In this document: positions 1 to 64,000 of the stretch, in pieces
How positions within the stretch are numbered: position 1 is the first letter of the stretch
Layout: each line of letters opens with the position of its first letter
DNA from: Phytoactinopolyspora halophila
GTDB lineage: Bacteria > Actinomycetota > Actinomycetes > Jiangellales > Jiangellaceae
Length of the DNA: 64,000 bases
Direction: 5' to 3'
NCBI RefSeq assembly: GCF_003287285.1
Contig: NZ_QMIG01000023.1
Location: 1 to 64,000 of the forward strand
Position numbers and translations under genes: made by a program
The notes under the pieces: generated by a model
The model's database searches: none
Told to the model about the DNA's origin: nothing
What the model saw: only the letters and a program-made list of their open reading frames with translations

Positions 1-23
1 ACGCCCACCTCCACCACTAAGCA

Positions 24-80
24 TGAACGTTGCAAGCACCGCTTGAGCCCGCCATGTAGTCGCAAGGTGTTCATGATCAT
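24..80. repeat. Possible degenerate family A inverted repeat
   Basis: The right half (GTGTTCATGATCAT, 67-80) matches the right arm of the family A elements found later in the window. On the left only CATGAAC (24-28 region) can pair with it, so the element is degenerate or its left arm has diverged. It lies just upstream of ligD, probably at the 3' end of a gene outside the window. Nothing else is recognisable in the first 100 bases. Confidence 0.3.
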
Positions 81-101
81 GGGAGGGGGTACCGGTGGGG
101 T

Positions 102-2714
102 ATGGCGGCGTCGCGGCGACTACGTGAGTACCGGCAACGGCGCTCGTTCGGCACGACGCCCGAACCCCAGGGCGGTGACGAGCGCCACGCCACGACGGAA
201 GCCAGCGGAAACCGGTTCGTCATCCAGGAGCATCACGCCAGCCGGCTGCACTGGGATCTGCGGCTCGAACATGACGGCGTGCTCATGTCGTGGGCGCTGC
301 CGCGCGGCCTGCCCGACGACCCGGACCAGAACCGGCTCGCCATCCACACCGAGGATCATCCCGTCGAATATCTGACGTTCGAAGGCGAGATACCGCGCGG
401 CGAGTACGGCGCCGGCACCATGACCATCTGGGATCGCGGCACGTACGTGGCCGAGAAGTTCGAGGACGACAAGCTCGTGGTCGAGTTGACCGGAGAACGC
501 GTCCACGGCACGTACGCTCTGTTCCAAACCGAGAACAACTGGCTGATCCACCGGATGGACCGCCCGGAAGCGGGATCAGCGCCAGCACCGACGTCAGGAA
601 ACGAGCCCGTGCCCGATACCCGAACCGGCACCCGCGCCGACACGCATCCCGGCGCCCGCCCCGGCTCCATCGAGCCGATGAAAGCGGTACCGGCCGAATC
701 ATCCCAGCTCCCATCTGACGAGGACGCCTGGGCATTCGAGGTCAAGTGGGATGGTGTCCGGGCACTCGCCTTCCGGGCAGAAGGCTCGTTGCGGCTGATC
801 AGCCGGACGGGCACGGACATCACGAAGCAGTACCCGGAGATCGCTCCACTCGCTCGCCAGCTCGGCGCGCGTCAGGTGGTGCTGGACGGTGAGCTCGTCG
901 CGTTCGACGACAACGGACGGCCCAGCTTTCAGCATCTCCAGCCACGCATGAACGTCACCTCCGACGCCAAGATCCGCCAGCACCAGCGCACCCATCCCGT
1001 CACCTACATCATCTTCGATCTTTTGCACCTCGACGGTCGCTCCGTCATGGACCAGCCGTACACCGAGAGGCGGCGCGAGCTCGAAGAACTCGATCTCGAC
1101 GAAGCGCACTGGCAGGTGCCCGGCTATCACCGCGGTGACGCCCGGGCACTGCTGGAGGCAACCCGCGAGCAAGGCATCGAGGGCCTGATCGCCAAGCGTC
1201 TCGACAGCCCCTACCGTCCGGGACGGCGCAGCGGCGACTGGCTGAAGGTGAAGAACGTGTACCGCCAGGAAATGGTGATCGGCGGGTGGACGGCCGGCAC
1301 CGGCTCCCGCGAGGGGAGCATCGGTGCCCTGCTGATCGGCTACTACGACGATGACGGCACCGGCGACGGCGCTGCGAAGCTGCGCTACGCCGGCAAGGTC
1401 GGCACCGGTTTCGACAGCCGGACACTCCGGGACCTGCATCGACGCCTGAAGGGACGGGAACGCTCGGACAGCCCCTTCACCGGGCGCCAGCCACCGAAGG
1501 GGGCAGTGTTCGCCGAACCGGAGCTGGTCTGCGAGGTCGAGTTCCGGGAGTGGACTCGCTCCGGCACGGTACGCCAGGCGTCGTACCAGGGCCTGCGCGA
1601 CGACAAACCGGCCCGCGAGGTGGTGCGCGAAACGCCGGCCGGGGCTGCCAGCGACACCGAGAGCAACAGCGACACGAAGAGCAACAGTGGCGCCGCGAGC
1701 AGCAGCGACAACAAGAGCAGCAGCGGCACCGGTCACGACGGCACCCGTGACCGGCTACCCGAAGGCACGGTCACCGTCGAGGGTCGCACGCTCAAGCTCA
1801 CCAACCTCGACAAGATCTTTTATCCCGATGCCGGTGTGACCAAGGGCGATGTCATCGAGTACTACCGCGCGCTTGCCCCCGCTCTCCTCCCCCACCTGCG
1901 TGGCCGGCCGCTCACCATGAAGCGCTACCCCGACGGCGTGCGCGGCGAGAACTTCTTCGAGAAGCGCTGCCCTCAGTGGCGCCCCGATTGGGTCACCACC
2001 ATCTCGATCTACAGCGACAGCCAGCGCGAGGAGATCGAGTACTGCGTCGTCGAGGATCTTCCCACCCTGCTCTGGACGGCCAATCTCGCCAGCCTGGAGC
2101 TGCACACCTTGCTGGCGACAGCGCAGCCGACGGCCCGATCCGGCGGGGGCGGCCGGAAACGATCCGGAACCGGCGACCCCGAGCGGCCCACCATGGTGGT
2201 CTTCGATCTCGATCCTGGCCAGGGCAGCGGCCTCGCCGATTGCGCCCGCGTGGCCACCTCGCTGCGTGACCTGTTTGACCATCTCGACCTCGAGGTGCTG
2301 GTGAAATCGTCGGGCTCGAAGGGCCTGCACCTCGCCATACCGCTGAACACGGATGTCACCTACGACGACACCAAGCCGTTCGCTCACGCCGTGGCGCAGC
2401 TGGCGGAGAAGGAGTGGCCCGACGACGTCGTCTCGCGCATGACCAAGTCCCGGCGCCGGGGCAAGGTCCTGGTGGACTGGAGCCAGAACTCGGGACACAA
2501 GACCACCGTCGCCCCCTTCTCGCTGCGGGCACGCGAACACCCGACCGTATCGGTACCGCTCTCGTGGCCGGAAGTCGAGGCCGTCGCCAGCAGCGACGCC
2601 GAGCCCGCCAGCCTGCTGCTCGACGTCGATCAGGTTCTCCAGCAGATCGACGAGCGCAGCGCGCTCTTCCAGCCGTTGCTCGAACGCCAGCAAAGCCTGC
2701 CGGATCTGTCATAA
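102..2714 (+). CDS. ligD: Multifunctional non-homologous end joining DNA ligase LigD
   Basis: 870-aa bacterial NHEJ enzyme that trims, fills and seals double-strand breaks with Ku. Three domains are visible. The N-terminal 3'-phosphoesterase (about 35-155) has the HxxxxLHWDLRLE block. The ATP-dependent ligase (about 190-515) has the EVKWDGVR nucleotidyl-transfer motif with lysine at 215. The C-terminal primase-like polymerase (about 555-860) has the DLDPG metal motif. A Ser/Asn/Thr/Asp-rich linker (about 512-550) joins ligase and polymerase. This PE-ligase-polymerase order is the Pseudomonas type rather than the mycobacterial Pol-PE-ligase order. The ATG is preceded by GGTGGGG. No ku gene is in the window. 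It is followed by a base-excision glycosylase on the same strand, a plausible repair pair. Confidence 0.93.
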   Translation: MAASRRLREYRQRRSFGTTPEPQGGDERHATTEASGNRFVIQEHHASRLHWDLRLEHDGVLMSWALPRGLPDDPDQNRLAIHTEDHPVEYLTFEGEIPRGEYGAGTMTIWDRGTYVAEKFEDDKLVVELTGERVHGTYALFQTENNWLIHRMDRPEAGSAPAPTSGNEPVPDTRTGTRADTHPGARPGSIEPMKAVPAESSQLPSDEDAWAFEVKWDGVRALAFRAEGSLRLISRTGTDITKQYPEIAPLARQLGARQVVLDGELVAFDDNGRPSFQHLQPRMNVTSDAKIRQHQRTHPVTYIIFDLLHLDGRSVMDQPYTERRRELEELDLDEAHWQVPGYHRGDARALLEATREQGIEGLIAKRLDSPYRPGRRSGDWLKVKNVYRQEMVIGGWTAGTGSREGSIGALLIGYYDDDGTGDGAAKLRYAGKVGTGFDSRTLRDLHRRLKGRERSDSPFTGRQPPKGAVFAEPELVCEVEFREWTRSGTVRQASYQGLRDDKPAREVVRETPAGAASDTESNSDTKSNSGAASSSDNKSSSGTGHDGTRDRLPEGTVTVEGRTLKLTNLDKIFYPDAGVTKGDVIEYYRALAPALLPHLRGRPLTMKRYPDGVRGENFFEKRCPQWRPDWVTTISIYSDSQREEIEYCVVEDLPTLLWTANLASLELHTLLATAQPTARSGGGGRKRSGTGDPERPTMVVFDLDPGQGSGLADCARVATSLRDLFDHLDLEVLVKSSGSKGLHLAIPLNTDVTYDDTKPFAHAVAQLAEKEWPDDVVSRMTKSRRRGKVLVDWSQNSGHKTTVAPFSLRAREHPTVSVPLSWPEVEAVASSDAEPASLLLDVDQVLQQIDERSALFQPLLERQQSLPDLS

Positions 2715-2803
2715 CGTGTCGCAGCGGCCACGTCCGGGCACCATCCGTGATCTTTCTCCATGATCGTCGCATGGTCTGATCCGCCAGCGGGTATGACCGG
2801 GAT

Positions 2804-3622
2804 ATGCCGGAACTTCCGGATGTCGAAGGATTCCGCCGCGTTCTGGCCAAGGCAGGAGGACATCGCGTCGATCGTGTGGACGTCCTCGATGCCGGTGCAA
2901 TACGCGGCACGAGCGCCGACACCCTGCGTGATGCCGTGCACGGTCACGCCTTCGGCACCGCCCGCCGGCACGGCAAGTGGCTAATCTGCCCGATTCACGT
3001 CCCCGGCAGGAAGCACCGCAAGGCCGACCCCAGCGTGATCTTCCACTTCGGCATGACCGGCGAGCTCACCTGGTCCCAGCACGACGACGGTGAGCGGCAC
3101 CAGCATGATCGAGTCGCGTTCGTCACCGGCAGCGGCGAGCTGCGCTACCGGGACATGCGCAAGCTACACGGCATCCGCCTGGCCTCCGACGATCACGAGG
3201 TCGAGGTTCTCCTCGCCGGGCTGGGCCCGGACGCCGCCGATGCTTCCCGGGATCAGCTACGGGAGCGTGCCGGAAGCGGCCAACGGCGGATCAAGTCTGC
3301 CTTGATGGACCAGGCGACGATCGCCGGCCTGGGCAACCTGCTCGTCGACGAGATCCTGTGGCGAGTACACCTGCATCCGAGCACGCTGACCCGGGACCTG
3401 TCCGATCGGGATTGGCGCACCCTTCACCGCACCATGCACGCCACGCTGCGCAAGGCCATGTCGGCGGGACGAGTCCCCGATCATTCCTCGTGGCTGACCG
3501 GCCATCGCGATGATCGCGACGGCGCGTGTCCCCGGTGCGGTAATGTGCTGCGGCACACGCGGGTAGGGGGCCGCAACACGGCATGGTGCCCGTCCTGCCA
3601 GCCACCCGGGGATCACGACTGA
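2804..3622 (+). CDS. Fpg/Nei family DNA glycosylase/AP lyase
   Basis: 272-aa base-excision repair enzyme that removes oxidised bases and cleaves the abasic site. The start MPELPDVE carries the invariant catalytic Pro2 and Glu3. The middle holds the helix-two-turn-helix region (near GLGNLLVDEILW). The C-terminus has a zinc finger, CPRCG ... CPSC. Length fits the family (about 270 aa). It lies 89 bases downstream of ligD and may be co-transcribed. The sequence does not separate MutM from the actinobacterial Nei-like paralogues, so no symbol is given. It is convergent with dgt, with about 60 bases between them. Confidence 0.9.
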   Translation: MPELPDVEGFRRVLAKAGGHRVDRVDVLDAGAIRGTSADTLRDAVHGHAFGTARRHGKWLICPIHVPGRKHRKADPSVIFHFGMTGELTWSQHDDGERHQHDRVAFVTGSGELRYRDMRKLHGIRLASDDHEVEVLLAGLGPDAADASRDQLRERAGSGQRRIKSALMDQATIAGLGNLLVDEILWRVHLHPSTLTRDLSDRDWRTLHRTMHATLRKAMSAGRVPDHSSWLTGHRDDRDGACPRCGNVLRHTRVGGRNTAWCPSCQPPGDHD

Positions 3623-3682
3623 CGATTCGCCGGGAGGCTGCCAGGACCAGCTAAAGACCGTGACTCACCCCCGCAGAGCAGG

Positions 3683-4909
3683 TCACGTCCGCAACCGCGA
3701 GTGCAGCAGGTACGCTGAGGCGTCCGTCAGCGACGCCACCTGATCGACCACCACCCGCAGCCGGGCATCGTCGTCGGGTGCGTCCTTCCAATCCTCGCGG
3801 AACGTCGGCTCCAGGGCCTCGGGAGCACGGCCACGGAGCAACTCGACCAGTTCCTCGACCAGTGCACGCTGATCGCCGTAGGCCTCCGCACGGTCCCGCG
3901 CCGTCATGACGTACGTGGCGGCCAAGCCCTTGAGCACCGCCACTTCCAGCCGGGTTCCACGCGGGACGCACAGGTCGGCCGCATACCGGGTCAGCCGGCC
4001 GCCTCCGTAGGCTTCGTGCGTGAGCCGCTGGGCGTCCTCGCTGAACCGGCCGATGAGCTGGCTCGTCATGTCCTTCAAGGCCGCCAGCGCCGAGCGCCGT
4101 CCGTCGTAGACGTCGACCCAGAACGAGCAATGGCGCAGCCGGTCCAGGGTTTCGAGAATTTCGTCGATCTCGACGTCCGGCACATACCAGGAGCGGGTCA
4201 GCTCGGCGAACCGGCGCCGTTCCGAGGGGACGTCCAACACGCGCCACGGCTCCAGCCAGCCCCCGACGATGGCGTCCTCGACATCGTGCACGCAGTACGC
4301 GACGTCGTCGGCGAAATCCATGACCTGCGCCTCGAGGCAACGCTGTTCATCCCGTGCGCCGGCCCGCAACCATCCGAAGACGTCGGTGTCGTCCGCATAC
4401 ACGCCGAACTTGCGGGGGTGAGCGGGGCTGCGCGGCCAGGGATACTTGGTCGCCGCATCCAAGCTCGCGCGGGTCAGATTGAGCCCGGCCGGACGGCCAT
4501 CCGGATGCGCCGCCTTCGCCTCCAGCCTGGTCAGCAGGCGCAAGGTCTGCGCGTTTCCCTCGAAGCCCCCGATGTCCTCGGCTATCTTGTCGAGTGCTTC
4601 CTCGCCGTTGTGCCCGAACGGAGGATGGCCGAGATCGTGGGCCAGGCATGCGGCATCCACGACGTCCGGGTCGCAGCCCAGAGCCTTGCCGAGCTCGCGC
4701 CCGACCTGGGCCACCTCCAGCGAATGGGTCAGCCGGTTACGCACGAAATCGTCGCTGCCCGGTGAGACGACCTGCGTCTTGGCGGCGAGACGGCGCAGCG
4801 ACGCGGAGTGGAGCACGCGAGCACGATCACGCTCGAAGTCGGTGCGCGACGAGAGCTTTTCCGGCTCCGCAGCCCACCGTTCCCGGTCGGTGTCCTCATA
4901 CCCACTCAT
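3683..4909 (-). CDS. dgt: Deoxyguanosinetriphosphate triphosphohydrolase-like protein
   Basis: 408-aa HD-domain enzyme predicted to hydrolyse dGTP to deoxyguanosine and triphosphate, affecting dNTP balance. The N-terminal third has the family block with [10 protein letters not shown] followed by the metal-binding HD pair in [14 protein letters not shown]. The reading frame stays open further upstream, but the ATG at 4909 ([12 protein letters not shown]) matches where family members begin, and it leaves 84 bases to the divergent lhgO. Length is normal for the actinobacterial dGTPase-like branch. Many actinobacteria carry this gene near glyS, dusB and ppdK, as here. Confidence 0.92.
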
Positions 4910-4993
4910 CGATGCCGAGAGTATAGGCTTCGCCCGCCTGTGACACGTCCGGCCAGCACGCAACTGCGAGAATGTGGCGGTGGTGATCGGGAA

Positions 4994-6280
4994 ATGAACG
5001 CGGGCCGCCGATACGGCATCATCGGTGCGGGCATCATCGGCGCGGCCGTGGCCCGCGCGATACTGCGCGACGACGACGCGGCGCAGGTCACCGTTCTCGA
5101 GAAGGAAACCGAGCCCGGGTTGCACCAGACCGGCCGCAACAGCGGCGTCGTCCACGCGGGCCTGTACTACACACCCGGCTCGGCCAAGGCCCGCTTCGCT
5201 CGCCGCGGCATCCCGATGTTGCGGGAGTACTGCGAGGAGCACGGGCTGGCGTACGACGAATGCGGCAAGGTCCTCGTCGCGCTCGACGAGCGCGACAGCC
5301 GCCGCCTCCGCGACATCGAAGCACGCGCCCACGCCAACGGCGTCCCCGGCGTGCGGTGGCTGACCGGTAGCCAGCTACCCGAGGTCGAGCCCCACGTGCG
5401 CGGTGTCGCCGGATTGCACTCTCCCACCACGGCCATCGTCGATTTCGCCGCCGTGACCCGGGCGATGCTCGACGAAGCGGTACGGGCGGGCGCGCGGGTT
5501 CGGACGGGCGTGGAGGTGACCGGCTTCGACCAGACGCACGACGAGGTACGTGTCCGGGCCGCGGCGGCACCGGCACGTCGCCGCCCGGGTAGCCCGATGC
5601 TCCCGAGCCATCCGGGTCGGAGCGGGGGCGACGCCCGGCGAGACGGCAACGACACCATCGCGGCGTTCGATCACGTGATCATCTGCGCCGGCTTGCACGC
5701 CGACCGGCTTGCCCGGCTCGCCGGCGACGACGAGTTCCCGCGCATCGTCCCGTTCCGCGGCGAGTTCGCGCTCCTCCGGCCCGAACGGCGGCACCTCGTG
5801 AACGCTCTGGTGTATCCGGTGCCCGATCCCCGCTATCCGTTCCTCGGTGTGCACTTCACGCCTCGCGTAGACGGTGAGGTGCTGGTCGGTCCCAACGCCG
5901 TGCTCGCCCTGGCTCGGGAGGGCTATCACCGGCGGGATCTCGACGTGCATCAGGCGCGCGAGCTGGTCGCCTGGCCGGGCTTCCGCCGCTTCGCCCGGGC
6001 CAACTGGCGCACGGGCGTGCGTGAGGTGTACGGCTCGCTCAACCGGCGGGCCTTCGCCCGAGCAGCGCGGCGCTACGTTCCAGACCTCCGTGCCGGCGAT
6101 CTCGTCGCCACCCGGCCCGGCATCCGGGCCCAGGCGATGGATGCCGACGGCACGCTGGTCGACGACTTCCGGATCAACCAGCGCGGACGCATCCTGTGCG
6201 TGCGCAACGCGCCATCACCGGCGGCCACCGCCTCGCTGGCCATCGCCGACGACATCCTCGCCACCCTCACGCCCCGCTGA
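4994..6280 (+). CDS. lhgO: L-2-hydroxyglutarate oxidase (FAD-dependent)
   Basis: 428-aa flavoprotein of the DAO family. Near the N-terminus is the dinucleotide-binding [10 protein letters not shown] motif, followed by the LhgO-type block [13 protein letters not shown]. It should oxidise L-2-hydroxyglutarate to 2-oxoglutarate and pass electrons to the quinone pool. A low-complexity insert rich in Ala, Pro, Arg and Gly (around residues 190-215) separates otherwise conserved segments and is unusual. The ATG at 4994 is chosen because the Rossmann motif begins eight residues later. The TGA stop (6278-6280) lies inside the left arm of a long inverted repeat shared with the convergent aceB end. Confidence 0.9.
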
Positions 6281-6329
6281 TCATGAACACTAATCGAACT
6301 CATAGGTCGATTAGTGTTCATGATCAGCG
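6275..6329. repeat. Family A long inverted repeat (copy A1), probable bidirectional terminator
   Basis: Arms of 23 bases (6275-6297 and 6307-6329) are perfect reverse complements around a 9-base loop. The conserved part is TGATCATGAACACTA. The stem lies between the convergent lhgO and aceB genes and contains the lhgO stop codon. The arms are AT-rich compared with the surrounding DNA, and no U-tract follows on either strand. By position it should terminate transcription from both sides. Confidence 0.85.
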
Positions 6330-6345
6330 AATGTGGAGCGGCGGG

Positions 6346-7989
<1,644 letters not shown>

Positions 7990-8050
7990 CTCGTCTTCCT
8001 CTGAGGCTCGTTGGGGGACTCGGTATTCGTCGTGTTCGTCAGGGCTGTGA

Positions 8051-9430
8051 TCAGCGGAACTGTTCCGACTCGGTCGAACCGCGCAGTGCGACGGTTTCGC
8101 CGGCCGGGTTGAGGGCCGTCGACACCATGTCGAAGTAGCCGGTTCCCACCTCACGCTGGTGCTTCACGCCCGTATACCCATATTCCTCGGCGGCGAACTC
8201 CTTCTCCTGCAACTCCACGTACGCCGTCATGCCGGACGTGGCGTAACGGCGCGCCAGTTCGAACATCCCGTAGTTCAGCTGGTGGAATCCCGCCAGCGTG
8301 ATGAACTGGAAGCGATACCCCATGGCACCGAGTTCCCGCTGGAACCGGGCGATCGTGTCGTCGTCAAGATGCGCCTTCCAGTTGAACGATGGCGAGCAGT
8401 TGTACGCGAGCATCGTGTCCGGGTAGCGCTCGTGCACGGCCTCGGCCACCTTGCGGGCCAGTTCGAGGTCAGGCGTGCCCGTCTCGACCCAGACGAGATC
8501 GGCGTAAGGCGCGTACGCCAGAGCGCGGGCGATCACCGCGTCGGGTCCGGGCGTGACCCGGAAGTATCCCTCCGCACTGCGCTCGCCCGTCAGGAACTCC
8601 CGATCGCGCGGGTCGACGTCGCTGGTCAGCAGCTTCGCGGCGAGCGCGTCGGTGCGGGCGATGATGATCGTCGGAACATCCGCGACATCCGCCGCCAGCC
8701 GCGCGGCATTGAGCGTGCGGACGTGCTGCGACGTCGGGACCAGGACCTTGCCACCGAGGTGCCCGCACTTCTTCTCCGAAGCGAGCTGGTCCTCGTAGTG
8801 CACACCCGCCGCTCCGGCCGCGATGAGCGCCTTGGCCAGTTCGAACGCGTTGAGCGGGCCGCCGAAGCCCGCCTCGGCGTCGGCGACGATCGGAGCCAGC
8901 CAGTCGACGCCCGGATCGACACCCTCGGAGAACGTGATCTCGTCGGCGCGCAGCAGCGCGTTGTTGATCCTGCGGACGACTGTGGGGACCGAGTTCACCG
9001 GGTACAGGCTCTGGTCCGGATAGGTCTGCCCGGCGGTGTTGCCGTCGGCAGCCACTTGCCATCCGGAAAGGTAGATCGCCTCCAGCCCGGCGCGGACCAT
9101 CTGCACCGCCTGATTGCCCGTGATGGCACCCAGAGCATGCACGTAGTCGCGGCTGTTCAGCAGCTCCCACAGGCGCTCGGCGCCCCGGCGCGCCAGCGTG
9201 TACTCCTCGCGGACAGTGCCCCGCAGCCGGACGACGTCCTCGGCCGTGTACGCGCGCTCCACGCCGCGCCACCGGGGGTTGCTCGCCCATTCCCGTTCAA
9301 GCCGGGCCGCTTCGTCGGCGATCCGTTCCGGTACGGTCGCGCCACCCGCGTCGTGACCGGCGTCGTTCGCGCGAGTGCCGCGAGGCGTTCGGGCCGTGCC
9401 GCCATCGTCCCTGTCGAGTGCCACCGTCAT
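8051..9430 (-). CDS. aceA: Isocitrate lyase
   Basis: 459-aa enzyme splitting isocitrate into glyoxylate and succinate. The family signature KKCGH, with catalytic cysteine near residue 222, is intact, followed by the GGKVLVPT block. Residues 1-35 are a variable Asp/Arg/Thr-rich tail. The gene starts an operon with aceB and diverges from the RamB-type regulator across 175 bases. Its product is needed for growth on acetate or fatty acids. Confidence 0.96.
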
Positions 9431-9541
9431 GTCTACTCCTCGTTCGGGATTGGACTGGATCGCCGGGGTCCGCGTTCTGCATCCCGAGGTTTGCCGACGA
9501 TCCAGCCATCGAAGATTGCTCTTGATGACACAATGCAGGGG

Positions 9542-9569
9542 TTGAGAAGAGTTCTTCCACAGCTATAGT
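9542..9569 (+). promoter_or_regulatory. Probable promoter of the RamB-type regulator gene
   Basis: TTGAGA (9542-9547) and TATAGT (9564-9569) are separated by 16 bases and face the regulator gene at 9606. The predicted transcript would start near 9576, inside the inverted repeat at 9572-9593. Confidence 0.55.
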
Positions 9570-9571
9570 TG

Positions 9572-9593
9572 GTGAATTGTCGTAAAAATTCAC
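9572..9593. promoter_or_regulatory. Inverted repeat, candidate autoregulatory operator
   Basis: GTGAATT and AATTCAC form 7-base perfect arms separated by 8 bases. The repeat covers the predicted transcription start of the ramB-like gene and ends just before its GAGGAG ribosome site. It would suit an operator bound by the regulator itself; which protein binds it is an inference. Confidence 0.45.
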
Positions 9594-9605
9594 TGAGGAG
9601 AAAGA

Positions 9606-11060
9606 ATGGGCTTTCCCGACGGCGAGCTCGACCTCGCCACACTGGGCCAACGGATCCGCCACACGCGCAAGTCGAAAGGTATGACCCTCGGCGAACTGGC
9701 CACGACCGTCGACCGCGCGCCGTCGCTGCTGTCGCAGATCGAGAACGGCAAGCGCGAGCCCCGGCTCACCCTGATCCAATCACTCGCGTCGGCACTCGGT
9801 GTCGACGTCGCGCACCTCATCAAACCCGAGGCACCGTCACACCGGGCAGCACTCGAGATCGCACTCGCACGCGCACAGGAAAGCCCGCTCTATGCCACGC
9901 TCGGGCTGCCGCACGTCGGCCTGACCAGCAAGCTGCCCACCGACGCGTTGGAAGCGCTCGTCGGCTTGCACTCCGAACTCGAACGGCGGGCCACCGAGCA
10001 GGCGGCCACACCCGAGGAAGCGCGGCGCGCCAACGCCGAGCTCCGCCAGCAGATGCGCGACCGCAACAACTACTTCACCGAGCTCGAACGGACCGCTGCC
10101 TCGCTGTCGGAGGCCATCGGGCACAGCAGCGGACCGCTGACCGAACGTGGCATCAACGACCTCACGTCGCACCTGGGCTTCACGCTGCACCGCGCCGCCG
10201 ATCTCCCGCGCGCCACCCGATCGATCACCGACCTGCGCAACCGGCGTATCTACCTGCCCATGCCCAGCCATACCAGCCACGACCCCCGCACTATCGTGCT
10301 GCAGACGCTGGCGCACTTCGCCCTCGGTCACCAGGAACCCGCCAACTACGCCGACTTCCTGCGGCAACGCGTAGAGGTCAACTACGTCGCGGCGGCGCTC
10401 CTCATGCCCGAGGTCGCCGCAGTCGACTTCCTGCAGCGCGCGAAGGCGGCGAAGACGCTGGCCATCGAGGACCTCCGGGATGTCTTTGCGGTGTCATACG
10501 AGATGGCCGCGCATCGCTTCACCAACCTGGCCACTCATCACCTGGACATTCCCGTGCATTTCATGCGGGTCGGCGAGGACGGCATCATCTACAAGGCGTA
10601 TGAGAACGACGACGTCACGTTCCCCGCCGACGTCACGGGCGCGATCGAAGGGCAGATGGTGTGCCGATACTGGGCCGCCCGGGCCGTCTTCCACGCCGCC
10701 GACCGGTACGCGTCGCACTACCAGTACACGGACATGGGACGGGGCACCTACTGGTGCACGACACACGTGGAGCGCACCACGGCCGGCGATTTCGCGATCG
10801 ACGTTGGCGTGCCGTACGCGCACGCGAAGTGGTTCCAGGGCCGCGAGACGACGAACCGGGCGACGTCGGCGTGTCCCGACCCGTCGTGCTGCCACCGCCC
10901 GCCCGTGAACCTGGCCGAGCGCTGGAGCGAGTACGCCTGGCCAAGCGCGCGGACGCACTCTCACCTGCTGGCCGCCTTACCGCCGGGCACCTTCCCCGGC
11001 GTCGACGACACCGACGTCTACACCTTCCTCGACCGCCACTCCCCCTCCTTGTCAGAATGA
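9606..11060 (+). CDS. RamB-type XRE family regulator of acetate/glyoxylate metabolism
   Basis: 484-aa regulator. Residues about 8-62 form an HTH_3 DNA-binding domain. The middle (about 175-300) resembles the ImmA/IrrE metallopeptidase-like fold, and the C-terminal part has the Cys/His-containing domain (DUF2083 type) that binds acyl effectors in relatives. At the peptidase motif it reads LAHFALGH, so the catalytic Glu of HExxH is absent and the domain is probably a sensor. RamB proteins of Corynebacterium and Mycobacterium repress aceA and aceB, and this gene is divergent from aceA. A strong GAGGAG site precedes the ATG. Its TGA lies in the arm of inverted repeat B1. Confidence 0.85.
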   Translation: MGFPDGELDLATLGQRIRHTRKSKGMTLGELATTVDRAPSLLSQIENGKREPRLTLIQSLASALGVDVAHLIKPEAPSHRAALEIALARAQESPLYATLGLPHVGLTSKLPTDALEALVGLHSELERRATEQAATPEEARRANAELRQQMRDRNNYFTELERTAASLSEAIGHSSGPLTERGINDLTSHLGFTLHRAADLPRATRSITDLRNRRIYLPMPSHTSHDPRTIVLQTLAHFALGHQEPANYADFLRQRVEVNYVAAALLMPEVAAVDFLQRAKAAKTLAIEDLRDVFAVSYEMAAHRFTNLATHHLDIPVHFMRVGEDGIIYKAYENDDVTFPADVTGAIEGQMVCRYWAARAVFHAADRYASHYQYTDMGRGTYWCTTHVERTTAGDFAIDVGVPYAHAKWFQGRETTNRATSACPDPSCCHRPPVNLAERWSEYAWPSARTHSHLLAALPPGTFPGVDDTDVYTFLDRHSPSLSE

Positions 11061-11144
11061 TCATGTTTGGTACGTTTCCTCGGGCCATAACACGTCTGCA
11101 GGCGTGTCACGGCCCGAGGAAACGTACCAAACATGATCATTCTG
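11053..11144. repeat. Family B long inverted repeat (copy B1), probable bidirectional terminator
   Basis: Perfect 34-base arms (11053-11086 and 11111-11144) begin around ATGATCATGTTTGGTACG and end in CTCGGGCC. The centre contains a further imperfect stem (ACACG/CGTGT) around TCTGCAGG, so nearly the whole 92 bases fold on themselves. It separates the convergent ramB-like and sortase genes and holds the stop codon of the former. The same element recurs at 42288-42387. Confidence 0.88.
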
Positions 11145-11150
11145 ATTGGG

Positions 11151-11891
11151 TCACATCGGGGTTGCGGTGACGACGACGTTCGACTCGAACGTGTCGCCGT
11201 CCCAGTCGTCACATGTCACGATCACGAGCCTGCCCTCACCATCCTGGCCGAAGAGCTCCTCAGCCCGGTCGGCAAGCTCGTCCGGATCGATCGACTCGAC
11301 GACGCTCACCTGGTACACGAGGGTCGCGTCGCCGCTCACCATGATCGTGTCGCCCTCGTCGAGTCCGGCCACGCCGTCGAACACCGCTTCGCCCTCGTCC
11401 AGTGAGTGCCCGACCAGCAGCACCGTACCGTCGTCATCGCCGGGCGCGGCACCTTCGCTCCACCAGCCCGCCACCAGCGGATCATCCGGCGGCTCAAGCA
11501 CGCGATCCTCGCTCTCGGCCGCGACGACGGGTGCCCGGACGCCCACGCCGGGAATCCACACCTGGTACAGGGGAATCGGGTCGTGATCTGGATCGTCGGG
11601 CTCATCGGCAGAACCGTCATCGTCTCGGGGCTCGTCGTCGCCCTGGTCGCGCTCCGATGCGCCGAAGGATCCCGACGACGAGTCGTCCTCGGCCAACATG
11701 TCACTGACTGCCCACGTGGTTCCGGTCACGATCGCCGCGGCCACGGCCACGCCTATGCTCAGCTTCACTGGACCGGACAACCTGCCCAGCGGGCCCAGCC
11801 GGCCCGACCAGCCCGGCCCGGTCGACCGGTCACCTCCATCCGGTCCACCGGCCTGCTGGCCGGGGCCGCCCCCGGCCTCCGGCTCAGTCAT
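11151..11891 (-). CDS. Class E/F-like sortase with a substituted active-site arginine position
   Basis: 246-aa membrane-anchored transpeptidase. A Gly/Pro-rich cytoplasmic tail precedes one membrane segment (about 42-64), then an acidic linker, then the sortase fold. The catalytic His is at 162 (VGHS) and the Cys at 227 (IVTCDDW). In related class F enzymes a Tyr-Arg-Asp-Asn-like motif follows; here the equivalent reads FESN (235-238), so the arginine that completes the triad is not in its usual place. The gene overlaps the stop of the upstream surface-protein gene by 8 bases, indicating translational coupling with its likely substrate. Confidence 0.82.
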   Translation of the reverse strand: MTEPEAGGGPGQQAGGPDGGDRSTGPGWSGRLGPLGRLSGPVKLSIGVAVAAAIVTGTTWAVSDMLAEDDSSSGSFGASERDQGDDEPRDDDGSADEPDDPDHDPIPLYQVWIPGVGVRAPVVAAESEDRVLEPPDDPLVAGWWSEGAAPGDDDGTVLLVGHSLDEGEAVFDGVAGLDEGDTIMVSGDATLVYQVSVVESIDPDELADRAEELFGQDGEGRLVIVTCDDWDGDTFESNVVVTATPM

Positions 11892-12636
11892 GCCTGCGCT
11901 GACGACGGGTGAACGTGGCCGCTCCTATCGCCACGGCGCCGACAGAACCGGCGGCGACCAGCACACCGGCACTGTGGCCACCATCCGTTTCCGCGAGCCC
12001 GGCCGGGATCTCGGTGGGTACCGGAACCGCAGACGTCTCCGGGTCCTCGCTCGGGGATTCGGTGGGCTCCGCGCTCTCCGTCGATTCCGGCGAGTCGGAC
12101 ACTTCCGGATCCTCCGGTTCATCCGTGTCGTCCGGCTCATCCGGCTCATCGGTCGGGTCGGGAGGATCGGTCGGGTCCGGAGGTTCTTGGGTCGGCGTGT
12201 CCGAACTCGTCGGCGTGGGCTCGGGCGGGCTTGTCGTCGGTTCGGGCGACGAGGTGGGCCCCAACGTCGGCTCGTCGTACGAGCCCAGCTGGCCACACGC
12301 GTACCAGTCGGTGATCTGTCGTTTGCCGCCCAGGAAGCCGCGGGGCGCCGTCATGTCCTCGTAGGGTCCACCCTCGTACACCTCGTAGTCCCCGCCGCCG
12401 CTCACGCCGACGGCGGAGATTCTCGCTACCTGCTCGCCGGGCGTGACATCGAGCTCTCGCTCGTCCGAAGACAGCCTCCCGTAGACGTGACCGGTGATGT
12501 CGCCGCCGTAGTCACCCTCAGCGCAGCTCGATGCCGCCGCCGCGGTGGACCGCCCGGGTATGTCGGTCACCGTGAGTACTGCAGACACGGCGACGACGGC
12601 TGCGGCACCGATCGCGGTACGAGCCGTAGCACGCAT
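11884..12636 (-). CDS. Secreted, C-terminally anchored surface protein, probable sortase substrate
   Basis: About 250 aa. A signal peptide (about 1-35, ending near AAAAS) precedes a short folded region with two cysteines (SSCAEGDY, YACGQLG), then a long Pro/Thr/Ser/Glu/Asp spacer typical of wall-spanning stalks. The C-terminus has LAETD at about 214-218, a hydrophobic segment and the basic tail RRQRRHD. LAETD resembles the LAXTG motif of actinobacterial class E sortases, with Asp replacing Gly. The ATG at 12636 follows GGAGGGAG. The overlap with the sortase gene supports the pairing. The folded domain is not recognised. Confidence 0.8.
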   Translation of the reverse strand: MRATARTAIGAAAVVAVSAVLTVTDIPGRSTAAAASSCAEGDYGGDITGHVYGRLSSDERELDVTPGEQVARISAVGVSGGGDYEVYEGGPYEDMTAPRGFLGGKRQITDWYACGQLGSYDEPTLGPTSSPEPTTSPPEPTPTSSDTPTQEPPDPTDPPDPTDEPDEPDDTDEPEDPEVSDSPESTESAEPTESPSEDPETSAVPVPTEIPAGLAETDGGHSAGVLVAAGSVGAVAIGAATFTRRQRRHD

Positions 12637-12689
12637 CGCTCCCTCCGGGGTCGAACAAGATCCCAAACGACGCGTAATGTACCCATGAT

Positions 12690-12734
12690 CGAAACGAGGC
12701 GAAACATCCGATTCGGATGTTTCGCCTCGTTTCG
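12690..12734. terminator. Long perfect inverted repeat (type C), probable ppdK terminator
   Basis: Two 22-base arms (12690-12711, 12713-12734) are perfect reverse complements with a single central base, starting CGAAACGAGGCGAAACATCC. It lies 172 bases past the ppdK stop and 53 bases before the surface-protein start, both on the minus strand. The remaining bases between it and ppdK hold only a small palindrome (12800-12813). Confidence 0.7.
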
Positions 12735-12906
12735 AACTCCCGCCACGATCAGCAGCCCCCGGGGCATACGCTCAGACCGGCGAATCGCCAGGTTTTGTTG
12801 ATCGTCAACGATCGCCGCCATGCACACATGCACGGCCGTCAACGATCACGTGGGCGTGCACCGCTCGCTCGTTCCAGGCGTCCTTCTCATCTAGGCGCCT
12901 TCTCGT

Positions 12907-15690
<2,784 letters not shown>

Positions 15691-15933
15691 GGGCCGGCCC
15701 TCCAGTCGTGACGGCGGTCATCCTGGGCTGTCGCATCGGGGACGTACATCGGCGCTGAGTACGAGCTGGTTGCTGGGGAGCCTAACTACCCGTCAGGACT
15801 TCGTGTGGCTGCCGAGATGGCAACGACTCGCCTGCTGAACCGGCAGCGGTACCGCTGTGCGAGACGACACCCGCGTGACCCGCGGGAACGCGGATCTGGC
15901 CCCGGAGAGTGGAGTGACGTAGAGCACAGAGCT

Positions 15934-15955
15934 AGGTACGTACTGGTACGTACCT
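15934..15955. promoter_or_regulatory. 22-base palindrome, candidate operator upstream of ppdK
   Basis: AGGTACGTAC and GTACGTACCT are perfect 10-base arms separated by TG. It lies about 245 bases upstream of the ppdK start. Size and symmetry suit a dimeric repressor (TetR type, for example), but no regulator gene is adjacent. Confidence 0.4.
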
Positions 15956-16079
15956 GAGAAGGTGTCGCTTTATGCCTGGCATGCGCCTTGCAACACATAC
16001 TGATCCCGCGCCACCACCCGTACCAGCCGCGCCCACCTCCCGTACCGGCGCCAGCACCAACTGCACCAGGCAAGCACCA

Positions 16080-16142
16080 GCCGCACCGGCTCCTCCGACA
16101 GCCGCACCAGCTCCCCCACCAGCCGCACCAGCTCCAACCGAA
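16080..16142. repeat. Degenerate 21-base tandem repeat, three units
   Basis: Units at 16080-16100, 16101-16121 and 16122-16142 all begin GCCGCACC(A/G)GCTCC and differ mainly at their last third. Related ACCAGCC/GCACCA fragments continue upstream to about 16010. It ends 18 bases after the dusB stop. The frames through it encode only Leu/Val/Arg or Ala/Pro repeats, so I do not treat it as coding. Confidence 0.65.
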
Positions 16143-16160
16143 CCAGCGAGCCGCCGGCCG

Positions 16161-17318
16161 TCAGCCGCCCGAGATACCCAACTCGGCCGCAGCCAGGCCA
16201 GCGGCGTCGCATTCGGTGTCGTCCAGCCAGCCCTCGGGAAGCACGACCTTGCGCGGGCTGCCCTGACGTCCACGCGCCACCCCGATCTCGGACTCGGGGA
16301 ACGGCTGGTCCGGCTCCAGCTCCGCGAGCAGCGCGTCCAGCTGCGTCAGGCTCTCCACCATTCCCAGGGCGGCGCGTACCTGGCTGCCGACCACGAACCC
16401 CTTGAGATACCAGGACATGTGCTTGCGCATGTCACGCAGGCCACGGTCTTCGCCCATGAGCTCGGCCAGCAGCTCGGCGTGCCGGCGTATCATCGCCGCC
16501 ACCTCACCCAGTGTTGGCAGCGGCGGCTGGGGCCGGCCGGCGAACAGCGCGGCCAGGTCGCGAAACAGCCACGGACGGCCCAGGCAACCACGCCCGACGA
16601 CGACGCCATCGGCTCCGGTCGCCTCGACCATGCGCAGCGCGTCCGCCGCCTCCCAGATGTCGCCGTTACCGAGTACCGGGATACCGACGTGCTCGCTGAG
16701 GCGCGCGATCGACTCCCAGTCCGCCGAACCGGAATAGTGCTGCGCGGCGGTGCGTCCGTGCAGCGCGATCGCGGCGCAGCCGGCGTTCTCCGCGATCCGC
16801 CCAGCATCCAGGTACGTCAGGATGTCGTCGTCGATACCCTTGCGGGTCTTCATCGTCACCGGGATGCCGGAGGGCTCCGCCGCGTCGACGGCGGCACGCA
16901 GGATCCGGTCGAGCAGGCCCCGCTTGTACGGAAGCGCCGCTCCACCTCCCTTGCGGGTCACCTTCGGCACCGGGCAGCCGAAGTTGAGGTCCACGTGTGC
17001 GATGCCGTACTCGCCGGCCAGGAACCGCACCGCCTCACCCACGTAGTGGGGGTCGACGCCATACAACTGCACCGAGCGCACCGCCTCGGCGTCGGCGAAC
17101 TCCAGCATGCCGAGGGCTTTATCGTCGCGCTCGACGATCCCGCGAGACGTGATCATCTCGCAGACGTAGAGACCTGCTCCCTGCTCGGCGCACAGCTGGC
17201 GAAACGCCGCGTTGGTCACGCCCGCCATGGGGGCGAGTACCACCGGCGGCTCGATGGTCAGGCCACCCAGCCGAAGCGCGTGCACATCCTGCTGCGGGGC
17301 AAGCATCACGTCGGTCAC
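16161..17318 (-). CDS. dusB: tRNA-dihydrouridine synthase DusB
   Basis: About 385-aa FMN enzyme reducing uridines in the tRNA D-loop. The TIM-barrel start LAPMAGVTNAAFR is followed by LNFGCPVPKVTRKGGG with the catalytic cysteine, then FMN-phosphate loops (GNGDIW; GVVVGRGCLGRPW) and a C-terminal helical tRNA-binding domain. The frame is open further upstream, but that would overlap the exporter permease gene. The GTG at 17318 or the ATG at 17306 are the realistic starts. It lies 26 bases downstream of the exporter operon. Confidence 0.93.
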   Translation of the reverse strand: MTDVMLAPQQDVHALRLGGLTIEPPVVLAPMAGVTNAAFRQLCAEQGAGLYVCEMITSRGIVERDDKALGMLEFADAEAVRSVQLYGVDPHYVGEAVRFLAGEYGIAHVDLNFGCPVPKVTRKGGGAALPYKRGLLDRILRAAVDAAEPSGIPVTMKTRKGIDDDILTYLDAGRIAENAGCAAIALHGRTAAQHYSGSADWESIARLSEHVGIPVLGNGDIWEAADALRMVEATGADGVVVGRGCLGRPWLFRDLAALFAGRPQPPLPTLGEVAAMIRRHAELLAELMGEDRGLRDMRKHMSWYLKGFVVGSQVRAALGMVESLTQLDALLAELEPDQPFPESEIGVARGRQGSPRKVVLPEGWLDDTECDAAGLAAAELGISGG

Positions 17319-17344
17319 AAACCCATTATCCCGGCCGGGAGATG

Positions 17345-18145
17345 TCAGGTCAGATCCCGGCGGGTGAACACGACCGTTCCGATGATCACGACGGGGATCG
17401 TCACCAGCAGCGGCACGCCGATCGCCTCGAACGTCCACCCTTCACGCAGCGGCGACGGCGACAGGAACCAGTACCACGGCGAGATCCATCGCACGCTGTC
17501 GAGGAGGTCGACGAAGCTGGACAGGCCGTACACGACGTATGTCGCCGTGGCCAGTCCTGCCCCTGCCGCGATGGCCCACCCCTTGCTTCCGGTCGCCGCA
17601 CCGCTCGCGTAGGTGATCGCGGTGAACAAGAGCGCGAGCAACAACGCGCCGACACCGGCAGCAATCATTTCTCCGACGCCGAGCTCGTCGAGCTCGAACG
17701 GCGAGCGGAACGCCACCAGCAAGGCGGTCGCGATCAGTGCCAGGCCGGCCAGCAACACGGCCGCGCCGGCGAAACGCTCCACACCGACGCGCCACCGATG
17801 CACGGGGTTGGCCAGCAACGATTCGAGCGTGCCCTCACGTTCCGACCCGGCGACGGCCCACGCCGCCACCGAAATGCCGAAGATCAGCAAGACGATGGGG
17901 AAGATGTTGGAGTGGAACTGGCTGTTGAGATAGCCAGCGGGACTGGTGATTCCATCCGTTGCCCCCATCATCTCCAGGACGCCTTCGGGCATCGACTCCA
18001 TGAACTGGTCGAGCCCTTCGCCGGCGTCGCGCACGGCGGGGTAGCTGGCACCGGTGATGAGCGTCAGGGCGGCAACAGCCAGGGACCACCACAGCATGCC
18101 GCGGCGCCGCTCGCGCAGCATCTGGCGGAACACCAGCGGTCCCAT
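17345..18145 (-). CDS. ABC-2 type exporter permease
   Basis: 266-aa integral membrane protein with six predicted membrane segments, beginning after a basic N-terminus (RQMLRERRRGMLWW). It has the ABC-2 permease pattern: two N-terminal helices around a large loop, then four closely spaced helices. The start ATG shares one base with the stop of the ATPase gene (TGATG), so the two are translationally coupled. Together they form a one-substrate exporter of unknown cargo, in a class that includes drug and lipid exporters. Confidence 0.85.
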   Translation of the reverse strand: MGPLVFRQMLRERRRGMLWWSLAVAALTLITGASYPAVRDAGEGLDQFMESMPEGVLEMMGATDGITSPAGYLNSQFHSNIFPIVLLIFGISVAAWAVAGSEREGTLESLLANPVHRWRVGVERFAGAAVLLAGLALIATALLVAFRSPFELDELGVGEMIAAGVGALLLALLFTAITYASGAATGSKGWAIAAGAGLATATYVVYGLSSFVDLLDSVRWISPWYWFLSPSPLREGWTFEAIGVPLLVTIPVVIIGTVVFTRRDLT

Positions 18146-19104
18146 CACGCCACCTCGCTGTCTTGACCATGAGTCGCCGGCCCGCCCGGGACCGCACGAT
18201 CCGCAGCGGGCTCGTCGTCGGGATCCTGGTAGTAGCCGAAGAAGATGTCTTCGAGATCCTCGTCGTGGGTGACAACGCGCTCCACCCCGTGTCCGGCGAC
18301 GGTGTCGATCAGTGGCGCGACGCTGCCGTCGACCACGATGTGCGCTGTTCGCCCGGTGATCTCCAGTGACGAGATCCCGTCCACGCCGTCGAACAGGCCC
18401 TCGGGAATGTCGTCGGCGAAGCGCAACTCCAGCCGCTGGCGAGCGATCTCGCGGATGTTCGCGATCGTGTCCTCGCGGACCAGAACTCCCCGGCGCAGGA
18501 TCCCGATACGGTCCGCGATGTCCTCCACCTCCGGCAGCAGGTGAGACGAGAACAGTACGCCCGCGCCGTCCTCGCGCCGCTGCCGGACCAGCCCCAGCAC
18601 GCTGCGCTGGAGCAGCGGGTCCAGGCCCGACGTCGGCTCGTCGAGCACGAGGACGTCCGGTTCGTGCATGAACGCCTGCACGATGGCGACCTTCTGCCGG
18701 TTCCCGGTGGACAGCTGGCCGATCTTGCGGGAGGGATCGAGGCTCAGCTGCTCGCACAGCTCGTTGATCTCGGCCCACGACGGCCCACCGCGCAGCCGCG
18801 CATACCAGGTCAACAGGGTCTGTACCCGCAGGTTGCGCTCGAACGTCACGTCACCCCCGACATAACCCACGCGGCGACGGATGTCGAGGTCACGCGGCTG
18901 CCCATCGAGCACCCGGACACGGCCGCGGCTCGGGTTGATGAATCCCATGAGCGAACGGATCGCCGTGGTCTTCCCGGCGCCGTTGGGGCCCAGCAGTCCA
19001 TACACCTCGCCGGCACGCACGTGCAGATCCAGCGCGTCGACTGCCGTCAAGGCTCCGAATCGCTTCGTCAGGTGGTCGATCTCGATCAACGGCACCTCGT
19101 TCAC
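18145..19104 (-). CDS. ABC exporter ATP-binding protein
   Basis: 319-aa ATPase with Walker A GPNGAGKTT, a signature loop LSTGNRQK (LSGGQ variant), Walker B VLVLDEPTSGLDP and the switch histidine in SSHLLPEVE. A C-terminal extension of about 100 residues follows, as in DrrA-type exporters. The GTG start is preceded by GGAGG. It is the first gene of the pair with the permease at 17345. The substrate cannot be told from sequence. Confidence 0.88.
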   Translation of the reverse strand: MNEVPLIEIDHLTKRFGALTAVDALDLHVRAGEVYGLLGPNGAGKTTAIRSLMGFINPSRGRVRVLDGQPRDLDIRRRVGYVGGDVTFERNLRVQTLLTWYARLRGGPSWAEINELCEQLSLDPSRKIGQLSTGNRQKVAIVQAFMHEPDVLVLDEPTSGLDPLLQRSVLGLVRQRREDGAGVLFSSHLLPEVEDIADRIGILRRGVLVREDTIANIREIARQRLELRFADDIPEGLFDGVDGISSLEITGRTAHIVVDGSVAPLIDTVAGHGVERVVTHDEDLEDIFFGYYQDPDDEPAADRAVPGGPATHGQDSEVA

Positions 19105-19141
19105 GGGGCCTCCTCGATGTGGTCCGTTCCCGAACGATAGA

Positions 19142-20530
19142 TCAACAGACCGGTAGCCGCTCGGCCAGGTACGCCTCTACTCGATCGATTCCTACCCGCT
19201 CCTGCTCCATCGAATCTCGCTCGCGGACCGTGACCGCATCATCTTCCAGCGAGTCGAAGTCGACCGTGACGCAGAACGGTGTCCCGACCTCGTCCTGGCG
19301 CCGGTACCGCCGGCCGATCGCACCCGCGTCGTCGAAATCCACGTTCCAGCGCGCCCGCAGCGCCGTCGCCAGTTCCAGCGCCCGCGGCGAGAGCTCCGGA
19401 TTGCGTGAGAGAGGCAGCACCGCCGCCTTCACCGGTGCGAGCCGCGGGTCGAACCGCAGCACCGTACGCCGGTCGACACCACCCTTGGTATTGGGCGCCT
19501 GGTCCACCTTGTACGCATCGAGCAGGAATGCCAGCACCGACCGGGTCAGCCCGGCCGCCGGTTCGATGACGAAGGGCGTCCAGCGCGTTCCCTTCTCCTG
19601 GTCGTAATAGCTCAAGTCCAGGCCGGAGTGCTCGGCATGGGTGCTCAAATCGAAATCGGTGCGGTTGGCGATCCCCTCCAGCTCGGCGAAGTCCGCGTTG
19701 TCGAACTGGAACCGATACTCGATGTCCACCGTGCGCTTGGAATAGTGCGACAGCTTCTCCGCCGGATGCTCGTGAAGGCGCAGGTTCTCGGGAGACAGGC
19801 CGAGGTCGACGTACCAATCCCACCGCTGCTGGACCCAGTACTCGTGCCAGTCCTCGTCCGTTCCCGGCTCGACGAAGAACTCCATCTCCATCTGCTCGAA
19901 CTCGCGCGTCCGGAAGATGAAGTTGCCCGGCGTGATCTCGTTGCGAAAGGACTTGCCGGTCTGTGCGATACCGAACGGGGGCTTCTTGCGAGCCGTCGTC
20001 ATGACGTTCCCGACATTGGTGAAGATGCCCTGGGCGGTTTCCGGACGCAAGTAGTGCAAGCCTTCACCGGTTTCCACGGGACCGAGGAACGTCTTCAGCA
20101 GCCCGTTGAACATGCGCGGCTCGGTCCACGAGCTCTTCGCGCCGCAGACCGGGCACGGCACACTGTCCAGGCCGTTTTCCGGCTCGTGACCGGTGCGCTC
20201 GGCGAATTCATCTTCCAGCTCGTCGGCACGGAACCGCCGGTGACACGCCTGACACTCGACCAGGGGGTCGACGAAGGCTTCGACATGCCCCGAGGCGATC
20301 CACACGTCACGCGGGAGGATAACCGCGGAGTCGATACCGACGATGTCGCCGCGTTGCTGCACGATGGCCCGCCACCACTGGCGGCGGATGTTCTCCTTGA
20401 GCTCCACGCCGAGCGGGCCATAGTCCCAGGCCGATCTCGTGCCCCCGTAGATCTCGCCGGTGGGAAAGACGAAACCGCGCCTCTTGGCAAGAGAGACGAC
20501 GGCCTCCACGGGCGACTCTGGCACGGGCAT
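19142..20530 (-). CDS. glyS: Glycyl-tRNA synthetase (alpha2 type)
   Basis: 462-aa class II synthetase charging tRNA-Gly. The start ([22 protein letters not shown]) is typical. A zinc-binding insert CQACHRRF ... CPVCG follows, then motif 2 ([18 protein letters not shown], split by the loop) and motif 3 near the C-terminal anticodon domain. It is the single-chain archaeal/actinobacterial type, not the GlyQ/GlyS heterodimer. The ATG at 20530 is preceded by GGAGTG; the open frame extends upstream without a better start. Confidence 0.95.
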
Positions 20531-20597
20531 GTCACTCCATCTGGATCGCTGTCGACGAACGGGTCGGCCTATGAGGTTATCAACACGGACGCGCTGA

Positions 20598-21941
20598 TCA
20601 TTGACGATCCAACACATCATCGTGTATGTGATCGGCGGCCGCGGCCGGCGCAGTGCGCTTTCCGGTGGCGCTCGCCCCGGAACGACGCCGCCGGCGACCA
20701 CCCTGCTGCGCTCCCGCTTCGTTGTGCCGGAACGCCAGCACCGCGAGTCCCGTCGTCACCGGAACGGCGGCGATGATGCCGAGACCCCCGACGAGCGCGC
20801 GAATCACCTCTTGCGCCACGGCTTCCGTCGTCAGTGTATCGGTCACGCCCTGACCGGCGACGCTGAACAACATGAGCAACGGCAGCGAGGCACCGACGTA
20901 GGCCAGCACCAGCGTGTTCACCGTCGCCGCGACGTGCTCGCGTCCCACCCGCATCCCGGCGGCGAACAGCTCCCTGCGGGTCGCGTCCGGGCGGGCAGCA
21001 GCCAGCTCTCCCACGGTCGCCGACTGGGTGACCGTGGTGTCATCCAGCACCCCAAGGGCACCGACAACCAGACCGGCCAGCAAGAGCCCGCGCACGTCGA
21101 TCTCGGCATCGACCGTTCCCAGATACATCGCGGCGTCGTCGGCTAGGCCGGTGAACTGGCCCGCCGCCGTGAACACGGCGCCGAGCACACCTGTGAGGGT
21201 GAGACTGATCAACGTTCCGATCAGCGCCACCGAGGTACCGATCGAGAAGCCGTGCGACAGGTAGAGCGTCACGATCATGATCGCGGACGCGCCGACCACG
21301 GCGACCGGCAGCGGTTCCTGACCCTGCAGGAGCGCCGGGAGCAGGAAGAGCACGATGACCACGACGGAGACCGCCAGGCCGCCGAGGGCAGCCAGCCCCT
21401 TCCACCTGGACAGGAGGACGACGGCCAGCGCGAACAGGGCACCGAGCCAGACCAGCGGGACGCCGCGCTGGAAGTCGCTGATCTCGTAACGATCCTCCAG
21501 GGACAGATCTGGCGTCGCCGACAGCACGACCTGATCGCCGACCTCGAACTCCGGCGCCCCGTCACCGAACCACAACGGCACGACGGTCTCGACGCCCTCG
21601 TCCGGACCGGAGGTGATGACGACCTCGGCCTCCTGGCATTCGTTTCCGGGCCGTGCGCCGTCCTCCCCGGAGGATGCGCCGTCGTCTCCGGATTGCGCAT
21701 CGCCGCCGGATTGCGCATCGCCGCCGCCCGGGGAACCCTGCCGGTCCTCGCACTCCCAGATGTCGATGATCTCCCCGTTGGTCCGCACTCCCGCGTCGAT
21801 CCGGGCCGCCTCCCCCGACGGCCAGAGGACGATCATCCCGGCGATGGTGAGAACGACCAGCGGGACCAGGACCGACAAGACGGCATTTCGCACCCGGGGA
21901 CTCGCCGGCGGCCCGCCGTGGTGCAGATGCGCGCCGGTCAC
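20598..21941 (-). CDS. YibE/F family membrane protein
   Basis: 447-aa protein. One N-terminal membrane segment (about 22-42) precedes an extracellular region with an Asp/Gly/Ser-rich repeat stretch and two cysteines (WECED, GNECQ). Seven or eight further membrane helices then carry the YibE/F core, including [17 protein letters not shown] and [10 protein letters not shown]. The C-terminus is basic and cytoplasmic. The biochemical role of this family is unknown. The GTG start overlaps the stop of the upstream monooxygenase-like gene by 4 bases (GTGA). Confidence 0.8.
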
Positions 21942-22387
21942 CTACCGTCCCCCGCGTCGCGGCCATCGTCGCCGCCCGCTGGCTCCGGCCCGGCTCCCGC
22001 GTCAAGGTCGGTCGGCACGACCGGCGCAGCCGCCGACCCCAGGCCCACCTCGTCGGCATCGGCGGCACGGGAGTCGCCGACGTCGACGACGCCGCCGTCG
22101 GCGTCGAGCGTGGACACGAGCTCGAAGGCGGTGGGCTCATCGATGGCGCGGGACAACAGCGGGATGGCGTGCAGCTTGACGTCATACGACGACAGCGCGC
22201 GCCGGTACGATCCGACGTCGCGCCACTGGCTGCTAAGTACCCAGAGCGAGGGGTCGTCGGTGGCCCGGCCGAGCTGGCCGCCCTTCCAGCCGGGCTGCCC
22301 GGCCAAGGCCTGCAATGCCGAACGTGCTTGATCGCGGAAGGTGACGGCCTCCTCGCGTGGGACCCGGTACCGGGTGACGACGAGCAT
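21938..22387 (-). CDS. Antibiotic biosynthesis monooxygenase (ABM)-like domain protein
   Basis: About 149 aa. Residues 1-95 resemble the small ferredoxin-like ABM fold: a beta strand MLVVTRYRV, a helix, the QPGWKGGQL segment and a WRDVGSYRRAL helix. A Gly/Asp/Ala-rich disordered tail follows. Such domains act as small oxygenases or as ligand-binding dimers. Two adjacent ATGs (22390, 22387) are possible; the second has better spacing to AAAGGA. It is coupled to the YibE/F gene. Confidence 0.6.
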   Translation of the reverse strand: MLVVTRYRVPREEAVTFRDQARSALQALAGQPGWKGGQLGRATDDPSLWVLSSQWRDVGSYRRALSSYDVKLHAIPLLSRAIDEPTAFELVSTLDADGGVVDVGDSRAADADEVGLGSAAAPVVPTDLDAGAGPEPAGGDDGRDAGDGR

Positions 22388-22480
22388 CATGGTCCTTTCA
22401 CAATGGCGTGGCCGAGCATAGCCACCCACACCGTACGATGCATGAAGGCCGGAAATCACCAGCAGATGATAGGGACCATC

Positions 22481-22891
22481 GTGTCGAAGAACCGACGCCA
22501 GCGAAACAGCGCCCACCACCAACGTCCGGCTACTCCTCGTCCCCAACAGCAGCGGGCACCGCGCCAGAGCGCCTCGCGCCGGCCCGGACCCGCCCCGGTC
22601 GCGCACACCGGCTGGCGCGCCAGTCTCGAACGGGTGAGCTACCCCGTGCTGCTCGGGCTCACTCGCCTGCCCAAGTGGCTCCTCGGTGTGGTGACGGCGG
22701 GCCTGCTCCTGGGCGGGCTGCTCGCGCCGCCGCCCTGGGCGCCGCTGTTACTGGGATTCGTCATCGCCTTCCTGACGTGGCTGCTGGTCCTGGCCTGGCC
22801 TCGCCTGGGGCCGACGCCCAGGCTGATCCGGATGGCCGTCATCGGGGCGCTCGCAGCCGCCGTGATCGCGCAGTCTGCCGGAGTCTTGTGA
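22481..22891 (+). CDS. Small basic membrane protein of unknown function
   Basis: About 136 aa. The first 50 residues are rich in Arg, Gln, Pro and His. Three short hydrophobic segments follow (VLLGLTRLPKWLLGVVTAG, the PPWAPLLLGFVIAF region, and a C-terminal LIRMAVIGALAAAVIAQ). The GTG at 22481 is chosen because AGGGA lies six bases before it. It is convergent with zur, 22 bases away. I do not assign a function. Short proteins of this kind sit beside the zur/fur gene in other actinobacteria, which supports it being real. Confidence 0.6.
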   Translation: MSKNRRQRNSAHHQRPATPRPQQQRAPRQSASRRPGPAPVAHTGWRASLERVSYPVLLGLTRLPKWLLGVVTAGLLLGGLLAPPPWAPLLLGFVIAFLTWLLVLAWPRLGPTPRLIRMAVIGALAAAVIAQSAGVL

Positions 22892-22913
22892 CCTCAGACG
22901 CGCTCGGTTCCGA

Positions 22914-23330
22914 CTAGCTCTGGCCCGCACACTTGGGGCAGGTCCCGAAGATTTCCAGCGTGTGCGCGACGTCGACGTAGCCGTGTTCCTTCGCCACCGA
23001 GCTCGTCCAACGCTCGACCGCCGGACCGGCGATCTCTACCGTGGCCCCGCACGAGCGGCATACCAGGTGGTGGTGGTGCTCGTCGCGCGCACACTTGCGA
23101 TACGCCGCCTCGCCTCCGCCGGTACGCAAGACGTCCACCCGGCCGTCGTCGGCGAGTGCCTGCAACGTGCGGTAGACCGTTGCCAGACCGACACTCGCGC
23201 CACGCGAGCGCAGGATGGAATGAAGTTCCTGCGCGCTGATGAAGTCGTCGGTTTCGTCGAGCACCTCGTCGACGGCTGCGCGCTGGCGTGTCCGGCGCTG
23301 TTCCTTGACCGGTTGTTCCCGTGCCGACAC
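22914..23330 (-). CDS. zur: Fur family regulator, probably Zur
   Basis: About 138 aa. It has the winged helix with the GLATVYRTLQAL recognition helix, the metal-binding HHHHLVCRSCG stretch and a C-terminal CPKC, giving the four-cysteine structural zinc site. Divergence from znuA, whose promoter holds a zinc-box palindrome, argues for Zur rather than Fur. The start is uncertain: GTG at 23330 gives a normal length; another GTG lies at 23357. Confidence 0.85.
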   Translation of the reverse strand: MSAREQPVKEQRRTRQRAAVDEVLDETDDFISAQELHSILRSRGASVGLATVYRTLQALADDGRVDVLRTGGGEAAYRKCARDEHHHHLVCRSCGATVEIAGPAVERWTSSVAKEHGYVDVAHTLEIFGTCPKCAGQS

Positions 23331-23502
23331 TGGCTGCGCCCGCCTCCCTGCTCGCACATCGTTGGTGTTCGAACTCCAGCCTAGCCTCGACCAGTGTGGT
23401 TCCCGTGTCCGACACAGGCAAGGACGCGCAGCCAGACGTCGTGCGGGTGCTTCGCCGGGTCGGAACCGCGCCGGGCTCGTGGGAGAGATATGAGGCCAGT
23501 TT

Positions 23503-23532
23503 TTGACAATGGTTGTCAGTTTACCTGAGAAT
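23503..23532 (+). promoter_or_regulatory. znuA promoter, apparently leaderless
   Basis: TTGACA (23503-23508) and GAGAAT (23527-23532) are separated by 18 bases. The expected transcript start, about seven bases past the -10 box, coincides with the A of the znuA ATG (23540). There is no convincing ribosome site between, which supports a leaderless mRNA. Confidence 0.6.
23504..23518. promoter_or_regulatory. Zur box (zinc-responsive operator)
   Basis: TGACAATGGTTGTCA is a perfect 15-base palindrome (TGACAA, TGG, TTGTCA) overlapping the -35 box of the znuA promoter. It resembles the actinobacterial Zur consensus TGaaAATGATTTTCA. Zn-Zur bound here would block RNA polymerase. Confidence 0.75.
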
Positions 23533-23539
23533 CTCTCCC

Positions 23540-24634
23540 ATGAGAACTCGCCTACCCGTCCGCTCGCTCGTCGTGCTCGCCGCATCCGGAATGGCCCTCA
23601 CCGGCTGCGGCACAGATGGTGACTCCGAAGCCGCCTCGACCTCGAACGGTGATCCATTTGTCGTCGCAGGGTTCTACCCGCTGGCCTTCGCGGCCGAGCA
23701 CGTCGCCGGCGAACACGGCTCCGTCGTGAACCTCACCCAACCCGGCGTCGATTCCCACGACCTCGAACTCACCGCTCAGCAAGTCGGCCACGTGTCCGAC
23801 GCCGACCTGAACATATACCTCGACGGCTTCCAGCCCGCCGTCGATCAAGCGATCGAGCAGAACAGCTCGGCAGCCGTGATCGACGTCGCCGACCTCGTGG
23901 AGCTGCTTCCCGAGGACGGTGCGAGCGGCCACGACAGCCACGCAGATGACCACACGGACGAAGACGACGAGCACGAGCAAGATCATGATCACGACGAGGA
24001 CGGCCATCACGACGACGAGAGCGACCACGAAGACGAGCAAGGGGATGATCACGGGGATGGCGAGCACGACCACGGCGACAGCCATGACCACAGCCACGAC
24101 CACGGCGACGGCGACGGCGATCCACACCTGTGGCTGGACCCCACGAACATGGTGACGATCACGCGGTCCATCGCCGACGAGCTCGCCGAGATCGACCCCG
24201 ACAACGCCGAGGACTACCAGAACAATGCCGACGAACTCGTCCAGGAGCTGGAGACGCTCGACGACGAGTTCCACGAGGGCCTCGCGCAATGCGAGCGCTC
24301 TCTCATCGTCGTCAGCCACGAAGCATTCGGCTACCTGACACACCGCTACGAGATGGAGCAGCTCGGCGTGGCAGGGCTAGACCCCGACTCCGAACCGTCT
24401 CCCGCCCGGGTGGCCGAGGTGCACGACACGATCGAGTCGAACGACATCACCACCGTCTTCTACGAGCCACTGACCAGCGCGGACATCGTCCAAACCGTCG
24501 CCGACGACCTCGGGCTCGAAACGGCCGTACTCGACCCAGTCGAGGGCCTGACCGACGAGACGAGCGACGAGGACTACCTCAGCTTGATGCGGCAGAATCT
24601 CGACGCGCTTCGAACCGCGAACGGCTGCACCTGA
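23540..24634 (+). CDS. znuA: Zinc ABC transporter substrate-binding lipoprotein
   Basis: 364-aa cluster A-I binding protein. A lipoprotein signal peptide ends in the lipobox LTGC (Cys at about 23). The binding fold is interrupted around residues 130-195 by a long His/Asp/Glu loop with many HD and HDH repeats, the zinc-sequestering loop typical of ZnuA. After it come HLWLDP and the conserved SHEAFGYL block. The Zur box and the downstream znuC and znuB genes support zinc specificity over manganese. Confidence 0.93.
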   Translation: MRTRLPVRSLVVLAASGMALTGCGTDGDSEAASTSNGDPFVVAGFYPLAFAAEHVAGEHGSVVNLTQPGVDSHDLELTAQQVGHVSDADLNIYLDGFQPAVDQAIEQNSSAAVIDVADLVELLPEDGASGHDSHADDHTDEDDEHEQDHDHDEDGHHDDESDHEDEQGDDHGDGEHDHGDSHDHSHDHGDGDGDPHLWLDPTNMVTITRSIADELAEIDPDNAEDYQNNADELVQELETLDDEFHEGLAQCERSLIVVSHEAFGYLTHRYEMEQLGVAGLDPDSEPSPARVAEVHDTIESNDITTVFYEPLTSADIVQTVADDLGLETAVLDPVEGLTDETSDEDYLSLMRQNLDALRTANGCT

Positions 24635-24778
24635 CCGCTCCGCCTCGCAACGAGTAGCGTCTGCTTCTATGGACTGCAACGGCACGGCCACCTCGCGCGC
24701 CGAGGGAGACGTTGCGCGGGGAACGGGCATCAGACGATGCTCCGCGAGACGTCGTTTCCATGTGGGGGTGAAGGGCCG

Positions 24779-25537
24779 ATGAACGCACCCGTGGTCGAGG
24801 CTCGTCACCTGACCGTCGAGCTGGGCGAGCGGCCCGTCTTGCACGAGGTCGACTTCCACGTGAACGAAGGCGAGGTCGTGACCTTGCTCGGCGCGAACGG
24901 TTCCGGCAAGTCGACACTCGTGCGTGCCGTCGCGGGCCTCGTTCCCGTCACCAGCGGCGAGATCACCCTGTTCGGGCAGCCTCAACGATCCTTTCGGGCG
25001 TGGAAACGCATCGGCTACGTGCCCCAGCGCCTGACCGCGACCGGAGGCGTCCCGGCCACAGTGCGGGAGGTCGTCAGTTCCGGGAGGCTCGCTCACCGGC
25101 GGCCCTTCCTGCCAGCGTCGCGGGCTGACCGCGACGCTGTCGAGTGGGCGATCGACCTGGTCGGGCTCAGCGACCGCATCAACGACGGCATCCAGACCCT
25201 GTCGGGCGGCCAGCAGCAGCGCGTGCTCATCGCACGGGCCGCCGCCGGCACCCCTGACCTCCTGGTGCTCGACGAGCCCAACGCGGGGCTCGACTGGCGC
25301 AGCCAGGAAGCGTTCGCGCGGTCACTGCGCACCTTCGTCGCCTCGGGCCGCACGGTCCTGGTGGTACTCCATGACATGGGCCCACTCGCACCGCTCGTGG
25401 ACCGTGGCGTGGTACTGGACGCCGGACGCGTCACCCACGATGGGCCCCTACCGGTACCCGCCGGGGCGGCTGGCATGCCCGACGACCACCGCCACACCAC
25501 GGGCGAGCAGACCGGTCCCTTCGGATGGATCTCGTGA
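24779..25537 (+). CDS. znuC: Zinc ABC transporter ATP-binding protein
   Basis: 252-aa ATPase energising zinc uptake. Walker A GANGSGKST, signature LSGGQQQR, Walker B LLVLDEPNAGLD and the switch His in LHDMG are all present. The C-terminal tail has a few histidines (PDDHRHTTG). The ATG at 24779 follows GGTGAAGGG. It lies 144 bases after znuA, a gap with only a small hairpin (GCATC..GATGC), and overlaps znuB by 13 bases if znuB starts at 25525. Confidence 0.93.
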   Translation: MNAPVVEARHLTVELGERPVLHEVDFHVNEGEVVTLLGANGSGKSTLVRAVAGLVPVTSGEITLFGQPQRSFRAWKRIGYVPQRLTATGGVPATVREVVSSGRLAHRRPFLPASRADRDAVEWAIDLVGLSDRINDGIQTLSGGQQQRVLIARAAAGTPDLLVLDEPNAGLDWRSQEAFARSLRTFVASGRTVLVVLHDMGPLAPLVDRGVVLDAGRVTHDGPLPVPAGAAGMPDDHRHTTGEQTGPFGWIS

Positions 25538-26541
25538 TCATGAATATCGTCACCGAGCTGTTGAGCTACGACTTCATGCGACGGGCCCTCATCGCGGCGC
25601 TGCTGACCGGCCTCGCCGCGCCCGCCGTCGGCGCCTACCTCGTCCATCGCAGGCTCGCGCTGATGGGCGACGGGATCGGGCACGTGGCACTCACCGGTGT
25701 CGCTGTCGGCCTGCTCACCGGATGGGCACCGGTCTGGACGGCGGTCGTGGTGGCGATCGCCGGGTCCATCACCATCGAGCTTGTCCGGGCGTACGGCAAG
25801 GCATCGGCCGACGTCGCCCTGGCCATGCTCTTCTACGGTGGGATCGCCGGCGGGGTCCTGCTGACCGGATTGGCCGGAAGCACCGCGGCGACACTCAACA
25901 CGTACCTGTTCGGCTCGATCACCACCGTGTCACCCGCGGACCTGTGGGTCATCGGCATCCTCGCGGCGGTCGTCGCCGCGCTGGCCGTCGGTCTCGCGCC
26001 ACAACTGTTCGCCATCTGCCAGGACGAGGAGTTCGCCCGGGCCACCGGCATGCCGGCTCGCCTCTACAGCATCCTCATCGCGGTCATGGCGGCCGTCACC
26101 GTTGCCGTGGCGATGCGCACCGTGGGACTCCTTCTGGTCAGCGCGCTCATGGTCGTTCCCGTCGCGACGGCGATGCAGCTCACCCGCGGCTTTCGCACCA
26201 CGTTCCTCCTGGCGCTGACCTTGGGCGTGGTTCCATCACTGAGTGGCGTGGTGTTCGCGTTCCACGTCGACGTCGCGCCCGGCGCCAGCATCGTCGTGCT
26301 CGCGCTCGCGGGCTTCGTCCTGTCCTGGCCACTGGGCACGCTCGTACGCCGGATGCGCGCGAGGGAGGACGTCGCCGGGGAGGATCCACGCATCACCGGC
26401 GAGCACATACCGACCGAGGACCATCCGCACGAGCACGACGACGAATGCGGCCATCCGGCCGTGGTCCACGGCGACCACACCGACTACCTGCACGACGGGC
26501 ATCTGCACGCGCCACACGGCAGGCACTACGACGAGCACTGA
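25525..26541 (+). CDS. znuB: Zinc ABC transporter permease with His-rich tail
   Basis: About 338 aa. Eight or nine membrane helices of the ABC-3 family, with the cytoplasmic coupling segment around LAPQLFAICQDEEFARATGMP. After the last helix (near residue 280) there is a cytoplasmic tail of about 50 residues with about a dozen histidines plus Cys and acidic residues (HPHEHDDECGH; HDGHLHAPHGRH). Such a tail is not part of the core fold and may buffer zinc at the exit site. An alternative ATG lies at 25540. Confidence 0.92.
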   Translation: MDLVIMNIVTELLSYDFMRRALIAALLTGLAAPAVGAYLVHRRLALMGDGIGHVALTGVAVGLLTGWAPVWTAVVVAIAGSITIELVRAYGKASADVALAMLFYGGIAGGVLLTGLAGSTAATLNTYLFGSITTVSPADLWVIGILAAVVAALAVGLAPQLFAICQDEEFARATGMPARLYSILIAVMAAVTVAVAMRTVGLLLVSALMVVPVATAMQLTRGFRTTFLLALTLGVVPSLSGVVFAFHVDVAPGASIVVLALAGFVLSWPLGTLVRRMRAREDVAGEDPRITGEHIPTEDHPHEHDDECGHPAVVHGDHTDYLHDGHLHAPHGRHYDEH

Positions 26542-26557
26542 CCTCGGCGCCTCGGTG

Positions 26558-26571
26558 GGATGCCGGCATCC
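26558..26571. promoter_or_regulatory. 14-base palindrome between znuB and cmtR
   Basis: GGATGCCGGCATCC is a perfect palindrome without a loop, 17 bases after the znuB stop and 24 bases before the predicted -35 of the cmtR-like gene. It may be an operator; without a loop it is a poor terminator. Confidence 0.3.
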
Positions 26572-26594
26572 GCGTCAACCATGTGGACGCCCGT

Positions 26595-26625
26595 TTGGCA
26601 CATGATTCAGCTTGCGCTGTATAGT
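26595..26625 (+). promoter_or_regulatory. Promoter of the CmtR-like gene, apparently leaderless
   Basis: TTGGCA (26595-26600) and TATAGT (26620-26625) are separated by 19 bases. Transcription would begin at about 26632-26633, the start codon itself. No ribosome site is visible. The long spacer is common in promoters of metal-responsive genes. Confidence 0.5.
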
Positions 26626-26632
26626 TCAGTCC

Positions 26633-26986
26633 ATGCTGACGCTTGCTTCCCGGCTCGACGCCATGAACCGGCTCGGGCGGGCCCTGGCCGATCCCACCCG
26701 GTGTCAGATACTGCTCTCGCTGCTCGACGGCCCAGCCTATCCGGGTCAGTTGGCCAAAGACCTGGAACTGAGCCGCAGCAACGTGTCCAATCACCTGACC
26801 TGCCTGCGCGGATGCGGGATCGTCGTCGGCGTCCCGGAAGGACGCCAGATGCGCTACGAGATCGCCGATGCACACCTCTCCTCGGCACTTGCCGAACTGC
26901 TCGGCGTCGTCCTGGCAGTCGACACCGGTGACGAGTGCGCCGACGACCACGCACCGGACAGCATGACGGCGGTGGAGATTCCATGA
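26633..26986 (+). CDS. cmtR: CmtR-like cadmium/lead-sensing ArsR/SmtB regulator
   Basis: 117-aa winged-helix repressor closely resembling mycobacterial CmtR. Cys57 and Cys61 in the recognition-helix region (NHLTCLRGCGIVV) and Cys102 near the C-terminus (VDTGDEC) fall at the same numbers as the metal ligands of M. tuberculosis CmtR. The N-terminal Cys4 of that protein is Leu here (MLTL). It should release DNA on binding Cd or Pb. The stop overlaps the efflux gene by 4 bases (ATGA), making a regulator-effector operon. Confidence 0.88.
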   Translation: MLTLASRLDAMNRLGRALADPTRCQILLSLLDGPAYPGQLAKDLELSRSNVSNHLTCLRGCGIVVGVPEGRQMRYEIADAHLSSALAELLGVVLAVDTGDECADDHAPDSMTAVEIP

Positions 26987-27699
26987 CCACCGACGGAGTC
27001 GTGACACCACAACGCGCCACGGTGCTGCGTCGCCGGGTCCGGCTGGTCGTCGCCGCCACCATCACGTACAACGTGATCGAGGCCGTTATCGCTATCACCG
27101 CCGGCAGCCTCGCGTCGTCGGGTGCCCTGATCGCCTTCGGGCTGGACTCCACCGTGGAAGTGGTCTCGGCCGGTGCCGTCGCCTGGCAGTTCTCCGGGCG
27201 AGACCACGAAGCGCGCGAGCGCGTCGCGCTTCGGATCGTGGCGTTCTCGTTCTTCGCCCTGGCCGCCTACGTGACGTTCGACACGCTGCGTGCTCTGATC
27301 GGCGCGAACGAGGCCGACCACAGCAGCATCGGCATCACGCTGGCCACCGTGAGCCTGCTCGTCATGCCGTTGCTCTCCTGGATCGAACGCCGCACCGGGC
27401 GCGAACTCGGCTCGGCCAGCGTCGTCGCCGACTCGAAACAGACCCTGATCTGCTCCTATCTTTCGGCTGTCCTGCTCGCCGGCCTGGTGCTGAACTCGAC
27501 GCTCGGCTGGTGGTGGGCCGATCCGCTGGCCGCCCTCGTCATCGCCGGCTTCGCCGTCCGCGAAGGCATGGAAGCCTGGCGCGGCGACACCTGCGCAGCC
27601 CCGGTCGGGGCGCTCCTCACCGACCCGGAGACCGACCTCGACGACGAGTGCGGCGACGGATGCACCGGAGCGTGCTGCTCCACTACCACCGAGAACTGA
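26983..27699 (+). CDS. CDF-like heavy-metal cation transporter coupled to CmtR
   Basis: 238-aa membrane protein with about six helices, related to cation diffusion facilitators. The usual His-x-x-x-Asp pair of helix 2 is replaced by ALIAFGLDS, and helix 5 has VVADSKQT, a subgroup typically found next to ArsR regulators. The C-terminus DDECGDGCTGACC carries four cysteines, fitting a soft-metal ligand. The normal CDF cytoplasmic ferredoxin-like domain is absent. It takes the place of the CmtA P-type ATPase found with mycobacterial CmtR. It ends in a 17-base convergent overlap with the amidase gene. Confidence 0.8.
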   Translation: MTTDGVVTPQRATVLRRRVRLVVAATITYNVIEAVIAITAGSLASSGALIAFGLDSTVEVVSAGAVAWQFSGRDHEARERVALRIVAFSFFALAAYVTFDTLRALIGANEADHSSIGITLATVSLLVMPLLSWIERRTGRELGSASVVADSKQTLICSYLSAVLLAGLVLNSTLGWWWADPLAALVIAGFAVREGMEAWRGDTCAAPVGALLTDPETDLDDECGDGCTGACCSTTTEN

Positions 27700-28858
27700 T
27701 CGTACCCGTAGCACCCCTAGCCTCCTCGACCACGGCCGCGACCGCCAGCAGGCGCTCTTCCGCGAACCAGGAGCCGACGAGCTGCAACGACGCGGGAAGC
27801 TCCCCATCGGCGCGCGGCACCGGAAGTGCCGCCGCCGGAAGGCCAGCGAGATTCAACGGCACGGTCAGGTACGTCATCCTCGGGTGCTCGTCGGCGCGTG
27901 GCGGAGCCGTGCGCAGGGTCGGCAGCGCCAGGACGTGGTGTTCGTCGAGCAGCCTGCCCAGGCGCTCGCGCACCACCCGGCCCACGCGGCGACTCCGCAC
28001 GACATCGGCCGCCGCCAGAGCCTCACCCGCGGTGATGCTGCGCACGTGACGCTCCTCGATCCGGTCGGAACGTTCGAGCAGGTGGCGATGGGCCCAGTAG
28101 CCTTCCGCCGTCATGATGTCGTTGGCCGCGCCGATCCAGTCGTCCCACTCGCGAATGAACACGTCGACATACGTCACTCCCGCGGCCGCGAGAGCGGCGT
28201 CGATCGCGTCGTCGACGGCGGGGTCGATGTCGGGGATCCGCAGCCGCGCCGCCGTCCGCGGGACCTCACTCCGGGACGCGATCTGGAAACCGGGCTCCAT
28301 CAGGCTCATGCCCAGCGCGAGCCCGGCGACGTCGCGCGCCAGCGGTCCCACGGTATCGAGAGTCCTGGAGAATTCGACGACACCGTGCGTGGGAATCCGG
28401 CCAGCCGTGGTCTTCAGACCGGCAATACCGCAGCACGCCGCCGGCACCCGGACCGATCCCCCGGTGTCCGTACCGTAGGCGACATCCGCCTCGCCCCGCG
28501 CCACCGCAACCGCCGAGCCGCTGGATGAACCACCAGGCAGCCGCTCGGGATCGAGCGGGTTCACGGGCGTGCCAGTCCACGCGTTGGTGCCGTCGATGCG
28601 CCGGCAGAGCTCGACGAGGTTGGTCTTGCCGACGATCCGCGCTCCCTGCTGGCGAGCCGTGGCCACCACGGGCGCGTCGAGGACGGCGGGTTGTGCGTCC
28701 TCCGCGACGGCCCGGCATCCCGCCGTCGTCGGCGTGCCGGCCACGTCGATGCAATCCTTCACGGCCAGGCGCGGCCCGATCCCGTGCCCGTGCCCGGCGG
28801 CATCGGCATCGGCATCGGCATCGGCATCGAGCCGCAGTATCCACGTCGCGTCTGTCAT
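27683..28858 (-). CDS. Amidase signature family hydrolase
   Basis: About 391-aa amidohydrolase. The Ser-cisSer-Lys triad is visible: Lys in LAVKDCIDV, cis-Ser in PGGSSSGSAVA and nucleophilic Ser in GTDTGGSVRVPA. It is shorter than typical members (450-500 aa) because of a compact C-terminal half. The N-terminus contains DADADADADA, encoded by a hexanucleotide repeat, which may be a flexible leader. Substrate unknown; the family includes indoleacetamide, allophanate and other amide hydrolases. A GTG directly precedes the chosen ATG. Confidence 0.85.
   Translation of the reverse strand: MTDATWILRLDADADADADAAGHGHGIGPRLAVKDCIDVAGTPTTAGCRAVAEDAQPAVLDAPVVATARQQGARIVGKTNLVELCRRIDGTNAWTGTPVNPLDPERLPGGSSSGSAVAVARGEADVAYGTDTGGSVRVPAACCGIAGLKTTAGRIPTHGVVEFSRTLDTVGPLARDVAGLALGMSLMEPGFQIASRSEVPRTAARLRIPDIDPAVDDAIDAALAAAGVTYVDVFIREWDDWIGAANDIMTAEGYWAHRHLLERSDRIEERHVRSITAGEALAAADVVRSRRVGRVVRERLGRLLDEHHVLALPTLRTAPPRADEHPRMTYLTVPLNLAGLPAAALPVPRADGELPASLQLVGSWFAEERLLAVAAVVEEARGATGTISSRW
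28801..28830. repeat. Five tandem copies of a hexanucleotide inside the amidase gene
   Basis: CATCGG repeated four times then CATCGA, encoding alternating Asp-Ala on the minus strand near the amidase N-terminus. Because the unit is six bases, gain or loss changes protein length by two residues without a frameshift. Confidence 0.75.
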
Positions 28859-28915
28859 CACGCGCTCGATCCTGCCGCACGACCGAAACAGCCCACAACG
28901 GACGCCCTGGGCTCA

Positions 28916-28983
28916 ACTTGTTGGGTCTGCGGAACGTCCAGAAGGCTATTCAGGGCTCTGGACGTTCCGCAGACCCAACAAGT
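28916..28983. terminator. Long perfect inverted repeat (type D), probable uppS terminator
   Basis: Two 27-base arms (28916-28942 and 28957-28983) are perfect reverse complements around a 14-base loop, starting ACTTGTTGGGTCTGCGG. It begins 37 bases beyond the uppS stop (minus strand) and 57 bases before the amidase start. No U-tract follows. The architecture matches families A and B, but the sequence is unrelated. Confidence 0.75.
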
Positions 28984-29020
28984 GAGTCCCCGCGCACAGA
29001 AGGCGACCCGACCCGGAAGC

Positions 29021-29812
29021 TCAGACCGCAGGAGCGGCCGGATCGGCGCCGCCGTAGCGGCGGTCGCGCCGTGCGTAAGATTCGATGGCGCGCCAGAAGT
29101 CCCGGCGGTCGAAGTCCGGCCACAAGGTGTCGAGAAACACCATCTCGGCATAGGCCGACTGCCACAGCATGAAGTTCGACGTGCGCTGCTCCCCCGACGA
29201 ACGGACGAACAGGTCGACGTCGGGAAGATCGGGATTGTAGAGATACTTCGCCAGCGTGCGATCACTCACCCGGTTCGGCTTGACCTTTCCGGCAGCGACA
29301 TCGGCCGCCAGCGCGGCGGCAGCGTCACCGAGTTCAGCCCGGCCGCCATAGTTCACGCAAAACTGCAAGGTGATGACGTCGTTGTGCCGGGTACGCCGCT
29401 CGGCGTCGGCCAGCTCGTCGATCACACTCTTCCACAAGCGCGGCCTCCGGCCCGCCCACCGGACCCGCACACCCAACCCGTCGAGCTCGTCGCGACGCCG
29501 GTGGATCACATCGCGGTTGAAACCCATGAGGAAACGGACCTCGTCAGGCGAACGCCGCCAGTTCTCCGTCGAGAACGCGTACGCGGACAAACACGAGATC
29601 CCGAGCTCGATGGCGCCGTGGATGACATCCAGCAGCGCCGCCTCGCCTGCCTCGTGACCCTTCGTGCGAGGCAATCCACGGCTGTTAGCCCAGCGGCCAT
29701 TGCCGTCCATCACCAGCGCCACGTGCCTCGGGAGCAGCTCCGCGGGAATCTCCGGCGGTCTCGCGCCCGACGGGTGCGGCGTCGGCACGTCATACTGCCG
29801 GCGACGGGTCAT
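29021..29812 (-). CDS. uppS: Isoprenyl transferase (cis-prenyl diphosphate synthase)
   Basis: 263-aa cis-prenyltransferase making the C50/C55 lipid carrier for cell-wall synthesis. The catalytic Asp lies in VMDGNGRWA, followed by the AFSTENW and RxxxRxSGExR-type motifs ([11 protein letters not shown]). The N-terminal 25 residues are Pro/Arg-rich and variable. The ATG overlaps the recO stop by four bases, so the pair forms the conserved recO-uppS operon. Confidence 0.95.
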
Positions 29813-30669
29813 GCCTGTTCCACCTCCGCATCACCGATCTCGCGATACAGCCGCTCCACTTCGCTGGTCGCGCTCGGCTCCTCACGCACTCCGCCGCCAC
29901 CCCTCGTCCCTCGAGCCACCGACTCCGCTTGCTCGTCGCCTCGCCGCTCCACGAACTGGAGGGACCGCAATCCCCGCTCCAGATGCCACTGCAAGAACGC
30001 GGCCGTGATCCCGCTCGCGTCGCGCCGCGCCCGCGCATCGCTGGCGTCGGCAACGGGCCAATCACCCGTCAACAACGCGCTCAGCAACGCCACCGCCTCC
30101 GGCGACGGGACGACCGTACCGGGCGGGCGGCACGCGGTGCACACCATGCCGCCCGCCTGGACGGAAAACAGCCGGTGCGGGCCGTCGGCCGCGCATCGCG
30201 CGCACTCCGCGAAACTCGGCGCGAACCCGGCGATAGACAGGCCCCGCAGCACGAACGCGTCGAGCACCAGGCCGGCATCGTGCTCACCATGCGCGAGCGC
30301 GCGCAGCGCTCCCAGAAGCAGCAGGTAATGTTGAAGCGCCGGCTCCCGCTCCTCCGCCGTGAGCCGTTCGGCGGTTTCGAGGACGGCCGTGCCGGCCGTG
30401 TAGCTGCCATAGTCCGCGCAGATGGTCCTGCCGAAGGGGTCGAGTGTCTCCACCTGGGTGACGACGTCGAGGGTACGGCCCGTGGCGAGCTGAAGGTCGA
30501 CGTGCATGAACGGCTCGAGCCGCGCCCCGAACCGGCTGGACGTGCGACGTACACCCTTGCCGACGACACGTATCCGGCCGTGGGCCCGGGTCAGCACGGT
30601 GATGATGCGGTCGGCTTCGCCCAGCTTCTGAGTCCGCAGCACGATCCCCTCATCACGGTAGAGACTCAC
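29809..30669 (-). CDS. recO: DNA repair protein RecO
   Basis: 286-aa recombination mediator helping RecR load RecA on gapped DNA. The OB-fold starts at [19 protein letters not shown]. The zinc finger reads CARC ... CTAC. A C-terminal insert of about 25 residues rich in Gly, Arg and Glu (after ERRGDEQ) interrupts the usual ending. The start is the GTG at 30669, six residues into a frame open further upstream; GGAGAC precedes it. Inverted repeat A2 lies 68-124 bases upstream. Confidence 0.92.
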
Positions 30670-30736
30670 GTCTCCATTGTCCGCCACCGCACCAACACGC
30701 GCCGACGCCCCCACTCCCCGGCCCGGCCCGCCCCAA

Positions 30737-30793
30737 CCGATGATCATGAACACTACTCGCTCTATACGAACGACTAGTGTTCATGATCATCGG
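30737..30793. repeat. Family A long inverted repeat (copy A2), probable dacB terminator
   Basis: Arms of 19 bases (30737-30755, 30775-30793) are perfect, with core ATGATCATGAACACTA; a further TCG/CGA pairs inside after one mismatch. It begins 28 bases beyond the dacB-like stop on the minus strand and precedes recO. The loop differs from copies A1 and A3. Confidence 0.85.
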
Positions 30794-30821
30794 AGAAAGG
30801 GGGAGGGGGCGGGGTGGGTCG

Positions 30822-32408
30822 TCAGCAGGCTTTGACCCAGGAGCACTCGACGTCGCCGGGCTGCTCGACGGGCGGGGCCGGAACGCTGAACGTCCCCGTC
30901 GACGTCTCGCCCTCGCCGCCGTGCTCGGCCAGCCGGACGGCGATCCGGTCCTCCAGATCGCTCGGCTTGCCACTCAGATAGTTGTTGAAGATGATCGAGA
31001 ACACCAGCTCCTGATCATCAGCGGTAGTCACGTAGCCAGACAGGGCCGTGGCGCCGGTCAGCGTGCCCGTCTTGGCACGCACGTTTCCTTCGGCCGCCGT
31101 GCCGTCCATCCGGAACCGCAGCGTTCCACCCTCGAACCGCTCCTCGGCACCGGCGAGGGGCATCGACTCGTACCAGGCGTCGAACCACGGCTCGTCCTGG
31201 ATGCCACGCAGGAGGGCGATGAGCTGGTTCGGCGGGACCCAGTTGCGCCGCGCCAGGCCGGACCCGTCGGCGATGGCCATGTCGGATGGATCGACGTCCC
31301 AGCCTTGCAGCGCCTCGCTCACGGCCTCACGCCCGGCCGCCCAGGTACCGGCGTCGGAGCGCTCGCGTCCCATCGCCTTCATCAAGACCTCGGCGTGGCC
31401 GTTGTTGCTGAGCTTCATGAACGGGATGAGCAGCTCGCTCAGGGTCATGGACTCGTGTGACGCGAGCACCTCGGCGCCGTCCGGCGTCTCGCCCACCTCG
31501 ACGTCGCCACGCACCGCGACCCCGCGTTCCTCCAGAGCGTCGTGAAAGACGTGCGCGGCCAGCCCGGTCGGTTCCCACACGGAGCGCCAGACTCGCGCCT
31601 GGCCACCGTCGGTGGCGATGGTTCCGGTGATGCGGATGGTGTTGCTTCCGCGATCCCGGTTGATGCCGATCGAGCGGCCCGTGCCGGCTTCTGTCGTCTC
31701 CGCCTCGTTGATGATCTCGACGTAGTCGTTGTCCGGAATCACCGTGACCTCGGGCTCGTCGCCCACCGTGCTGCCCGGATCCACCTTGATGATGACCGTG
31801 CCGGCGTCGTAGTCCGTGTCCGGGGCGATGCTCAGGGCCGAGATCTGTGCGCTGTAGTAGTACTGTTCGTCGTCCCAGTCCCAGCCGAGCCCCAGCCGGA
31901 CGTCGTCGAACCACGTGTCGTCGGCGACGACGGCGCCGTGGACGCGCTGGATTCCCGCGTCCGCGATCTCGTCAGCCAGCGCCTCGTAGTCTTCGGCCAG
32001 CATCGTCGGATCGCCGGTTCCACGCAGGTACAGATCACCCGCGAGCACCCGCCCCCGCTGCTGGGCATCGGATTCTACCGTGGTGGTGAACGTGTAGTCG
32101 GGGCCGAGCAGCTCCATGGCGGCTGCCGAGGTGACCATCTTCTGGTTCGACGCCGGCATCAGCCGGTTCTCACCGTCACGGTCGTACAGGACGTCACCGG
32201 TCTCGGCGTCAGCGACGACGACCGAGGCCTGGCTGCCATCCATTCGGGGATCGTCGAGAATCTCGTCGATGTCGGCCGCGAGGTCGCTTGCGGCTGGCTC
32301 GTCGAACTGCTCGTCGGCGGATGGAAAGGCCGAGGGAACGACGTTGAAGGCGGCGACGAGGCCGCCCGCGGCGAGTGTGGCAACTACACCCCTGATCGAG
32401 CCGCGCAT
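30822..32408 (-). CDS. dacB: D-alanyl-D-alanine carboxypeptidase/endopeptidase (PBP4, peptidase S13)
   Basis: 528-aa penicillin-binding protein trimming or cleaving peptidoglycan peptides. An N-terminal signal segment (about 1-30) precedes the S13 fold. The three active-site motifs are SNQK (SxxK), SNN (SxN, in LSNNGHAE) and KTG (AKTGTLTG). A long insert between the first and second motifs is the normal S13 feature. The C-terminus ends CSWVKAC, a possible disulfide. A DasR-like palindrome lies 34 bases upstream of the ATG. Confidence 0.92.
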   Translation of the reverse strand: MRGSIRGVVATLAAGGLVAAFNVVPSAFPSADEQFDEPAASDLAADIDEILDDPRMDGSQASVVVADAETGDVLYDRDGENRLMPASNQKMVTSAAAMELLGPDYTFTTTVESDAQQRGRVLAGDLYLRGTGDPTMLAEDYEALADEIADAGIQRVHGAVVADDTWFDDVRLGLGWDWDDEQYYYSAQISALSIAPDTDYDAGTVIIKVDPGSTVGDEPEVTVIPDNDYVEIINEAETTEAGTGRSIGINRDRGSNTIRITGTIATDGGQARVWRSVWEPTGLAAHVFHDALEERGVAVRGDVEVGETPDGAEVLASHESMTLSELLIPFMKLSNNGHAEVLMKAMGRERSDAGTWAAGREAVSEALQGWDVDPSDMAIADGSGLARRNWVPPNQLIALLRGIQDEPWFDAWYESMPLAGAEERFEGGTLRFRMDGTAAEGNVRAKTGTLTGATALSGYVTTADDQELVFSIIFNNYLSGKPSDLEDRIAVRLAEHGGEGETSTGTFSVPAPPVEQPGDVECSWVKAC

Positions 32409-32441
32409 GTAACTCCTCCGCTCTCCGGAATTGGTCTATTG

Positions 32442-32453
32442 AGGTCTAGACCT
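32442..32453. promoter_or_regulatory. DasR-like (dre) palindrome upstream of dacB
   Basis: AGGTCTAGACCT is a perfect 12-base palindrome sharing its core GGTCTAGACC with the DasR/NagR operator consensus TGGTCTAGACCA of actinomycetes. It lies between the dacB start and a TTGACA on the minus strand (32479-32474). DasR responds to N-acetylglucosamine phosphates, so a link to wall turnover is plausible but inferred. Outside this and the minus-strand promoter element, the divergent region 32409-32707 holds nothing I recognise. Confidence 0.5.
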
Positions 32454-32707
32454 TTCTGGAATTCTTCCGGTCATGTCAAGATATGAGCGGAAAAATTCTC
32501 GGCATCTGAGCATCACGGACATCTACGACGCCCCCGACTATCACGCACGATCGCCTCGGTGGGGCACCCCCGCGCCACACCGGAGGACGTCCGGTGCAGC
32601 GTGCCACCGGGCGCCCTGCTACTACACTGCTGCCGCACGTGCCGGCATCCCGAGGCTCGCTCACCGCCAGCACGAACGGTGTATCCCGACAGTCCTGGAG
32701 TGCCCGC

Positions 32708-33265
32708 ATGACTCGCATCCCACGCCCCACCCCTGACGAGCTCGATGAGCAGCAGAAACGCCTGCATGCGGCCGTCACCGGCGGCGATCGCGCGAACGGT
32801 CCGCAGCTCTTCCGCCTGGCCGACGACGACGGCCGGCTCGAGGGCCCGTTCAACGCGATGCTTCTCAACCCCGCCGTCGGCGATGCCCTGCAGCGCCTCG
32901 GCGCGGCGATCCGCTACGAAGGACGGCTCTCCGACCGCTGCCGGGAGATCGCGATCCTCGCCGTCGCCGCCCACTGGCAATCCGGGTTCGAGCAGCGCGC
33001 CCACGAACCGATCGGCGCCCACGTCGGGCTGGCCGCAACCGAACTGGATTCCCTGCGCAATGGCGATCCCGTCGAGCTCGACGACCCGGACGAGGCCGCG
33101 GTGCTCCGGACCACCCGCCACCTCCTCCAGCATCTCGACCTCGACGACGACGCGTATCGCGCGGCGGCCGAGGCTCTCGGCCACGACAAGCTCTTCGAGC
33201 TCACCACCCTGATCGGCTACTACTCCACGCTGGCCTTGCAGATGCGCGTGTTCGCCGTCCATTGA
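32708..33265 (+). CDS. Carboxymuconolactone decarboxylase-like (AhpD-fold) protein
   Basis: 185-aa all-helical protein. The central part (ALQRLGAAIRYEGRLSDRCREIAILAVAAHW) is the CMD signature region. The redox CxxC pair of AhpD is absent (a single Cys), so it is more likely a decarboxylase/lactone-type or ligand-binding member. ATG at 32708 follows GGAGTG. It starts a same-strand row with an unrecognised 483-aa protein and a formamidase. Confidence 0.8.
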   Translation: MTRIPRPTPDELDEQQKRLHAAVTGGDRANGPQLFRLADDDGRLEGPFNAMLLNPAVGDALQRLGAAIRYEGRLSDRCREIAILAVAAHWQSGFEQRAHEPIGAHVGLAATELDSLRNGDPVELDDPDEAAVLRTTRHLLQHLDLDDDAYRAAAEALGHDKLFELTTLIGYYSTLALQMRVFAVH

Positions 33266-33346
33266 CCACGACACACACGAGTTGCCCGTAGGGTGGAGAC
33301 GAGCGGCCACGACGTGGACCGCGCTCAGCCGGCAAGAGGGAGCGAG

Positions 33347-34798
33347 ATGCAAGCCCCGTCCGGAGTGGTGTTTCCCCGTAGCGCCGGGGACACCCGAAGC
33401 ACATCCGCGTTCGGCCGTGCCGTCGTGGCCGACGCGCTCCGCGGTGCCGACCCCGTTGGTGCGCGCGCAGCCGAGCACGAGGCCAACTGGCGCGCGAACT
33501 ACCTCGTCCACTTCCGCCGCCTCGTCGAAGCGGGGCTCACCTCCGCGGACGCCGCACGTCAGATCGCCGCGGACGGGCTGGCGTCGCTGCACGAGCGCAT
33601 GCGCGTCGTCACCGGCGACGAGGAGACGAGCCTGGCGGCGGCGCTGGATCACAGTGCCGAGCCGCTGGAAACCGCCGTCGTCTCCGGCGAGGGAACACCG
33701 GAACGCGAGCTCGTCTTGCCCTACCGAGGCCAGCGCCTTCAGGGCGACGACCTGGCACGTCAGCTCGACACCTGGGTTCGCAGTGGCGTGATCGAGCCGT
33801 CGTGTGCGGAGGCCATCCGCACGGTCATGGCCAACCCGGACTGGCTCGATCTGTCCGACCTGCAGATCGTCATCTTCGGGGCAGGTGCGGAAATGGGCCC
33901 GGTGCGTTCCCTGCTGCGCTGGGGTGGCGACGTCACTGCCGTCGACCTCCCCCGGCCCGGGATCTGGAACGGCCTCATCGAGACAGCCCGGCGCTACGCC
34001 GGACGCCTGCACCTTCCGGTGCGTACCGGCGACGGCAAGCTGGAAGACCGGGCAGGGGCGGACCTGCTGCACGAGCTACCAGCGCTGGCCGGTTGGCTGT
34101 CGCGTCTCGACGGCCCGCTCGTGCTCGGCAACTACGCCTACGCTGACGGCGCCACCCACGTGCGCGTCGCGATGGCCGTTGACGCCCTCACCGACCGTCT
34201 CGCGCGGGAGCGGGGCGAGGCGACACTCTCGTTTCTCGCGACGCCCACGGACGTGTTCGCCGTACCGGCGGACGCGGTCGAGCACTCGGTCCACGCCTAC
34301 GAGAAGCGGTCCAAGCTGAGCATGATCCGGCGCCCCCTGAAGATCGTGTCCGGGGGCCGGATGCTGCAACGCAACTACGCTCCCGGCGCCGATCCCGGCA
34401 TCTGCGACAGCCTGGTTCCCCAGCAGGGACCGAACTATGCGCTGGCCAAACGGCTGCAGCGGTGGCGCGCGACGACCGCACACGCGCACGGCGCGACGGT
34501 GAGCCTGAACGTCGCACCACCCACGCGTACCCGATCGGTAACCAAGAATCGAGCGTTGTCCGCGGTTTATGCCGGCGCGCATCGCTTCGGTGTCGAGGTG
34601 TTCGAGCCCGGAACGGCCAACACCCTCATGGCCGCCCTCCTCGTGCACGACCTGCGACGTCCGGCGCAACCGCGGGAGCATCCCTGGCTGGACGAAGCCG
34701 CCCAGGCGGCACACGGCGGGCTGTGGCGCATCGCCTACGCACCCCGCAGTGCGCTCGGCCTGGCGGGAATCGTGGGCCTCACCGGTGCCCGCACCTGA
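33347..34798 (+). CDS. Unrecognised 483-aa protein with a Rossmann-like centre
   Basis: I cannot place this protein in a family. An N-terminal helical part (about 1-150, rich in Ala, Arg and Glu) leads to a glycine-rich stretch VIFGAGAEMGPVRSLLRWG followed by a strand ending in VTAVDLP. That is the pattern of a Rossmann fold binding NAD(P) or S-adenosylmethionine. There is no signal peptide or membrane segment. Codon use and GC match the neighbours, so it is a real gene. ATG at 33347 follows AGAGGGAG. It lies 81 bases after the CMD-like gene and 103 before the formamidase gene. Confidence 0.8.
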   Translation: MQAPSGVVFPRSAGDTRSTSAFGRAVVADALRGADPVGARAAEHEANWRANYLVHFRRLVEAGLTSADAARQIAADGLASLHERMRVVTGDEETSLAAALDHSAEPLETAVVSGEGTPERELVLPYRGQRLQGDDLARQLDTWVRSGVIEPSCAEAIRTVMANPDWLDLSDLQIVIFGAGAEMGPVRSLLRWGGDVTAVDLPRPGIWNGLIETARRYAGRLHLPVRTGDGKLEDRAGADLLHELPALAGWLSRLDGPLVLGNYAYADGATHVRVAMAVDALTDRLARERGEATLSFLATPTDVFAVPADAVEHSVHAYEKRSKLSMIRRPLKIVSGGRMLQRNYAPGADPGICDSLVPQQGPNYALAKRLQRWRATTAHAHGATVSLNVAPPTRTRSVTKNRALSAVYAGAHRFGVEVFEPGTANTLMAALLVHDLRRPAQPREHPWLDEAAQAAHGGLWRIAYAPRSALGLAGIVGLTGART

Positions 34799-34901
34799 GC
34801 CACCTCGGCAGCTTTCCGCTGGGCACCCGGTCCCCGGCTGTACACCACCGCCACCAGGATGCGACGATCACGCTCGAGGGTCACGGCCCGGGGAGGTTGC
34901 G

Positions 34902-36017
34902 ATGGCTGTCCACGAGATCCGGATCGACCGGTCGAAGGCACTGGCAGAAGAACCGGCCACCGGTCACAACCGCTGGCATCCCGCCATTCCACCTGCCGTG
35001 CGCTGCGCCCCCGGAGATGAGGTCGTCCTGGAGACGCGCGACGCCTTTGACGGCCAGCTGACGCCCATCGACACTGCCGACGCCGTCGCCGCCGCTGACC
35101 TCACCCGGGTGCACCCGCTGACCGGGCCCGTGCACGTGGATGGCGCCGAACCTGGCGACCTGCTGGAGGTCGAAATCCTCGACGTCGAACCGGAGCAGTG
35201 GGGCTTCACCGTCCAGGTGCCCGGTTTCGGGTTCTTGCGTGACGAGTTCCCCGACCCGTTCAAGGTCGATTGGGAGCTCGCCGACGGGTGGGCGGTCTCC
35301 GAAGACCTCCCCGGCGTGCGCATCCCGGGAGCGCCGTTCATGGGCACCATCGGCCTGGCGCCGGGGCACCAACTGCTCGTGGACACCACGGCTCGCGAGC
35401 AAGAGCTGATCGACCGGGGCGGCATGGCCATGCCGCCGGCCCCAGAAGGGGCCGTACCCAGCGATCCGGAGATCGCGACCACGGCCCTGCGGACGGTGCC
35501 GCCCCGCGAGCAGGGTGGCAACATCGACATCAAGCAGCTCGGCGCCGGCACCCGGCTGTTCTTGCCGGTCGACACCCACGGGGGCCTCTTCTCGGCCGGT
35601 GACGCGCATTTCGCGCAGGGCGATTGTGAAGCGTGCGGGACCGCCATCGAGATGGGCGCCACGCTTCGCGTACGTTTCGACCTCCGCAAGGGGGAGGCGA
35701 GCGCGAAGGGAATTCGCGACCCTCAGTTCGCGCGTGAAGACTACTTCTTGCCCCCGCAGTACGCCGCGCCGCGCCGGTTCTTCGCCACCACCGGAATCTC
35801 GGTGACCCGGGACGGCCGGAACGACGGCGAGAACACCACGATCGCCGCCCGCAACGCCTTGCTGAACATGATCGATCATCTCGGTGAGCGCGGCTGGACC
35901 CGGCAGCAGGCCTACGCGATCTGCAGCGTCGCCGTCGATCTCAAGATCAGCCAGCTGGTCGACGTCCCGAACATGCTCGTCTCCGCGTTCCTGCCGGAGG
36001 ACATCTTCACCGGCTGA
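34902..36017 (+). CDS. Acetamidase/formamidase family protein
   Basis: 371-aa FmdA/AmdA-family amidohydrolase releasing ammonia from formamide or short amides. Recognisable blocks are GPVHVDGAEPGDLLEVEILD, the GGNIDIKQLGAGTRLFLPV segment and GDAHFAQGDCEACGTAIE, with the conserved acidic and His residues. The long upstream open frame is not needed; ATG at 34902 follows GGGGAGG. It ends the CMD-like/unknown/formamidase row and is convergent with the GlxR gene, 19 bases apart. Confidence 0.9.
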   Translation: MAVHEIRIDRSKALAEEPATGHNRWHPAIPPAVRCAPGDEVVLETRDAFDGQLTPIDTADAVAAADLTRVHPLTGPVHVDGAEPGDLLEVEILDVEPEQWGFTVQVPGFGFLRDEFPDPFKVDWELADGWAVSEDLPGVRIPGAPFMGTIGLAPGHQLLVDTTAREQELIDRGGMAMPPAPEGAVPSDPEIATTALRTVPPREQGGNIDIKQLGAGTRLFLPVDTHGGLFSAGDAHFAQGDCEACGTAIEMGATLRVRFDLRKGEASAKGIRDPQFAREDYFLPPQYAAPRRFFATTGISVTRDGRNDGENTTIAARNALLNMIDHLGERGWTRQQAYAICSVAVDLKISQLVDVPNMLVSAFLPEDIFTG

Positions 36018-36036
36018 CGGGCCGGACGCCGCGCTG

Positions 36037-36990
36037 TCACACGTCGTTCGCGCGCCGGCCGGATAGCTGCTCGACTTGCAACAGGAGCGCCGAATGATCG
36101 AGGTCGCCGTGTCCCTGGGCGCGCAGCGAGGCGACGAGTGTCGCCGCGAGCGCACCGACGGGGATGGCCACGCCGGTCTCGCGCGCGGCCGCCGTGACGA
36201 TCCCCAGGTCCTTGTGGTGCAGGTCGACCCGGAACCCCGGGGCGAAATTTCCCTCCAGCATCGCCGCACCCTTGCGCTCCAGGATGGCGTTGCCGGCCAG
36301 GCCGCCCGAAAGCACCTCGACGGCACGCTCCCGGTCGACACCGTGGGCGTCGAGGAACACGAGCGCCTCGGAGACCACTTCGAGGATGCCCGCGACCATC
36401 AGCTGGTTGGCGGCCTTCACCGTCTGTCCGCTGCCGGCGGGCCCGACGTGCACCACGGTGGTGCCCATGGCGTGCAGGATCGGTTTGACCGAGGTGAATG
36501 CGTGCTCGTCGCCGCCCACCATGATCGACAGCACGCCGTCTATCGCTCCCCGCTCACCCCCGCTCACCGGCGCATCGAGCACCCGGTTTCCCCGTTGCGC
36601 ACCGGCCTCGGCCAGGCGGCGGGCGACGTCGGGCCGGATGGTGCTCATGTCGATCACGGTCGCTCCGGGTGACAGGTGCGCGAGTACGCCAGCCGAGTCA
36701 CCATCGTCGCCACCTCCGGCCGCATCGTCACCGCGGGCGTCCTCGCCGGAGGCCTGGCCCAGCAGCACAGCCTCCACATCCGGCGAGTCCGGCAGCATCG
36801 TGATGACCACATCCGCACCGGCCGCTGCTTCCACCGCTGATCCGGCACGTCGCCCACCGGCGTCGACGAGCGGCTCGACCTTCGCCGGGCTGCGGTTGTA
36901 TCCGACGACGTCAAAGCCAGCACGGACGAGGTTGGCGGCCATCGGGCCACCCATGACCCCGAGGCCGATGAAGCCGATCGTGGTGGTCAT
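36037..36990 (-). CDS. 3-hydroxyisobutyrate dehydrogenase-family reductase, probably tartronate semialdehyde reductase
   Basis: 317-aa NAD(P)-dependent beta-hydroxyacid dehydrogenase. The start GFIGLGVMGGPMAANL is the dinucleotide motif; DAPVSGGERGA is the substrate-binding block and GQTVKAANQ holds the catalytic Lys. An acidic Gly-rich insert (about residues 80-98) is unusual. Pairing with a hydroxypyruvate isomerase 15 bases upstream points to 2-hydroxy-3-oxopropionate reductase (GlxR), making glycerate from glyoxylate-derived tartronate semialdehyde. No glyoxylate carboligase gene is in the window. Confidence 0.85.
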   Translation of the reverse strand: MTTTIGFIGLGVMGGPMAANLVRAGFDVVGYNRSPAKVEPLVDAGGRRAGSAVEAAAGADVVITMLPDSPDVEAVLLGQASGEDARGDDAAGGGDDGDSAGVLAHLSPGATVIDMSTIRPDVARRLAEAGAQRGNRVLDAPVSGGERGAIDGVLSIMVGGDEHAFTSVKPILHAMGTTVVHVGPAGSGQTVKAANQLMVAGILEVVSEALVFLDAHGVDRERAVEVLSGGLAGNAILERKGAAMLEGNFAPGFRVDLHHKDLGIVTAAARETGVAIPVGALAATLVASLRAQGHGDLDHSALLLQVEQLSGRRANDV

Positions 36991-37005
36991 CGTGGGTTCC
37001 TCCGG

Positions 37006-37827
37006 TCAGGAATCGGGCATGCTCTGAACACGTTCCCGCGCCCGGGTGAGCATGGCGATCGGATCGGGATCGTCACCGAGATGTTCGAGAGCGATCCATC
37101 CGTCGTAGCCACCCGCACGCAGGTCGCCCACCCATGCTTGCAGGGGCAGCTCACCCGTCCCGGGCGCACCCCGGCCGGGCGCATCGGCCACCTGGACATG
37201 GGCGACGTGGTCCCGGTGATGCTCGATCGCCGCGGAAACGTCGTCGCCGTTGACCGCCAGGTGGTACATGTCGAGCAGGAGGCCGAGGTTGCTCACGCCG
37301 GTCTCCTCGCGCACCCGGCCGGTGACGGCGACGGCATCAGCGGCCGTGCGCAGTGGGTAGTGCTCGGCACCGCTCACCGGTTCGACGAGCACCGTGGCAC
37401 CGATCGAGCTCAGCTCGCCGGCGGCGTAGGCGAGGTTTCGCACCCCCAACGTGTCCTGCTCCGCCGGGGACGCCGCCGGCTGGCGGTTTCCGTACAACGC
37501 GTTAAATACCTGGCATCCGAGTGCCGCACCGATCCGGCAGGCGGTCTCCACGCTGGCCCGCAGCTCGTCCTCGCGGCCCGGCCACGACATCACGCCCCGG
37601 TCTCCACCGGCCATGTCGCCCGCGAACAGGTTCAGCCCGGCCAGCTGCAATCCGGACTCGCCGACATTGTCGACGAAGCGCTCGACCTCGGACTCGTCGG
37701 GCGCCGCCGTGGTGAACGGCCACCAGAATTCCACGCCGTCGAAACCCGCGTCCCGCGCCAGGGTCAGGCGTTCGGGCAGCGGATATCCCTTCAACATGAT
37801 CGAACAGTTCACGGCGTAGCGCGGCAT
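37006..37827 (-). CDS. hyi: Hydroxypyruvate isomerase family TIM-barrel protein
   Basis: 273-aa sugar-phosphate-isomerase-like barrel. It begins MPRYAVNCSIMLKG, like Hyi proteins, and has LVEPVSGAEHYPL, DMYHLAVNGDD and a terminal GYDGWIALEH block carrying the metal-binding Glu/Asp/His set. It should interconvert hydroxypyruvate and tartronate semialdehyde. It precedes the GlxR-like gene by 15 bases in one operon, with the aldehyde dehydrogenase gene upstream. Confidence 0.88.
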   Translation of the reverse strand: MPRYAVNCSIMLKGYPLPERLTLARDAGFDGVEFWWPFTTAAPDESEVERFVDNVGESGLQLAGLNLFAGDMAGGDRGVMSWPGREDELRASVETACRIGAALGCQVFNALYGNRQPAASPAEQDTLGVRNLAYAAGELSSIGATVLVEPVSGAEHYPLRTAADAVAVTGRVREETGVSNLGLLLDMYHLAVNGDDVSAAIEHHRDHVAHVQVADAPGRGAPGTGELPLQAWVGDLRAGGYDGWIALEHLGDDPDPIAMLTRARERVQSMPDS

Positions 37828-37890
37828 CGTCGCCCTTCCCTGGTCCCGATCGTTCCAGCCTCGATCACGCTCGTACAGGCAGCTCCTGCG

Positions 37891-39402
37891 CTATGGCAGG
37901 ACCAGCTGGCCGTCGACGCGCCGGGGGATGCCGGGCCCGGCGTCACGCAGCTCTTCCGGCAGTGCCGGCTCCGGGGCGTTCTGCCAGGCCACCGGACGCA
38001 GGAAACGCCGGACAGCGGTGGGGCCGACGGACGTGTGCAGCGTGTTGGTCGACGGCCACGGCCCGCCGTGCTGCTGTGCCCAGGTGACAGCGACGCCGGT
38101 GGGAAAGCCGTTGTAGATGAACCGCCCCGCCTTGTCCCGCAGGACGTGCACGGCGCGTTCCGGCAGCTCGGTCTCGTCCCGCCCGGTGTGCACCGAGGCA
38201 GTGAGCGACGCCGGCAGCGACGCGAGCGCCGATGTGAGCTCGTCGACGTCGCGGTAACGGGCGACGACCGTCACCGGCCCGAAGCACTCCTCCGTCACCT
38301 CCGGCTCCAGGCCAGCCGCGTCGGTGAATACGAGCTGCGGAATGGTCGCGAACCCCTGCGCCGGAAGCTCCGCGTCAAGTGCGACGACCTCGGTTCCTTC
38401 GACCGATCCCAGCCGCTCGATCCCGGCGCGGTACGAGGTGGCGATCCCCTCGTTGAGCATCCACTGCGGCCCGAGCTCGCGCAACGCCACGCGCATCGAC
38501 TCGACCACGGCGTCACCATCGGCACCTGCCGGAACGAAGACAAGGCCGGGCTTGGTGCAGAACTGCCCGGATCCCAGCGTTGCCGAGCCGACGATGCCGC
38601 GCCCGATCTCGTCCGGGCGCTCGCTCGCGGCGTCGTGCGTGACGACGAGCGGGTTGAGACTGCTCATCTCGCCGTAGAACGGGATGGGCTCGGGACGGCG
38701 GTTGATGATGTCCATCAGAGCGCGCCCACCACTGAGCGAGCCGGTGAATCCCACGGCCCGGATCACCGGATGCGCCACCAGCGCCGCGCCGGCATCCAGA
38801 CCGTGAACGAGCGAGACGGTGCCCTCGGGCGCGCCCGACTCCCGGGCGGCGCGCTGCAAGATCTCGCCACATATCACCGACGTCTCCGGATGCGAGCCAT
38901 GCGCCTTGACGACGACGGGGCACCCCGCCGCCAGGGCCGACGCGGTGTCACCGCCGGGCACGGAGAACGCGAGGGGGAAGTTGCTGGCACCGAAGACGGC
39001 AACCGGGCCAGTGGGCACGAGCATGCGGCGGATATCCGGGCGCGGACCCATGGGCGTGTCACCGGCATGATCGATCATCGCCTCGACGTAGCTGCCCTCG
39101 TCCAGCACCTCCGCGAACAGCCGCAACTGGTAGCACGTCCGGGTCAGCTCGTTCCCCAGGCGCCCCTCCCCCAGAGCGGTCTCGCGGTCTCCCGTCGCGA
39201 CGATTCGTTCCCGTTCCGCTTCGAGAGCGTCGGCCATTGCCCGCAGCATCGCCGCACGGCCCGCACGCCCCATCGCCTCCAACGCGGGAAACGCCGTCTG
39301 GGCCTGCTGGCAGATCCAGTCCACCTGCTCGGCCGCCGTCTCCTCGGCGACGGCACCGCCGGCGGATCCGGTCCGGGGGTCGATGCTGACCACGGTAGTC
39401 AC
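37891..39402 (-). CDS. Aldehyde dehydrogenase, 2,5-dioxovalerate (alpha-ketoglutaric semialdehyde) type
   Basis: 503-aa NAD(P)-dependent dehydrogenase. The catalytic Cys is in SGQFCTKPGLV and the general-base Glu in PFYGEMSSLNP, both in the form typical of ketoglutarate semialdehyde dehydrogenases, as is the FGASNFPLAFS cofactor block. Such enzymes finish sugar-acid (galactarate, glucarate, L-arabinose) or hydroxyproline breakdown. The GTG start follows GGAGGA. It leads the operon with hyi and the GlxR-like gene; the arabinan cluster close by makes pentose oxidation a possible source of substrate. Confidence 0.88.
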   Translation of the reverse strand: MTTVVSIDPRTGSAGGAVAEETAAEQVDWICQQAQTAFPALEAMGRAGRAAMLRAMADALEAERERIVATGDRETALGEGRLGNELTRTCYQLRLFAEVLDEGSYVEAMIDHAGDTPMGPRPDIRRMLVPTGPVAVFGASNFPLAFSVPGGDTASALAAGCPVVVKAHGSHPETSVICGEILQRAARESGAPEGTVSLVHGLDAGAALVAHPVIRAVGFTGSLSGGRALMDIINRRPEPIPFYGEMSSLNPLVVTHDAASERPDEIGRGIVGSATLGSGQFCTKPGLVFVPAGADGDAVVESMRVALRELGPQWMLNEGIATSYRAGIERLGSVEGTEVVALDAELPAQGFATIPQLVFTDAAGLEPEVTEECFGPVTVVARYRDVDELTSALASLPASLTASVHTGRDETELPERAVHVLRDKAGRFIYNGFPTGVAVTWAQQHGGPWPSTNTLHTSVGPTAVRRFLRPVAWQNAPEPALPEELRDAGPGIPRRVDGQLVLP

Positions 39403-39575
39403 GATTCTCCTCCACTGCCCGAACGAGTTCTCGTCGTCGGCCAGCCTAGTCTCCCCTTAACGATCACCGAACGGGGCCGGGGAGGGGCCGGCCGGTGCCG
39501 CAACGACACCTGCAGCGACGAACGCGAGTGGATCCGAGATCCACCTGGACTGTCCAGAGCGCGCCGCCGGCGGAG

Positions 39576-41342
<1,767 letters not shown>

Positions 41343-41356
41343 TCAACGATGGGCGC

Positions 41357-41413
41357 GACCGGCAGCGCAAGACCACCGCGGCGAGGAAGCCGGTCTAGCG
41401 GGCCTCACCGCGG
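41357..41413 (-). promoter_or_regulatory. leuA leader with alternating complementary segments, possible attenuator
   Basis: In the transcript, segment A (41413-41403) pairs with A' (41386-41376; CCGCGGTGAGG with CCTCGCCGCGG, one G-U pair). Segment B (41395-41389, GACCGGC) pairs with B' (41363-41357, GCCGGTC). The order A-B-A'-B' means the two helices either form a pseudoknot or compete. No Leu-rich leader peptide is visible, so a classical attenuator is unproven. The rest of 41414-41511 shows nothing I recognise. Confidence 0.45.
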
Positions 41414-41511
41414 CAGCTAAGAAGAAGGAGTCCAAAACGCCGCACGGAACAAGACTGTACGCCACGCCCCGGCCACGACGCGACCCACCTCCGGTAATCG
41501 CCGGGCAGGTG

Positions 41512-42273
41512 TCACCCGGCAGGGCCGACCAGCTGGGGCAGGAGTTCGCTGATCGGTTCCCGGAGCACCGCATCGGCCCGGCCGTCGTACGGGGTCGGCT
41601 GAGCGTTGATCACGATCAATCGCGCACCGGCCGCGAGCGCGTAATCGCACAGGCCGGCGGCCGGGTAGACCGAAAGCGAGGTGCCAAGGGCCAGGAACAC
41701 ATCGCAATCCCGGCTCGCCTCGGTGGCCGCTGCCAGCACCTCGGGATCGAGCATCTGGCCGAAGGAGATCGTCGCCGATTTCTGGATCCCGCCGCATTCC
41801 CGGCACGCCGGGTCCTCGTCACCGGCCCGGACCCGTTCGAGCACCTCCGGCATGGGAGTGCGCAGCCCGCAGGACAGGCACGCCACCCAGTGCACCGTGC
41901 CGTGAATCTCGATCACATTCTCCGGCGACGAACCCGCCGCCTGGTGCAAGCCGTCGATGTTCTGCGTGACGATGGCGCGCAGCCGGCCGGAGCGTTCGAG
42001 ATCGACGAGTGCGTGGTGGCCGGCATTCGGTTCCGCGCTCCAGGCGGGGTGGTGGAGCCGCTCCTGCCAGGCGCGGCGGCGCACCTCGGGATCGGCGAGG
42101 TAGTTGTCGATGGTGAACATCGCCTGTGCCGCCGGGTCCTTCGTCCAGAGTCCTTGCGGACCCCGGAAGTCCGGGATACCCGACTCCGTGGAGATGCCCG
42201 CCCCCGTCAACACTGTCACCGTGTCGGCACTGGCCAGCCAGCGCCCGACAGCACGCGTCGTCGCCTCCTCCAT
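41512..42273 (-). CDS. NAD-dependent protein deacylase (sirtuin)
   Basis: 253-aa Sir2-family enzyme removing acyl groups from lysines with NAD. It has GAGISTESGIPDFRG, the QNIDGLH motif, catalytic His in IEIHGTVH, and a zinc site CLSC ... CREC. The class III desuccinylase Tyr-x-x-Arg signature is not apparent, so it is more likely a deacetylase. The ATG at 42273 follows TTGGGGGC. Family B repeat B2 ends only 14 bases before the ATG, so any promoter must lie inside or beyond the repeat. Confidence 0.92.
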   Translation of the reverse strand: MEEATTRAVGRWLASADTVTVLTGAGISTESGIPDFRGPQGLWTKDPAAQAMFTIDNYLADPEVRRRAWQERLHHPAWSAEPNAGHHALVDLERSGRLRAIVTQNIDGLHQAAGSSPENVIEIHGTVHWVACLSCGLRTPMPEVLERVRAGDEDPACRECGGIQKSATISFGQMLDPEVLAAATEASRDCDVFLALGTSLSVYPAAGLCDYALAAGARLIVINAQPTPYDGRADAVLREPISELLPQLVGPAG

Positions 42274-42287
42274 GCCCCCAACGTACC

Positions 42288-42387
42288 TTTTCCGAATGAT
42301 CATGTTTGGTACGTTTCCTCGGGCCGTAACACGTCTGCAGTCGTGGTATGGCCCGAGGAAACGTACCAAACATGATCATTCGGAAAA
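42288..42387. repeat. Family B long inverted repeat (copy B2)
   Basis: Perfect 38-base arms (42288-42325, 42350-42387) with the same core as copy B1 (ATGATCATGTTTGGTACG to CTCGGGCC). The centre again contains AACACGTCTGCAG. Outer ends are TTTTCCGA/TCGGAAAA here, versus CAGA/TCTG in B1. It starts four bases after the stop of the U32-like gene and sits directly before the sirtuin gene, both on the minus strand. Confidence 0.9.
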
Positions 42388-42391
42388 CGGG

Positions 42392-43303
42392 TTACTGGGG
42401 GTTCGATTCGGGGTAGTAACGGTCGAGCATCGCCAGACCGATCGCCGCCCTGCGTACCCTCTCTCTGGCCGTGCTGATCGCCAGCTGTTCGAGATGGCCG
42501 CCGGACGGGTAGAGGTTCGGCGCATTGCGCACGGCGAACTTCACGTAGATCGGCGCGGCCACGCGCACCATCTCGGGCAATTCGTAATGCCGCACCGGCG
42601 CCCCGAAATCGTCGGCGCCTTCGATGTAGACGTCGAGCGGCACCGTCACCGCTTCACGGATCGCGGCGATGTCGGCCACTGGCAGATCAACCGGAAGGTT
42701 CAGGGTCGACGCGCCAATGTCCTGCAGCACACGTGCGGTCGCGGGATTGGCTACCGGCAACGTCACCGACACCTTCAGGACGAGGTCGGGCGGCAACTCG
42801 CCCGCGCTCTTCATCCGTGCGAGCACCCACAGCTGCCCGATGTCGGCCACGAGTACGCTGCGGACACCGAGTGCACATCCGCGCCGGACGTCCTCGATGC
42901 CGTAGACGAGCTGATCGGTACCGCGCAGGCTGGCACCCACCACACGGCCGGTCGCCGACGTGACTTGAGCGCCGACGTCCCACGCGGCACGCGGACCGGT
43001 GAAGAGCGACACCTCGATGTCGTGCTCGCGTCCGAGCTCGACCATGCGGGAGATCTCGGCGTCGGTGAGGAGCATGATGCCGCTGCCCTGGCTGACCCGG
43101 TGGACCCGGATACCGTGCTCGTCCGCCGCGTCGAGTACGGCCTCGAACGCTTGCGGGCCTTCCACAGACGGGATCTCGACGCGGAACCGGGCGCCGTCGT
43201 CGAACCGGCTCGCCGACGTGTCAGGCGCCGGCTGGTCACCCCTGGCGAGCCCGAGCGAGGCCAGGAACGATCTCGTGGCGTGCATGCCGCGGTCCCCCGT
43301 CAT
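42392..43303 (-). CDS. U32 peptidase-like TIM-barrel protein
   Basis: 303-aa protein resembling U32-type barrels: a central LVYGIEDVRRGCALGVRSVLV segment and a later LNLPVDLPVADIAAIREAVTVPLDVY segment. There are no classic peptidase active residues to point to, and U32 proteins often act in RNA or cofactor hydroxylation instead. The ATG overlaps the GH51 stop by four bases (ATGA), so it is co-translated with arabinofuranosidase and probably has a role in the same pathway. Family assignment is moderate. Confidence 0.6.
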   Translation of the reverse strand: MTGDRGMHATRSFLASLGLARGDQPAPDTSASRFDDGARFRVEIPSVEGPQAFEAVLDAADEHGIRVHRVSQGSGIMLLTDAEISRMVELGREHDIEVSLFTGPRAAWDVGAQVTSATGRVVGASLRGTDQLVYGIEDVRRGCALGVRSVLVADIGQLWVLARMKSAGELPPDLVLKVSVTLPVANPATARVLQDIGASTLNLPVDLPVADIAAIREAVTVPLDVYIEGADDFGAPVRHYELPEMVRVAAPIYVKFAVRNAPNLYPSGGHLEQLAISTARERVRRAAIGLAMLDRYYPESNPQ

Positions 43304-44805
43304 CGTGCCGGCCGCAGCCGGATGACGTTCCAGCTCACCGCCGGCAGGACGAGGGATGCGGTCCCGCCGTCAGCAGTGCTTTCCGCCCTTCGAGGGCTTA
43401 CCCGATTCGGCTCGTCTCGTGTATTGGCCGCGTGGATGTCGCCGGCCAGCACGACGTGTTCGACGGCGCGAGCGTCCGAAAAGGCGCGGTGACCCACGGT
43501 CAGCTCGACCGGCTCGTCCGGGTGGCGGTTGACCGCAAAGACGACGATCTCGTCGGATTCGGGTTCGTGCGTCGCCACGGCGTGTACCACCGGTGTCTCG
43601 CCGAATCGTTCGTTGACGTAGGTGGGGCTCGACGGCTCGACCCGCAGGACCCGTCCCCGCGCCAGCTGAGCGGCGTGGCTGAACGGGTAGAACGTCGTTT
43701 GCCGCCAGGACGCACCGTTCGGCTCGGTGCGGATCGGCGCGATCGCGTTCACCAGCTGTGCCAGGCACGCGATCGCCACGCGATCGCTGTGCCGGAGCAA
43801 CGCGATGAGCAGGCTTCCGACGACGACGGCGTCGGCGACGTTGTAGGTGTCCTCGATCAGCCGGGGCGCGATCGGCCAGCCGTCGGGAGGTCCCTGCTCG
43901 TGCCACGCGGTTTGGTACCAGACGTTCCACTCGTCGAAGGACAGGTTGATGCGCTTGGTGTTCCCCGTTCGCGCCCGGACGTGATCGGCGGTCGCGACGA
44001 CGCTCTCGATGAAGTCCTCCATGTCGACGGCCGACGCGAGGAAGCTGCCGAGATCACCGTTGTGCTGCTGGTAGTACGCGTGCAGCGAGATGTAGTCGAC
44101 GTGCTCGTAGGCATGTTCGAGCACGGTCGCCTCCCACGTGCCGAACGTCGGCATGCTCGAATGCGAGCTGCCGCAGGCGACGAGTTCGAGCGACGGGTCG
44201 ATCATGCGCATCGCCCGCGCGGTCTCGGCCGCCAACCGGCCGTACTCCTCCGCGGTCTTGTGACCGATCTGCCATGGCCCGTCCAGCTCGTTCCCGAGGC
44301 ACCACAGGCGCACGTCGAACGGCTTCTCGTAGCCGTGCGCGATGCGCAAATCCGACCAGTACGTTCCGCCCGGATGGTTACAGTACTCCAGCAGGTCACA
44401 CGCCTCCTGAACGCCACGCGTGCCGAGATTGAGCGCCATCATCGGTTCGACACCCGCCCGTCGCGTCCACGTGGCGAACTCCCCAACTCCGAAGGCATTG
44501 GTCTCCCGCGAACGCCACGCCAGATCGAGCCGTTGCGGACGGGATTCCACCGGGCCGATGCCGTCTTCCCACCGGTACCCGGATACGAAGTTGCCACCGG
44601 GGTAGCGCACGACCGACACGCCCAGCTCGCGCGTCAGGTCGAGCACGTCGCGGCGGAAGCCGTCGCCGTCGGCGTTCTCGTGCTCCGGCTCGTAGATCCC
44701 GGTGTACACGCACCTGCCCAGATGCTCGGCGAACGAACCGAACATCCGCGGCGGCACATCGGCGACCTGAAAGTCGGGGTCGAGGGTGAGACTTGCTGTC
44801 AGCAC
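43300..44805 (-). CDS. Alpha-L-arabinofuranosidase, GH51
   Basis: 501-aa intracellular glycosidase releasing terminal L-arabinofuranose from arabino-oligosaccharides. The barrel begins PPRMFGSFAEHLGRCVYTGIYEP. The acid/base Glu is in CLGNELDGPW and the nucleophile Glu in LSFDEWNVWY. There is no signal peptide, fitting import of oligosaccharides by the ABC system upstream. The GTG at 44805 follows GGAGTG; it lies seven bases after the GH43 gene, with longer upstream frame rejected as overlapping. Confidence 0.93.
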   Translation of the reverse strand: MLTASLTLDPDFQVADVPPRMFGSFAEHLGRCVYTGIYEPEHENADGDGFRRDVLDLTRELGVSVVRYPGGNFVSGYRWEDGIGPVESRPQRLDLAWRSRETNAFGVGEFATWTRRAGVEPMMALNLGTRGVQEACDLLEYCNHPGGTYWSDLRIAHGYEKPFDVRLWCLGNELDGPWQIGHKTAEEYGRLAAETARAMRMIDPSLELVACGSSHSSMPTFGTWEATVLEHAYEHVDYISLHAYYQQHNGDLGSFLASAVDMEDFIESVVATADHVRARTGNTKRINLSFDEWNVWYQTAWHEQGPPDGWPIAPRLIEDTYNVADAVVVGSLLIALLRHSDRVAIACLAQLVNAIAPIRTEPNGASWRQTTFYPFSHAAQLARGRVLRVEPSSPTYVNERFGETPVVHAVATHEPESDEIVVFAVNRHPDEPVELTVGHRAFSDARAVEHVVLAGDIHAANTRDEPNRVSPRRAESTADGGTASLVLPAVSWNVIRLRPAR

Positions 44806-44812
44806 GAGATGA

Positions 44813-45919
44813 TCACTCCATTGTCGCGACGACGGGCCAGCCATCGGCCCAGTCCATGCTTCTGATCTGCATCCGGATGACGCCGTCCGCATCAGCGTCG
44901 TAGTAATGGTGAATCAGGTAGTGAATGCCGAATTCGACGTGCACATCCTGTCCACCGGGCCCGATCTGGTTGCCCTCGCTCTCCAGGATCACCGTCCCTC
45001 CGCCGTCCATGAGTGCAGTCCCGTCCCGATCGACGTACGGGCCGGTGACGGAGGTGGACCGGCCCACCGCGATCTTGTACGTACTGTCCGTGCCAGAGCA
45101 GCACTGGTCCCATGATGTCAGCAGGTAGTAGTAACGACCGCGACGGAAGATCGTCGGCGCCTCGATGGCGTTCGGCGGCACGCCGCGATCGGCCAGCGCG
45201 TGGAGGGGGCCGACGGGCTCGGTCATCGATGCGAGTTCTTGCAGTTTGATACCGCTCCAGTGGGAGCCGAACGCCATCCACCACGTGCCCTCGGCCCGGA
45301 ACACGTGCGGGTCGATCGCGTTGAAATCGTCACCCTCCCGGGAGGTCACGACGGGGCCGTGGTCGACCCAGCTGTCCAGATCACCCGGATCCCGGGTCGA
45401 GGCAACACCGATCGCGGAGGTGTTCGAACCGAACGACGACACGGCGTAGTACAGGTAATATCGGCCTGCCCGCCGGACGACCTGCGGCGCCCACAGATGA
45501 TTCGGCTCGTACTCGTGCACCCACTCGGGCACGGCGATCTCACCCATGGATTCCCACGGGCCGCCGAGCTCCGGGGAACGACGCACGAAGATCCCACCGG
45601 GATCCTCCGGATCACGCAAGATCCCGGTGGAGAAGACGTAGTACGTGTTGCGATCCTTGACGATCGCCGGATCGTGCACCGGATCGTCCACCTCGCCGGG
45701 CACGAAGTCACCGATATCGCCGGTCATCTCGAGGACGCCACGCGGCGGGCGCGGCGCCCGGGAATCGGGTTCTGCCTGGGCGAACCCCATCGTCGCCACC
45801 AGACATCCACCCAGCACCAGCACGCGTGCCGCACGCCATGCCCGGGCCCGGCGGCATGCCCATGCCACCGCTCGCCGAAACGCCGGAAGACCGTCCGTTC
45901 TGTCACGACCCGTCCACAC
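44813..45919 (-). CDS. Secreted GH43 arabinan endo-1,5-alpha-L-arabinosidase-like enzyme
   Basis: 368-aa five-bladed beta-propeller hydrolase. An N-terminal basic region and hydrophobic segment (about 28-50, ending FAQAEP) form a signal peptide. The three GH43 acids appear in VHDPAIVK (Asp base), NAIDPHVF (Asp modulator) and AIEAPTIF (Glu acid). It would cleave arabinan outside the cell, producing oligosaccharides for the transporter. GTG start after AGGAG. It lies 24 bases downstream of the MalG-like permease gene. Confidence 0.9.
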   Translation of the reverse strand: MWTGRDRTDGLPAFRRAVAWACRRARAWRAARVLVLGGCLVATMGFAQAEPDSRAPRPPRGVLEMTGDIGDFVPGEVDDPVHDPAIVKDRNTYYVFSTGILRDPEDPGGIFVRRSPELGGPWESMGEIAVPEWVHEYEPNHLWAPQVVRRAGRYYLYYAVSSFGSNTSAIGVASTRDPGDLDSWVDHGPVVTSREGDDFNAIDPHVFRAEGTWWMAFGSHWSGIKLQELASMTEPVGPLHALADRGVPPNAIEAPTIFRRGRYYYLLTSWDQCCSGTDSTYKIAVGRSTSVTGPYVDRDGTALMDGGGTVILESEGNQIGPGGQDVHVEFGIHYLIHHYYDADADGVIRMQIRSMDWADGWPVVATME

Positions 45920-45943
45920 GGTTTACTCCTCCCTGGTACGTGC

Positions 45944-46900
45944 TCACTTGGCGCCCGTACCGAACTGGCCCAGACCGTTGATGAACTGCTTGCGCATCAA
46001 GAAGAACAAGATCATTATTGGCACGACGGCGAGGACTGCTGCGGTCATGACGAGATCCCATCGGGGCCGGTAGAGGCCCACCAGCGTGGTGATGCCGACT
46101 GACAGCGGGAAGTTCGACTCGCTGCGCATGACGATGAGCGGCCACAGCAGATCGTTCCACTGTTCGAGCGAGAAGATGATCGCCAGCGTCGCCAGAGCCG
46201 GCTTGACCATCGGCACGACGATGCCGAAGAAGATCCGGTATTCCGAGGCACCGTCCACGCGGGCCGCATCGAACACTTCCTGTGGCAGGCCCAGCATGTA
46301 CTGACGCATGTAGAAGAGCCCGAACGGATGCGCCAGCATCGGCAGGATCACACCCAGATGGGTGTCGATCAAGCTCAACTCGATCATGAGCAGGAAGAGC
46401 GGGATCAGCAGCAGGTGGAAGGGCAGCATCTGCGATGCCAGGATGCTGACGAAGATGGTATTCCGGAACGGAAACTCGATCTTGGCGAGCGCGTAGGCGG
46501 CCATGGTCACCACCACCATCGAGCCGATCGCCGAGCCCGCCGTGAGGATGATCGAGTTCATGAACCACGTGCCGATCGGCGTCTCCTGCGCCAGCGCCCG
46601 GAAGTTGTCGAGGGTCAGCGTCGAGGGAAAGAAGCTGCCGGCGTCGGCGAAGATCCGATTGGAGGGGCGCAGGGCACTGATGAACAGCCAGTAGAACGGG
46701 ACAAGAAAGATCAGGGCGACGACGCCGACACCCGCCGTGGCCAGAACCTTCTTGTGTCCACCCGGAAACCGGCGCCGACGGCCGTCCGGATACAACGTGC
46801 CCGGCCACCGCTGCTCGACGCCGTCGTCCGGCGGCGACGGGTGGATCTGGACATCACGGGGAGCCGACGTGTCCACCTGCGTCTTGTTCTCGGGATTCAC
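45944..46900 (-). CDS. Carbohydrate ABC transporter permease (MalG-like)
   Basis: 318-aa inner permease subunit. A polar N-terminal tail of 50 residues precedes six membrane helices. The EAA loop reads DAARVDGASEYRIFFGIVVP, the coupling site for the ATPase. No ATPase gene is in the cluster, so a shared MsmK-type ATPase elsewhere probably energises it. GTG start six bases after the partner permease stop. Confidence 0.93.
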   Translation of the reverse strand: MNPENKTQVDTSAPRDVQIHPSPPDDGVEQRWPGTLYPDGRRRRFPGGHKKVLATAGVGVVALIFLVPFYWLFISALRPSNRIFADAGSFFPSTLTLDNFRALAQETPIGTWFMNSIILTAGSAIGSMVVVTMAAYALAKIEFPFRNTIFVSILASQMLPFHLLLIPLFLLMIELSLIDTHLGVILPMLAHPFGLFYMRQYMLGLPQEVFDAARVDGASEYRIFFGIVVPMVKPALATLAIIFSLEQWNDLLWPLIVMRSESNFPLSVGITTLVGLYRPRWDLVMTAAVLAVVPIMILFFLMRKQFINGLGQFGTGAK

Positions 46901-46906
46901 CAGCGC

Positions 46907-47839
46907 TCAATCCTTCTTGAAGAAGCCGAACAACTTCAGCACGACGATTGACAGGGCCATGATGATCAGCGCCAGCACGACACCGATCGCGGAGGCGTAG
47001 CCGAGCTGGAACGATGTGAAGGCCGTGCGATAGAGGTGGACGACGATGCTCAGGCCGCCCTGGCCCGGTCCGCCCCCGGTACCCCACAAGATCAGCGGCT
47101 CGACGAAGAGCTGGAATCCGCCGAACAAGGTGAGCACGGTCACGAAGAGGATGATCGGCTTGGACAGCGGCACGGACAGGTGCCAGAACTTGCGCACCGG
47201 TCCGGCCCCGTCGACGGACGCGGACTCGTACAGCTCGTTCGGAATGTTGGACAGACCGGTCGTGAAGTAGATGATGTTGATCCCGGTCCACCGCCAGGTC
47301 GCCATGATGATCATTGCCGGGACGGCCAGGTGGCGTGTCTCCAGCCACCCCTGTTCGGGAACGCCGAACAGGCCCAGGAAGCTGTTCAGCAGGCCGTTGG
47401 TGGCCAGCAGCAACGAGAAGACGACGCCGACGACGACCAGCGATGTCAGCACCGGCAGGAAAAACGCGGACCGGAACATCGCCTGCCGGGCCACCAGCTT
47501 CGAGCGCAGCACGGCCGCCAGGACGAACGGCAGCGGAATGAGGATCAGCAGCGTTCCAACGGTGTACAGCGCCGTGTTCTGCAATGCGGTCAGGAACGTG
47601 CTGTCGGTCAGGAGCCGGCGATAGTTGTCCAGGCCGGCCCATTCGCTCACGCCGATGCCCTCGATGTCCTGGAAGCTGAGCACCACGGCATAGCCGACCG
47701 CGTACACCCGGAACACCACGAACAGGGCGAGGAACGGCAGCAGGAAGACCGCAGCCACGACGGGCGGGCGGTGAAAGAACGGGGGTTTCGGCTTGCGGGC
47801 ACCACTCCGTGCCGCCCGCGTCGTCGTCGCTATCGACAT
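46907..47839 (-). CDS. Carbohydrate ABC transporter permease (MalF-like)
   Basis: 310-aa permease with six helices and the EAA-type loop (YESASVDGAGPVRKFWHLSVP). It pairs with the MalG-like gene and the upstream binding protein. N-terminal 25 residues are basic and cytoplasmic. Substrate is inferred to be arabino-oligosaccharide from the adjacent GH51 and GH43 genes. Confidence 0.93.
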   Translation of the reverse strand: MSIATTTRAARSGARKPKPPFFHRPPVVAAVFLLPFLALFVVFRVYAVGYAVVLSFQDIEGIGVSEWAGLDNYRRLLTDSTFLTALQNTALYTVGTLLILIPLPFVLAAVLRSKLVARQAMFRSAFFLPVLTSLVVVGVVFSLLLATNGLLNSFLGLFGVPEQGWLETRHLAVPAMIIMATWRWTGINIIYFTTGLSNIPNELYESASVDGAGPVRKFWHLSVPLSKPIILFVTVLTLFGGFQLFVEPLILWGTGGGPGQGGLSIVVHLYRTAFTSFQLGYASAIGVVLALIIMALSIVVLKLFGFFKKD

Positions 47840-47896
47840 ATCCGCACCTTCGTGACGTGGAGCCGAGTGATCGTCAGGCCGGGCGTGATCCCGGCA

Positions 47897-49273
47897 TCAG
47901 TCCATCGCTTCGACTTCTTCCGTCGCCTTGCGCAGAGCCTCCTCCGGCGACGCGCCCTCTTCAACGACCTCATAGGCGACGGTCTCGCGTAGCTGGACGA
48001 TGGCTTCCGGGTACCGCGGCCCGGTGTACTCGGGCGCGAGCCGGTCGAACATGTCCCTGAGGTTGGTCATCACCGGCTCACCACCGAACCAGGGGTCCGG
48101 CTCGGTGAGCGCCGGGTCGTCGTAGACATCGGTGCGGAACGGGTCGAAGCCGAGCTCGGTCCACAACGCCACCTGCGAGTCGTACTCCAGCTTGGCAAAC
48201 TCCAGGAACTGCTTCGCCGCGTCGAGTTTGTCCTCGTCGATCTGCGTCGTGATCGCCGTGCCGGTGCCGCCGCCCATGGTGCTGATGAACTCACCGGACT
48301 CGAACTCGGGCAACGGGCGGATGAGCATGTTGCCCTCCGTCTCCGGCATGAAGTCCTTGAACCGCGTCACGTACCACTGCGGCATCCACACGGACGCGTA
48401 GGCACCGTCGTTGAGCGCCTCGTAATAGGAGGTCTCGTGGTGCATGCCACCTTCCGCGACCTCGGCGATCTCGTGTTCGTGGACCATGTCCGAGATCAGC
48501 TGCAGCGCTTCGACGTTCTCCGGGCTGTCGAGTATCAGCTCGTTGTTCTCGTTGTACGTGCCGCCGCCGTTCTGCAACATCAGTCCGAGCACCGAGAACC
48601 GGTCCGTCGTCTCGATCGACGTCATAGCGGCGTCGGTGTTCTCGACCACCTGCTCGCCGGCCTCTATATAGTCGTCCCACGTCACGATGGAGTCGACATC
48701 GACGCCAGCCTCCTCGAGGATCTCGTTGTTGTAATACATCACCCAGGTACCGAGGTGGTAGTCGATCCCGTACTCGACACCGTCCAGCTGATACGGGGCG
48801 GTGCGCTCCTCCACCAGCTGGTCGCGATGTTTGTCCACCAGGTCCGTCAGCGGATGCAGGGGGACGTCACCACGGAGGAATGTGGCGAAGCGCTGGATCT
48901 CGATGTCCACGATGTCCGGCGCGCCCGAACCCGATTGCAGGGCAATCAACAGCCGGTCGTGCATCTCCTCGAAGTCTGCCGTCGACGCGTCCAGGATGAT
49001 GTTGTATTCCGAGTTCTGCTCGTTGAACTCCTCGGCTCGCGCCATCATGAAGTCCGTGTGCGCATCGACGAACGTCCAGAACTCCAGCTCGACGTCCTCG
49101 CCCTCGTGTTCGGGATCCGCCTCCATCGCCTGCCGCTCGGTGTCTTCGCCCTCTTCCAGCTCCGCGATACTGTTCCCGTCCTCACCGGCACATCCGGCAG
49201 CCACGAGCGCGAGAACGGCGAAGACGGGCACCGAACCGAGCCACGGCCGACGACTTCTTGTTAGCGCTAACAT
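47897..49273 (-). CDS. Extracellular solute-binding lipoprotein for oligosaccharides
   Basis: 458-aa cluster-B type binding protein. A signal peptide ends in a lipobox (LVAAGC, Cys near 28), then an acidic linker and the two-lobed fold (FWTFVDAHTDFMMARAEEFN near the start). It is first in the operon with two permeases, GH43, GH51 and the U32-like gene. The ATG at 49273 follows AGAGGA. A 14-base LacI-type palindrome overlaps its first codons. Confidence 0.92.
   Translation of the reverse strand: MLALTRSRRPWLGSVPVFAVLALVAAGCAGEDGNSIAELEEGEDTERQAMEADPEHEGEDVELEFWTFVDAHTDFMMARAEEFNEQNSEYNIILDASTADFEEMHDRLLIALQSGSGAPDIVDIEIQRFATFLRGDVPLHPLTDLVDKHRDQLVEERTAPYQLDGVEYGIDYHLGTWVMYYNNEILEEAGVDVDSIVTWDDYIEAGEQVVENTDAAMTSIETTDRFSVLGLMLQNGGGTYNENNELILDSPENVEALQLISDMVHEHEIAEVAEGGMHHETSYYEALNDGAYASVWMPQWYVTRFKDFMPETEGNMLIRPLPEFESGEFISTMGGGTGTAITTQIDEDKLDAAKQFLEFAKLEYDSQVALWTELGFDPFRTDVYDDPALTEPDPWFGGEPVMTNLRDMFDRLAPEYTGPRYPEAIVQLRETVAYEVVEEGASPEEALRKATEEVEAMD
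49259..49272. promoter_or_regulatory. LacI-family operator overlapping the start of the binding-protein gene
   Basis: TGTTAGCGCTAACA is a perfect 14-base palindrome with the CG-centred form typical of LacI-family operators. It overlaps the ATG (49273-49271) of the solute-binding gene. Bound repressor would block elongation or act as a downstream operator. No LacI-type gene is in the window. Confidence 0.65.
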
Positions 49274-49439
49274 TTTGGGATCCTCTCGCCTCTCGACTGC
49301 CCCGCCGCTGTGTTTCGTCCGGCACCAGATTCTCGGCCGTTCCTGCTGACGACCTCGAAGAATGTGCCGGCACTTGGAGATCACGTCCGGGAGATGTGGA
49401 CGATCTGGATGCTAGTTGTGATCCCAGTCACGGTCAAGG

Positions 49440-49451
49440 TATCAGATGAGT
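49440..49451. promoter_or_regulatory. Candidate GntR half-operator
   Basis: TATCAGATGAGT differs by one base from the right part of the palindrome at 49557-49571. It lies about 165 bases upstream of the binding-protein gene, where it could control that operon. Confidence 0.4.
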
Positions 49452-49556
49452 TTCTTTGCCAATCCGTAACAGTACCGAGGGAAATCGGGCCACATGCATG
49501 TCAGATACGACGTCTCGCAGCAATCAGGCAGCACGGTATTCTGTGTTGCGGACAAT

Positions 49557-49571
49557 ACTTATCAGATAAGT
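49557..49571. promoter_or_regulatory. Candidate GntR/FCD operator palindrome
   Basis: ACTTATCAGATAAGT is a perfect 15-base palindrome (arms ACTTAT/ATAAGT, centre CAG), 25 bases before the GntR start codon. It would suit autoregulation by the adjacent FadR-subfamily protein. Confidence 0.55.
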
Positions 49572-49595
49572 AGCCATCCAGGTGTTACTGAAAGC

Positions 49596-50411
49596 ATGCC
49601 CCTCCCGCCGTCACCCGCGTCCTCGGGCCGCCTGAAAGGAGTGCCACCGCTGAACGCACACGAGCGTGTCGTCGACCACCTCGAACACTTGGTCTTCGGC
49701 GAACTCGCACCTGGCTCGCCCCTGCCATCCGAATCCCAGCTGGTCGAGCAGCTCGGAGTCAGCAGGCTCACCGTCCGCGAGGCCGTCAGATCGCTGCAAG
49801 CGCGTGGGTTGATCGAGGTCCATCGCGGCCGCCGGCCCGTGGTCGCCCGCCTGAACACATCCGCGATCACCGACTTCTTCGCCTCCAGCATCCGCCGCGA
49901 TCCGCGCAGCGTCCTCGACCTGCTCGAAGTTCGCCGGGGCCTCGAAGTCCAGACCGCTACCCTGGCGGCTGGCCGGATGAACCGCACGGCTGCGACCTCG
50001 ATGACAGAGAGCCTGGACGCGATGCACGCGTCCCTGGATGATCCGGACGCCTTCGATTCCGCCGACGTGCGCTTCCACGAGGCACTCGCCTCCGCGAGCG
50101 GGAATCAGGTCCTCACGTTCCTCATCGAGGCGATGGCATTACCGTTGCGGGAGAGCAGGAGGCAGAGTCGCCACGGTCACCTCGCCCGCGGCCGTCCGCT
50201 GGTCGCGATCATCGAGGAACACCGGCGCATCCTCGAATGCGTGCTGGACGGGGACGCCAAGGGCGCCGCCGAGGCCATGCAGGCACATCTCCGCCAAACC
50301 GAGCGATCGCTGCACATGACGCTGGATCTACCGCTCGCTGGCAACGGCAGCGAGCCCGGCCCGGCCGCGACCCCGCGGCCCTCGTCCGCTCCGGCGGACG
50401 AGCAGAACTGA
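49596..50411 (+). CDS. GntR family regulator, FadR/FCD subfamily
   Basis: About 271 aa. A winged helix at about residues 25-90 (GSPLPSESQLVEQLGVSRLTVREAVR, split) is followed by an all-helical FCD ligand domain with Asp and His metal ligands (FDSADVRFHEAL; a later IIEEHRRIL). The C-terminal 25 residues are disordered. It is divergent from the sugar transporter operon, so it probably senses a pathway intermediate. Start uncertain: ATG at 49596 has a weak ribosome site, while AAAGGAG further in could serve a later codon. Confidence 0.85.
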   Translation: MPLPPSPASSGRLKGVPPLNAHERVVDHLEHLVFGELAPGSPLPSESQLVEQLGVSRLTVREAVRSLQARGLIEVHRGRRPVVARLNTSAITDFFASSIRRDPRSVLDLLEVRRGLEVQTATLAAGRMNRTAATSMTESLDAMHASLDDPDAFDSADVRFHEALASASGNQVLTFLIEAMALPLRESRRQSRHGHLARGRPLVAIIEEHRRILECVLDGDAKGAAEAMQAHLRQTERSLHMTLDLPLAGNGSEPGPAATPRPSSAPADEQN

Positions 50412-50432
50412 TGGCCGGGCCCGCACTGAGAG

Positions 50433-51376
50433 TCAGAAGCCGAGCCGGCCCAGCTTCTTGGGATCGCGCTGCCAATCCTTGGACACCTTGACATGAAGGT
50501 CGAGATAGACCGGCGTTCCCAGCAATCGCTCGATGTGCTTGCGTGCGGTCGTGCCGACCTCACGTAGCCGCGCGCCCTTGCGGCCGATCACGATCGACTT
50601 CTGGCTGTCACGTTCGACGAAGATGTTGACGTAGATGTCGAGCAGCGGCCGGTTCTCGGGCCGATCTTCGCGCGGCTGCATCTCCTCGACCACCACGGCA
50701 ATCGAGTGGGGAAGCTCGTCGCGGACACCTTCGAGCGCCGATTCGCGGACCAGCTCCGCGATCAGTTTCTCCTCGGGCTCGTCCGTCAGCTCCCCCTCCG
50801 GATACAGCGGCGGACCGGCGGGCATCTGAGCCAGGAGGAGTTCGGTCAGCAAGCCGACCTGGGTACCGGTCGTCGCCGAGACGGGAACGATCTCCGCCCA
50901 GTCGATCTCGAGTTCGACGCCGAGATCGGCAACCGCGGCCAGATGCTCGGCGAGCCGGCTGTCGGATACCAGATCCATCTTGGTAGCGACCGCGATCCTC
51001 GGCGTCGACGTGATCCGCGCCAGCTCCGCTGCGATGTAGCGATCGCCGGGCCCAATGCGCTCGTCGGCCGGAAAGCACATCGCGATGGCGTCTACCTCGG
51101 CCCATGTCGTGCGCACGAGGTCGTTGAGCCGCTGTCCCAGCAGTGTCCGGGGACGATGAAGTCCAGGTGTGTCCACCAGGATGAGCTGGCCGTCGTCGCG
51201 ATGGACGACACCGCGGATCGCGTGCCGCGTCGTTTGCGGCCGAGTCGAGGTGATCGCCACCTTCTGCCCGACGAGCGAGTTCATCAAGGTGGACTTGCCT
51301 GTATTCGGCCGCCCGACGAAGCAGGCGAACCCGGAGCGATACTCGGCCCCTTCTGGGCCGCCGTCGAGTTGAGTCA
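50433..51376 (-). CDS. era: GTPase Era
   Basis: About 314-aa ribosome-assembly GTPase binding 16S rRNA. The P-loop GRPNTGKST, switch II DTPGLHRP, the TKMD specificity motif, and a C-terminal KH domain (VIGRKGARLREVGTTARKHIE) are all visible. Two GTG starts are possible (51398 and 51376); the later one is listed because homologues begin near the SGFACFVGRP segment. Family A repeat A3 ends close upstream, leaving 36 or 14 bases for initiation signals. Confidence 0.93.
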
Positions 51377-51412
51377 CCCGTCGAGTATCCCAAACCACCC
51401 GCCCCCGTCCCC

Positions 51413-51463
51413 ATGATCATGAACACTAACCGACCTCTGTGGTCGGTTAGTGTTCATGATCAT
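51413..51463. repeat. Family A long inverted repeat (copy A3)
   Basis: Perfect 23-base arms (51413-51435, 51441-51463) around a 5-base loop. The core is ATGATCATGAACACTA, with the inner part AACCGACC/GGTCGGTT differing from A1 and A2 but still paired. It begins 23 bases beyond the stop of the zinc-ribbon membrane-protein gene and lies just upstream of era, both on the minus strand. Confidence 0.88.
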
Positions 51464-51486
51464 CGGAGGGAGGGAGCGGGGTGGGG

Positions 51487-53451
51487 TCAGGCGGAACCGC
51501 GCTTGCGGAGCGCCTCATCCACGGCCGGATCGCCGAGCTGGCCGAGCCACTCGACCAGCTCCGGATAGGTCGCAGGATTTACCGCGATATGCGGACGCAA
51601 CGACGGCTCCTTCGCGGCGATGTCGGCCAGGGTTTGCAACGGCGTGTTCGGATCTTCGGCCATGCTCGCCGTGTAGCCGGACGCGGTCACCGGTTCCGGC
51701 TCGGGAGCGGCCGGCGCGGACGGCTGCTGCTCGGTAGCCGGCACTGCCGTCGGTTCCTCTGCCAGCTCCGGCTCCACCTCGGCCATATTCGGATCCTCGC
51801 TCGGAAAGACCCGGGTGGAGTCGTCATCGTTGCCCGTGTCCGGGGTCTGCCCGGCGCCCGTATCGGGCTGAGCCGTGGCCGAGTCCTGCTGTGCCGCGGC
51901 CGCCCTGCTCTCTGCCGCCTGAGCAGCAGCCGGGGCCTGCGAGGAGGTCGCGCCCCGGGGTTCGGAATGCGTCGCCACACCGCCGGGCGTGCCCTGCCCG
52001 GCCGGAGCCGCCGCGGTCGCGGAGCCCTGGCCGACGGTGAACGCCCCGAGCTCGTCACGTACCGACTTCGGCGTGGTCAAGACGAGGGCGATCGCGATGG
52101 CGAACACGAACCAGGCGCTGATCGAGGTGGCCGCGAACCTCTCGATGAAGGCGGCATCGGAGGCGCCCAGCACGGCAGCACCGACGATACCCACGACCGC
52201 CAGCGCACCGGCTACACCCATGGCGACCGGACGTCCCGTCTGCGCATCGGCGGTCAAGGCGTTGCGCCCGACGAGAGCCACCGCCAGGGCGATGAGCCAG
52301 AGCACGAGCACCGTGATGTACGGGAACCGGGCGTCCTCGTTCTCGATCAGTTCGAAGGCGAACACGGCCACCCCCGCCACCGCTGTCACGATGGCGAGCT
52401 GGAAGATGCGGACGGGAACGCCGAGCCAGCGCGCGGCTCCACCGCTTCTGCCGATGAGCACATCCAGTCCGGGCGCCGCGGCAGCCACGGCCAGCGCCGG
52501 CCACACGAGGAATCCCGGTCCCATCAGCCGCTGGGACCACACGTCCCCGATCGTTTCTTCGGCGCCCAGCGACCAGAAGGCGGCGATCAACCCGACCACG
52601 CCCAGGACGACGGTCGCGTCACGCCACGCCGCGTCGTGGCGCATCACGCCCAGCACGGCAAGCACCGGCAGGCCCACGAAGAACAAGGTGACCAGCACGT
52701 AGACGATGATCTGGCTCCACTCGGCGAACTCGCCGGCGTCGATCAGGAAGATGATCGCGCTGATCAGCCCCAGCACGACGGCGACACCGGCCAGCGCGAG
52801 CGTCACGGTACGCCACAAGGCGCCATCGCCGGCGCCGTCCTGTTCGGACGAGCGCCCCTGCGCCGCCATCAGCACGCCGGCCAGACCGATCACCAGGCCC
52901 ACGCCGATCCCATCTCCGGAATCGACGCCCGTCCCGAACGCGCCACCGGGACCACCGCCGTCGCCGAGATACGCCAGCACCAGCGTGACGAGAACGACGG
53001 CGACGTAGGGAACATTGGCAAGTAACCGGACCAGCCGCTGCTGCGCGGGCCGTATCGTGTCCGGCAGGACCGAAGCGGCGCGCAGGTACGGCAGGGACAA
53101 CGAGATGATCGACAGCAAGGTCACGAGAATGACATAGACCTTGCCCGTCGCCTGATCCTCGAAGTCCCATGCCATGCCGAGCGGTACCAGCAGGAACAGC
53201 ACCGACAGCACGTCACGCACGTAGTCGCCGATGGGGATGGCGGCGAACGGGTTGGCCGGACGTACCGCCGCGCCGGCCGCTGGCCGCGCTCCCCCTCCCT
53301 GCGGCGTTCCTTGCGGCGCCCCGCCCGGCGGACTGGTGGCCGTCTCAGGAGGGCTCGTCGGTTGTTGCGCCGATGGGCTCATCGGTTGGCCACAATTCGT
53401 GCAGTACGGCGTGCCCGTAGCACGCGCACCGCAATTGCCGCAGAAGTTCAT
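51487..53451 (-). CDS. Zinc-ribbon, multi-spanning membrane protein with C-terminal LRV-like repeat
   Basis: 654 aa. The N-terminus has a zinc ribbon (CGNCG ... CTNCG), then a Pro/Gly/Gln linker. About ten membrane helices span residues 75-430. A long Ala/Gln/Pro/Glu-rich disordered segment follows (about 435-590). The last 60 residues (TPLQTLADIAAKEPSLRPHI onward) resemble a variable leucine-rich repeat unit, usually written LAxxP..R..VAxNPxxP. Function unknown; a membrane sensor or scaffold is a guess. It sits between era and the cytidine-deaminase-like gene. Confidence 0.78.
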   Translation of the reverse strand: MNFCGNCGARATGTPYCTNCGQPMSPSAQQPTSPPETATSPPGGAPQGTPQGGGARPAAGAAVRPANPFAAIPIGDYVRDVLSVLFLLVPLGMAWDFEDQATGKVYVILVTLLSIISLSLPYLRAASVLPDTIRPAQQRLVRLLANVPYVAVVLVTLVLAYLGDGGGPGGAFGTGVDSGDGIGVGLVIGLAGVLMAAQGRSSEQDGAGDGALWRTVTLALAGVAVVLGLISAIIFLIDAGEFAEWSQIIVYVLVTLFFVGLPVLAVLGVMRHDAAWRDATVVLGVVGLIAAFWSLGAEETIGDVWSQRLMGPGFLVWPALAVAAAAPGLDVLIGRSGGAARWLGVPVRIFQLAIVTAVAGVAVFAFELIENEDARFPYITVLVLWLIALAVALVGRNALTADAQTGRPVAMGVAGALAVVGIVGAAVLGASDAAFIERFAATSISAWFVFAIAIALVLTTPKSVRDELGAFTVGQGSATAAAPAGQGTPGGVATHSEPRGATSSQAPAAAQAAESRAAAAQQDSATAQPDTGAGQTPDTGNDDDSTRVFPSEDPNMAEVEPELAEEPTAVPATEQQPSAPAAPEPEPVTASGYTASMAEDPNTPLQTLADIAAKEPSLRPHIAVNPATYPELVEWLGQLGDPAVDEALRKRGSA

Positions 53452-53577
53452 CACTCAATCTCCAGTCCGGTTCCTTGACCTCATGCTCTCACCATGTCGT
53501 CGCAAGGCTCCGGGCCACACGCTAGAGCACGGTCGTCCTCATGAACAGTGCCCTGGCCGAGGAGCGATCAAACCCCC

Positions 53578-53922
53578 TCACGCCGGACGTGTCGCCACCA
53601 GAGAGCCATCCGGTGCCGCGACGAGGACCGGTGTTCCGGCCCCACCGAGGTCGCCCACCACCGCGACGTCGATATCGCCGGGGTCTGCCGTCGTGACAAC
53701 GGCAGCCGCGTCCAATCCACGAGCTCCACTCGACACGGCCATGGCGACCGCCGCCTCGAGCGCGGAGAGCTTCAACGACGGCAAGCCTACCGACGAGGCC
53801 GCATACGTCCGGCCGTCGGGGTCACGTACTGCCGCACCATCTACAGTGCCGTTACGCGCTCGCAGGCTGCGGGCCAACGTTATGATCTTGGCGTCCTCGG
53901 GATCCATCGCGTCCTCGCTCAC
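53578..53922 (-). CDS. Cytidine-deaminase-fold protein without zinc motifs
   Basis: About 114 aa. The sequence DAKIITLARSLRARNGTVDGAAVRDPDGRTYAASSVGLPSL (split) follows the N-terminal cytidine deaminase pattern, but the catalytic HAE and PCxxC zinc motifs are missing. A comparable protein lies between the corC-like gene and era in mycobacteria, so this is an old, conserved pseudo-enzyme. GTG at 53922 or ATG at 53907 (after GAGGA) are possible starts. The 123 bases between it and the membrane-protein gene hold nothing notable. Confidence 0.7.
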   Translation of the reverse strand: MSEDAMDPEDAKIITLARSLRARNGTVDGAAVRDPDGRTYAASSVGLPSLKLSALEAAVAMAVSSGARGLDAAAVVTTADPGDIDVAVVGDLGGAGTPVLVAAPDGSLVATRPA

Positions 53923-53986
53923 CGGACAGCTTTCCTTCCTCTCGCGCCATCGCCTGGTCGAGACACCGTTTACCGGGTCAGGCCCA

Positions 53987-55291
53987 TCAACTCGAGCCGG
54001 CCACGTCTTGTGCGTCGGCAATCCGCCCGGGAAGCCGGCTGACTTTCACGGTACTGATCCGGTTGCGGCGTCCCGTCGTGTCCTCAGCCTCGAGATGTAG
54101 CTCTCCCACCTCGGTCTGGGCACCCGATATCGGGACCCGTCCCAGGTGCTTGGCCAGCAACCCACCGACCGTGTCGACGTCGTCGTCGCTGAGGTCAATG
54201 TCGAACAGCTCCCCGAGCTCATCGACCTGCAGCCGGGCACTCACCCGCACGGTGTCGTCGTCGAGCCACTCGATCGGTTCCTCCGTGGAGTCGTACTCGT
54301 CAGCGATCTCGCCGACGATCTCTTCGATGATGTCTTCGATCGTGACCAGACCAGCGGTTCCGCCGTACTCGTCGACCACCATGGCCACGTGAGTACGCCG
54401 GGCTTGCAGCTCACGCAGAAGATCATCGACGGGTTTGGAATCGGGCACGAAGAGTGCCGGGCGGGCGACGGAGTCCACCCGCTCGGTCGATTCTGCTTCC
54501 CGGTTCTCGTAGACGCGCTGCGCCACATCCTTCAAGTACACGATCCCGACGACGTCGTCGAGCCCGGTGGGTCCGACCACGGGAATCCTGCTGAACCCGC
54601 TGCGCAGAGCCAAGGTCTGGCATTGGCGAAGCGTCTTGTGCGCCTCGATGAAGACCATGTCGGTACGCGGCACCATGACCTCGCGGACCGTAGTGTCACC
54701 CAGCTCGAAGACCGAGTGGATCATCTCCCGCTCGCCGGACTCGATGATCTGACCGGCCTCCGCGAGATCGACCAGCTCGCGCAGCTCGGCTTCGGTGGCG
54801 AACGGTCCCTCACGGAATCCCTTCCCCGGCGTCAGCGCGTTGCCGAGGAGGATCAGCAGCTTCGGCAGCGGACCCAGCACCCGGGTAAGGGTCAACAACG
54901 GCCCCGACATGACGAGCGCCACGCTTTGCGCGTGCTGACGCCCCACGGTCCGCGGTGCCACACCGATCGCGACGAACGAGACGATCAGCATGGCCGCGGC
55001 CGCCACGACCACTCCTTGCCAGGCCGCGTCGAAGAACCCGACACATACGACCGTGACCACGGCAACAGCCAGAATCTCGGCCGCGATCCGCAAGAGCAAT
55101 GCGGTGTTGAGTGCGGGTGCCGCGTCAGCCAGCAACGTGACCAGCGACCTCGCGCCGCGCCGGCCGTCCTTGGCCAAGTTCTTCGCACGTGATTGCGAAA
55201 AGGTGGTCAGCGCCGCTTCGGCCATTGCGAACACTCCAGCGACGAAGACCAGCACGACCGCCGCCACGAGCAACCAGGCGGTACCGTTCAC
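53987..55291 (-). CDS. CorC/HlyC family CNNM-like transporter protein (DUF21, CBS pair)
   Basis: 434-aa membrane protein. A DUF21 domain with about four helices (1-190) is followed by two CBS domains (about 205-335, with VPRTDMVFIEA and VVDEYGGTAGLVTIEDI) and a C-terminal CorC_HlyC domain. Such proteins affect magnesium or other cation homeostasis. GTG start. It is six bases after ybeY, continuing the phoH-ybeY-corC operon. Confidence 0.92.
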   Translation of the reverse strand: MNGTAWLLVAAVVLVFVAGVFAMAEAALTTFSQSRAKNLAKDGRRGARSLVTLLADAAPALNTALLLRIAAEILAVAVVTVVCVGFFDAAWQGVVVAAAAMLIVSFVAIGVAPRTVGRQHAQSVALVMSGPLLTLTRVLGPLPKLLILLGNALTPGKGFREGPFATEAELRELVDLAEAGQIIESGEREMIHSVFELGDTTVREVMVPRTDMVFIEAHKTLRQCQTLALRSGFSRIPVVGPTGLDDVVGIVYLKDVAQRVYENREAESTERVDSVARPALFVPDSKPVDDLLRELQARRTHVAMVVDEYGGTAGLVTIEDIIEEIVGEIADEYDSTEEPIEWLDDDTVRVSARLQVDELGELFDIDLSDDDVDTVGGLLAKHLGRVPISGAQTEVGELHLEAEDTTGRRNRISTVKVSRLPGRIADAQDVAGSS

Positions 55292-55297
55292 CGCGAG

Positions 55298-55771
55298 CTA
55301 CGTCTCCTGTTCACGCTGATTACGCCAGTCCCGCCACTCGGACAGCAGCTCCTTTTGCAGTCCGAACATCTCACGCTCCTCGTCCGGCTCGGCGTGATCG
55401 TATCCCAGCAGATGCAAGATGCCATGGGTGGTGAGCAGGTGCAGTTCCTCCTCCGTGCTGTGCCCCGCACCCCGTGCTTGCTCGGCGGCGACGTCCGGGC
55501 ACAGGACGATGTCTCCGAGCAGTCCCGGCACCGGCTCTTCACCCTCGGACGGCGGGCGCAGCTCGTCCATGGGGAAGGACAGCACGTCGGTTGGCCCGGG
55601 CTCGTCCATCCACTGCACGTGTAGCTGCTCCATGGCACCGGGATCGACGAGGACGACGGCCAGGTCCGCCTCGGGATGGATACGCATCCGTTCGAGAACG
55701 AACCGCGCCAGATCAGAAAGTGCCTTGACGTCGACATCGGCACTGGTCTCGTTATTGACCTCGATGGTCAC
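55298..55771 (-). CDS. ybeY: Endoribonuclease YbeY
   Basis: 157-aa metal-dependent RNase in 16S rRNA 3' maturation and ribosome quality control. The zinc motif is [11 protein letters not shown], and the [10 protein letters not shown] block precedes it. The GTG start overlaps the phoH stop by four bases (GTGA), so the two are coupled. Confidence 0.95.
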
Positions 55772-56847
55772 GAACGTCTCCCGGATGAGCGCTGATGATC
55801 CCGTCCGCGCGCTCCGGAGCGGGACGAACGGCTATCGGTATGCCCGGAATCGAACTTCGCGTACGCGTCCACGATGTCGCTGACCAAGCGGTGACGTACG
55901 ACGTCGTGGCTGGACAGCCGGCAGAAGTGGACATCGTCGAGCTCGTTGAGGATGCCCTCCACCACGCGCAACCCGCTCGACGTTCCGGTGGGCAGGTCGA
56001 TCTGCGTGACGTCGCCGGTGACCACCATCTTCGAACCGAACCCGAGTCTGGTGAGGAACATCTTCATCTGTTCCGGAGAGGTGTTCTGCGCCTCGTCCAA
56101 GATGATGAAGGCGTCGTTGACGGTGCGCCCTCGCATGTAGGCCAACGGAGCGACCTCGATGGTGCCCTCGGTCATCAGCCGCGGGATGGTCGACGGGTCC
56201 ATCATGTCGTGCAGCGAGTCGTAGAGGGGCCGCAGGTACGGGTCGATCTTCTCGCTCAGCGATCCCGGCAAGAATCCGAGCCGCTCACCGGCCTCGACTG
56301 CCGGGCGGGTCAGGACGATGCGGTTGACCTGCTTGGCCTGGAGGGCCTGCACAGCCTTGGCCACGGCCAGATACGTCTTGCCGGTACCGGCCGGACCGAT
56401 GCCGAACACGATGGTGTTCTGATCGATCGCGTCGACGTATCGTTTCTGGTTCAACGTCTTGGGGCGGATGGTGCGGCCGCGGTTGGACAGGATGTTGGCG
56501 GTCAGCACATCAGCGGGCCGCTCGGCCGTGCGGGACTGCAACATCGCCACGGTCCGCTCGACGGCTTCGGGACTGAGTCCTTGACCGGTCCGGATGACGG
56601 CTACCATCTCGTCGATGGCGCGCTGTGCTTCCGCGATCTGCTCGGAGTCACCACTGAATGTGATCTCGTTTCCGCGTACGTGGATATCGATGTCGGGAAA
56701 CGACGATTCGACCACCCGGATGAGTTCGTCGCCAGATCCGAGCAAGCTCACCATCGGAATGCTCGTGGGAACGACGATCACGTGCTGGGCTTGTTCCGGC
56801 GCCCTGTCTACTTCGGTCATGGGTCGGCCCTGACGGGCCTCGATCAC
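55768..56847 (-). CDS. phoH: PhoH-family ATPase
   Basis: 359-aa ATPase. An N-terminal KH-like region precedes the PhoH core with Walker A GPAGTGKT and Walker B IILDEAQN. The last 25 residues are Ser/Arg/Gly-rich and likely contact RNA. It precedes ybeY as in most bacteria, suggesting a role in RNA processing. The GTG start follows GGAGG. About 160 bases separate it from hinT. Confidence 0.94.
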
Positions 56848-57005
56848 TCCACCCTCCGGTCTCGGCTGTCATCCCGGGTGCGGAATCCGGGAACCATCAT
56901 CCTTGACGATGCGTCCATCGTACCCAGTAACACGGACAATCAGGAGTGCATTTCCGCTGCCAACCGCCCACTCAACCGGAACCCCAGCCGGCGCGTGGGC
57001 ATCGG

Positions 57006-57353
57006 CTAGCCTGGTGGCCAGGCAAGTGCCCGCCCGCCGAGCACGTGAGCATGCGTGTGAAAGACGGACTGTCCTGCCTCGGCGCCGGTGTTGAACACCA
57101 GCCGGAACGACTCCAGGCCTTCCTCCTTGGCCACGGCGGCACCCTCGTTGATGATCTCTACCATGGCCGACGGGTCGTCGGCGGCCAGCGATGGGGCATC
57201 CTGGTGGTGTGCCTTCGGGATGACGAGAACGTGCGTGGGCGCCTGGGGCGAGATGTCCCGGAACGCCAACGTCCGCTGTGACTCCCGTACTACCGTCGCG
57301 GGGATATCGCCAGCAACGATCTTGCAGAACAAGCAGTCGGCATCAGTACTCAC
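57006..57353 (-). CDS. hinT: HIT family nucleoside-phosphate hydrolase (HinT-like)
   Basis: 115-aa protein hydrolysing adenosine phosphoramidates or AMP-lysine conjugates. The zinc-site-like start CLFCKIVAGDIP and the catalytic HTHAHVLGG (HxHxH) are intact. The GTG at 57353 is chosen because homologues begin just before DCLFCKI. It belongs to the conserved phoH-ybeY block and is divergent from the sigma factor gene. Confidence 0.92.
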   Translation of the reverse strand: MSTDADCLFCKIVAGDIPATVVRESQRTLAFRDISPQAPTHVLVIPKAHHQDAPSLAADDPSAMVEIINEGAAVAKEEGLESFRLVFNTGAEAGQSVFHTHAHVLGGRALAWPPG

Positions 57354-57445
57354 CCCGAAATGGTAGAGCGGCGATGCCCGCACGATCCACGATCCGTTCC
57401 GGCATCTTGTTTTCGGCGTCTTGTTTCGGCATCGGCGAGCCGGTA

Positions 57446-57469
57446 AACCTTTCTCGACCCCAACGCGTC
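57446..57469 (+). promoter_or_regulatory. Possible ECF-type promoter before the sigma factor gene
   Basis: AACC (57446-57449) and CGTC (57466-57469) are separated by 16 bases, the general ECF pattern, directly upstream of the sigma gene. It suggests autoregulation. The match is short, and the predicted start falls inside the ribosome site. Confidence 0.3.
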
Positions 57470-57480
57470 GGTAGGAGTAT

Positions 57481-58032
57481 GTGGTGGAAGACAGCGACCG
57501 CAGCGGCGGTTCGGCACCAGACACGGACGAAGCCCCCGTACCGGACGCAGACACGGCGATCACCCAGCTCTACGCGGTGCATTATGCCGGGCTGGTACGG
57601 CTCGCCGCCCTGCTCTTACGGGACGAGTCGGTTGCCGAGGAAGTCGTCCAGGACGCGTTCGTCGCGCTTCACCGTCGATGGCGCCGGCTACGCGATCCCG
57701 CGAAGGCACTCAGTTACCTGCGCACGTCGGTGGTCCGGGGCACCCGCTCGGTCCAGCGCAGGAAACAGGTCGCCAGGCGCTCCCCGCACGAGCTTCCACC
57801 GGATGCGCCCAGCGCAGAACACAGCGCCATGGCAGGAGCGGCCGGAAACGCCGTGGTGGAGGCACTGCGGGAGCTGCCGGCACGCCAACGCGAAGCGCTG
57901 GTCCTGCGCTACTACGGCGGCCTGTCCGAATCCGAGATCGCAACAGCCATGAAGATCAGCAACGGCGCGGTGAAGAGTCACACGTCGCGCGGCCTTGCCG
58001 CGCTACGACCCGTATTGGAGCCCTGGTCGTGA
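57481..58032 (+). CDS. SigE-family ECF RNA polymerase sigma factor
   Basis: 183 aa. Region 2 (LLRDESVAEEVVQDAFVAL) and region 4 (LPARQREALVLRYYGGLS, then a helix-turn-helix ending NGAVKSHTSRGLAAL) are clear. The N-terminal 25 residues are acidic. GTG start after TAGGAG. The next gene, 28 bases downstream, encodes a membrane protein that may control it. Both run against the surrounding minus-strand block. Confidence 0.9.
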   Translation: MVEDSDRSGGSAPDTDEAPVPDADTAITQLYAVHYAGLVRLAALLLRDESVAEEVVQDAFVALHRRWRRLRDPAKALSYLRTSVVRGTRSVQRRKQVARRSPHELPPDAPSAEHSAMAGAAGNAVVEALRELPARQREALVLRYYGGLSESEIATAMKISNGAVKSHTSRGLAALRPVLEPWS

Positions 58033-58060
58033 CGGCGCCACGCGAGGGAGGTGTGCAGTG

Positions 58061-59224
58061 ATGAACGAACAATGGTCCCCCGAGGAGCGAGCGTTGAGCT
58101 CGGCCCTGCACGAGACCGCCGACCAGGTCCAGCCGGGTCCTGACGGGCTGGCGCGGATCCGGCGCCGCACGGCGAGCGGAGTGCCGTGGTGGCGCAGCCC
58201 GGCCGTTCTCGGCGTTGCCGGTGGGATCGCCACCGCCACAGCCGTGGTGGCGATCGCGGTCAATGTCATGGGCCCGGGCGAGAGCGAGACGTCCGTCCAG
58301 CCAGCGACGACGCCCGAGGTCACCGAGACCGACGAGGGCACCGCCACCGAGCCACCCCCGTCCGAGGAGCCGTCTCCCGAGCAGGACGATCCGACCAGCG
58401 AGCCGACCGACGCTCCCGGCGATCACGAGGATCCGTCTGCCGAGCCGACGGAGGCCGCGGACGAGACCGGGCAGCCGCCCGGCGACGATTCGGCCGACGC
58501 CGACGTGACCGCCATGCCCGTCTACTTCGAAGTTGCGGAACGCCTCACCCGGGAATGGCAGTCACCACCCGCTGACCGGGACGTTCTGTTCAGCGCGGTG
58601 GACTATTCGCTGAACGCCGAAGCTCTCGACCCCCGGTACGACAGCCTGTGGGCGCCAGTCGAGGTGAACTCGGTGCAGGTCGTCGACGACGTCATCGAGG
58701 TGGACTTGCGCTCGCCCGTCGAACTCGCCGCCGGCTCTTCCCTGGCCGACGAGGCCGTGCAGCAGCTCGTGTACACGGCCACGGCGGCCGCGTCGGTGGC
58801 ACGCGAAGACGTCGACGGTGCGCTGCCGGTCCAGCTCCTCGTCGACGGCACTCCCCCGGACACTCTGTTCGGCGAGCTCGACGCCACCGAACCGTTCACC
58901 CGGGCAGCTCAGGAGGATGTGCGGCACCTGGTGCAGATCGACAGTCCCGCCTACGGCGAGGAGGTCACCGCTCCGGTCAACGTCACCGGCGTCGCCGCCG
59001 TGTTCGAGGCCACCGTGCTCTGGGAACTGCGGCGCGACGGCGAGGTCGTCGATTCCGGGCATACGATGACCGAGGAGGCGTTCACCTTCTCGCCGTATCA
59101 TTTCGCGTTCGACGATCTCGAACCTGGCACCTACGAGATCAGCCTCATGGAAGATGACCCTTCCGGAGGTGAAGGGCGCGAGCCGTACGTCGAGACCAAG
59201 CGGTTCACCGTCGTCGAACCCTGA
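58061..59224 (+). CDS. Membrane protein with GerMN- and Gmad2-like extracellular domains
   Basis: 387 aa. A cytoplasmic tail of about 45 residues precedes one membrane helix (about 47-70). A long acidic Thr/Pro/Glu linker follows, then a GerMN-like domain (about 150-270; VYFEVAERLTREW onward) and an immunoglobulin-like Gmad2 domain (about 280-387; VQIDSPAYGEEVTAPVNVTG). It lacks the zinc HxxxCxxC anti-sigma motif. Position behind the sigma gene suggests a sensor or anti-sigma role, which is an inference. ATG at 58061 directly follows a GTG. Confidence 0.8.
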   Translation: MNEQWSPEERALSSALHETADQVQPGPDGLARIRRRTASGVPWWRSPAVLGVAGGIATATAVVAIAVNVMGPGESETSVQPATTPEVTETDEGTATEPPPSEEPSPEQDDPTSEPTDAPGDHEDPSAEPTEAADETGQPPGDDSADADVTAMPVYFEVAERLTREWQSPPADRDVLFSAVDYSLNAEALDPRYDSLWAPVEVNSVQVVDDVIEVDLRSPVELAAGSSLADEAVQQLVYTATAAASVAREDVDGALPVQLLVDGTPPDTLFGELDATEPFTRAAQEDVRHLVQIDSPAYGEEVTAPVNVTGVAAVFEATVLWELRRDGEVVDSGHTMTEEAFTFSPYHFAFDDLEPGTYEISLMEDDPSGGEGREPYVETKRFTVVEP

Positions 59225-59248
59225 CGGTGGCGGCACGGTGGCCGCCGC

Positions 59249-59986
59249 CTACGCCCAGCGCTGGGTCCGCGACAGCAGGATCCCGGCGGCCACCGTGCCC
59301 GCAGTCGAGGTGCGCAAGACCGTCGGTCCGAGACGGGCGATGACGCCACCTGCCGTGCGAAGGCCGTCGAGCTCGTCCGGGGTCATGCCGCCTTCCGGCC
59401 CCACAGCCACGACGATCTCCCCGCCGTCGGGAAGATCGATGCCGGATAACGGGTGATCCCCGTCCTCGTGCAGGACGATGCCCAGGTCCGCGCTCCGCAG
59501 CCGGGCCGCCACCGCGGGCGTCGTCGCCAGCTCGGGCACCTCCGGCACCCATGCACGCCGCGCTTGTTTGGCCGCCTCCCGCACGGTGGCACGCCACCGG
59601 CGCAGGCCCTTGTCAGCGCGCTCGCCTTTCCACTGGACGATGCACCGTGCCGCGGCCCACGGGATGATCTCGTCGACGCCGACCTCGGTCATCGTCTCGA
59701 CGGCCGTTTCTCCCCGATCGCCCTTGGCCAGCGCCTGCACGACCACGATCCGCGGCGATGGCGGCGGCACGTCGACCATCGAATCGACGGCACACGTCAG
59801 GCCGCTGCGGTCGGCAGCGCTGACGACACATCGCGCGACCCGGCCGCGACCATCGGTGAGGTCGATCCGCTCGCCCACGCCGATGCGGCGCACCACGGCG
59901 GCGTGCCGGCCCTCCTCGCCGTCCAGGCGTATCTCGTCCGCCGCGCTCAGCGCCGCGTGATCAGTGACGAATACCGGTACGGACAC
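59249..59986 (-). CDS. rsmE: 16S rRNA m3U1498 methyltransferase RsmE
   Basis: 245-aa SPOUT methyltransferase. An N-terminal PUA-like domain is followed by the knotted SAM site (VAVGPEGGMTPDEL; LGPTVLRTSTAG). GTG at 59986 is preferred to a TTG 12 bases upstream. It follows dnaJ on the minus strand and is convergent with the GerMN-like gene, 24 bases apart. Confidence 0.94.
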   Translation of the reverse strand: MSVPVFVTDHAALSAADEIRLDGEEGRHAAVVRRIGVGERIDLTDGRGRVARCVVSAADRSGLTCAVDSMVDVPPPSPRIVVVQALAKGDRGETAVETMTEVGVDEIIPWAAARCIVQWKGERADKGLRRWRATVREAAKQARRAWVPEVPELATTPAVAARLRSADLGIVLHEDGDHPLSGIDLPDGGEIVVAVGPEGGMTPDELDGLRTAGGVIARLGPTVLRTSTAGTVAAGILLSRTQRWA

Positions 59987-60064
59987 AGCACCGACCAACC
60001 TCTCGCGCCCCTGAACGTCCGGGCCGATGTCCGCGCATCTCCGGGCGTTCGAGGGCTCAACAGC

Positions 60065-61216
60065 TCAGCCCCGGCCGTCCTTGAAGGCGTCCCGGATGCG
60101 ACTGAACAGGTTGCCCTGGCTGGCCACGGTGCCCGGCCCCGCCACGTGCTCTTCACCACGCAGCTTGGCGAGCTCGCGCAGCAGCTCTTCCTGGCGCGAA
60201 TCGATCTTCGTGGGCGTCTCGACTTCGAGATGGATGATCAGATCTCCACGCCCGGTACCGCGCAGCCGCGGGACGCCCCGCGCGGACAAGCGGATCTTCT
60301 CGCCGGCCTGGGCACCTGGACGGACCTCGATGACCTCCTTGCTGTCCAAGGTCTCGAGCTCGACGTTGGTGCCGAGGGCGGCAGCCGTCATCGGAAGCTG
60401 CAATGTGCAGTGCAGGTTGTCACCATCGCGGGTGAACACCGGGTGGCGTTCGATCGCGATCTCGACGTAGAGGTCACCGGCAGGTCCGCCACCGGGACCG
60501 ACCTCGCCGTGTCCCGACAGCTGGATGCGGGTTCCGTTGTCGACACCGGCGGGAATCTTCACGGTGAGCGTCCTGCGGGTACGAACCCTGCCGTCGCCGC
60601 CACACTCGGTGCACGGGTTCGGGTTGGTGGTACCGAATCCCTGGCACTGCGGGCACGGACGGGCCGTCATGATCTGGCCCATGAAGGAGCGCTGTACCTG
60701 CTTGATCTCGCCTTCTCCCCCACAGGTGACACAGGTACTGAGCTGCGCACCGGCAGCCGTGCCCTGGCCCGTACACGTCGTGCAGACCACAGCAGTATCG
60801 ACCTGGAGCTCCTTGGTGGCACCGAACACGGCCTCGCGCAGTTCCACCTTCAGCCGCACGAGCGCGTCCTGGCCACGCCGCATGCGGCTGCGCGGTCCAC
60901 GCGTCGCCGTGCCACCGAAGAAGGCATCCATGATGTCGGTGAACGAGAAGCCTCCACCGAACCCGCCGGCACTGGCGCCGGCTCCACCACCCGACGCGAG
61001 AGGATCACCGCCGAGGTCATACATCTCCCGCTTCTGCGGGTCGACGAGTACCTCGTAAGCGTTGGTGACCTGCTTGAACTTCTCCTGCGTCTCCGGATCG
61101 GGATTGACGTCAGGATGCAGCTTGCGTGCCAGCTTGCGGTAGGCCTTCTTGATGTCCTCCGTCGAGGCGTTCCGGGATACACCCAGGACCTCGTAGTAGT
61201 CGGTGGTCGACACCAT
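60065..61216 (-). CDS. dnaJ: Chaperone DnaJ
   Basis: 383-aa type I Hsp40. The J-domain (about 6-70) has HPD; a Gly/Phe-rich stretch follows, then four CxxCxGxG-type zinc repeats ([32 protein letters not shown]) and the C-terminal substrate-binding domains. It follows hrcA by 17 bases, giving the actinobacterial hrcA-dnaJ2 operon under HrcA control. Confidence 0.96.
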
Positions 61217-61233
61217 CTATCCCCACAGATCCT

Positions 61234-62256
61234 TTAATTCGCGTCGAGTATCTGACTGACATAACGTGCAACAGCACCGACCGCCGCGATCGTTCCCGGA
61301 TAGTCCATCCGGGTCGGGCCGAGAACGCCCATGCTGCCCACCGTCTCGTTGCCCGGACCGTAGCCGGTCGTGACAACGGACGTGGAGAACAAGCCCGACT
61401 GGGCGTTCTCCTCACCGATTCGGACCGTAACCGGCGATGTGCTCGTCGCCTGCCCCAGCAGTTTCAACAGTACGACCTGCTCCTCCAGGGCAGACAGCAA
61501 CGGCTCGAGTTCCACGTCGAACTCTTGCCCGTAACGGGCGAGGTTCGCCGTTCCGGCGACCGCGACCCGCTCCTCGTGCCGTTCCACCAACGCTTCCAGC
61601 AATGACACTGCCACACCCGACACGACGGGCCGGTCCTCCGGTGCGAACTGTTCTGGCAGATCGCTGACCGTCGACGCGACGGATGTGAAGTCCAATCCCA
61701 CCACCAGCTCGTTCAGCCGCGCCCGGAGATCTCCGAGCAAGCTGTCGTCTGGCTCCTGAGGCAGCTCGACCACGCGCTGCTCGACCCGGCCCGTGTTGGT
61801 GATCAGCACGATCAATACGCGCGCACCCGCCACCGGGACGAGCTCGACATGGCGGACCGTTGACCGGGTGAGCGACGGATACTGGACGACGGCGGCCTGC
61901 CGGGTGAGTTGCGCCAGCAACCGCACCGTCCGGGATATGACGTCGTCGAGATCGACCGCGCCATCGAGGAACGAACGGATCGCCCTGCGCTCCGCCGGAG
62001 ACAGCGGCTTGACGGTGGAAAGGCGGTCAACGAACAGGCGATACCCCTTGTCCGTGGGAATCCTGCCCGCACTCGTATGCGGCTGGGCGATGTACCCTTC
62101 CTCCTCCAGAGTGGCCATATCGTTACGGATGGTTGCCGACGATACGCCCAAATGGTGCCGATCTACCAGCGCCTTCGAACCGACCGGCTCGTGTGTGTCG
62201 ACGTAGTCCTCGACGATTGCCCGCAGGACTTCCAGCTTGCGGTCATCGATCGGCAC
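61234..62256 (-). CDS. hrcA: Heat-inducible transcription repressor HrcA
   Basis: 340-aa repressor of class I heat-shock genes. An N-terminal winged helix ([21 protein letters not shown]) is followed by the GAF-like and insertion domains. GTG at 62256 is chosen because GGGAGG lies eight bases upstream and homologues start near [13 protein letters not shown]-type sequence. A CIRCE-type operator at 62290-62316 indicates autoregulation. Confidence 0.95.
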
Positions 62257-62289
62257 GCCATGCACCTCCCTGGACACCACTGCAGCCTG

Positions 62290-62316
62290 TTGGCACTCAC
62301 GCCTTCCAAGTGCCAA
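62290..62316. promoter_or_regulatory. CIRCE-type operator of hrcA-dnaJ
   Basis: TTGGCACTC, nine bases, AAGTGCCAA. The CIRCE consensus is TTAGCACTC-N9-GAGTGCTAA; this copy has changes in both arms that keep most pairing. It lies 33-60 bases before the hrcA start. Confidence 0.85.
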
Positions 62317-62401
62317 TTCTACGTTGCTCGTCCAGTGCCGTCGCTCCCCTACGGCGACGCCTCACCCACTACCGCCCCACGACGTAGTAACGTCGCGGAT
62401 T

Positions 62402-63241
62402 GTGACGCGAATTCCGGACCGTTACGGCCCCGACGTGCTGGCCCGCTCACCACACCCGAAACGCCCGACCAGCGTGGAAACAGCTGCCGAGCCCGGCCTC
62501 GTCGTCGAAGACGCACAGAGCGGCTTCTGCGGCGCGGTGGTCGAATGCGACAAACATGGTGTCACCCTCGAAGACCGGCACGGCAACCGCCGCGCCTTCC
62601 CGCTCGGACCGGGATTCTGGATCGACGGCAAGCCTGTCGCGCTGGTGCGGCCGAACCACCGGGCTCCCACCAAGCCCTCCCGCACGGCGTCCGGCTCACG
62701 CCCCGTCGAAAAGCAGCGCGCCCGGGTCGCCCGGGAAAGCCGGATCTACGTTGAAGGCAAGCACGACGCCGAACTGGTGGAAAAGATCTGGGGAGATGAC
62801 CTGCGTGTCGAGGGCGTCGTCGTCGAGGAGCTCGGCGGTGCGGACGATCTGATGGAGATCGTCCGTGACTTTCGTCCCGACGCGACCCGCCGGCTCGGCG
62901 TCCTTCTCGACCACATGGTGGAGGGCACCAAGGAAGCCCGGATCGCCGGACAGGTGGCCGAGGGTCCCCTCGGTGACCACGTACTGATCGTCGGCCACCC
63001 GTATGTCGACATCTGGCAGGCGGTGCGGCCCTCGGTGCTCGGCATCGATGCCTGGCCCACCGTCCCCAGGGGAGTGCCCTGGAAAGAAGGGGTGATCGAT
63101 GCACTCGGCTGGTCGGGAGATCCGCCCGCGGTATGGCGGCGGATCCGGGAGTCGGTGACCACCTACACCGATCTCGAACCCGCCTTCCTCGGCCGTGTCG
63201 AGGAGCTGATCGACTTCGTGACGGCCGCGGAATCGGCCTAG
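62402..63241 (+). CDS. DUF3097 family protein
   Basis: 279-aa actinobacterial protein of unknown function. After a basic N-terminus it has a domain ending ESRIYVEGKHDAELVEKIWG, which resembles the TOPRIM Glu motif and may indicate a metal-binding nucleic-acid domain. It is usually located between hrcA and hemW, as here. GTG at 62402 is used; TAGTAA (62385-62390) could be a -10 box giving a nearly leaderless transcript. Confidence 0.82.
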   Translation: MTRIPDRYGPDVLARSPHPKRPTSVETAAEPGLVVEDAQSGFCGAVVECDKHGVTLEDRHGNRRAFPLGPGFWIDGKPVALVRPNHRAPTKPSRTASGSRPVEKQRARVARESRIYVEGKHDAELVEKIWGDDLRVEGVVVEELGGADDLMEIVRDFRPDATRRLGVLLDHMVEGTKEARIAGQVAEGPLGDHVLIVGHPYVDIWQAVRPSVLGIDAWPTVPRGVPWKEGVIDALGWSGDPPAVWRRIRESVTTYTDLEPAFLGRVEELIDFVTAAESA

Positions 63242-63309
63242 GTACGGCAGCCGCCGTCCTGGCCACCGTTCGGTTCGTGACGGTTCAGCCCAGATACGGG
63301 CCCGGAGGG

Positions 63310-64000
63310 TCAGCCCAGAAGATCCCGGACCACCGCGTCGGCCATGAGCCTGCCACGCAACGTCAACACCAGCCGGCCTTCCGACAGCGCGTCCGCGTCG
63401 GCGAGCCCTCCGTCAACCGCTCGCCAGGCCGCAGCCCAGCCGTCGTCGTCGAGCACCGCGCCGTCGAGACCGCCGGCCAGCCGCACTTCGAGGAGCACGC
63501 GTTCCATCTCGCGCGTGCGCGCATCGAGGATCTCGCGGGCATACGCGGGGCTCTGTCCCTCGGCCAGCCGCCGCGCCCACGACGCCGGATGTTTCAGATT
63601 CCACCACCGGGTCCCGCCCACATGGCTGTGCGCTCCCGGGCCGATGCCCCACCAGTCGGCACCGGTCCAATACAGCAAGTTGTGGGCACACCGCGCGTCC
63701 GGCGTCCGGGCCCAGTTGGACACCTCGTACCAGCTGAATCCCGCGGCCGTCAGGACGTCCTCTGCCAGGATGTACTTGTCGGCATGATCGTCGTCGTCCG
63801 GCATCGGAAGCTCGCCGCGCGCGATTCGCGCGGCCAGGCGCGTCCCCTCCTCCACGATCAAGGCATACGCACTCACATGATCCGGATCGGCACCGATCGC
63901 CGCCTCCAGGCTCGCCCGCCAATCGTCCTGGCTCTCGCCGGGCGTTCCATAGATCAAATCGAGGCTGACGTGTTCGAATCCGGCCGCCCGCGCCTCGCGC
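63310..64000 (-). CDS. hemW: Heme chaperone HemW (C-terminal part; runs off the window)
   Basis: The last about 229 residues of a HemN-like radical SAM protein. Visible are SLDLIYGTPGES, YALIVEEGTRLAAR, the FSWYEVSNWA block and NLLYWTGADWWGIGPGAHSH, all typical of HemW. The N-terminal CxxxCxxC iron-sulfur motif is beyond position 64000. The final domain (after about residue 150 of this part) is the winged-helix HemW C-terminus. Convergent with the DUF3097 gene, 68 bases apart. Confidence 0.92.
   Translation of the reverse strand, partial: REARAAGFEHVSLDLIYGTPGESQDDWRASLEAAIGADPDHVSAYALIVEEGTRLAARIARGELPMPDDDDHADKYILAEDVLTAAGFSWYEVSNWARTPDARCAHNLLYWTGADWWGIGPGAHSHVGGTRWWNLKHPASWARRLAEGQSPAYAREILDARTREMERVLLEVRLAGGLDGAVLDDDGWAAAWRAVDGGLADADALSEGRLVLTLRGRLMADAVVRDLLG

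What the first reader, a model, noticed from the sequence alone, without database searches (positions are those of the whole stretch)
33347..34798. Orphan Rossmann-like protein between a CMD-like protein and a formamidase
A 483-aa protein that I cannot assign sits in a same-strand row with a CMD-fold protein and an acetamidase/formamidase. It has one glycine-rich nucleotide-binding-like motif and no membrane segment. It could be a new enzyme in amide or one-carbon-nitrogen metabolism.
Basis: inference. Interest (0 to 1): 0.6.

Follow-up and report, generated by a model that had tools for sequence, protein, structure and literature searches.

The report
Unnamed SDR-fold protein family, Actinomycetota
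The gene encodes a strongly conserved protein family of soil and marine actinobacteria (also found in Acinetobacter) that no domain library searched here describes; its predicted shape and active-site residues resemble the large short-chain dehydrogenase/reductase enzyme group, and it has no lasting link to the formamidase gene beside it.

Summary
The ORF is real: 33347-34798 (+), 483 aa, with a Shine-Dalgarno-like GAGGGAG. It lies in a same-strand row with a CMD-domain gene and an acetamidase/formamidase. It matches no Pfam, NCBIfam, PHROG or PDB sequence. At least 265 genome stretches encode relatives; all 80 kept are Actinomycetota at 57-77% identity, and a 39%-identical copy lies in Acinetobacter baumannii. 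An AlphaFold2 model (pLDDT 86.7) resembles short-chain dehydrogenase/reductases (SDRs): about 220-300 aligned residues, Z 18-22, with ketoreductase domains of fungal fatty acid synthase ranked highest. Residues expected of an SDR active site are invariant or nearly so in 112 relatives: Y364xxxK368 at the start of a helix, T299 at the end of the preceding core strand, D200, and VAP-x-T-x-T. Departures are a Glu in place of the second Gly of TGxxxGxG, a ~50-residue insert before the catalytic Tyr, and a ~165-residue N-terminal region without a structural match. One distant relative has Gln for the catalytic Lys. The amide-metabolism idea fails: the CMD gene was found near 1 of 80 relatives, the formamidase near none, and no neighbour is conserved across families. 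Best reading: an uncharacterised, stand-alone NAD(P)(H)-dependent ketoreductase-like SDR; substrate unknown. Interest moderate.

The parts
33347..34798 (+). Gene of the uncharacterised 483-aa SDR-fold protein (P0001)
   Evidence: Open frame, ribosome-binding-like site, 112 full-length relatives with invariant residues
33347..33841 (+). N-terminal region, residues 1-165, mostly helical; conserved W48, Y52, G114, P125, G128, W143
   Evidence: Folded alone with pLDDT 91.7; no PDB match above Z 3.2
33863..33958 (+). First strand, glycine-rich turn GAGAEMGP (residues 178-185) and D200 at the end of the second strand: putative dinucleotide site
   Evidence: G178, A179, P185, D200 in 112/112 and E182 in 111/112; in register with SDR profiles
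34223..34252 (+). Strand and FLATPTD turn, residues 293-302; T299 at the position of the catalytic Ser
   Evidence: T299 in 111/112, Ser in the other; P300 and T301 in 112/112; Ser also in the distant relative P0003
34256..34420 (+). Insert of about 50 residues (304-358) between T299 and the catalytic Tyr, variable and partly low confidence
   Evidence: Alignment; pLDDT 55-57 around residues 321-340
34424..34450 (+). QGPNYALAK, residues 360-368: putative catalytic Y364xxxK368 at the start of a helix
   Evidence: Y364 and K368 in 112/112; helix 362-380
34499..34549 (+). Strand and VAPPTRTRSVTKN, residues 385-401, resembling the SDR VAPGxxxT turn
   Evidence: A390, P391, T393, T395, S397, N401 in 112/112
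32708..33265 (+). CMD-domain gene upstream (longest ORF starts at 32594): neighbour only, not part of a conserved unit
   Evidence: PF02627 E 2e-5; found in 1 of 80 loci
34902..36017 (+). Acetamidase/formamidase gene downstream: neighbour only, not part of a conserved unit
   Evidence: PF03069 E 6e-119; found in 0 of 80 loci

Best explanation
The protein is a stand-alone member of an uncharacterised family with a short-chain dehydrogenase/reductase (SDR) fold. Most likely it binds NAD(H) or NADP(H) in the Rossmann core (residues about 165-460) and reduces a ketone, or oxidises an alcohol, by the SDR mechanism: Tyr364 as acid/base, Lys368 lowering its pKa and holding the ribose, Thr299 polarising the carbonyl. 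The insert before Tyr364 and the N-terminal region would shape a substrate pocket of its own. Asp200 at the end of the second strand suggests NAD(H) rather than NADP(H). An acyl-thioester substrate is only a guess, from the resemblance to fatty acid synthase ketoreductase. Shown: conservation, fold prediction, motif positions. Inferred: cofactor, chemistry, substrate.
For: AlphaFold2 model pLDDT 86.7, pTM 0.87; 946 of 1000 re-aligned PDB chains have Z of at least 8, and the listed ones are SDRs (Z 18-19, ~220 aligned) or fungal FAS ketoreductase regions (Z 19-22, ~300 aligned). T299, Y364, K368, D200 and P391 are invariant or nearly so in 112 relatives down to 39% identity. Sequence support over residues 166-245: one relative matches a 3-oxoacyl-ACP reductase model at E 2.8e-4, and the family profile picks up ordinary SDRs of mycobacterial genomes at E 1e-4 to 1e-3, whose ORFs carry YALGK. 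Single copy in nearly all genomes that have it.
Against: The second glycine of TGxxxGxG is an invariant Glu and the first helix is short, so dinucleotide binding may be altered or lost. One distant relative (P0003) has Gln in place of the catalytic Lys. Sequence similarity to SDRs is confined to the first strand-helix-strand; profile comparison gave a probability of only 18%. The residue correspondence for T299/Y364/K368 was read from secondary-structure order, not from a printed structural alignment. No conserved neighbour or literature points to a substrate.
Confidence: 0.62

Rival explanations
1. An SDR-fold protein that no longer binds a dinucleotide or does redox chemistry; the conserved pocket serves another reaction (for example hydrolysis, isomerisation or lyase chemistry) or ligand sensing.
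For: Invariant Glu182 where SDRs have glycine near the pyrophosphate, short first helix; Lys to Gln in one distant relative; long insert beside the active site.
Against: D200, T299, Y364, K368 and VAP-x-T-x-T are kept in 112 relatives including Acinetobacter, which loss of redox function would not require.
Confidence: 0.22
2. A detached relative of the ketoreductase region of type I fatty acid synthase, acting on acyl-ACP or acyl-CoA thioesters in lipid metabolism (a narrower form of the best explanation).
For: Fungal FAS ketoreductase regions rank first, Z 19-22 with ~300 residues aligned against ~220 for other SDRs; carriers of the gene have WS/DGAT lipid-storage acyltransferases more often, 58 of 67 against 192 of 327.
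Against: No sequence similarity to actinobacterial FAS-I ketoreductase; the N-terminal region alone matches no FAS part; the window's own genome and the other carriers of its family lack WS/DGAT; the co-occurrence count ignores shared ancestry.
Confidence: 0.12
3. One reading: an enzyme of amide or one-carbon nitrogen metabolism working with the CMD protein and the formamidase.
For: Same strand, gaps of 81 and 103 bases, no terminator-like site between them on that strand.
Against: CMD near 1 of 80 relatives, formamidase near none, no neighbour kept across families.
Confidence: 0.03

Closest known systems
Classical SDRs such as FabG-type 3-oxoacyl-ACP reductases
   Same: Rossmann fold; Tyr-x-x-x-Lys at a helix start, Thr/Ser at the end of the preceding core strand, Asp after the second strand, VAP turn
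   Different: About twice the length (483 aa); ~165-residue N-terminal region; ~50-residue insert before the Tyr; Glu in the glycine motif; no curated SDR model recognises it
Ketoreductase domain of type I fatty acid synthase (fungal alpha subunit, mycobacterial FAS-I)
   Same: Best-ranked structural neighbour of the model; FAS-I has GSPN...YGEAK where this family has ATPT...YALAK
   Different: Stand-alone protein; no detectable sequence similarity; N-terminal region not matched
Hypothetical protein of Acinetobacter baumannii (WP_163063045.1)
   Same: Same family, 39-40% identity over the full length, same invariant residues
   Different: Different neighbours: formylglycine-generating enzyme and D-serine ammonia-lyase; also uncharacterised

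Membership tests
SDR superfamily (broad) | Rossmann-type alpha/beta fold with SDR topology | tested here: met
   Predicted model; SDR chains at Z 18-19 over ~220 residues. Prediction, not a solved structure
SDR superfamily (broad) | Tyr-x-x-x-Lys in the active site | tested here: met
   Y364 and K368 in 112/112; Lys is Gln in one distant relative
SDR superfamily (broad) | Ser/Thr upstream of the catalytic Tyr at the end of a core strand | tested here: met
   T299 in 111/112, Ser in one; Ser in P0003
SDR superfamily (broad) | Binds NAD(H) or NADP(H) | not testable with these tools
   Needs purified protein
Classical SDR subfamily | TGxxxGxG motif | tested here: not met
   Here GAGAEMG: Glu at the second Gly in 111/112, Leu/Phe for Thr; not filed as a classical SDR
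Classical SDR subfamily | Match to Pfam or NCBIfam SDR models above cut-off | tested here: not met
   No Pfam SDR match at E up to 10 in 31 members; NCBIfam best E 2.8e-4, 20 bits against a cut-off of 414
Type I FAS ketoreductase | Sequence similarity to FAS-I ketoreductase domains | tested here: not met
   Profile comparison probability 0.0-0.3% against four actinobacterial FAS-I
Type I FAS ketoreductase | Fold of the whole region, including the part before the ketoreductase core | tested here: inconclusive
   Whole model Z 19-22, but the N-terminal region alone gives no match
Amide-metabolism operon with formamidase and CMD protein | Conserved linkage of the three genes | tested here: not met
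   1/80 and 0/80

The most novel reading that the evidence does not exclude
A widespread, unnamed SDR-fold enzyme family whose invariant Glu in the nucleotide-binding turn, active-site insert and extra N-terminal domain support a reaction or cofactor use not known among SDRs, in a core metabolic step of many actinobacteria and of Acinetobacter.
Probability: 0.15. Interest if true: 0.65.

Novelty: new variant of a known kind. Interest (0 to 1): 0.38.

Why it matters
A single-copy gene kept at 57-77% identity across many actinobacterial families, including genomes of only about 2 Mb, and present in a clinically important genus, is likely to do something that matters to the cell, yet no library searched here names it. 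Recognising it as SDR-like gives testable residues (Y364, K368, T299, E182) and a cofactor assay as an entry point.

Tried and rejected
Domain libraries with the protein and with 31 relatives: nothing useful apart from weak SDR matches over the first strand-helix-strand. PDB by sequence profile: only chance-level matches. Methyltransferase reading of the glycine-rich motif (weak match to 3bzb, E 0.12): set aside because the fold and the Tyr/Lys positions fit SDRs. Descent from FAS-I ketoreductase by sequence: not seen. Folding residues 1-168 alone and searching PDB: no match; a fold that the search ranked lower cannot be excluded. Viral structures: nothing convincing. Conserved neighbourhood over 81 loci by a home-made gene caller: recurrent neighbours only within single families, such as a leucyl-aminopeptidase-like gene in Geodermatophilaceae (that name is from memory). 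Literature searches found no paper on the family. Wide searches outside Actinomycetota were not possible beyond plasmid and phage records, so the full taxonomic range is unknown.

Full report
Observation. The ORF at 33347-34798 (+) encodes 483 residues. It starts with ATG after GAGGGAG and has the codon-position composition of a real gene. The upstream neighbour has a CMD domain only just above Pfam's cut-off (24.9 against 23 bits); the downstream one is a clear acetamidase/formamidase by Pfam, although it scores far under NCBIfam's formamidase cut-off (290 against 500 bits). All three are on the + strand.

Family. The protein has no match in Pfam, NCBIfam, PHROGs or PDB sequences. A scan of one genome per species found 265 stretches that encode relatives; the best 80 are all Actinomycetota (Micromonosporaceae, Geodermatophilaceae, Nocardioidaceae, Intrasporangiaceae, Jiangellaceae, Patulibacter, Nitriliruptoraceae and others) at 57-77% identity. 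In samples, 25 of 396 genomes of the phylum have a match (24 strong, one marginal at E 3.5e-4) and 70 of 394 of the class (67 strong); the gene is almost always single copy. In the window's own family it is present in the window's genome and five genomes of one other genus, and absent from 16 further genomes. Plasmid-collection records, several of them chromosome-sized, gave a full-length relative at 39% in Acinetobacter baumannii, annotated as hypothetical protein.

Structure. An AlphaFold2 model from 21 relatives has pLDDT 86.7 and pTM 0.87. Foldseek's matches are SDRs and SDR-type ketoreductases, with modest E-values (best 1.7e-4). Re-alignment of the top 1000 chains gives Z 19-22 with about 300 residues for the fungal fatty acid synthase ketoreductase region and Z 18-19 with about 220 residues for ordinary SDRs. 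The secondary-structure order fits an SDR: strand 173-177 followed by GAGAEMG; strand 195-199 ending in D200; strand 293-298 ending in T299; helix 362-380 starting with Y364 and K368; strand 385-389 followed by VAPPTRT. This correspondence is my reading of the order of elements; the tools print no residue-level structural alignment.

Conservation. In 112 full-length relatives (a few of them the same loci fetched twice), G178, A179, P185, D200, Y265, P300, T301, Q360, G361, N363, Y364, A367, K368, A390, P391, T393, T395, S397, N401 and G457-G458-x-W460 are invariant; T299 is Ser once and E182 is Gln once. A more distant relative in another genome (P0003) keeps Tyr, has Ser for T299, but has Gln for K368. 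So Lys is kept in the family proper, but is not absolute in its outer reach.

Sequence support for SDR. One relative matches a 3-oxoacyl-ACP reductase model at E 2.8e-4 over residues 166-245. The family profile finds ordinary SDRs in three mycobacterial genomes at E 1e-4 to 1e-3 over positions 166-226; their ORFs carry YALGK. Sequence therefore supports a Rossmann start of SDR type and the fold carries the rest.

Departures. (i) In TGxxxGxG the second Gly is Glu, and the following helix is short (186-191). (ii) About 50 residues are inserted between T299 and Y364. (iii) Residues 1-165 form a mostly helical region that folds confidently alone (pLDDT 91.7, pTM 0.61) and has no PDB match above Z 3.2. 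The TGxxxGxG test fails, so the protein is not filed as a classical SDR; the broad SDR-fold assignment stands.

Neighbourhood. In 80 loci with up to 10 kb on each side, the CMD gene occurs once (Phytoactinopolyspora limicola, ending about 3.3 kb upstream) and the formamidase never. Three of four Phytoactinopolyspora loci keep the wider order uppS-recO-dacB near the gene, one also a leuA-like gene, so the region is syntenic within the family while the genes directly beside it change. Clustering of six genes on each side of 81 loci shows no neighbour shared across families apart from common ABC-transporter and regulator types. The three-gene row is therefore local and probably recent.

Function. 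Best reading: a stand-alone NAD(P)(H)-dependent ketoreductase/alcohol dehydrogenase of SDR type, substrate unknown (0.62). FAS ketoreductase ranks first by structure, but the lead over other SDRs is 2-3 Z units, sequence gives no link, and the N-terminal region alone does not match FAS, so common origin is not shown. Carriers have WS/DGAT acyltransferases more often (58 of 67 against 192 of 327, Fisher p 7e-6), but this ignores shared ancestry, and the window's own genome and the other carriers of its family have none; it is a weak lead.

Verdict. This is a new, unnamed variant of a very large known enzyme group: useful to know, moderately interesting.

Noticed in passing
window 36037-39402 (-): A row on the - strand of a tartronate-semialdehyde-reductase-like protein, a hydroxypyruvate-isomerase-like protein and an aldehyde dehydrogenase of no close subfamily suggests a small sugar-acid or glyoxylate pathway.
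   Followed up: no
window 34902-36017 (+): The acetamidase/formamidase scores 290 bits against NCBIfam's formamidase cut-off of 500, so its substrate may not be formamide.
   Followed up: no
L129:2299-3708 (+): Divergent relative in a large genome of the family f4: GPDYALAQ, with Gln in place of the catalytic Lys, and Ser for T299.
   Followed up: partly
phage records CAKLQF020000014.1 and CAKLQH020000010.1: Two records named Acinetobacter phage MD-2021a hold a 99.4% copy of the Acinetobacter gene that otherwise looks chromosomal; carried host DNA or mislabelled chromosome pieces are possible.
   Followed up: no
L098-L112 (genomes of the same phylum or class): Two levels of relatives, at about 44-51% and 54-77% identity to the window protein, and single copies even in genomes of about 2 Mb, suggest an old gene kept under genome reduction.
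   Followed up: partly
G000 contigs C31 and C19: Open frames of 7078 and 3998 codons with several weak SDR-type matches look like modular polyketide synthases.
   Followed up: no

Follow-up and report, generated by a model that had tools for sequence, protein, structure and literature searches.

We consider it probable that the putative arabinan cluster at 42392-50411 of the DNA analysed here (64,000 nucleotides, referred to as the window) has long belonged to its bacterial family and was relocated, in the lineage studied, to the space between era and a sirtuin gene, and that the palindromes close to it are REP-like gene-end repeats and not demonstrable carriers.

Gene content of the cluster

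The U32-like, GH51, GH43 and GntR genes that an earlier note had assigned to this cluster are all present. On the reverse strand are genes for a U32-like TIM-barrel protein (42392-43303; PF01136, E 9.5e-9), a GH51 alpha-L-arabinofuranosidase of the ArfA type (43300-44892), a GH43 protein resembling arabinan endo-1,5-alpha-L-arabinosidase (44813-45919; PF04616, E 1.6e-41), two ABC sugar permeases (45944-46900, PF00528, E 7.1e-14; 46907-47839, PF00528, E 9.5e-12) and a sugar-binding protein (47897-49384; PF01547, E 4.8e-25). A GntR/FCD regulator (49494-50411, forward strand; PF07729 and PF00392) is divergent from the operon. The GH51 protein scores 734.5 bits against NCBIfam NF051901, above the curated ArfA cut-off of 625. 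The GH43 protein has a clear Pfam GH43 domain; at 268.5 bits it falls below the curated cut-off of 480 for AbnA-type endo-arabinanases (NF053747). The ABC transporter of the earlier note is represented by the two permeases and the binding protein, but there is no ABC ATPase within the cluster (42392-50411).

The enzyme and transporter content is that of L-arabinan utilisation clusters (GH51, GH43, ABC importer), and we infer that this is an operon for the uptake and degradation of arabinan. Import of arabino-oligosaccharides would fall to the binding protein and permeases, with an ATPase supplied from elsewhere, L-arabinose would be set free by GH43 and GH51, and the cluster would be regulated by GntR. 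Unlike L-arabinan utilisation clusters, this one includes the U32-like TIM barrel, which may act in an oxidative (Weimberg-type) sugar-acid route; in a survey restricted to the best 80 of 574 U32 stretches, its relatives elsewhere sit with sugar-acid dehydratases (neighbours in 80 loci).

The likeness of this protein to peptidase family U32 (PF01136) is a weak profile match over residues 146-230, covering just 79 of 233 positions (35.3 bits, curated cut-off 22.4). Unlike peptidase family U32, 13 of its relatives have no cysteine among their invariant columns. Among solved folds, class II aldolases and comparable TIM barrels come nearest (TM about 0.5) to an AlphaFold2 model (mean pLDDT 80), and a sequence search of solved structures returned a single match (E 0.53). 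This is probably an enzyme of a sugar-acid pathway, and peptidase activity is putative. The U32-like family, which is found in many phyla, may be a misnamed family of sugar-acid enzymes.

Position and origin of the cluster

The cluster lies between era (50433-51398, reverse strand; NF000908, 351.7 bits) and a Sir2 family deacylase, or sirtuin, gene (41512-42369, reverse strand, likely ATG start near 42275; PF02146, E 1.9e-43), which is followed by the housekeeping neighbour leuA, encoding 2-isopropylmalate synthase (39576-41315, reverse strand; NCBIfam TIGR00970, 832.6 bits). The presence of recO (29809-30753) and uppS (29021-29812), both on the reverse strand, was also confirmed. The closeness of era and leuA that the earlier note took to be usual was borne out within the same family, where the two are <1 kb (under 1000 bp) apart in 16 of 20 era loci; here they are separated by 9117 bp. 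The gap is 2077, 2925 or 4550 bp (2.1-4.6 kb) in three further loci, one of which (in genome G004) also has the sirtuin between era and leuA, and the stretch around era contains no leuA in the last. As none of the 20 has an arabinan cluster at this position, the synteny comparison supports an insertion into the era-leuA order. The insertion can be placed no more precisely than on this branch, the comparison comprising 20 era loci of the same family and no genome of the same genus.

Homologous clusters were found at other sites in G004, G010, G012 and G014. Identities to the relatives are 80-84 % for U32, 86-90 % for one permease (permA), 76-82 % over the full length for the other (permB), 70-80 % for the binding protein, 72-75 % for GH43 and 77 % for GH51, compared with 79-82 % for era and 84-85 % for leuA. 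Because the cluster is about as conserved as these housekeeping genes and is found at other places in Phytoactinopolyspora relatives, we consider relocation more likely than recent transfer. The cluster would have reached the era-leuA space by relocation and not by repeated loss or gain. Horizontal transfer from a Phytoactinopolyspora-like donor with a chance landing at era-leuA, which could account for the patchy presence (11 of the 22 family genomes have a U32 match) and for Phytoactinopolyspora providing the best named matches (among the best 80 of 574 U32 stretches), is unlikely, given the housekeeping-level identities. There is also no composition break relative to the region at 53-57 kb, and the palindrome that follows U32 bears the stem of its own genome, not that of a donor.

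The GH51 gene is itself patchy, being present in the cluster of G004 and absent from those of G010 (which runs into a contig end), G012 and G014. The cluster is therefore not a copy of that in any one relative, and several exchanges are possible. An empty-site test used the DUF6351 gene that adjoins the cluster in G010, G012 and G014, and found no match for it in the genome studied here.

Palindromes near the junctions

A family B palindrome (42288-42387) with 50 nt arms that are 94 % complementary lies 13 nt beyond the stop codon of U32 and marks the left edge (RNA fold -80.7 kcal/mol, z -13.9). The right junction, 21 bp from the GntR stop to the era stop (50412-50432), is repeat-free when its sequence is read. 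A family A palindrome (51413-51463; RNA fold -72.0 kcal/mol, z -12.5) is placed beyond era, upstream of that gene and roughly 1 kb away from the right edge. It follows, by 24 nt, the stop codon of the gene for a DUF7937 protein (51487-53454, reverse strand; PF25592, E 1.1e-100). No exact match of at least 9 nt, direct or inverted, was found between the left and right junctions (220 nt against 80 nt). Thus, the earlier note was right that a repeat flanks the insertion at the left edge but not at the right, where the repeat is beyond era. Its suggestion that the repeats helped the rearrangement is unsupported, as the breakpoint between GntR and era has no repeat and the left palindrome goes with the end of the U32 gene. 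In three Phytoactinopolyspora loci that have the cluster elsewhere (L064, L065 and L067), a palindrome also stands right after U32, each in the sequence of its own genome.

An edge palindrome says little because palindromes occur throughout the genome (180 family A and 79 family B exact half-sites), and, as members of a large family of gene-end hairpins, the repeats beside the cluster are not evidence of repeat-driven movement. We regard it as highly improbable that the cluster owes its move to recombination between dispersed palindromes, with the right palindrome lost or the exchange uneven. Near-identical copies are indeed dispersed across the genome and one forms the left edge; however, the right junction has neither a palindrome nor a shared word, and U32 is trailed by palindromes in the three relatives just described. 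Recombination between palindromes may have occurred at the left edge alone.

The gene-end palindromes

The repeats that the earlier note pointed to are real and far above chance: the family A 16-mer occurs at 7 sites in the window (0.00 expected) and the family B 18-mer at 4 (0.04 expected). A reversed-pattern control for the genome-wide half-sites gave 0. Dozens of copies share high identity over 50-100 nt. The palindromes have an outer foot, TGATCAT, on both sides and a genome-specific stem, and lie at or over stop codons. In the window, one family A palindrome follows the stop of an S13 carboxypeptidase gene (30740-30790; z -11.7), the ORF ending at 6280 takes its TGA stop codon from another (6275-6329), and a family B palindrome lies between convergent genes (11049-11145; z -15.6). 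The RNA folds of four window palindromes have z of -11.7 to -15.6.

Placement was examined using the first 100 of the 180 family A places and a codon-usage gene caller trained on 19 window genes, which makes some miscalls, e.g. left of 6277. Half-elements without an exact arm were excluded from the gap, flank-pairing and shared-position sets. Among intergenic gaps of at least 60 nt, convergent gaps make up 26 of the 88 that bear elements and 13 of the 163 that do not (Fisher 1.5e-5), and divergent gaps 9/88 and 48/163, respectively (Fisher 4.5e-4); of the 51 short elements of family A, 8 are between divergent genes. Where a facing stop codon lies within 300 nt of a short element (n=81), it is inside the element in 38 cases and within 50 nt in 39 more. 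Beyond the core, pairing between flanks exceeds that of permuted partners in family A (0.523 versus 0.456, 0/5000) but not in family B; L102, one of seven 'long' family B rows and a false pairing, was retained in this set and removed from the shared-position set. Family A could lie inside older hairpins, or its arms could have been copied onto each other.

At or over stop codons, the palindromes would fold into a strong hairpin at the mRNA 3' end. That they are conventional Rho-independent terminators merely resembling repeats would fit their gene-end placement and strong hairpins, but is improbable: at least five T in the next 10 nt were seen for only 2 of 80 elements, which leaves classical intrinsic termination unsupported, high identity extends over 50-100 nt in dozens of copies, and each family B stem is nearly restricted to one genome. 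A scan of 41000-52000 found 3 terminator-like sites (4.1 in shuffles), 0 of them at palindromes, and an Rfam search of the window gave no match. We infer that the hairpins end or protect transcripts.

REPs are usually explained by a RAYT transposase. Families A and B are likewise high-copy intergenic palindromes found downstream of genes and rarely between divergent ones. PMC3733652 describes REP/REPIN elements (GTAG and CGTC superfamilies) as short high-copy palindromes between convergent and co-directional genes, often providing the stop codon, and reports CGTC REPs without a dedicated transposase. Unlike these, the palindromes here have symmetric TGATCAT feet on both sides and longer stems, and lack a consistent end tag: GTAG is near the end of 1/51 family A and 0/22 family B elements, and CGTC of 7/51 and 4/22. 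A search for Y1_Tnp (RAYT), positive in 5 of 14 control genomes, had no hit in any of the 22 family genomes and a hit in one among 12 other palindrome-bearing genomes. Hence, despite the match in copy number, placement and stop-codon supply to REPs as that text presents them, mobilisation as classical REPs by a RAYT (Y1/HUH) transposase is very doubtful, with no Y1_Tnp found in 33 of the 34 genomes searched and the end words in few elements.

The DNA uptake sequences of Neisseriaceae and Pasteurellaceae occur as species-specific dialects, in inverted pairs near terminators. The repeats studied here resemble them in this, but their motif is almost only in gene-end palindromes; of the 10 ATGATCAT words in the window, 9 are part of family A or B elements. 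In a literature search largely outside subscription journals, no title or abstract described these palindromes, and the motif led to unrelated subjects.

With the 7-mer left free, the B-type pattern occurs 81 times in this genome, 101 in G014, 144 in G010, 97 in G004 and 12 in G012, and 0-1 times in the remaining 17 of the 22 family genomes. In most cases a genome has a single 7-mer, which is not the same from one genome to the next. An element is at the same gene end in 8 of 10 locus pairs that have an orthologue; 9 gene pairs were facing/facing, 2 facing/not, 0 not/facing and 26 not/not (Fisher 4e-7), loci fetched for other reasons (L031-L033, L064, L065 and L067) being left out. Similar palindromes occur in other actinobacterial families. 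Tentatively, and as one possibility, we suggest a gene-end palindrome family across the class Actinobacteria, with an invariant TGATCAT(G) foot, copies rewritten in concert by a foot-reading, non-Y1 copying or conversion system, and hairpins forming mRNA 3' ends; under that suggestion, the concerted rewriting follows from the uniform stem in each genome together with inherited places.

The cluster itself represents an ordinary genome rearrangement, and the repeats matter more. They form a REP-like family that has dialects, conserved positions at gene ends and an unchanging foot, in genomes in which no RAYT was found, and offer a test system for the spread and uniformity of short palindromes without RAYT and for mRNA ends in high-GC actinobacteria.

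Position of the arabinan-use cluster

The operon at 42392-49384, on the minus strand, comprises genes for a binding protein, two permeases, GH43, GH51 and a U32-like protein, in that order, and a GntR/FCD regulator gene (49494-50411) is divergent from it. No ATPase gene was found within 42392-49384; importers of this kind often use a shared ATPase. A sirtuin gene and leuA lie on one side of the cluster and era and DUF7937 on the other, with recO-uppS located approximately 9 kb past leuA in the window. The genes reported in the earlier note are real, and their order was given correctly.

The window proteins were placed on one era stretch per genome for 20 genomes in the same family; every stretch was 20 kb long, except for one of 14.7 kb. 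The era-leuA spacing is <1 kb in 16 of the 20, and 2077, 2925 and 4550 bp in G013, G004 and G012, respectively; leuA was not seen in the era stretch of G002. In the window, the spacing is 9117 bp. In none of the 20 does the era-leuA space contain the arabinan genes, which bears out the proposal that the cluster was inserted into this order. The sirtuin gene is at the same place in G004, where two DJ-1/PfpI-type genes separate it from era, and the G012 space contains fumarate-reductase-like genes. The contents of the space are therefore lineage-dependent, and in the lineage studied here the interval from era to the sirtuin gene received the arabinan cluster. This rearrangement is specific to the lineage and ordinary in type.

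Gene content in this space varies among G004 (L033), G005 (L037), G010 (L032), G012 (L049), G013 (L041) and G020 (L045), and insertions may be frequent there. Near leuA, G010 (L032:10474-12188) and G012 (L049:5555-7245) also carry homologues of two window genes (36037-37827), the hydroxyacid-dehydrogenase gene (36037) and the TIM-barrel isomerase-like gene (37006).

The U32-like protein and the origin of the cluster

U32 relatives are present in 11 of the 22 family genomes. In the fetched surroundings, homologous transporter and glycosidase genes adjoin U32 in G004, G010, G012 and G014, at a place common to the last three and at a different one in G004. The cluster genes are about as similar to their relatives as era and leuA are to theirs, and GC content, at 0.61-0.69 per 1-kb step in the cluster, is in a range that overlaps the 0.63-0.71 of the stretch past era. 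These sequence comparisons favour vertical descent with relocation over recent transfer, although gene content varies between genomes: GH51 is present in the window, G004 and three g2 loci, and absent from the G010, G012 and G014 stretches.

Among the best 80 of the 574 stretches with a U32-like gene (L164-L243), the neighbours include an FAH-fold protein (24/80), an MR/MLE dehydratase (22/80), an alpha-ketoglutaric semialdehyde dehydrogenase-like protein (21/80) and IlvD/EDD (18/80, two at 25 % identity); GH43 is nearby in 5 of the 80, and one has a distant GH51. The U32-like gene of G004 overlaps an arabinono-lactone-oxidase-like gene. Structure prediction gives a TIM barrel (mean pLDDT 80), and the best Foldseek matches are among class II aldolases (TM ~0.5). 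We infer that the protein takes part in oxidative pentose or sugar-acid catabolism, and the peptidase name looks misleading. The family (window 42392-43303) is widespread, occurring in Actinobacteria, Chloroflexi, Acidobacteria and Bacillales, and accompanies sugar-acid dehydratases and semialdehyde dehydrogenases.

Structure, placement and spread of the palindromes

Family A (approximately 51 nt, core ATGATCATGAACACTA) has 180 exact half-sites in the genome, and family B (approximately 100 nt, ATGATCATGTTTGGTACG arms with a central hairpin) has 79. Family A was found in 5 further genomes of the 22, and family B at a single site in one. The surroundings of 40 B places, 40 A places and some others were fetched, with genes called by a codon-usage caller. 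Short B palindromes (n=22) lie between genes oriented ++ (4), +- (7) or -- (11), with none divergent, and short A palindromes (n=51) between ++ (11), +- (13), -- (16) or divergent (8) genes, with 2 within a called gene and 1 at a stretch end. Compared with intergenic gaps that have no element, those with one are less often divergent and more often convergent. The facing stop is inside the element in 26/52 A and 12/29 B cases, mostly as the TGA of ATGATCATG. RNA hairpins of four folded window copies range from -64 to -82 kcal/mol; a T-tract rarely follows the elements (2/80).

In several A copies (e.g. L132, L156, L161 and L163) the palindrome extends 15-18 nt into locus-unique sequence, as if within an older hairpin. 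Some B copies are split, with an arm-plus-hairpin at either end of unrelated DNA (0.28-1.66 kb arm-to-arm). One encloses a gene between inverted units (L076:5751-7016), and its syntenic counterpart in G010 (L273:1930-3203), in a second genus, has the G010 stem, each genome using its own; the protein called there matched nothing in Pfam. Among the places listed, ten G014 contigs (C1, C2, C3, C4, C5, C13, C16, C23, C29 and C33) have a B-type site ≤200 nt from their start, which makes the palindromes a probable cause of assembly breaks.

TGATCAT...ATGATCA pairs separated by 27-57 nt were counted in 393 genomes. There are 163 in the genome studied here and at least 6 in 21 of the 22 family genomes. 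Within the class sample, several genomes from other families have 10-23, and most of the rest 0-5; with the reversed pattern as control, no genome of the 393 had more than 1. Of 20 loci from three of these 10-23-pair genomes, which belong to two other families, 18 are not divergent and most have a facing stop ≤60 nt away, though these are few loci and the control gaps number only 30 (6 divergent). Y1_Tnp was found in 0/22 family genomes and 1/12 others. The repeats are worth separate study.

Palindromes at the cluster edges and at shared gene ends

The suggestion that repeats flank both edges holds for the left, where a 100-nt palindrome lies between U32 and the sirtuin gene, and fails for the right, where the 21 bp from the GntR stop to the era stop contain no repeat and the family A palindrome sits on the opposite side of era from the junction. 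The two junctions share no word of ≥9 nt. In G010, G012 and G014 a palindrome lies 13-19 nt past the U32 stop, each with that genome's own stem sequence, and the distance in the window is similar. The most suitable reading of the left palindrome is therefore as the gene-end element of U32, and the repeats did not demonstrably contribute to the rearrangement.

With seven stem positions left free, the B-type pattern has 81 sites in the genome studied here, 101 in G014, 144 in G010, 97 in G004 and 12 in G012, and each of the remaining 17 family genomes has 0-1. Places were listed for G014, G012 and part of G010; the 7-mer of the genome studied here is from its 79 exact sites and that of G004 from one locus. 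When 20 B loci were fetched from each of G014 and G010 and set against element loci of the genome studied here, 10 locus pairs had an orthologue in common; in 8 of these the element faces the same gene end, and two of the 8 have B in the relative versus A here. Gene ends therefore retain an element whose sequence is that of the particular genome. Such a pattern would result either if places are inherited and the elements undergo concerted rewriting, or if elements arrive repeatedly at preferred gene ends.
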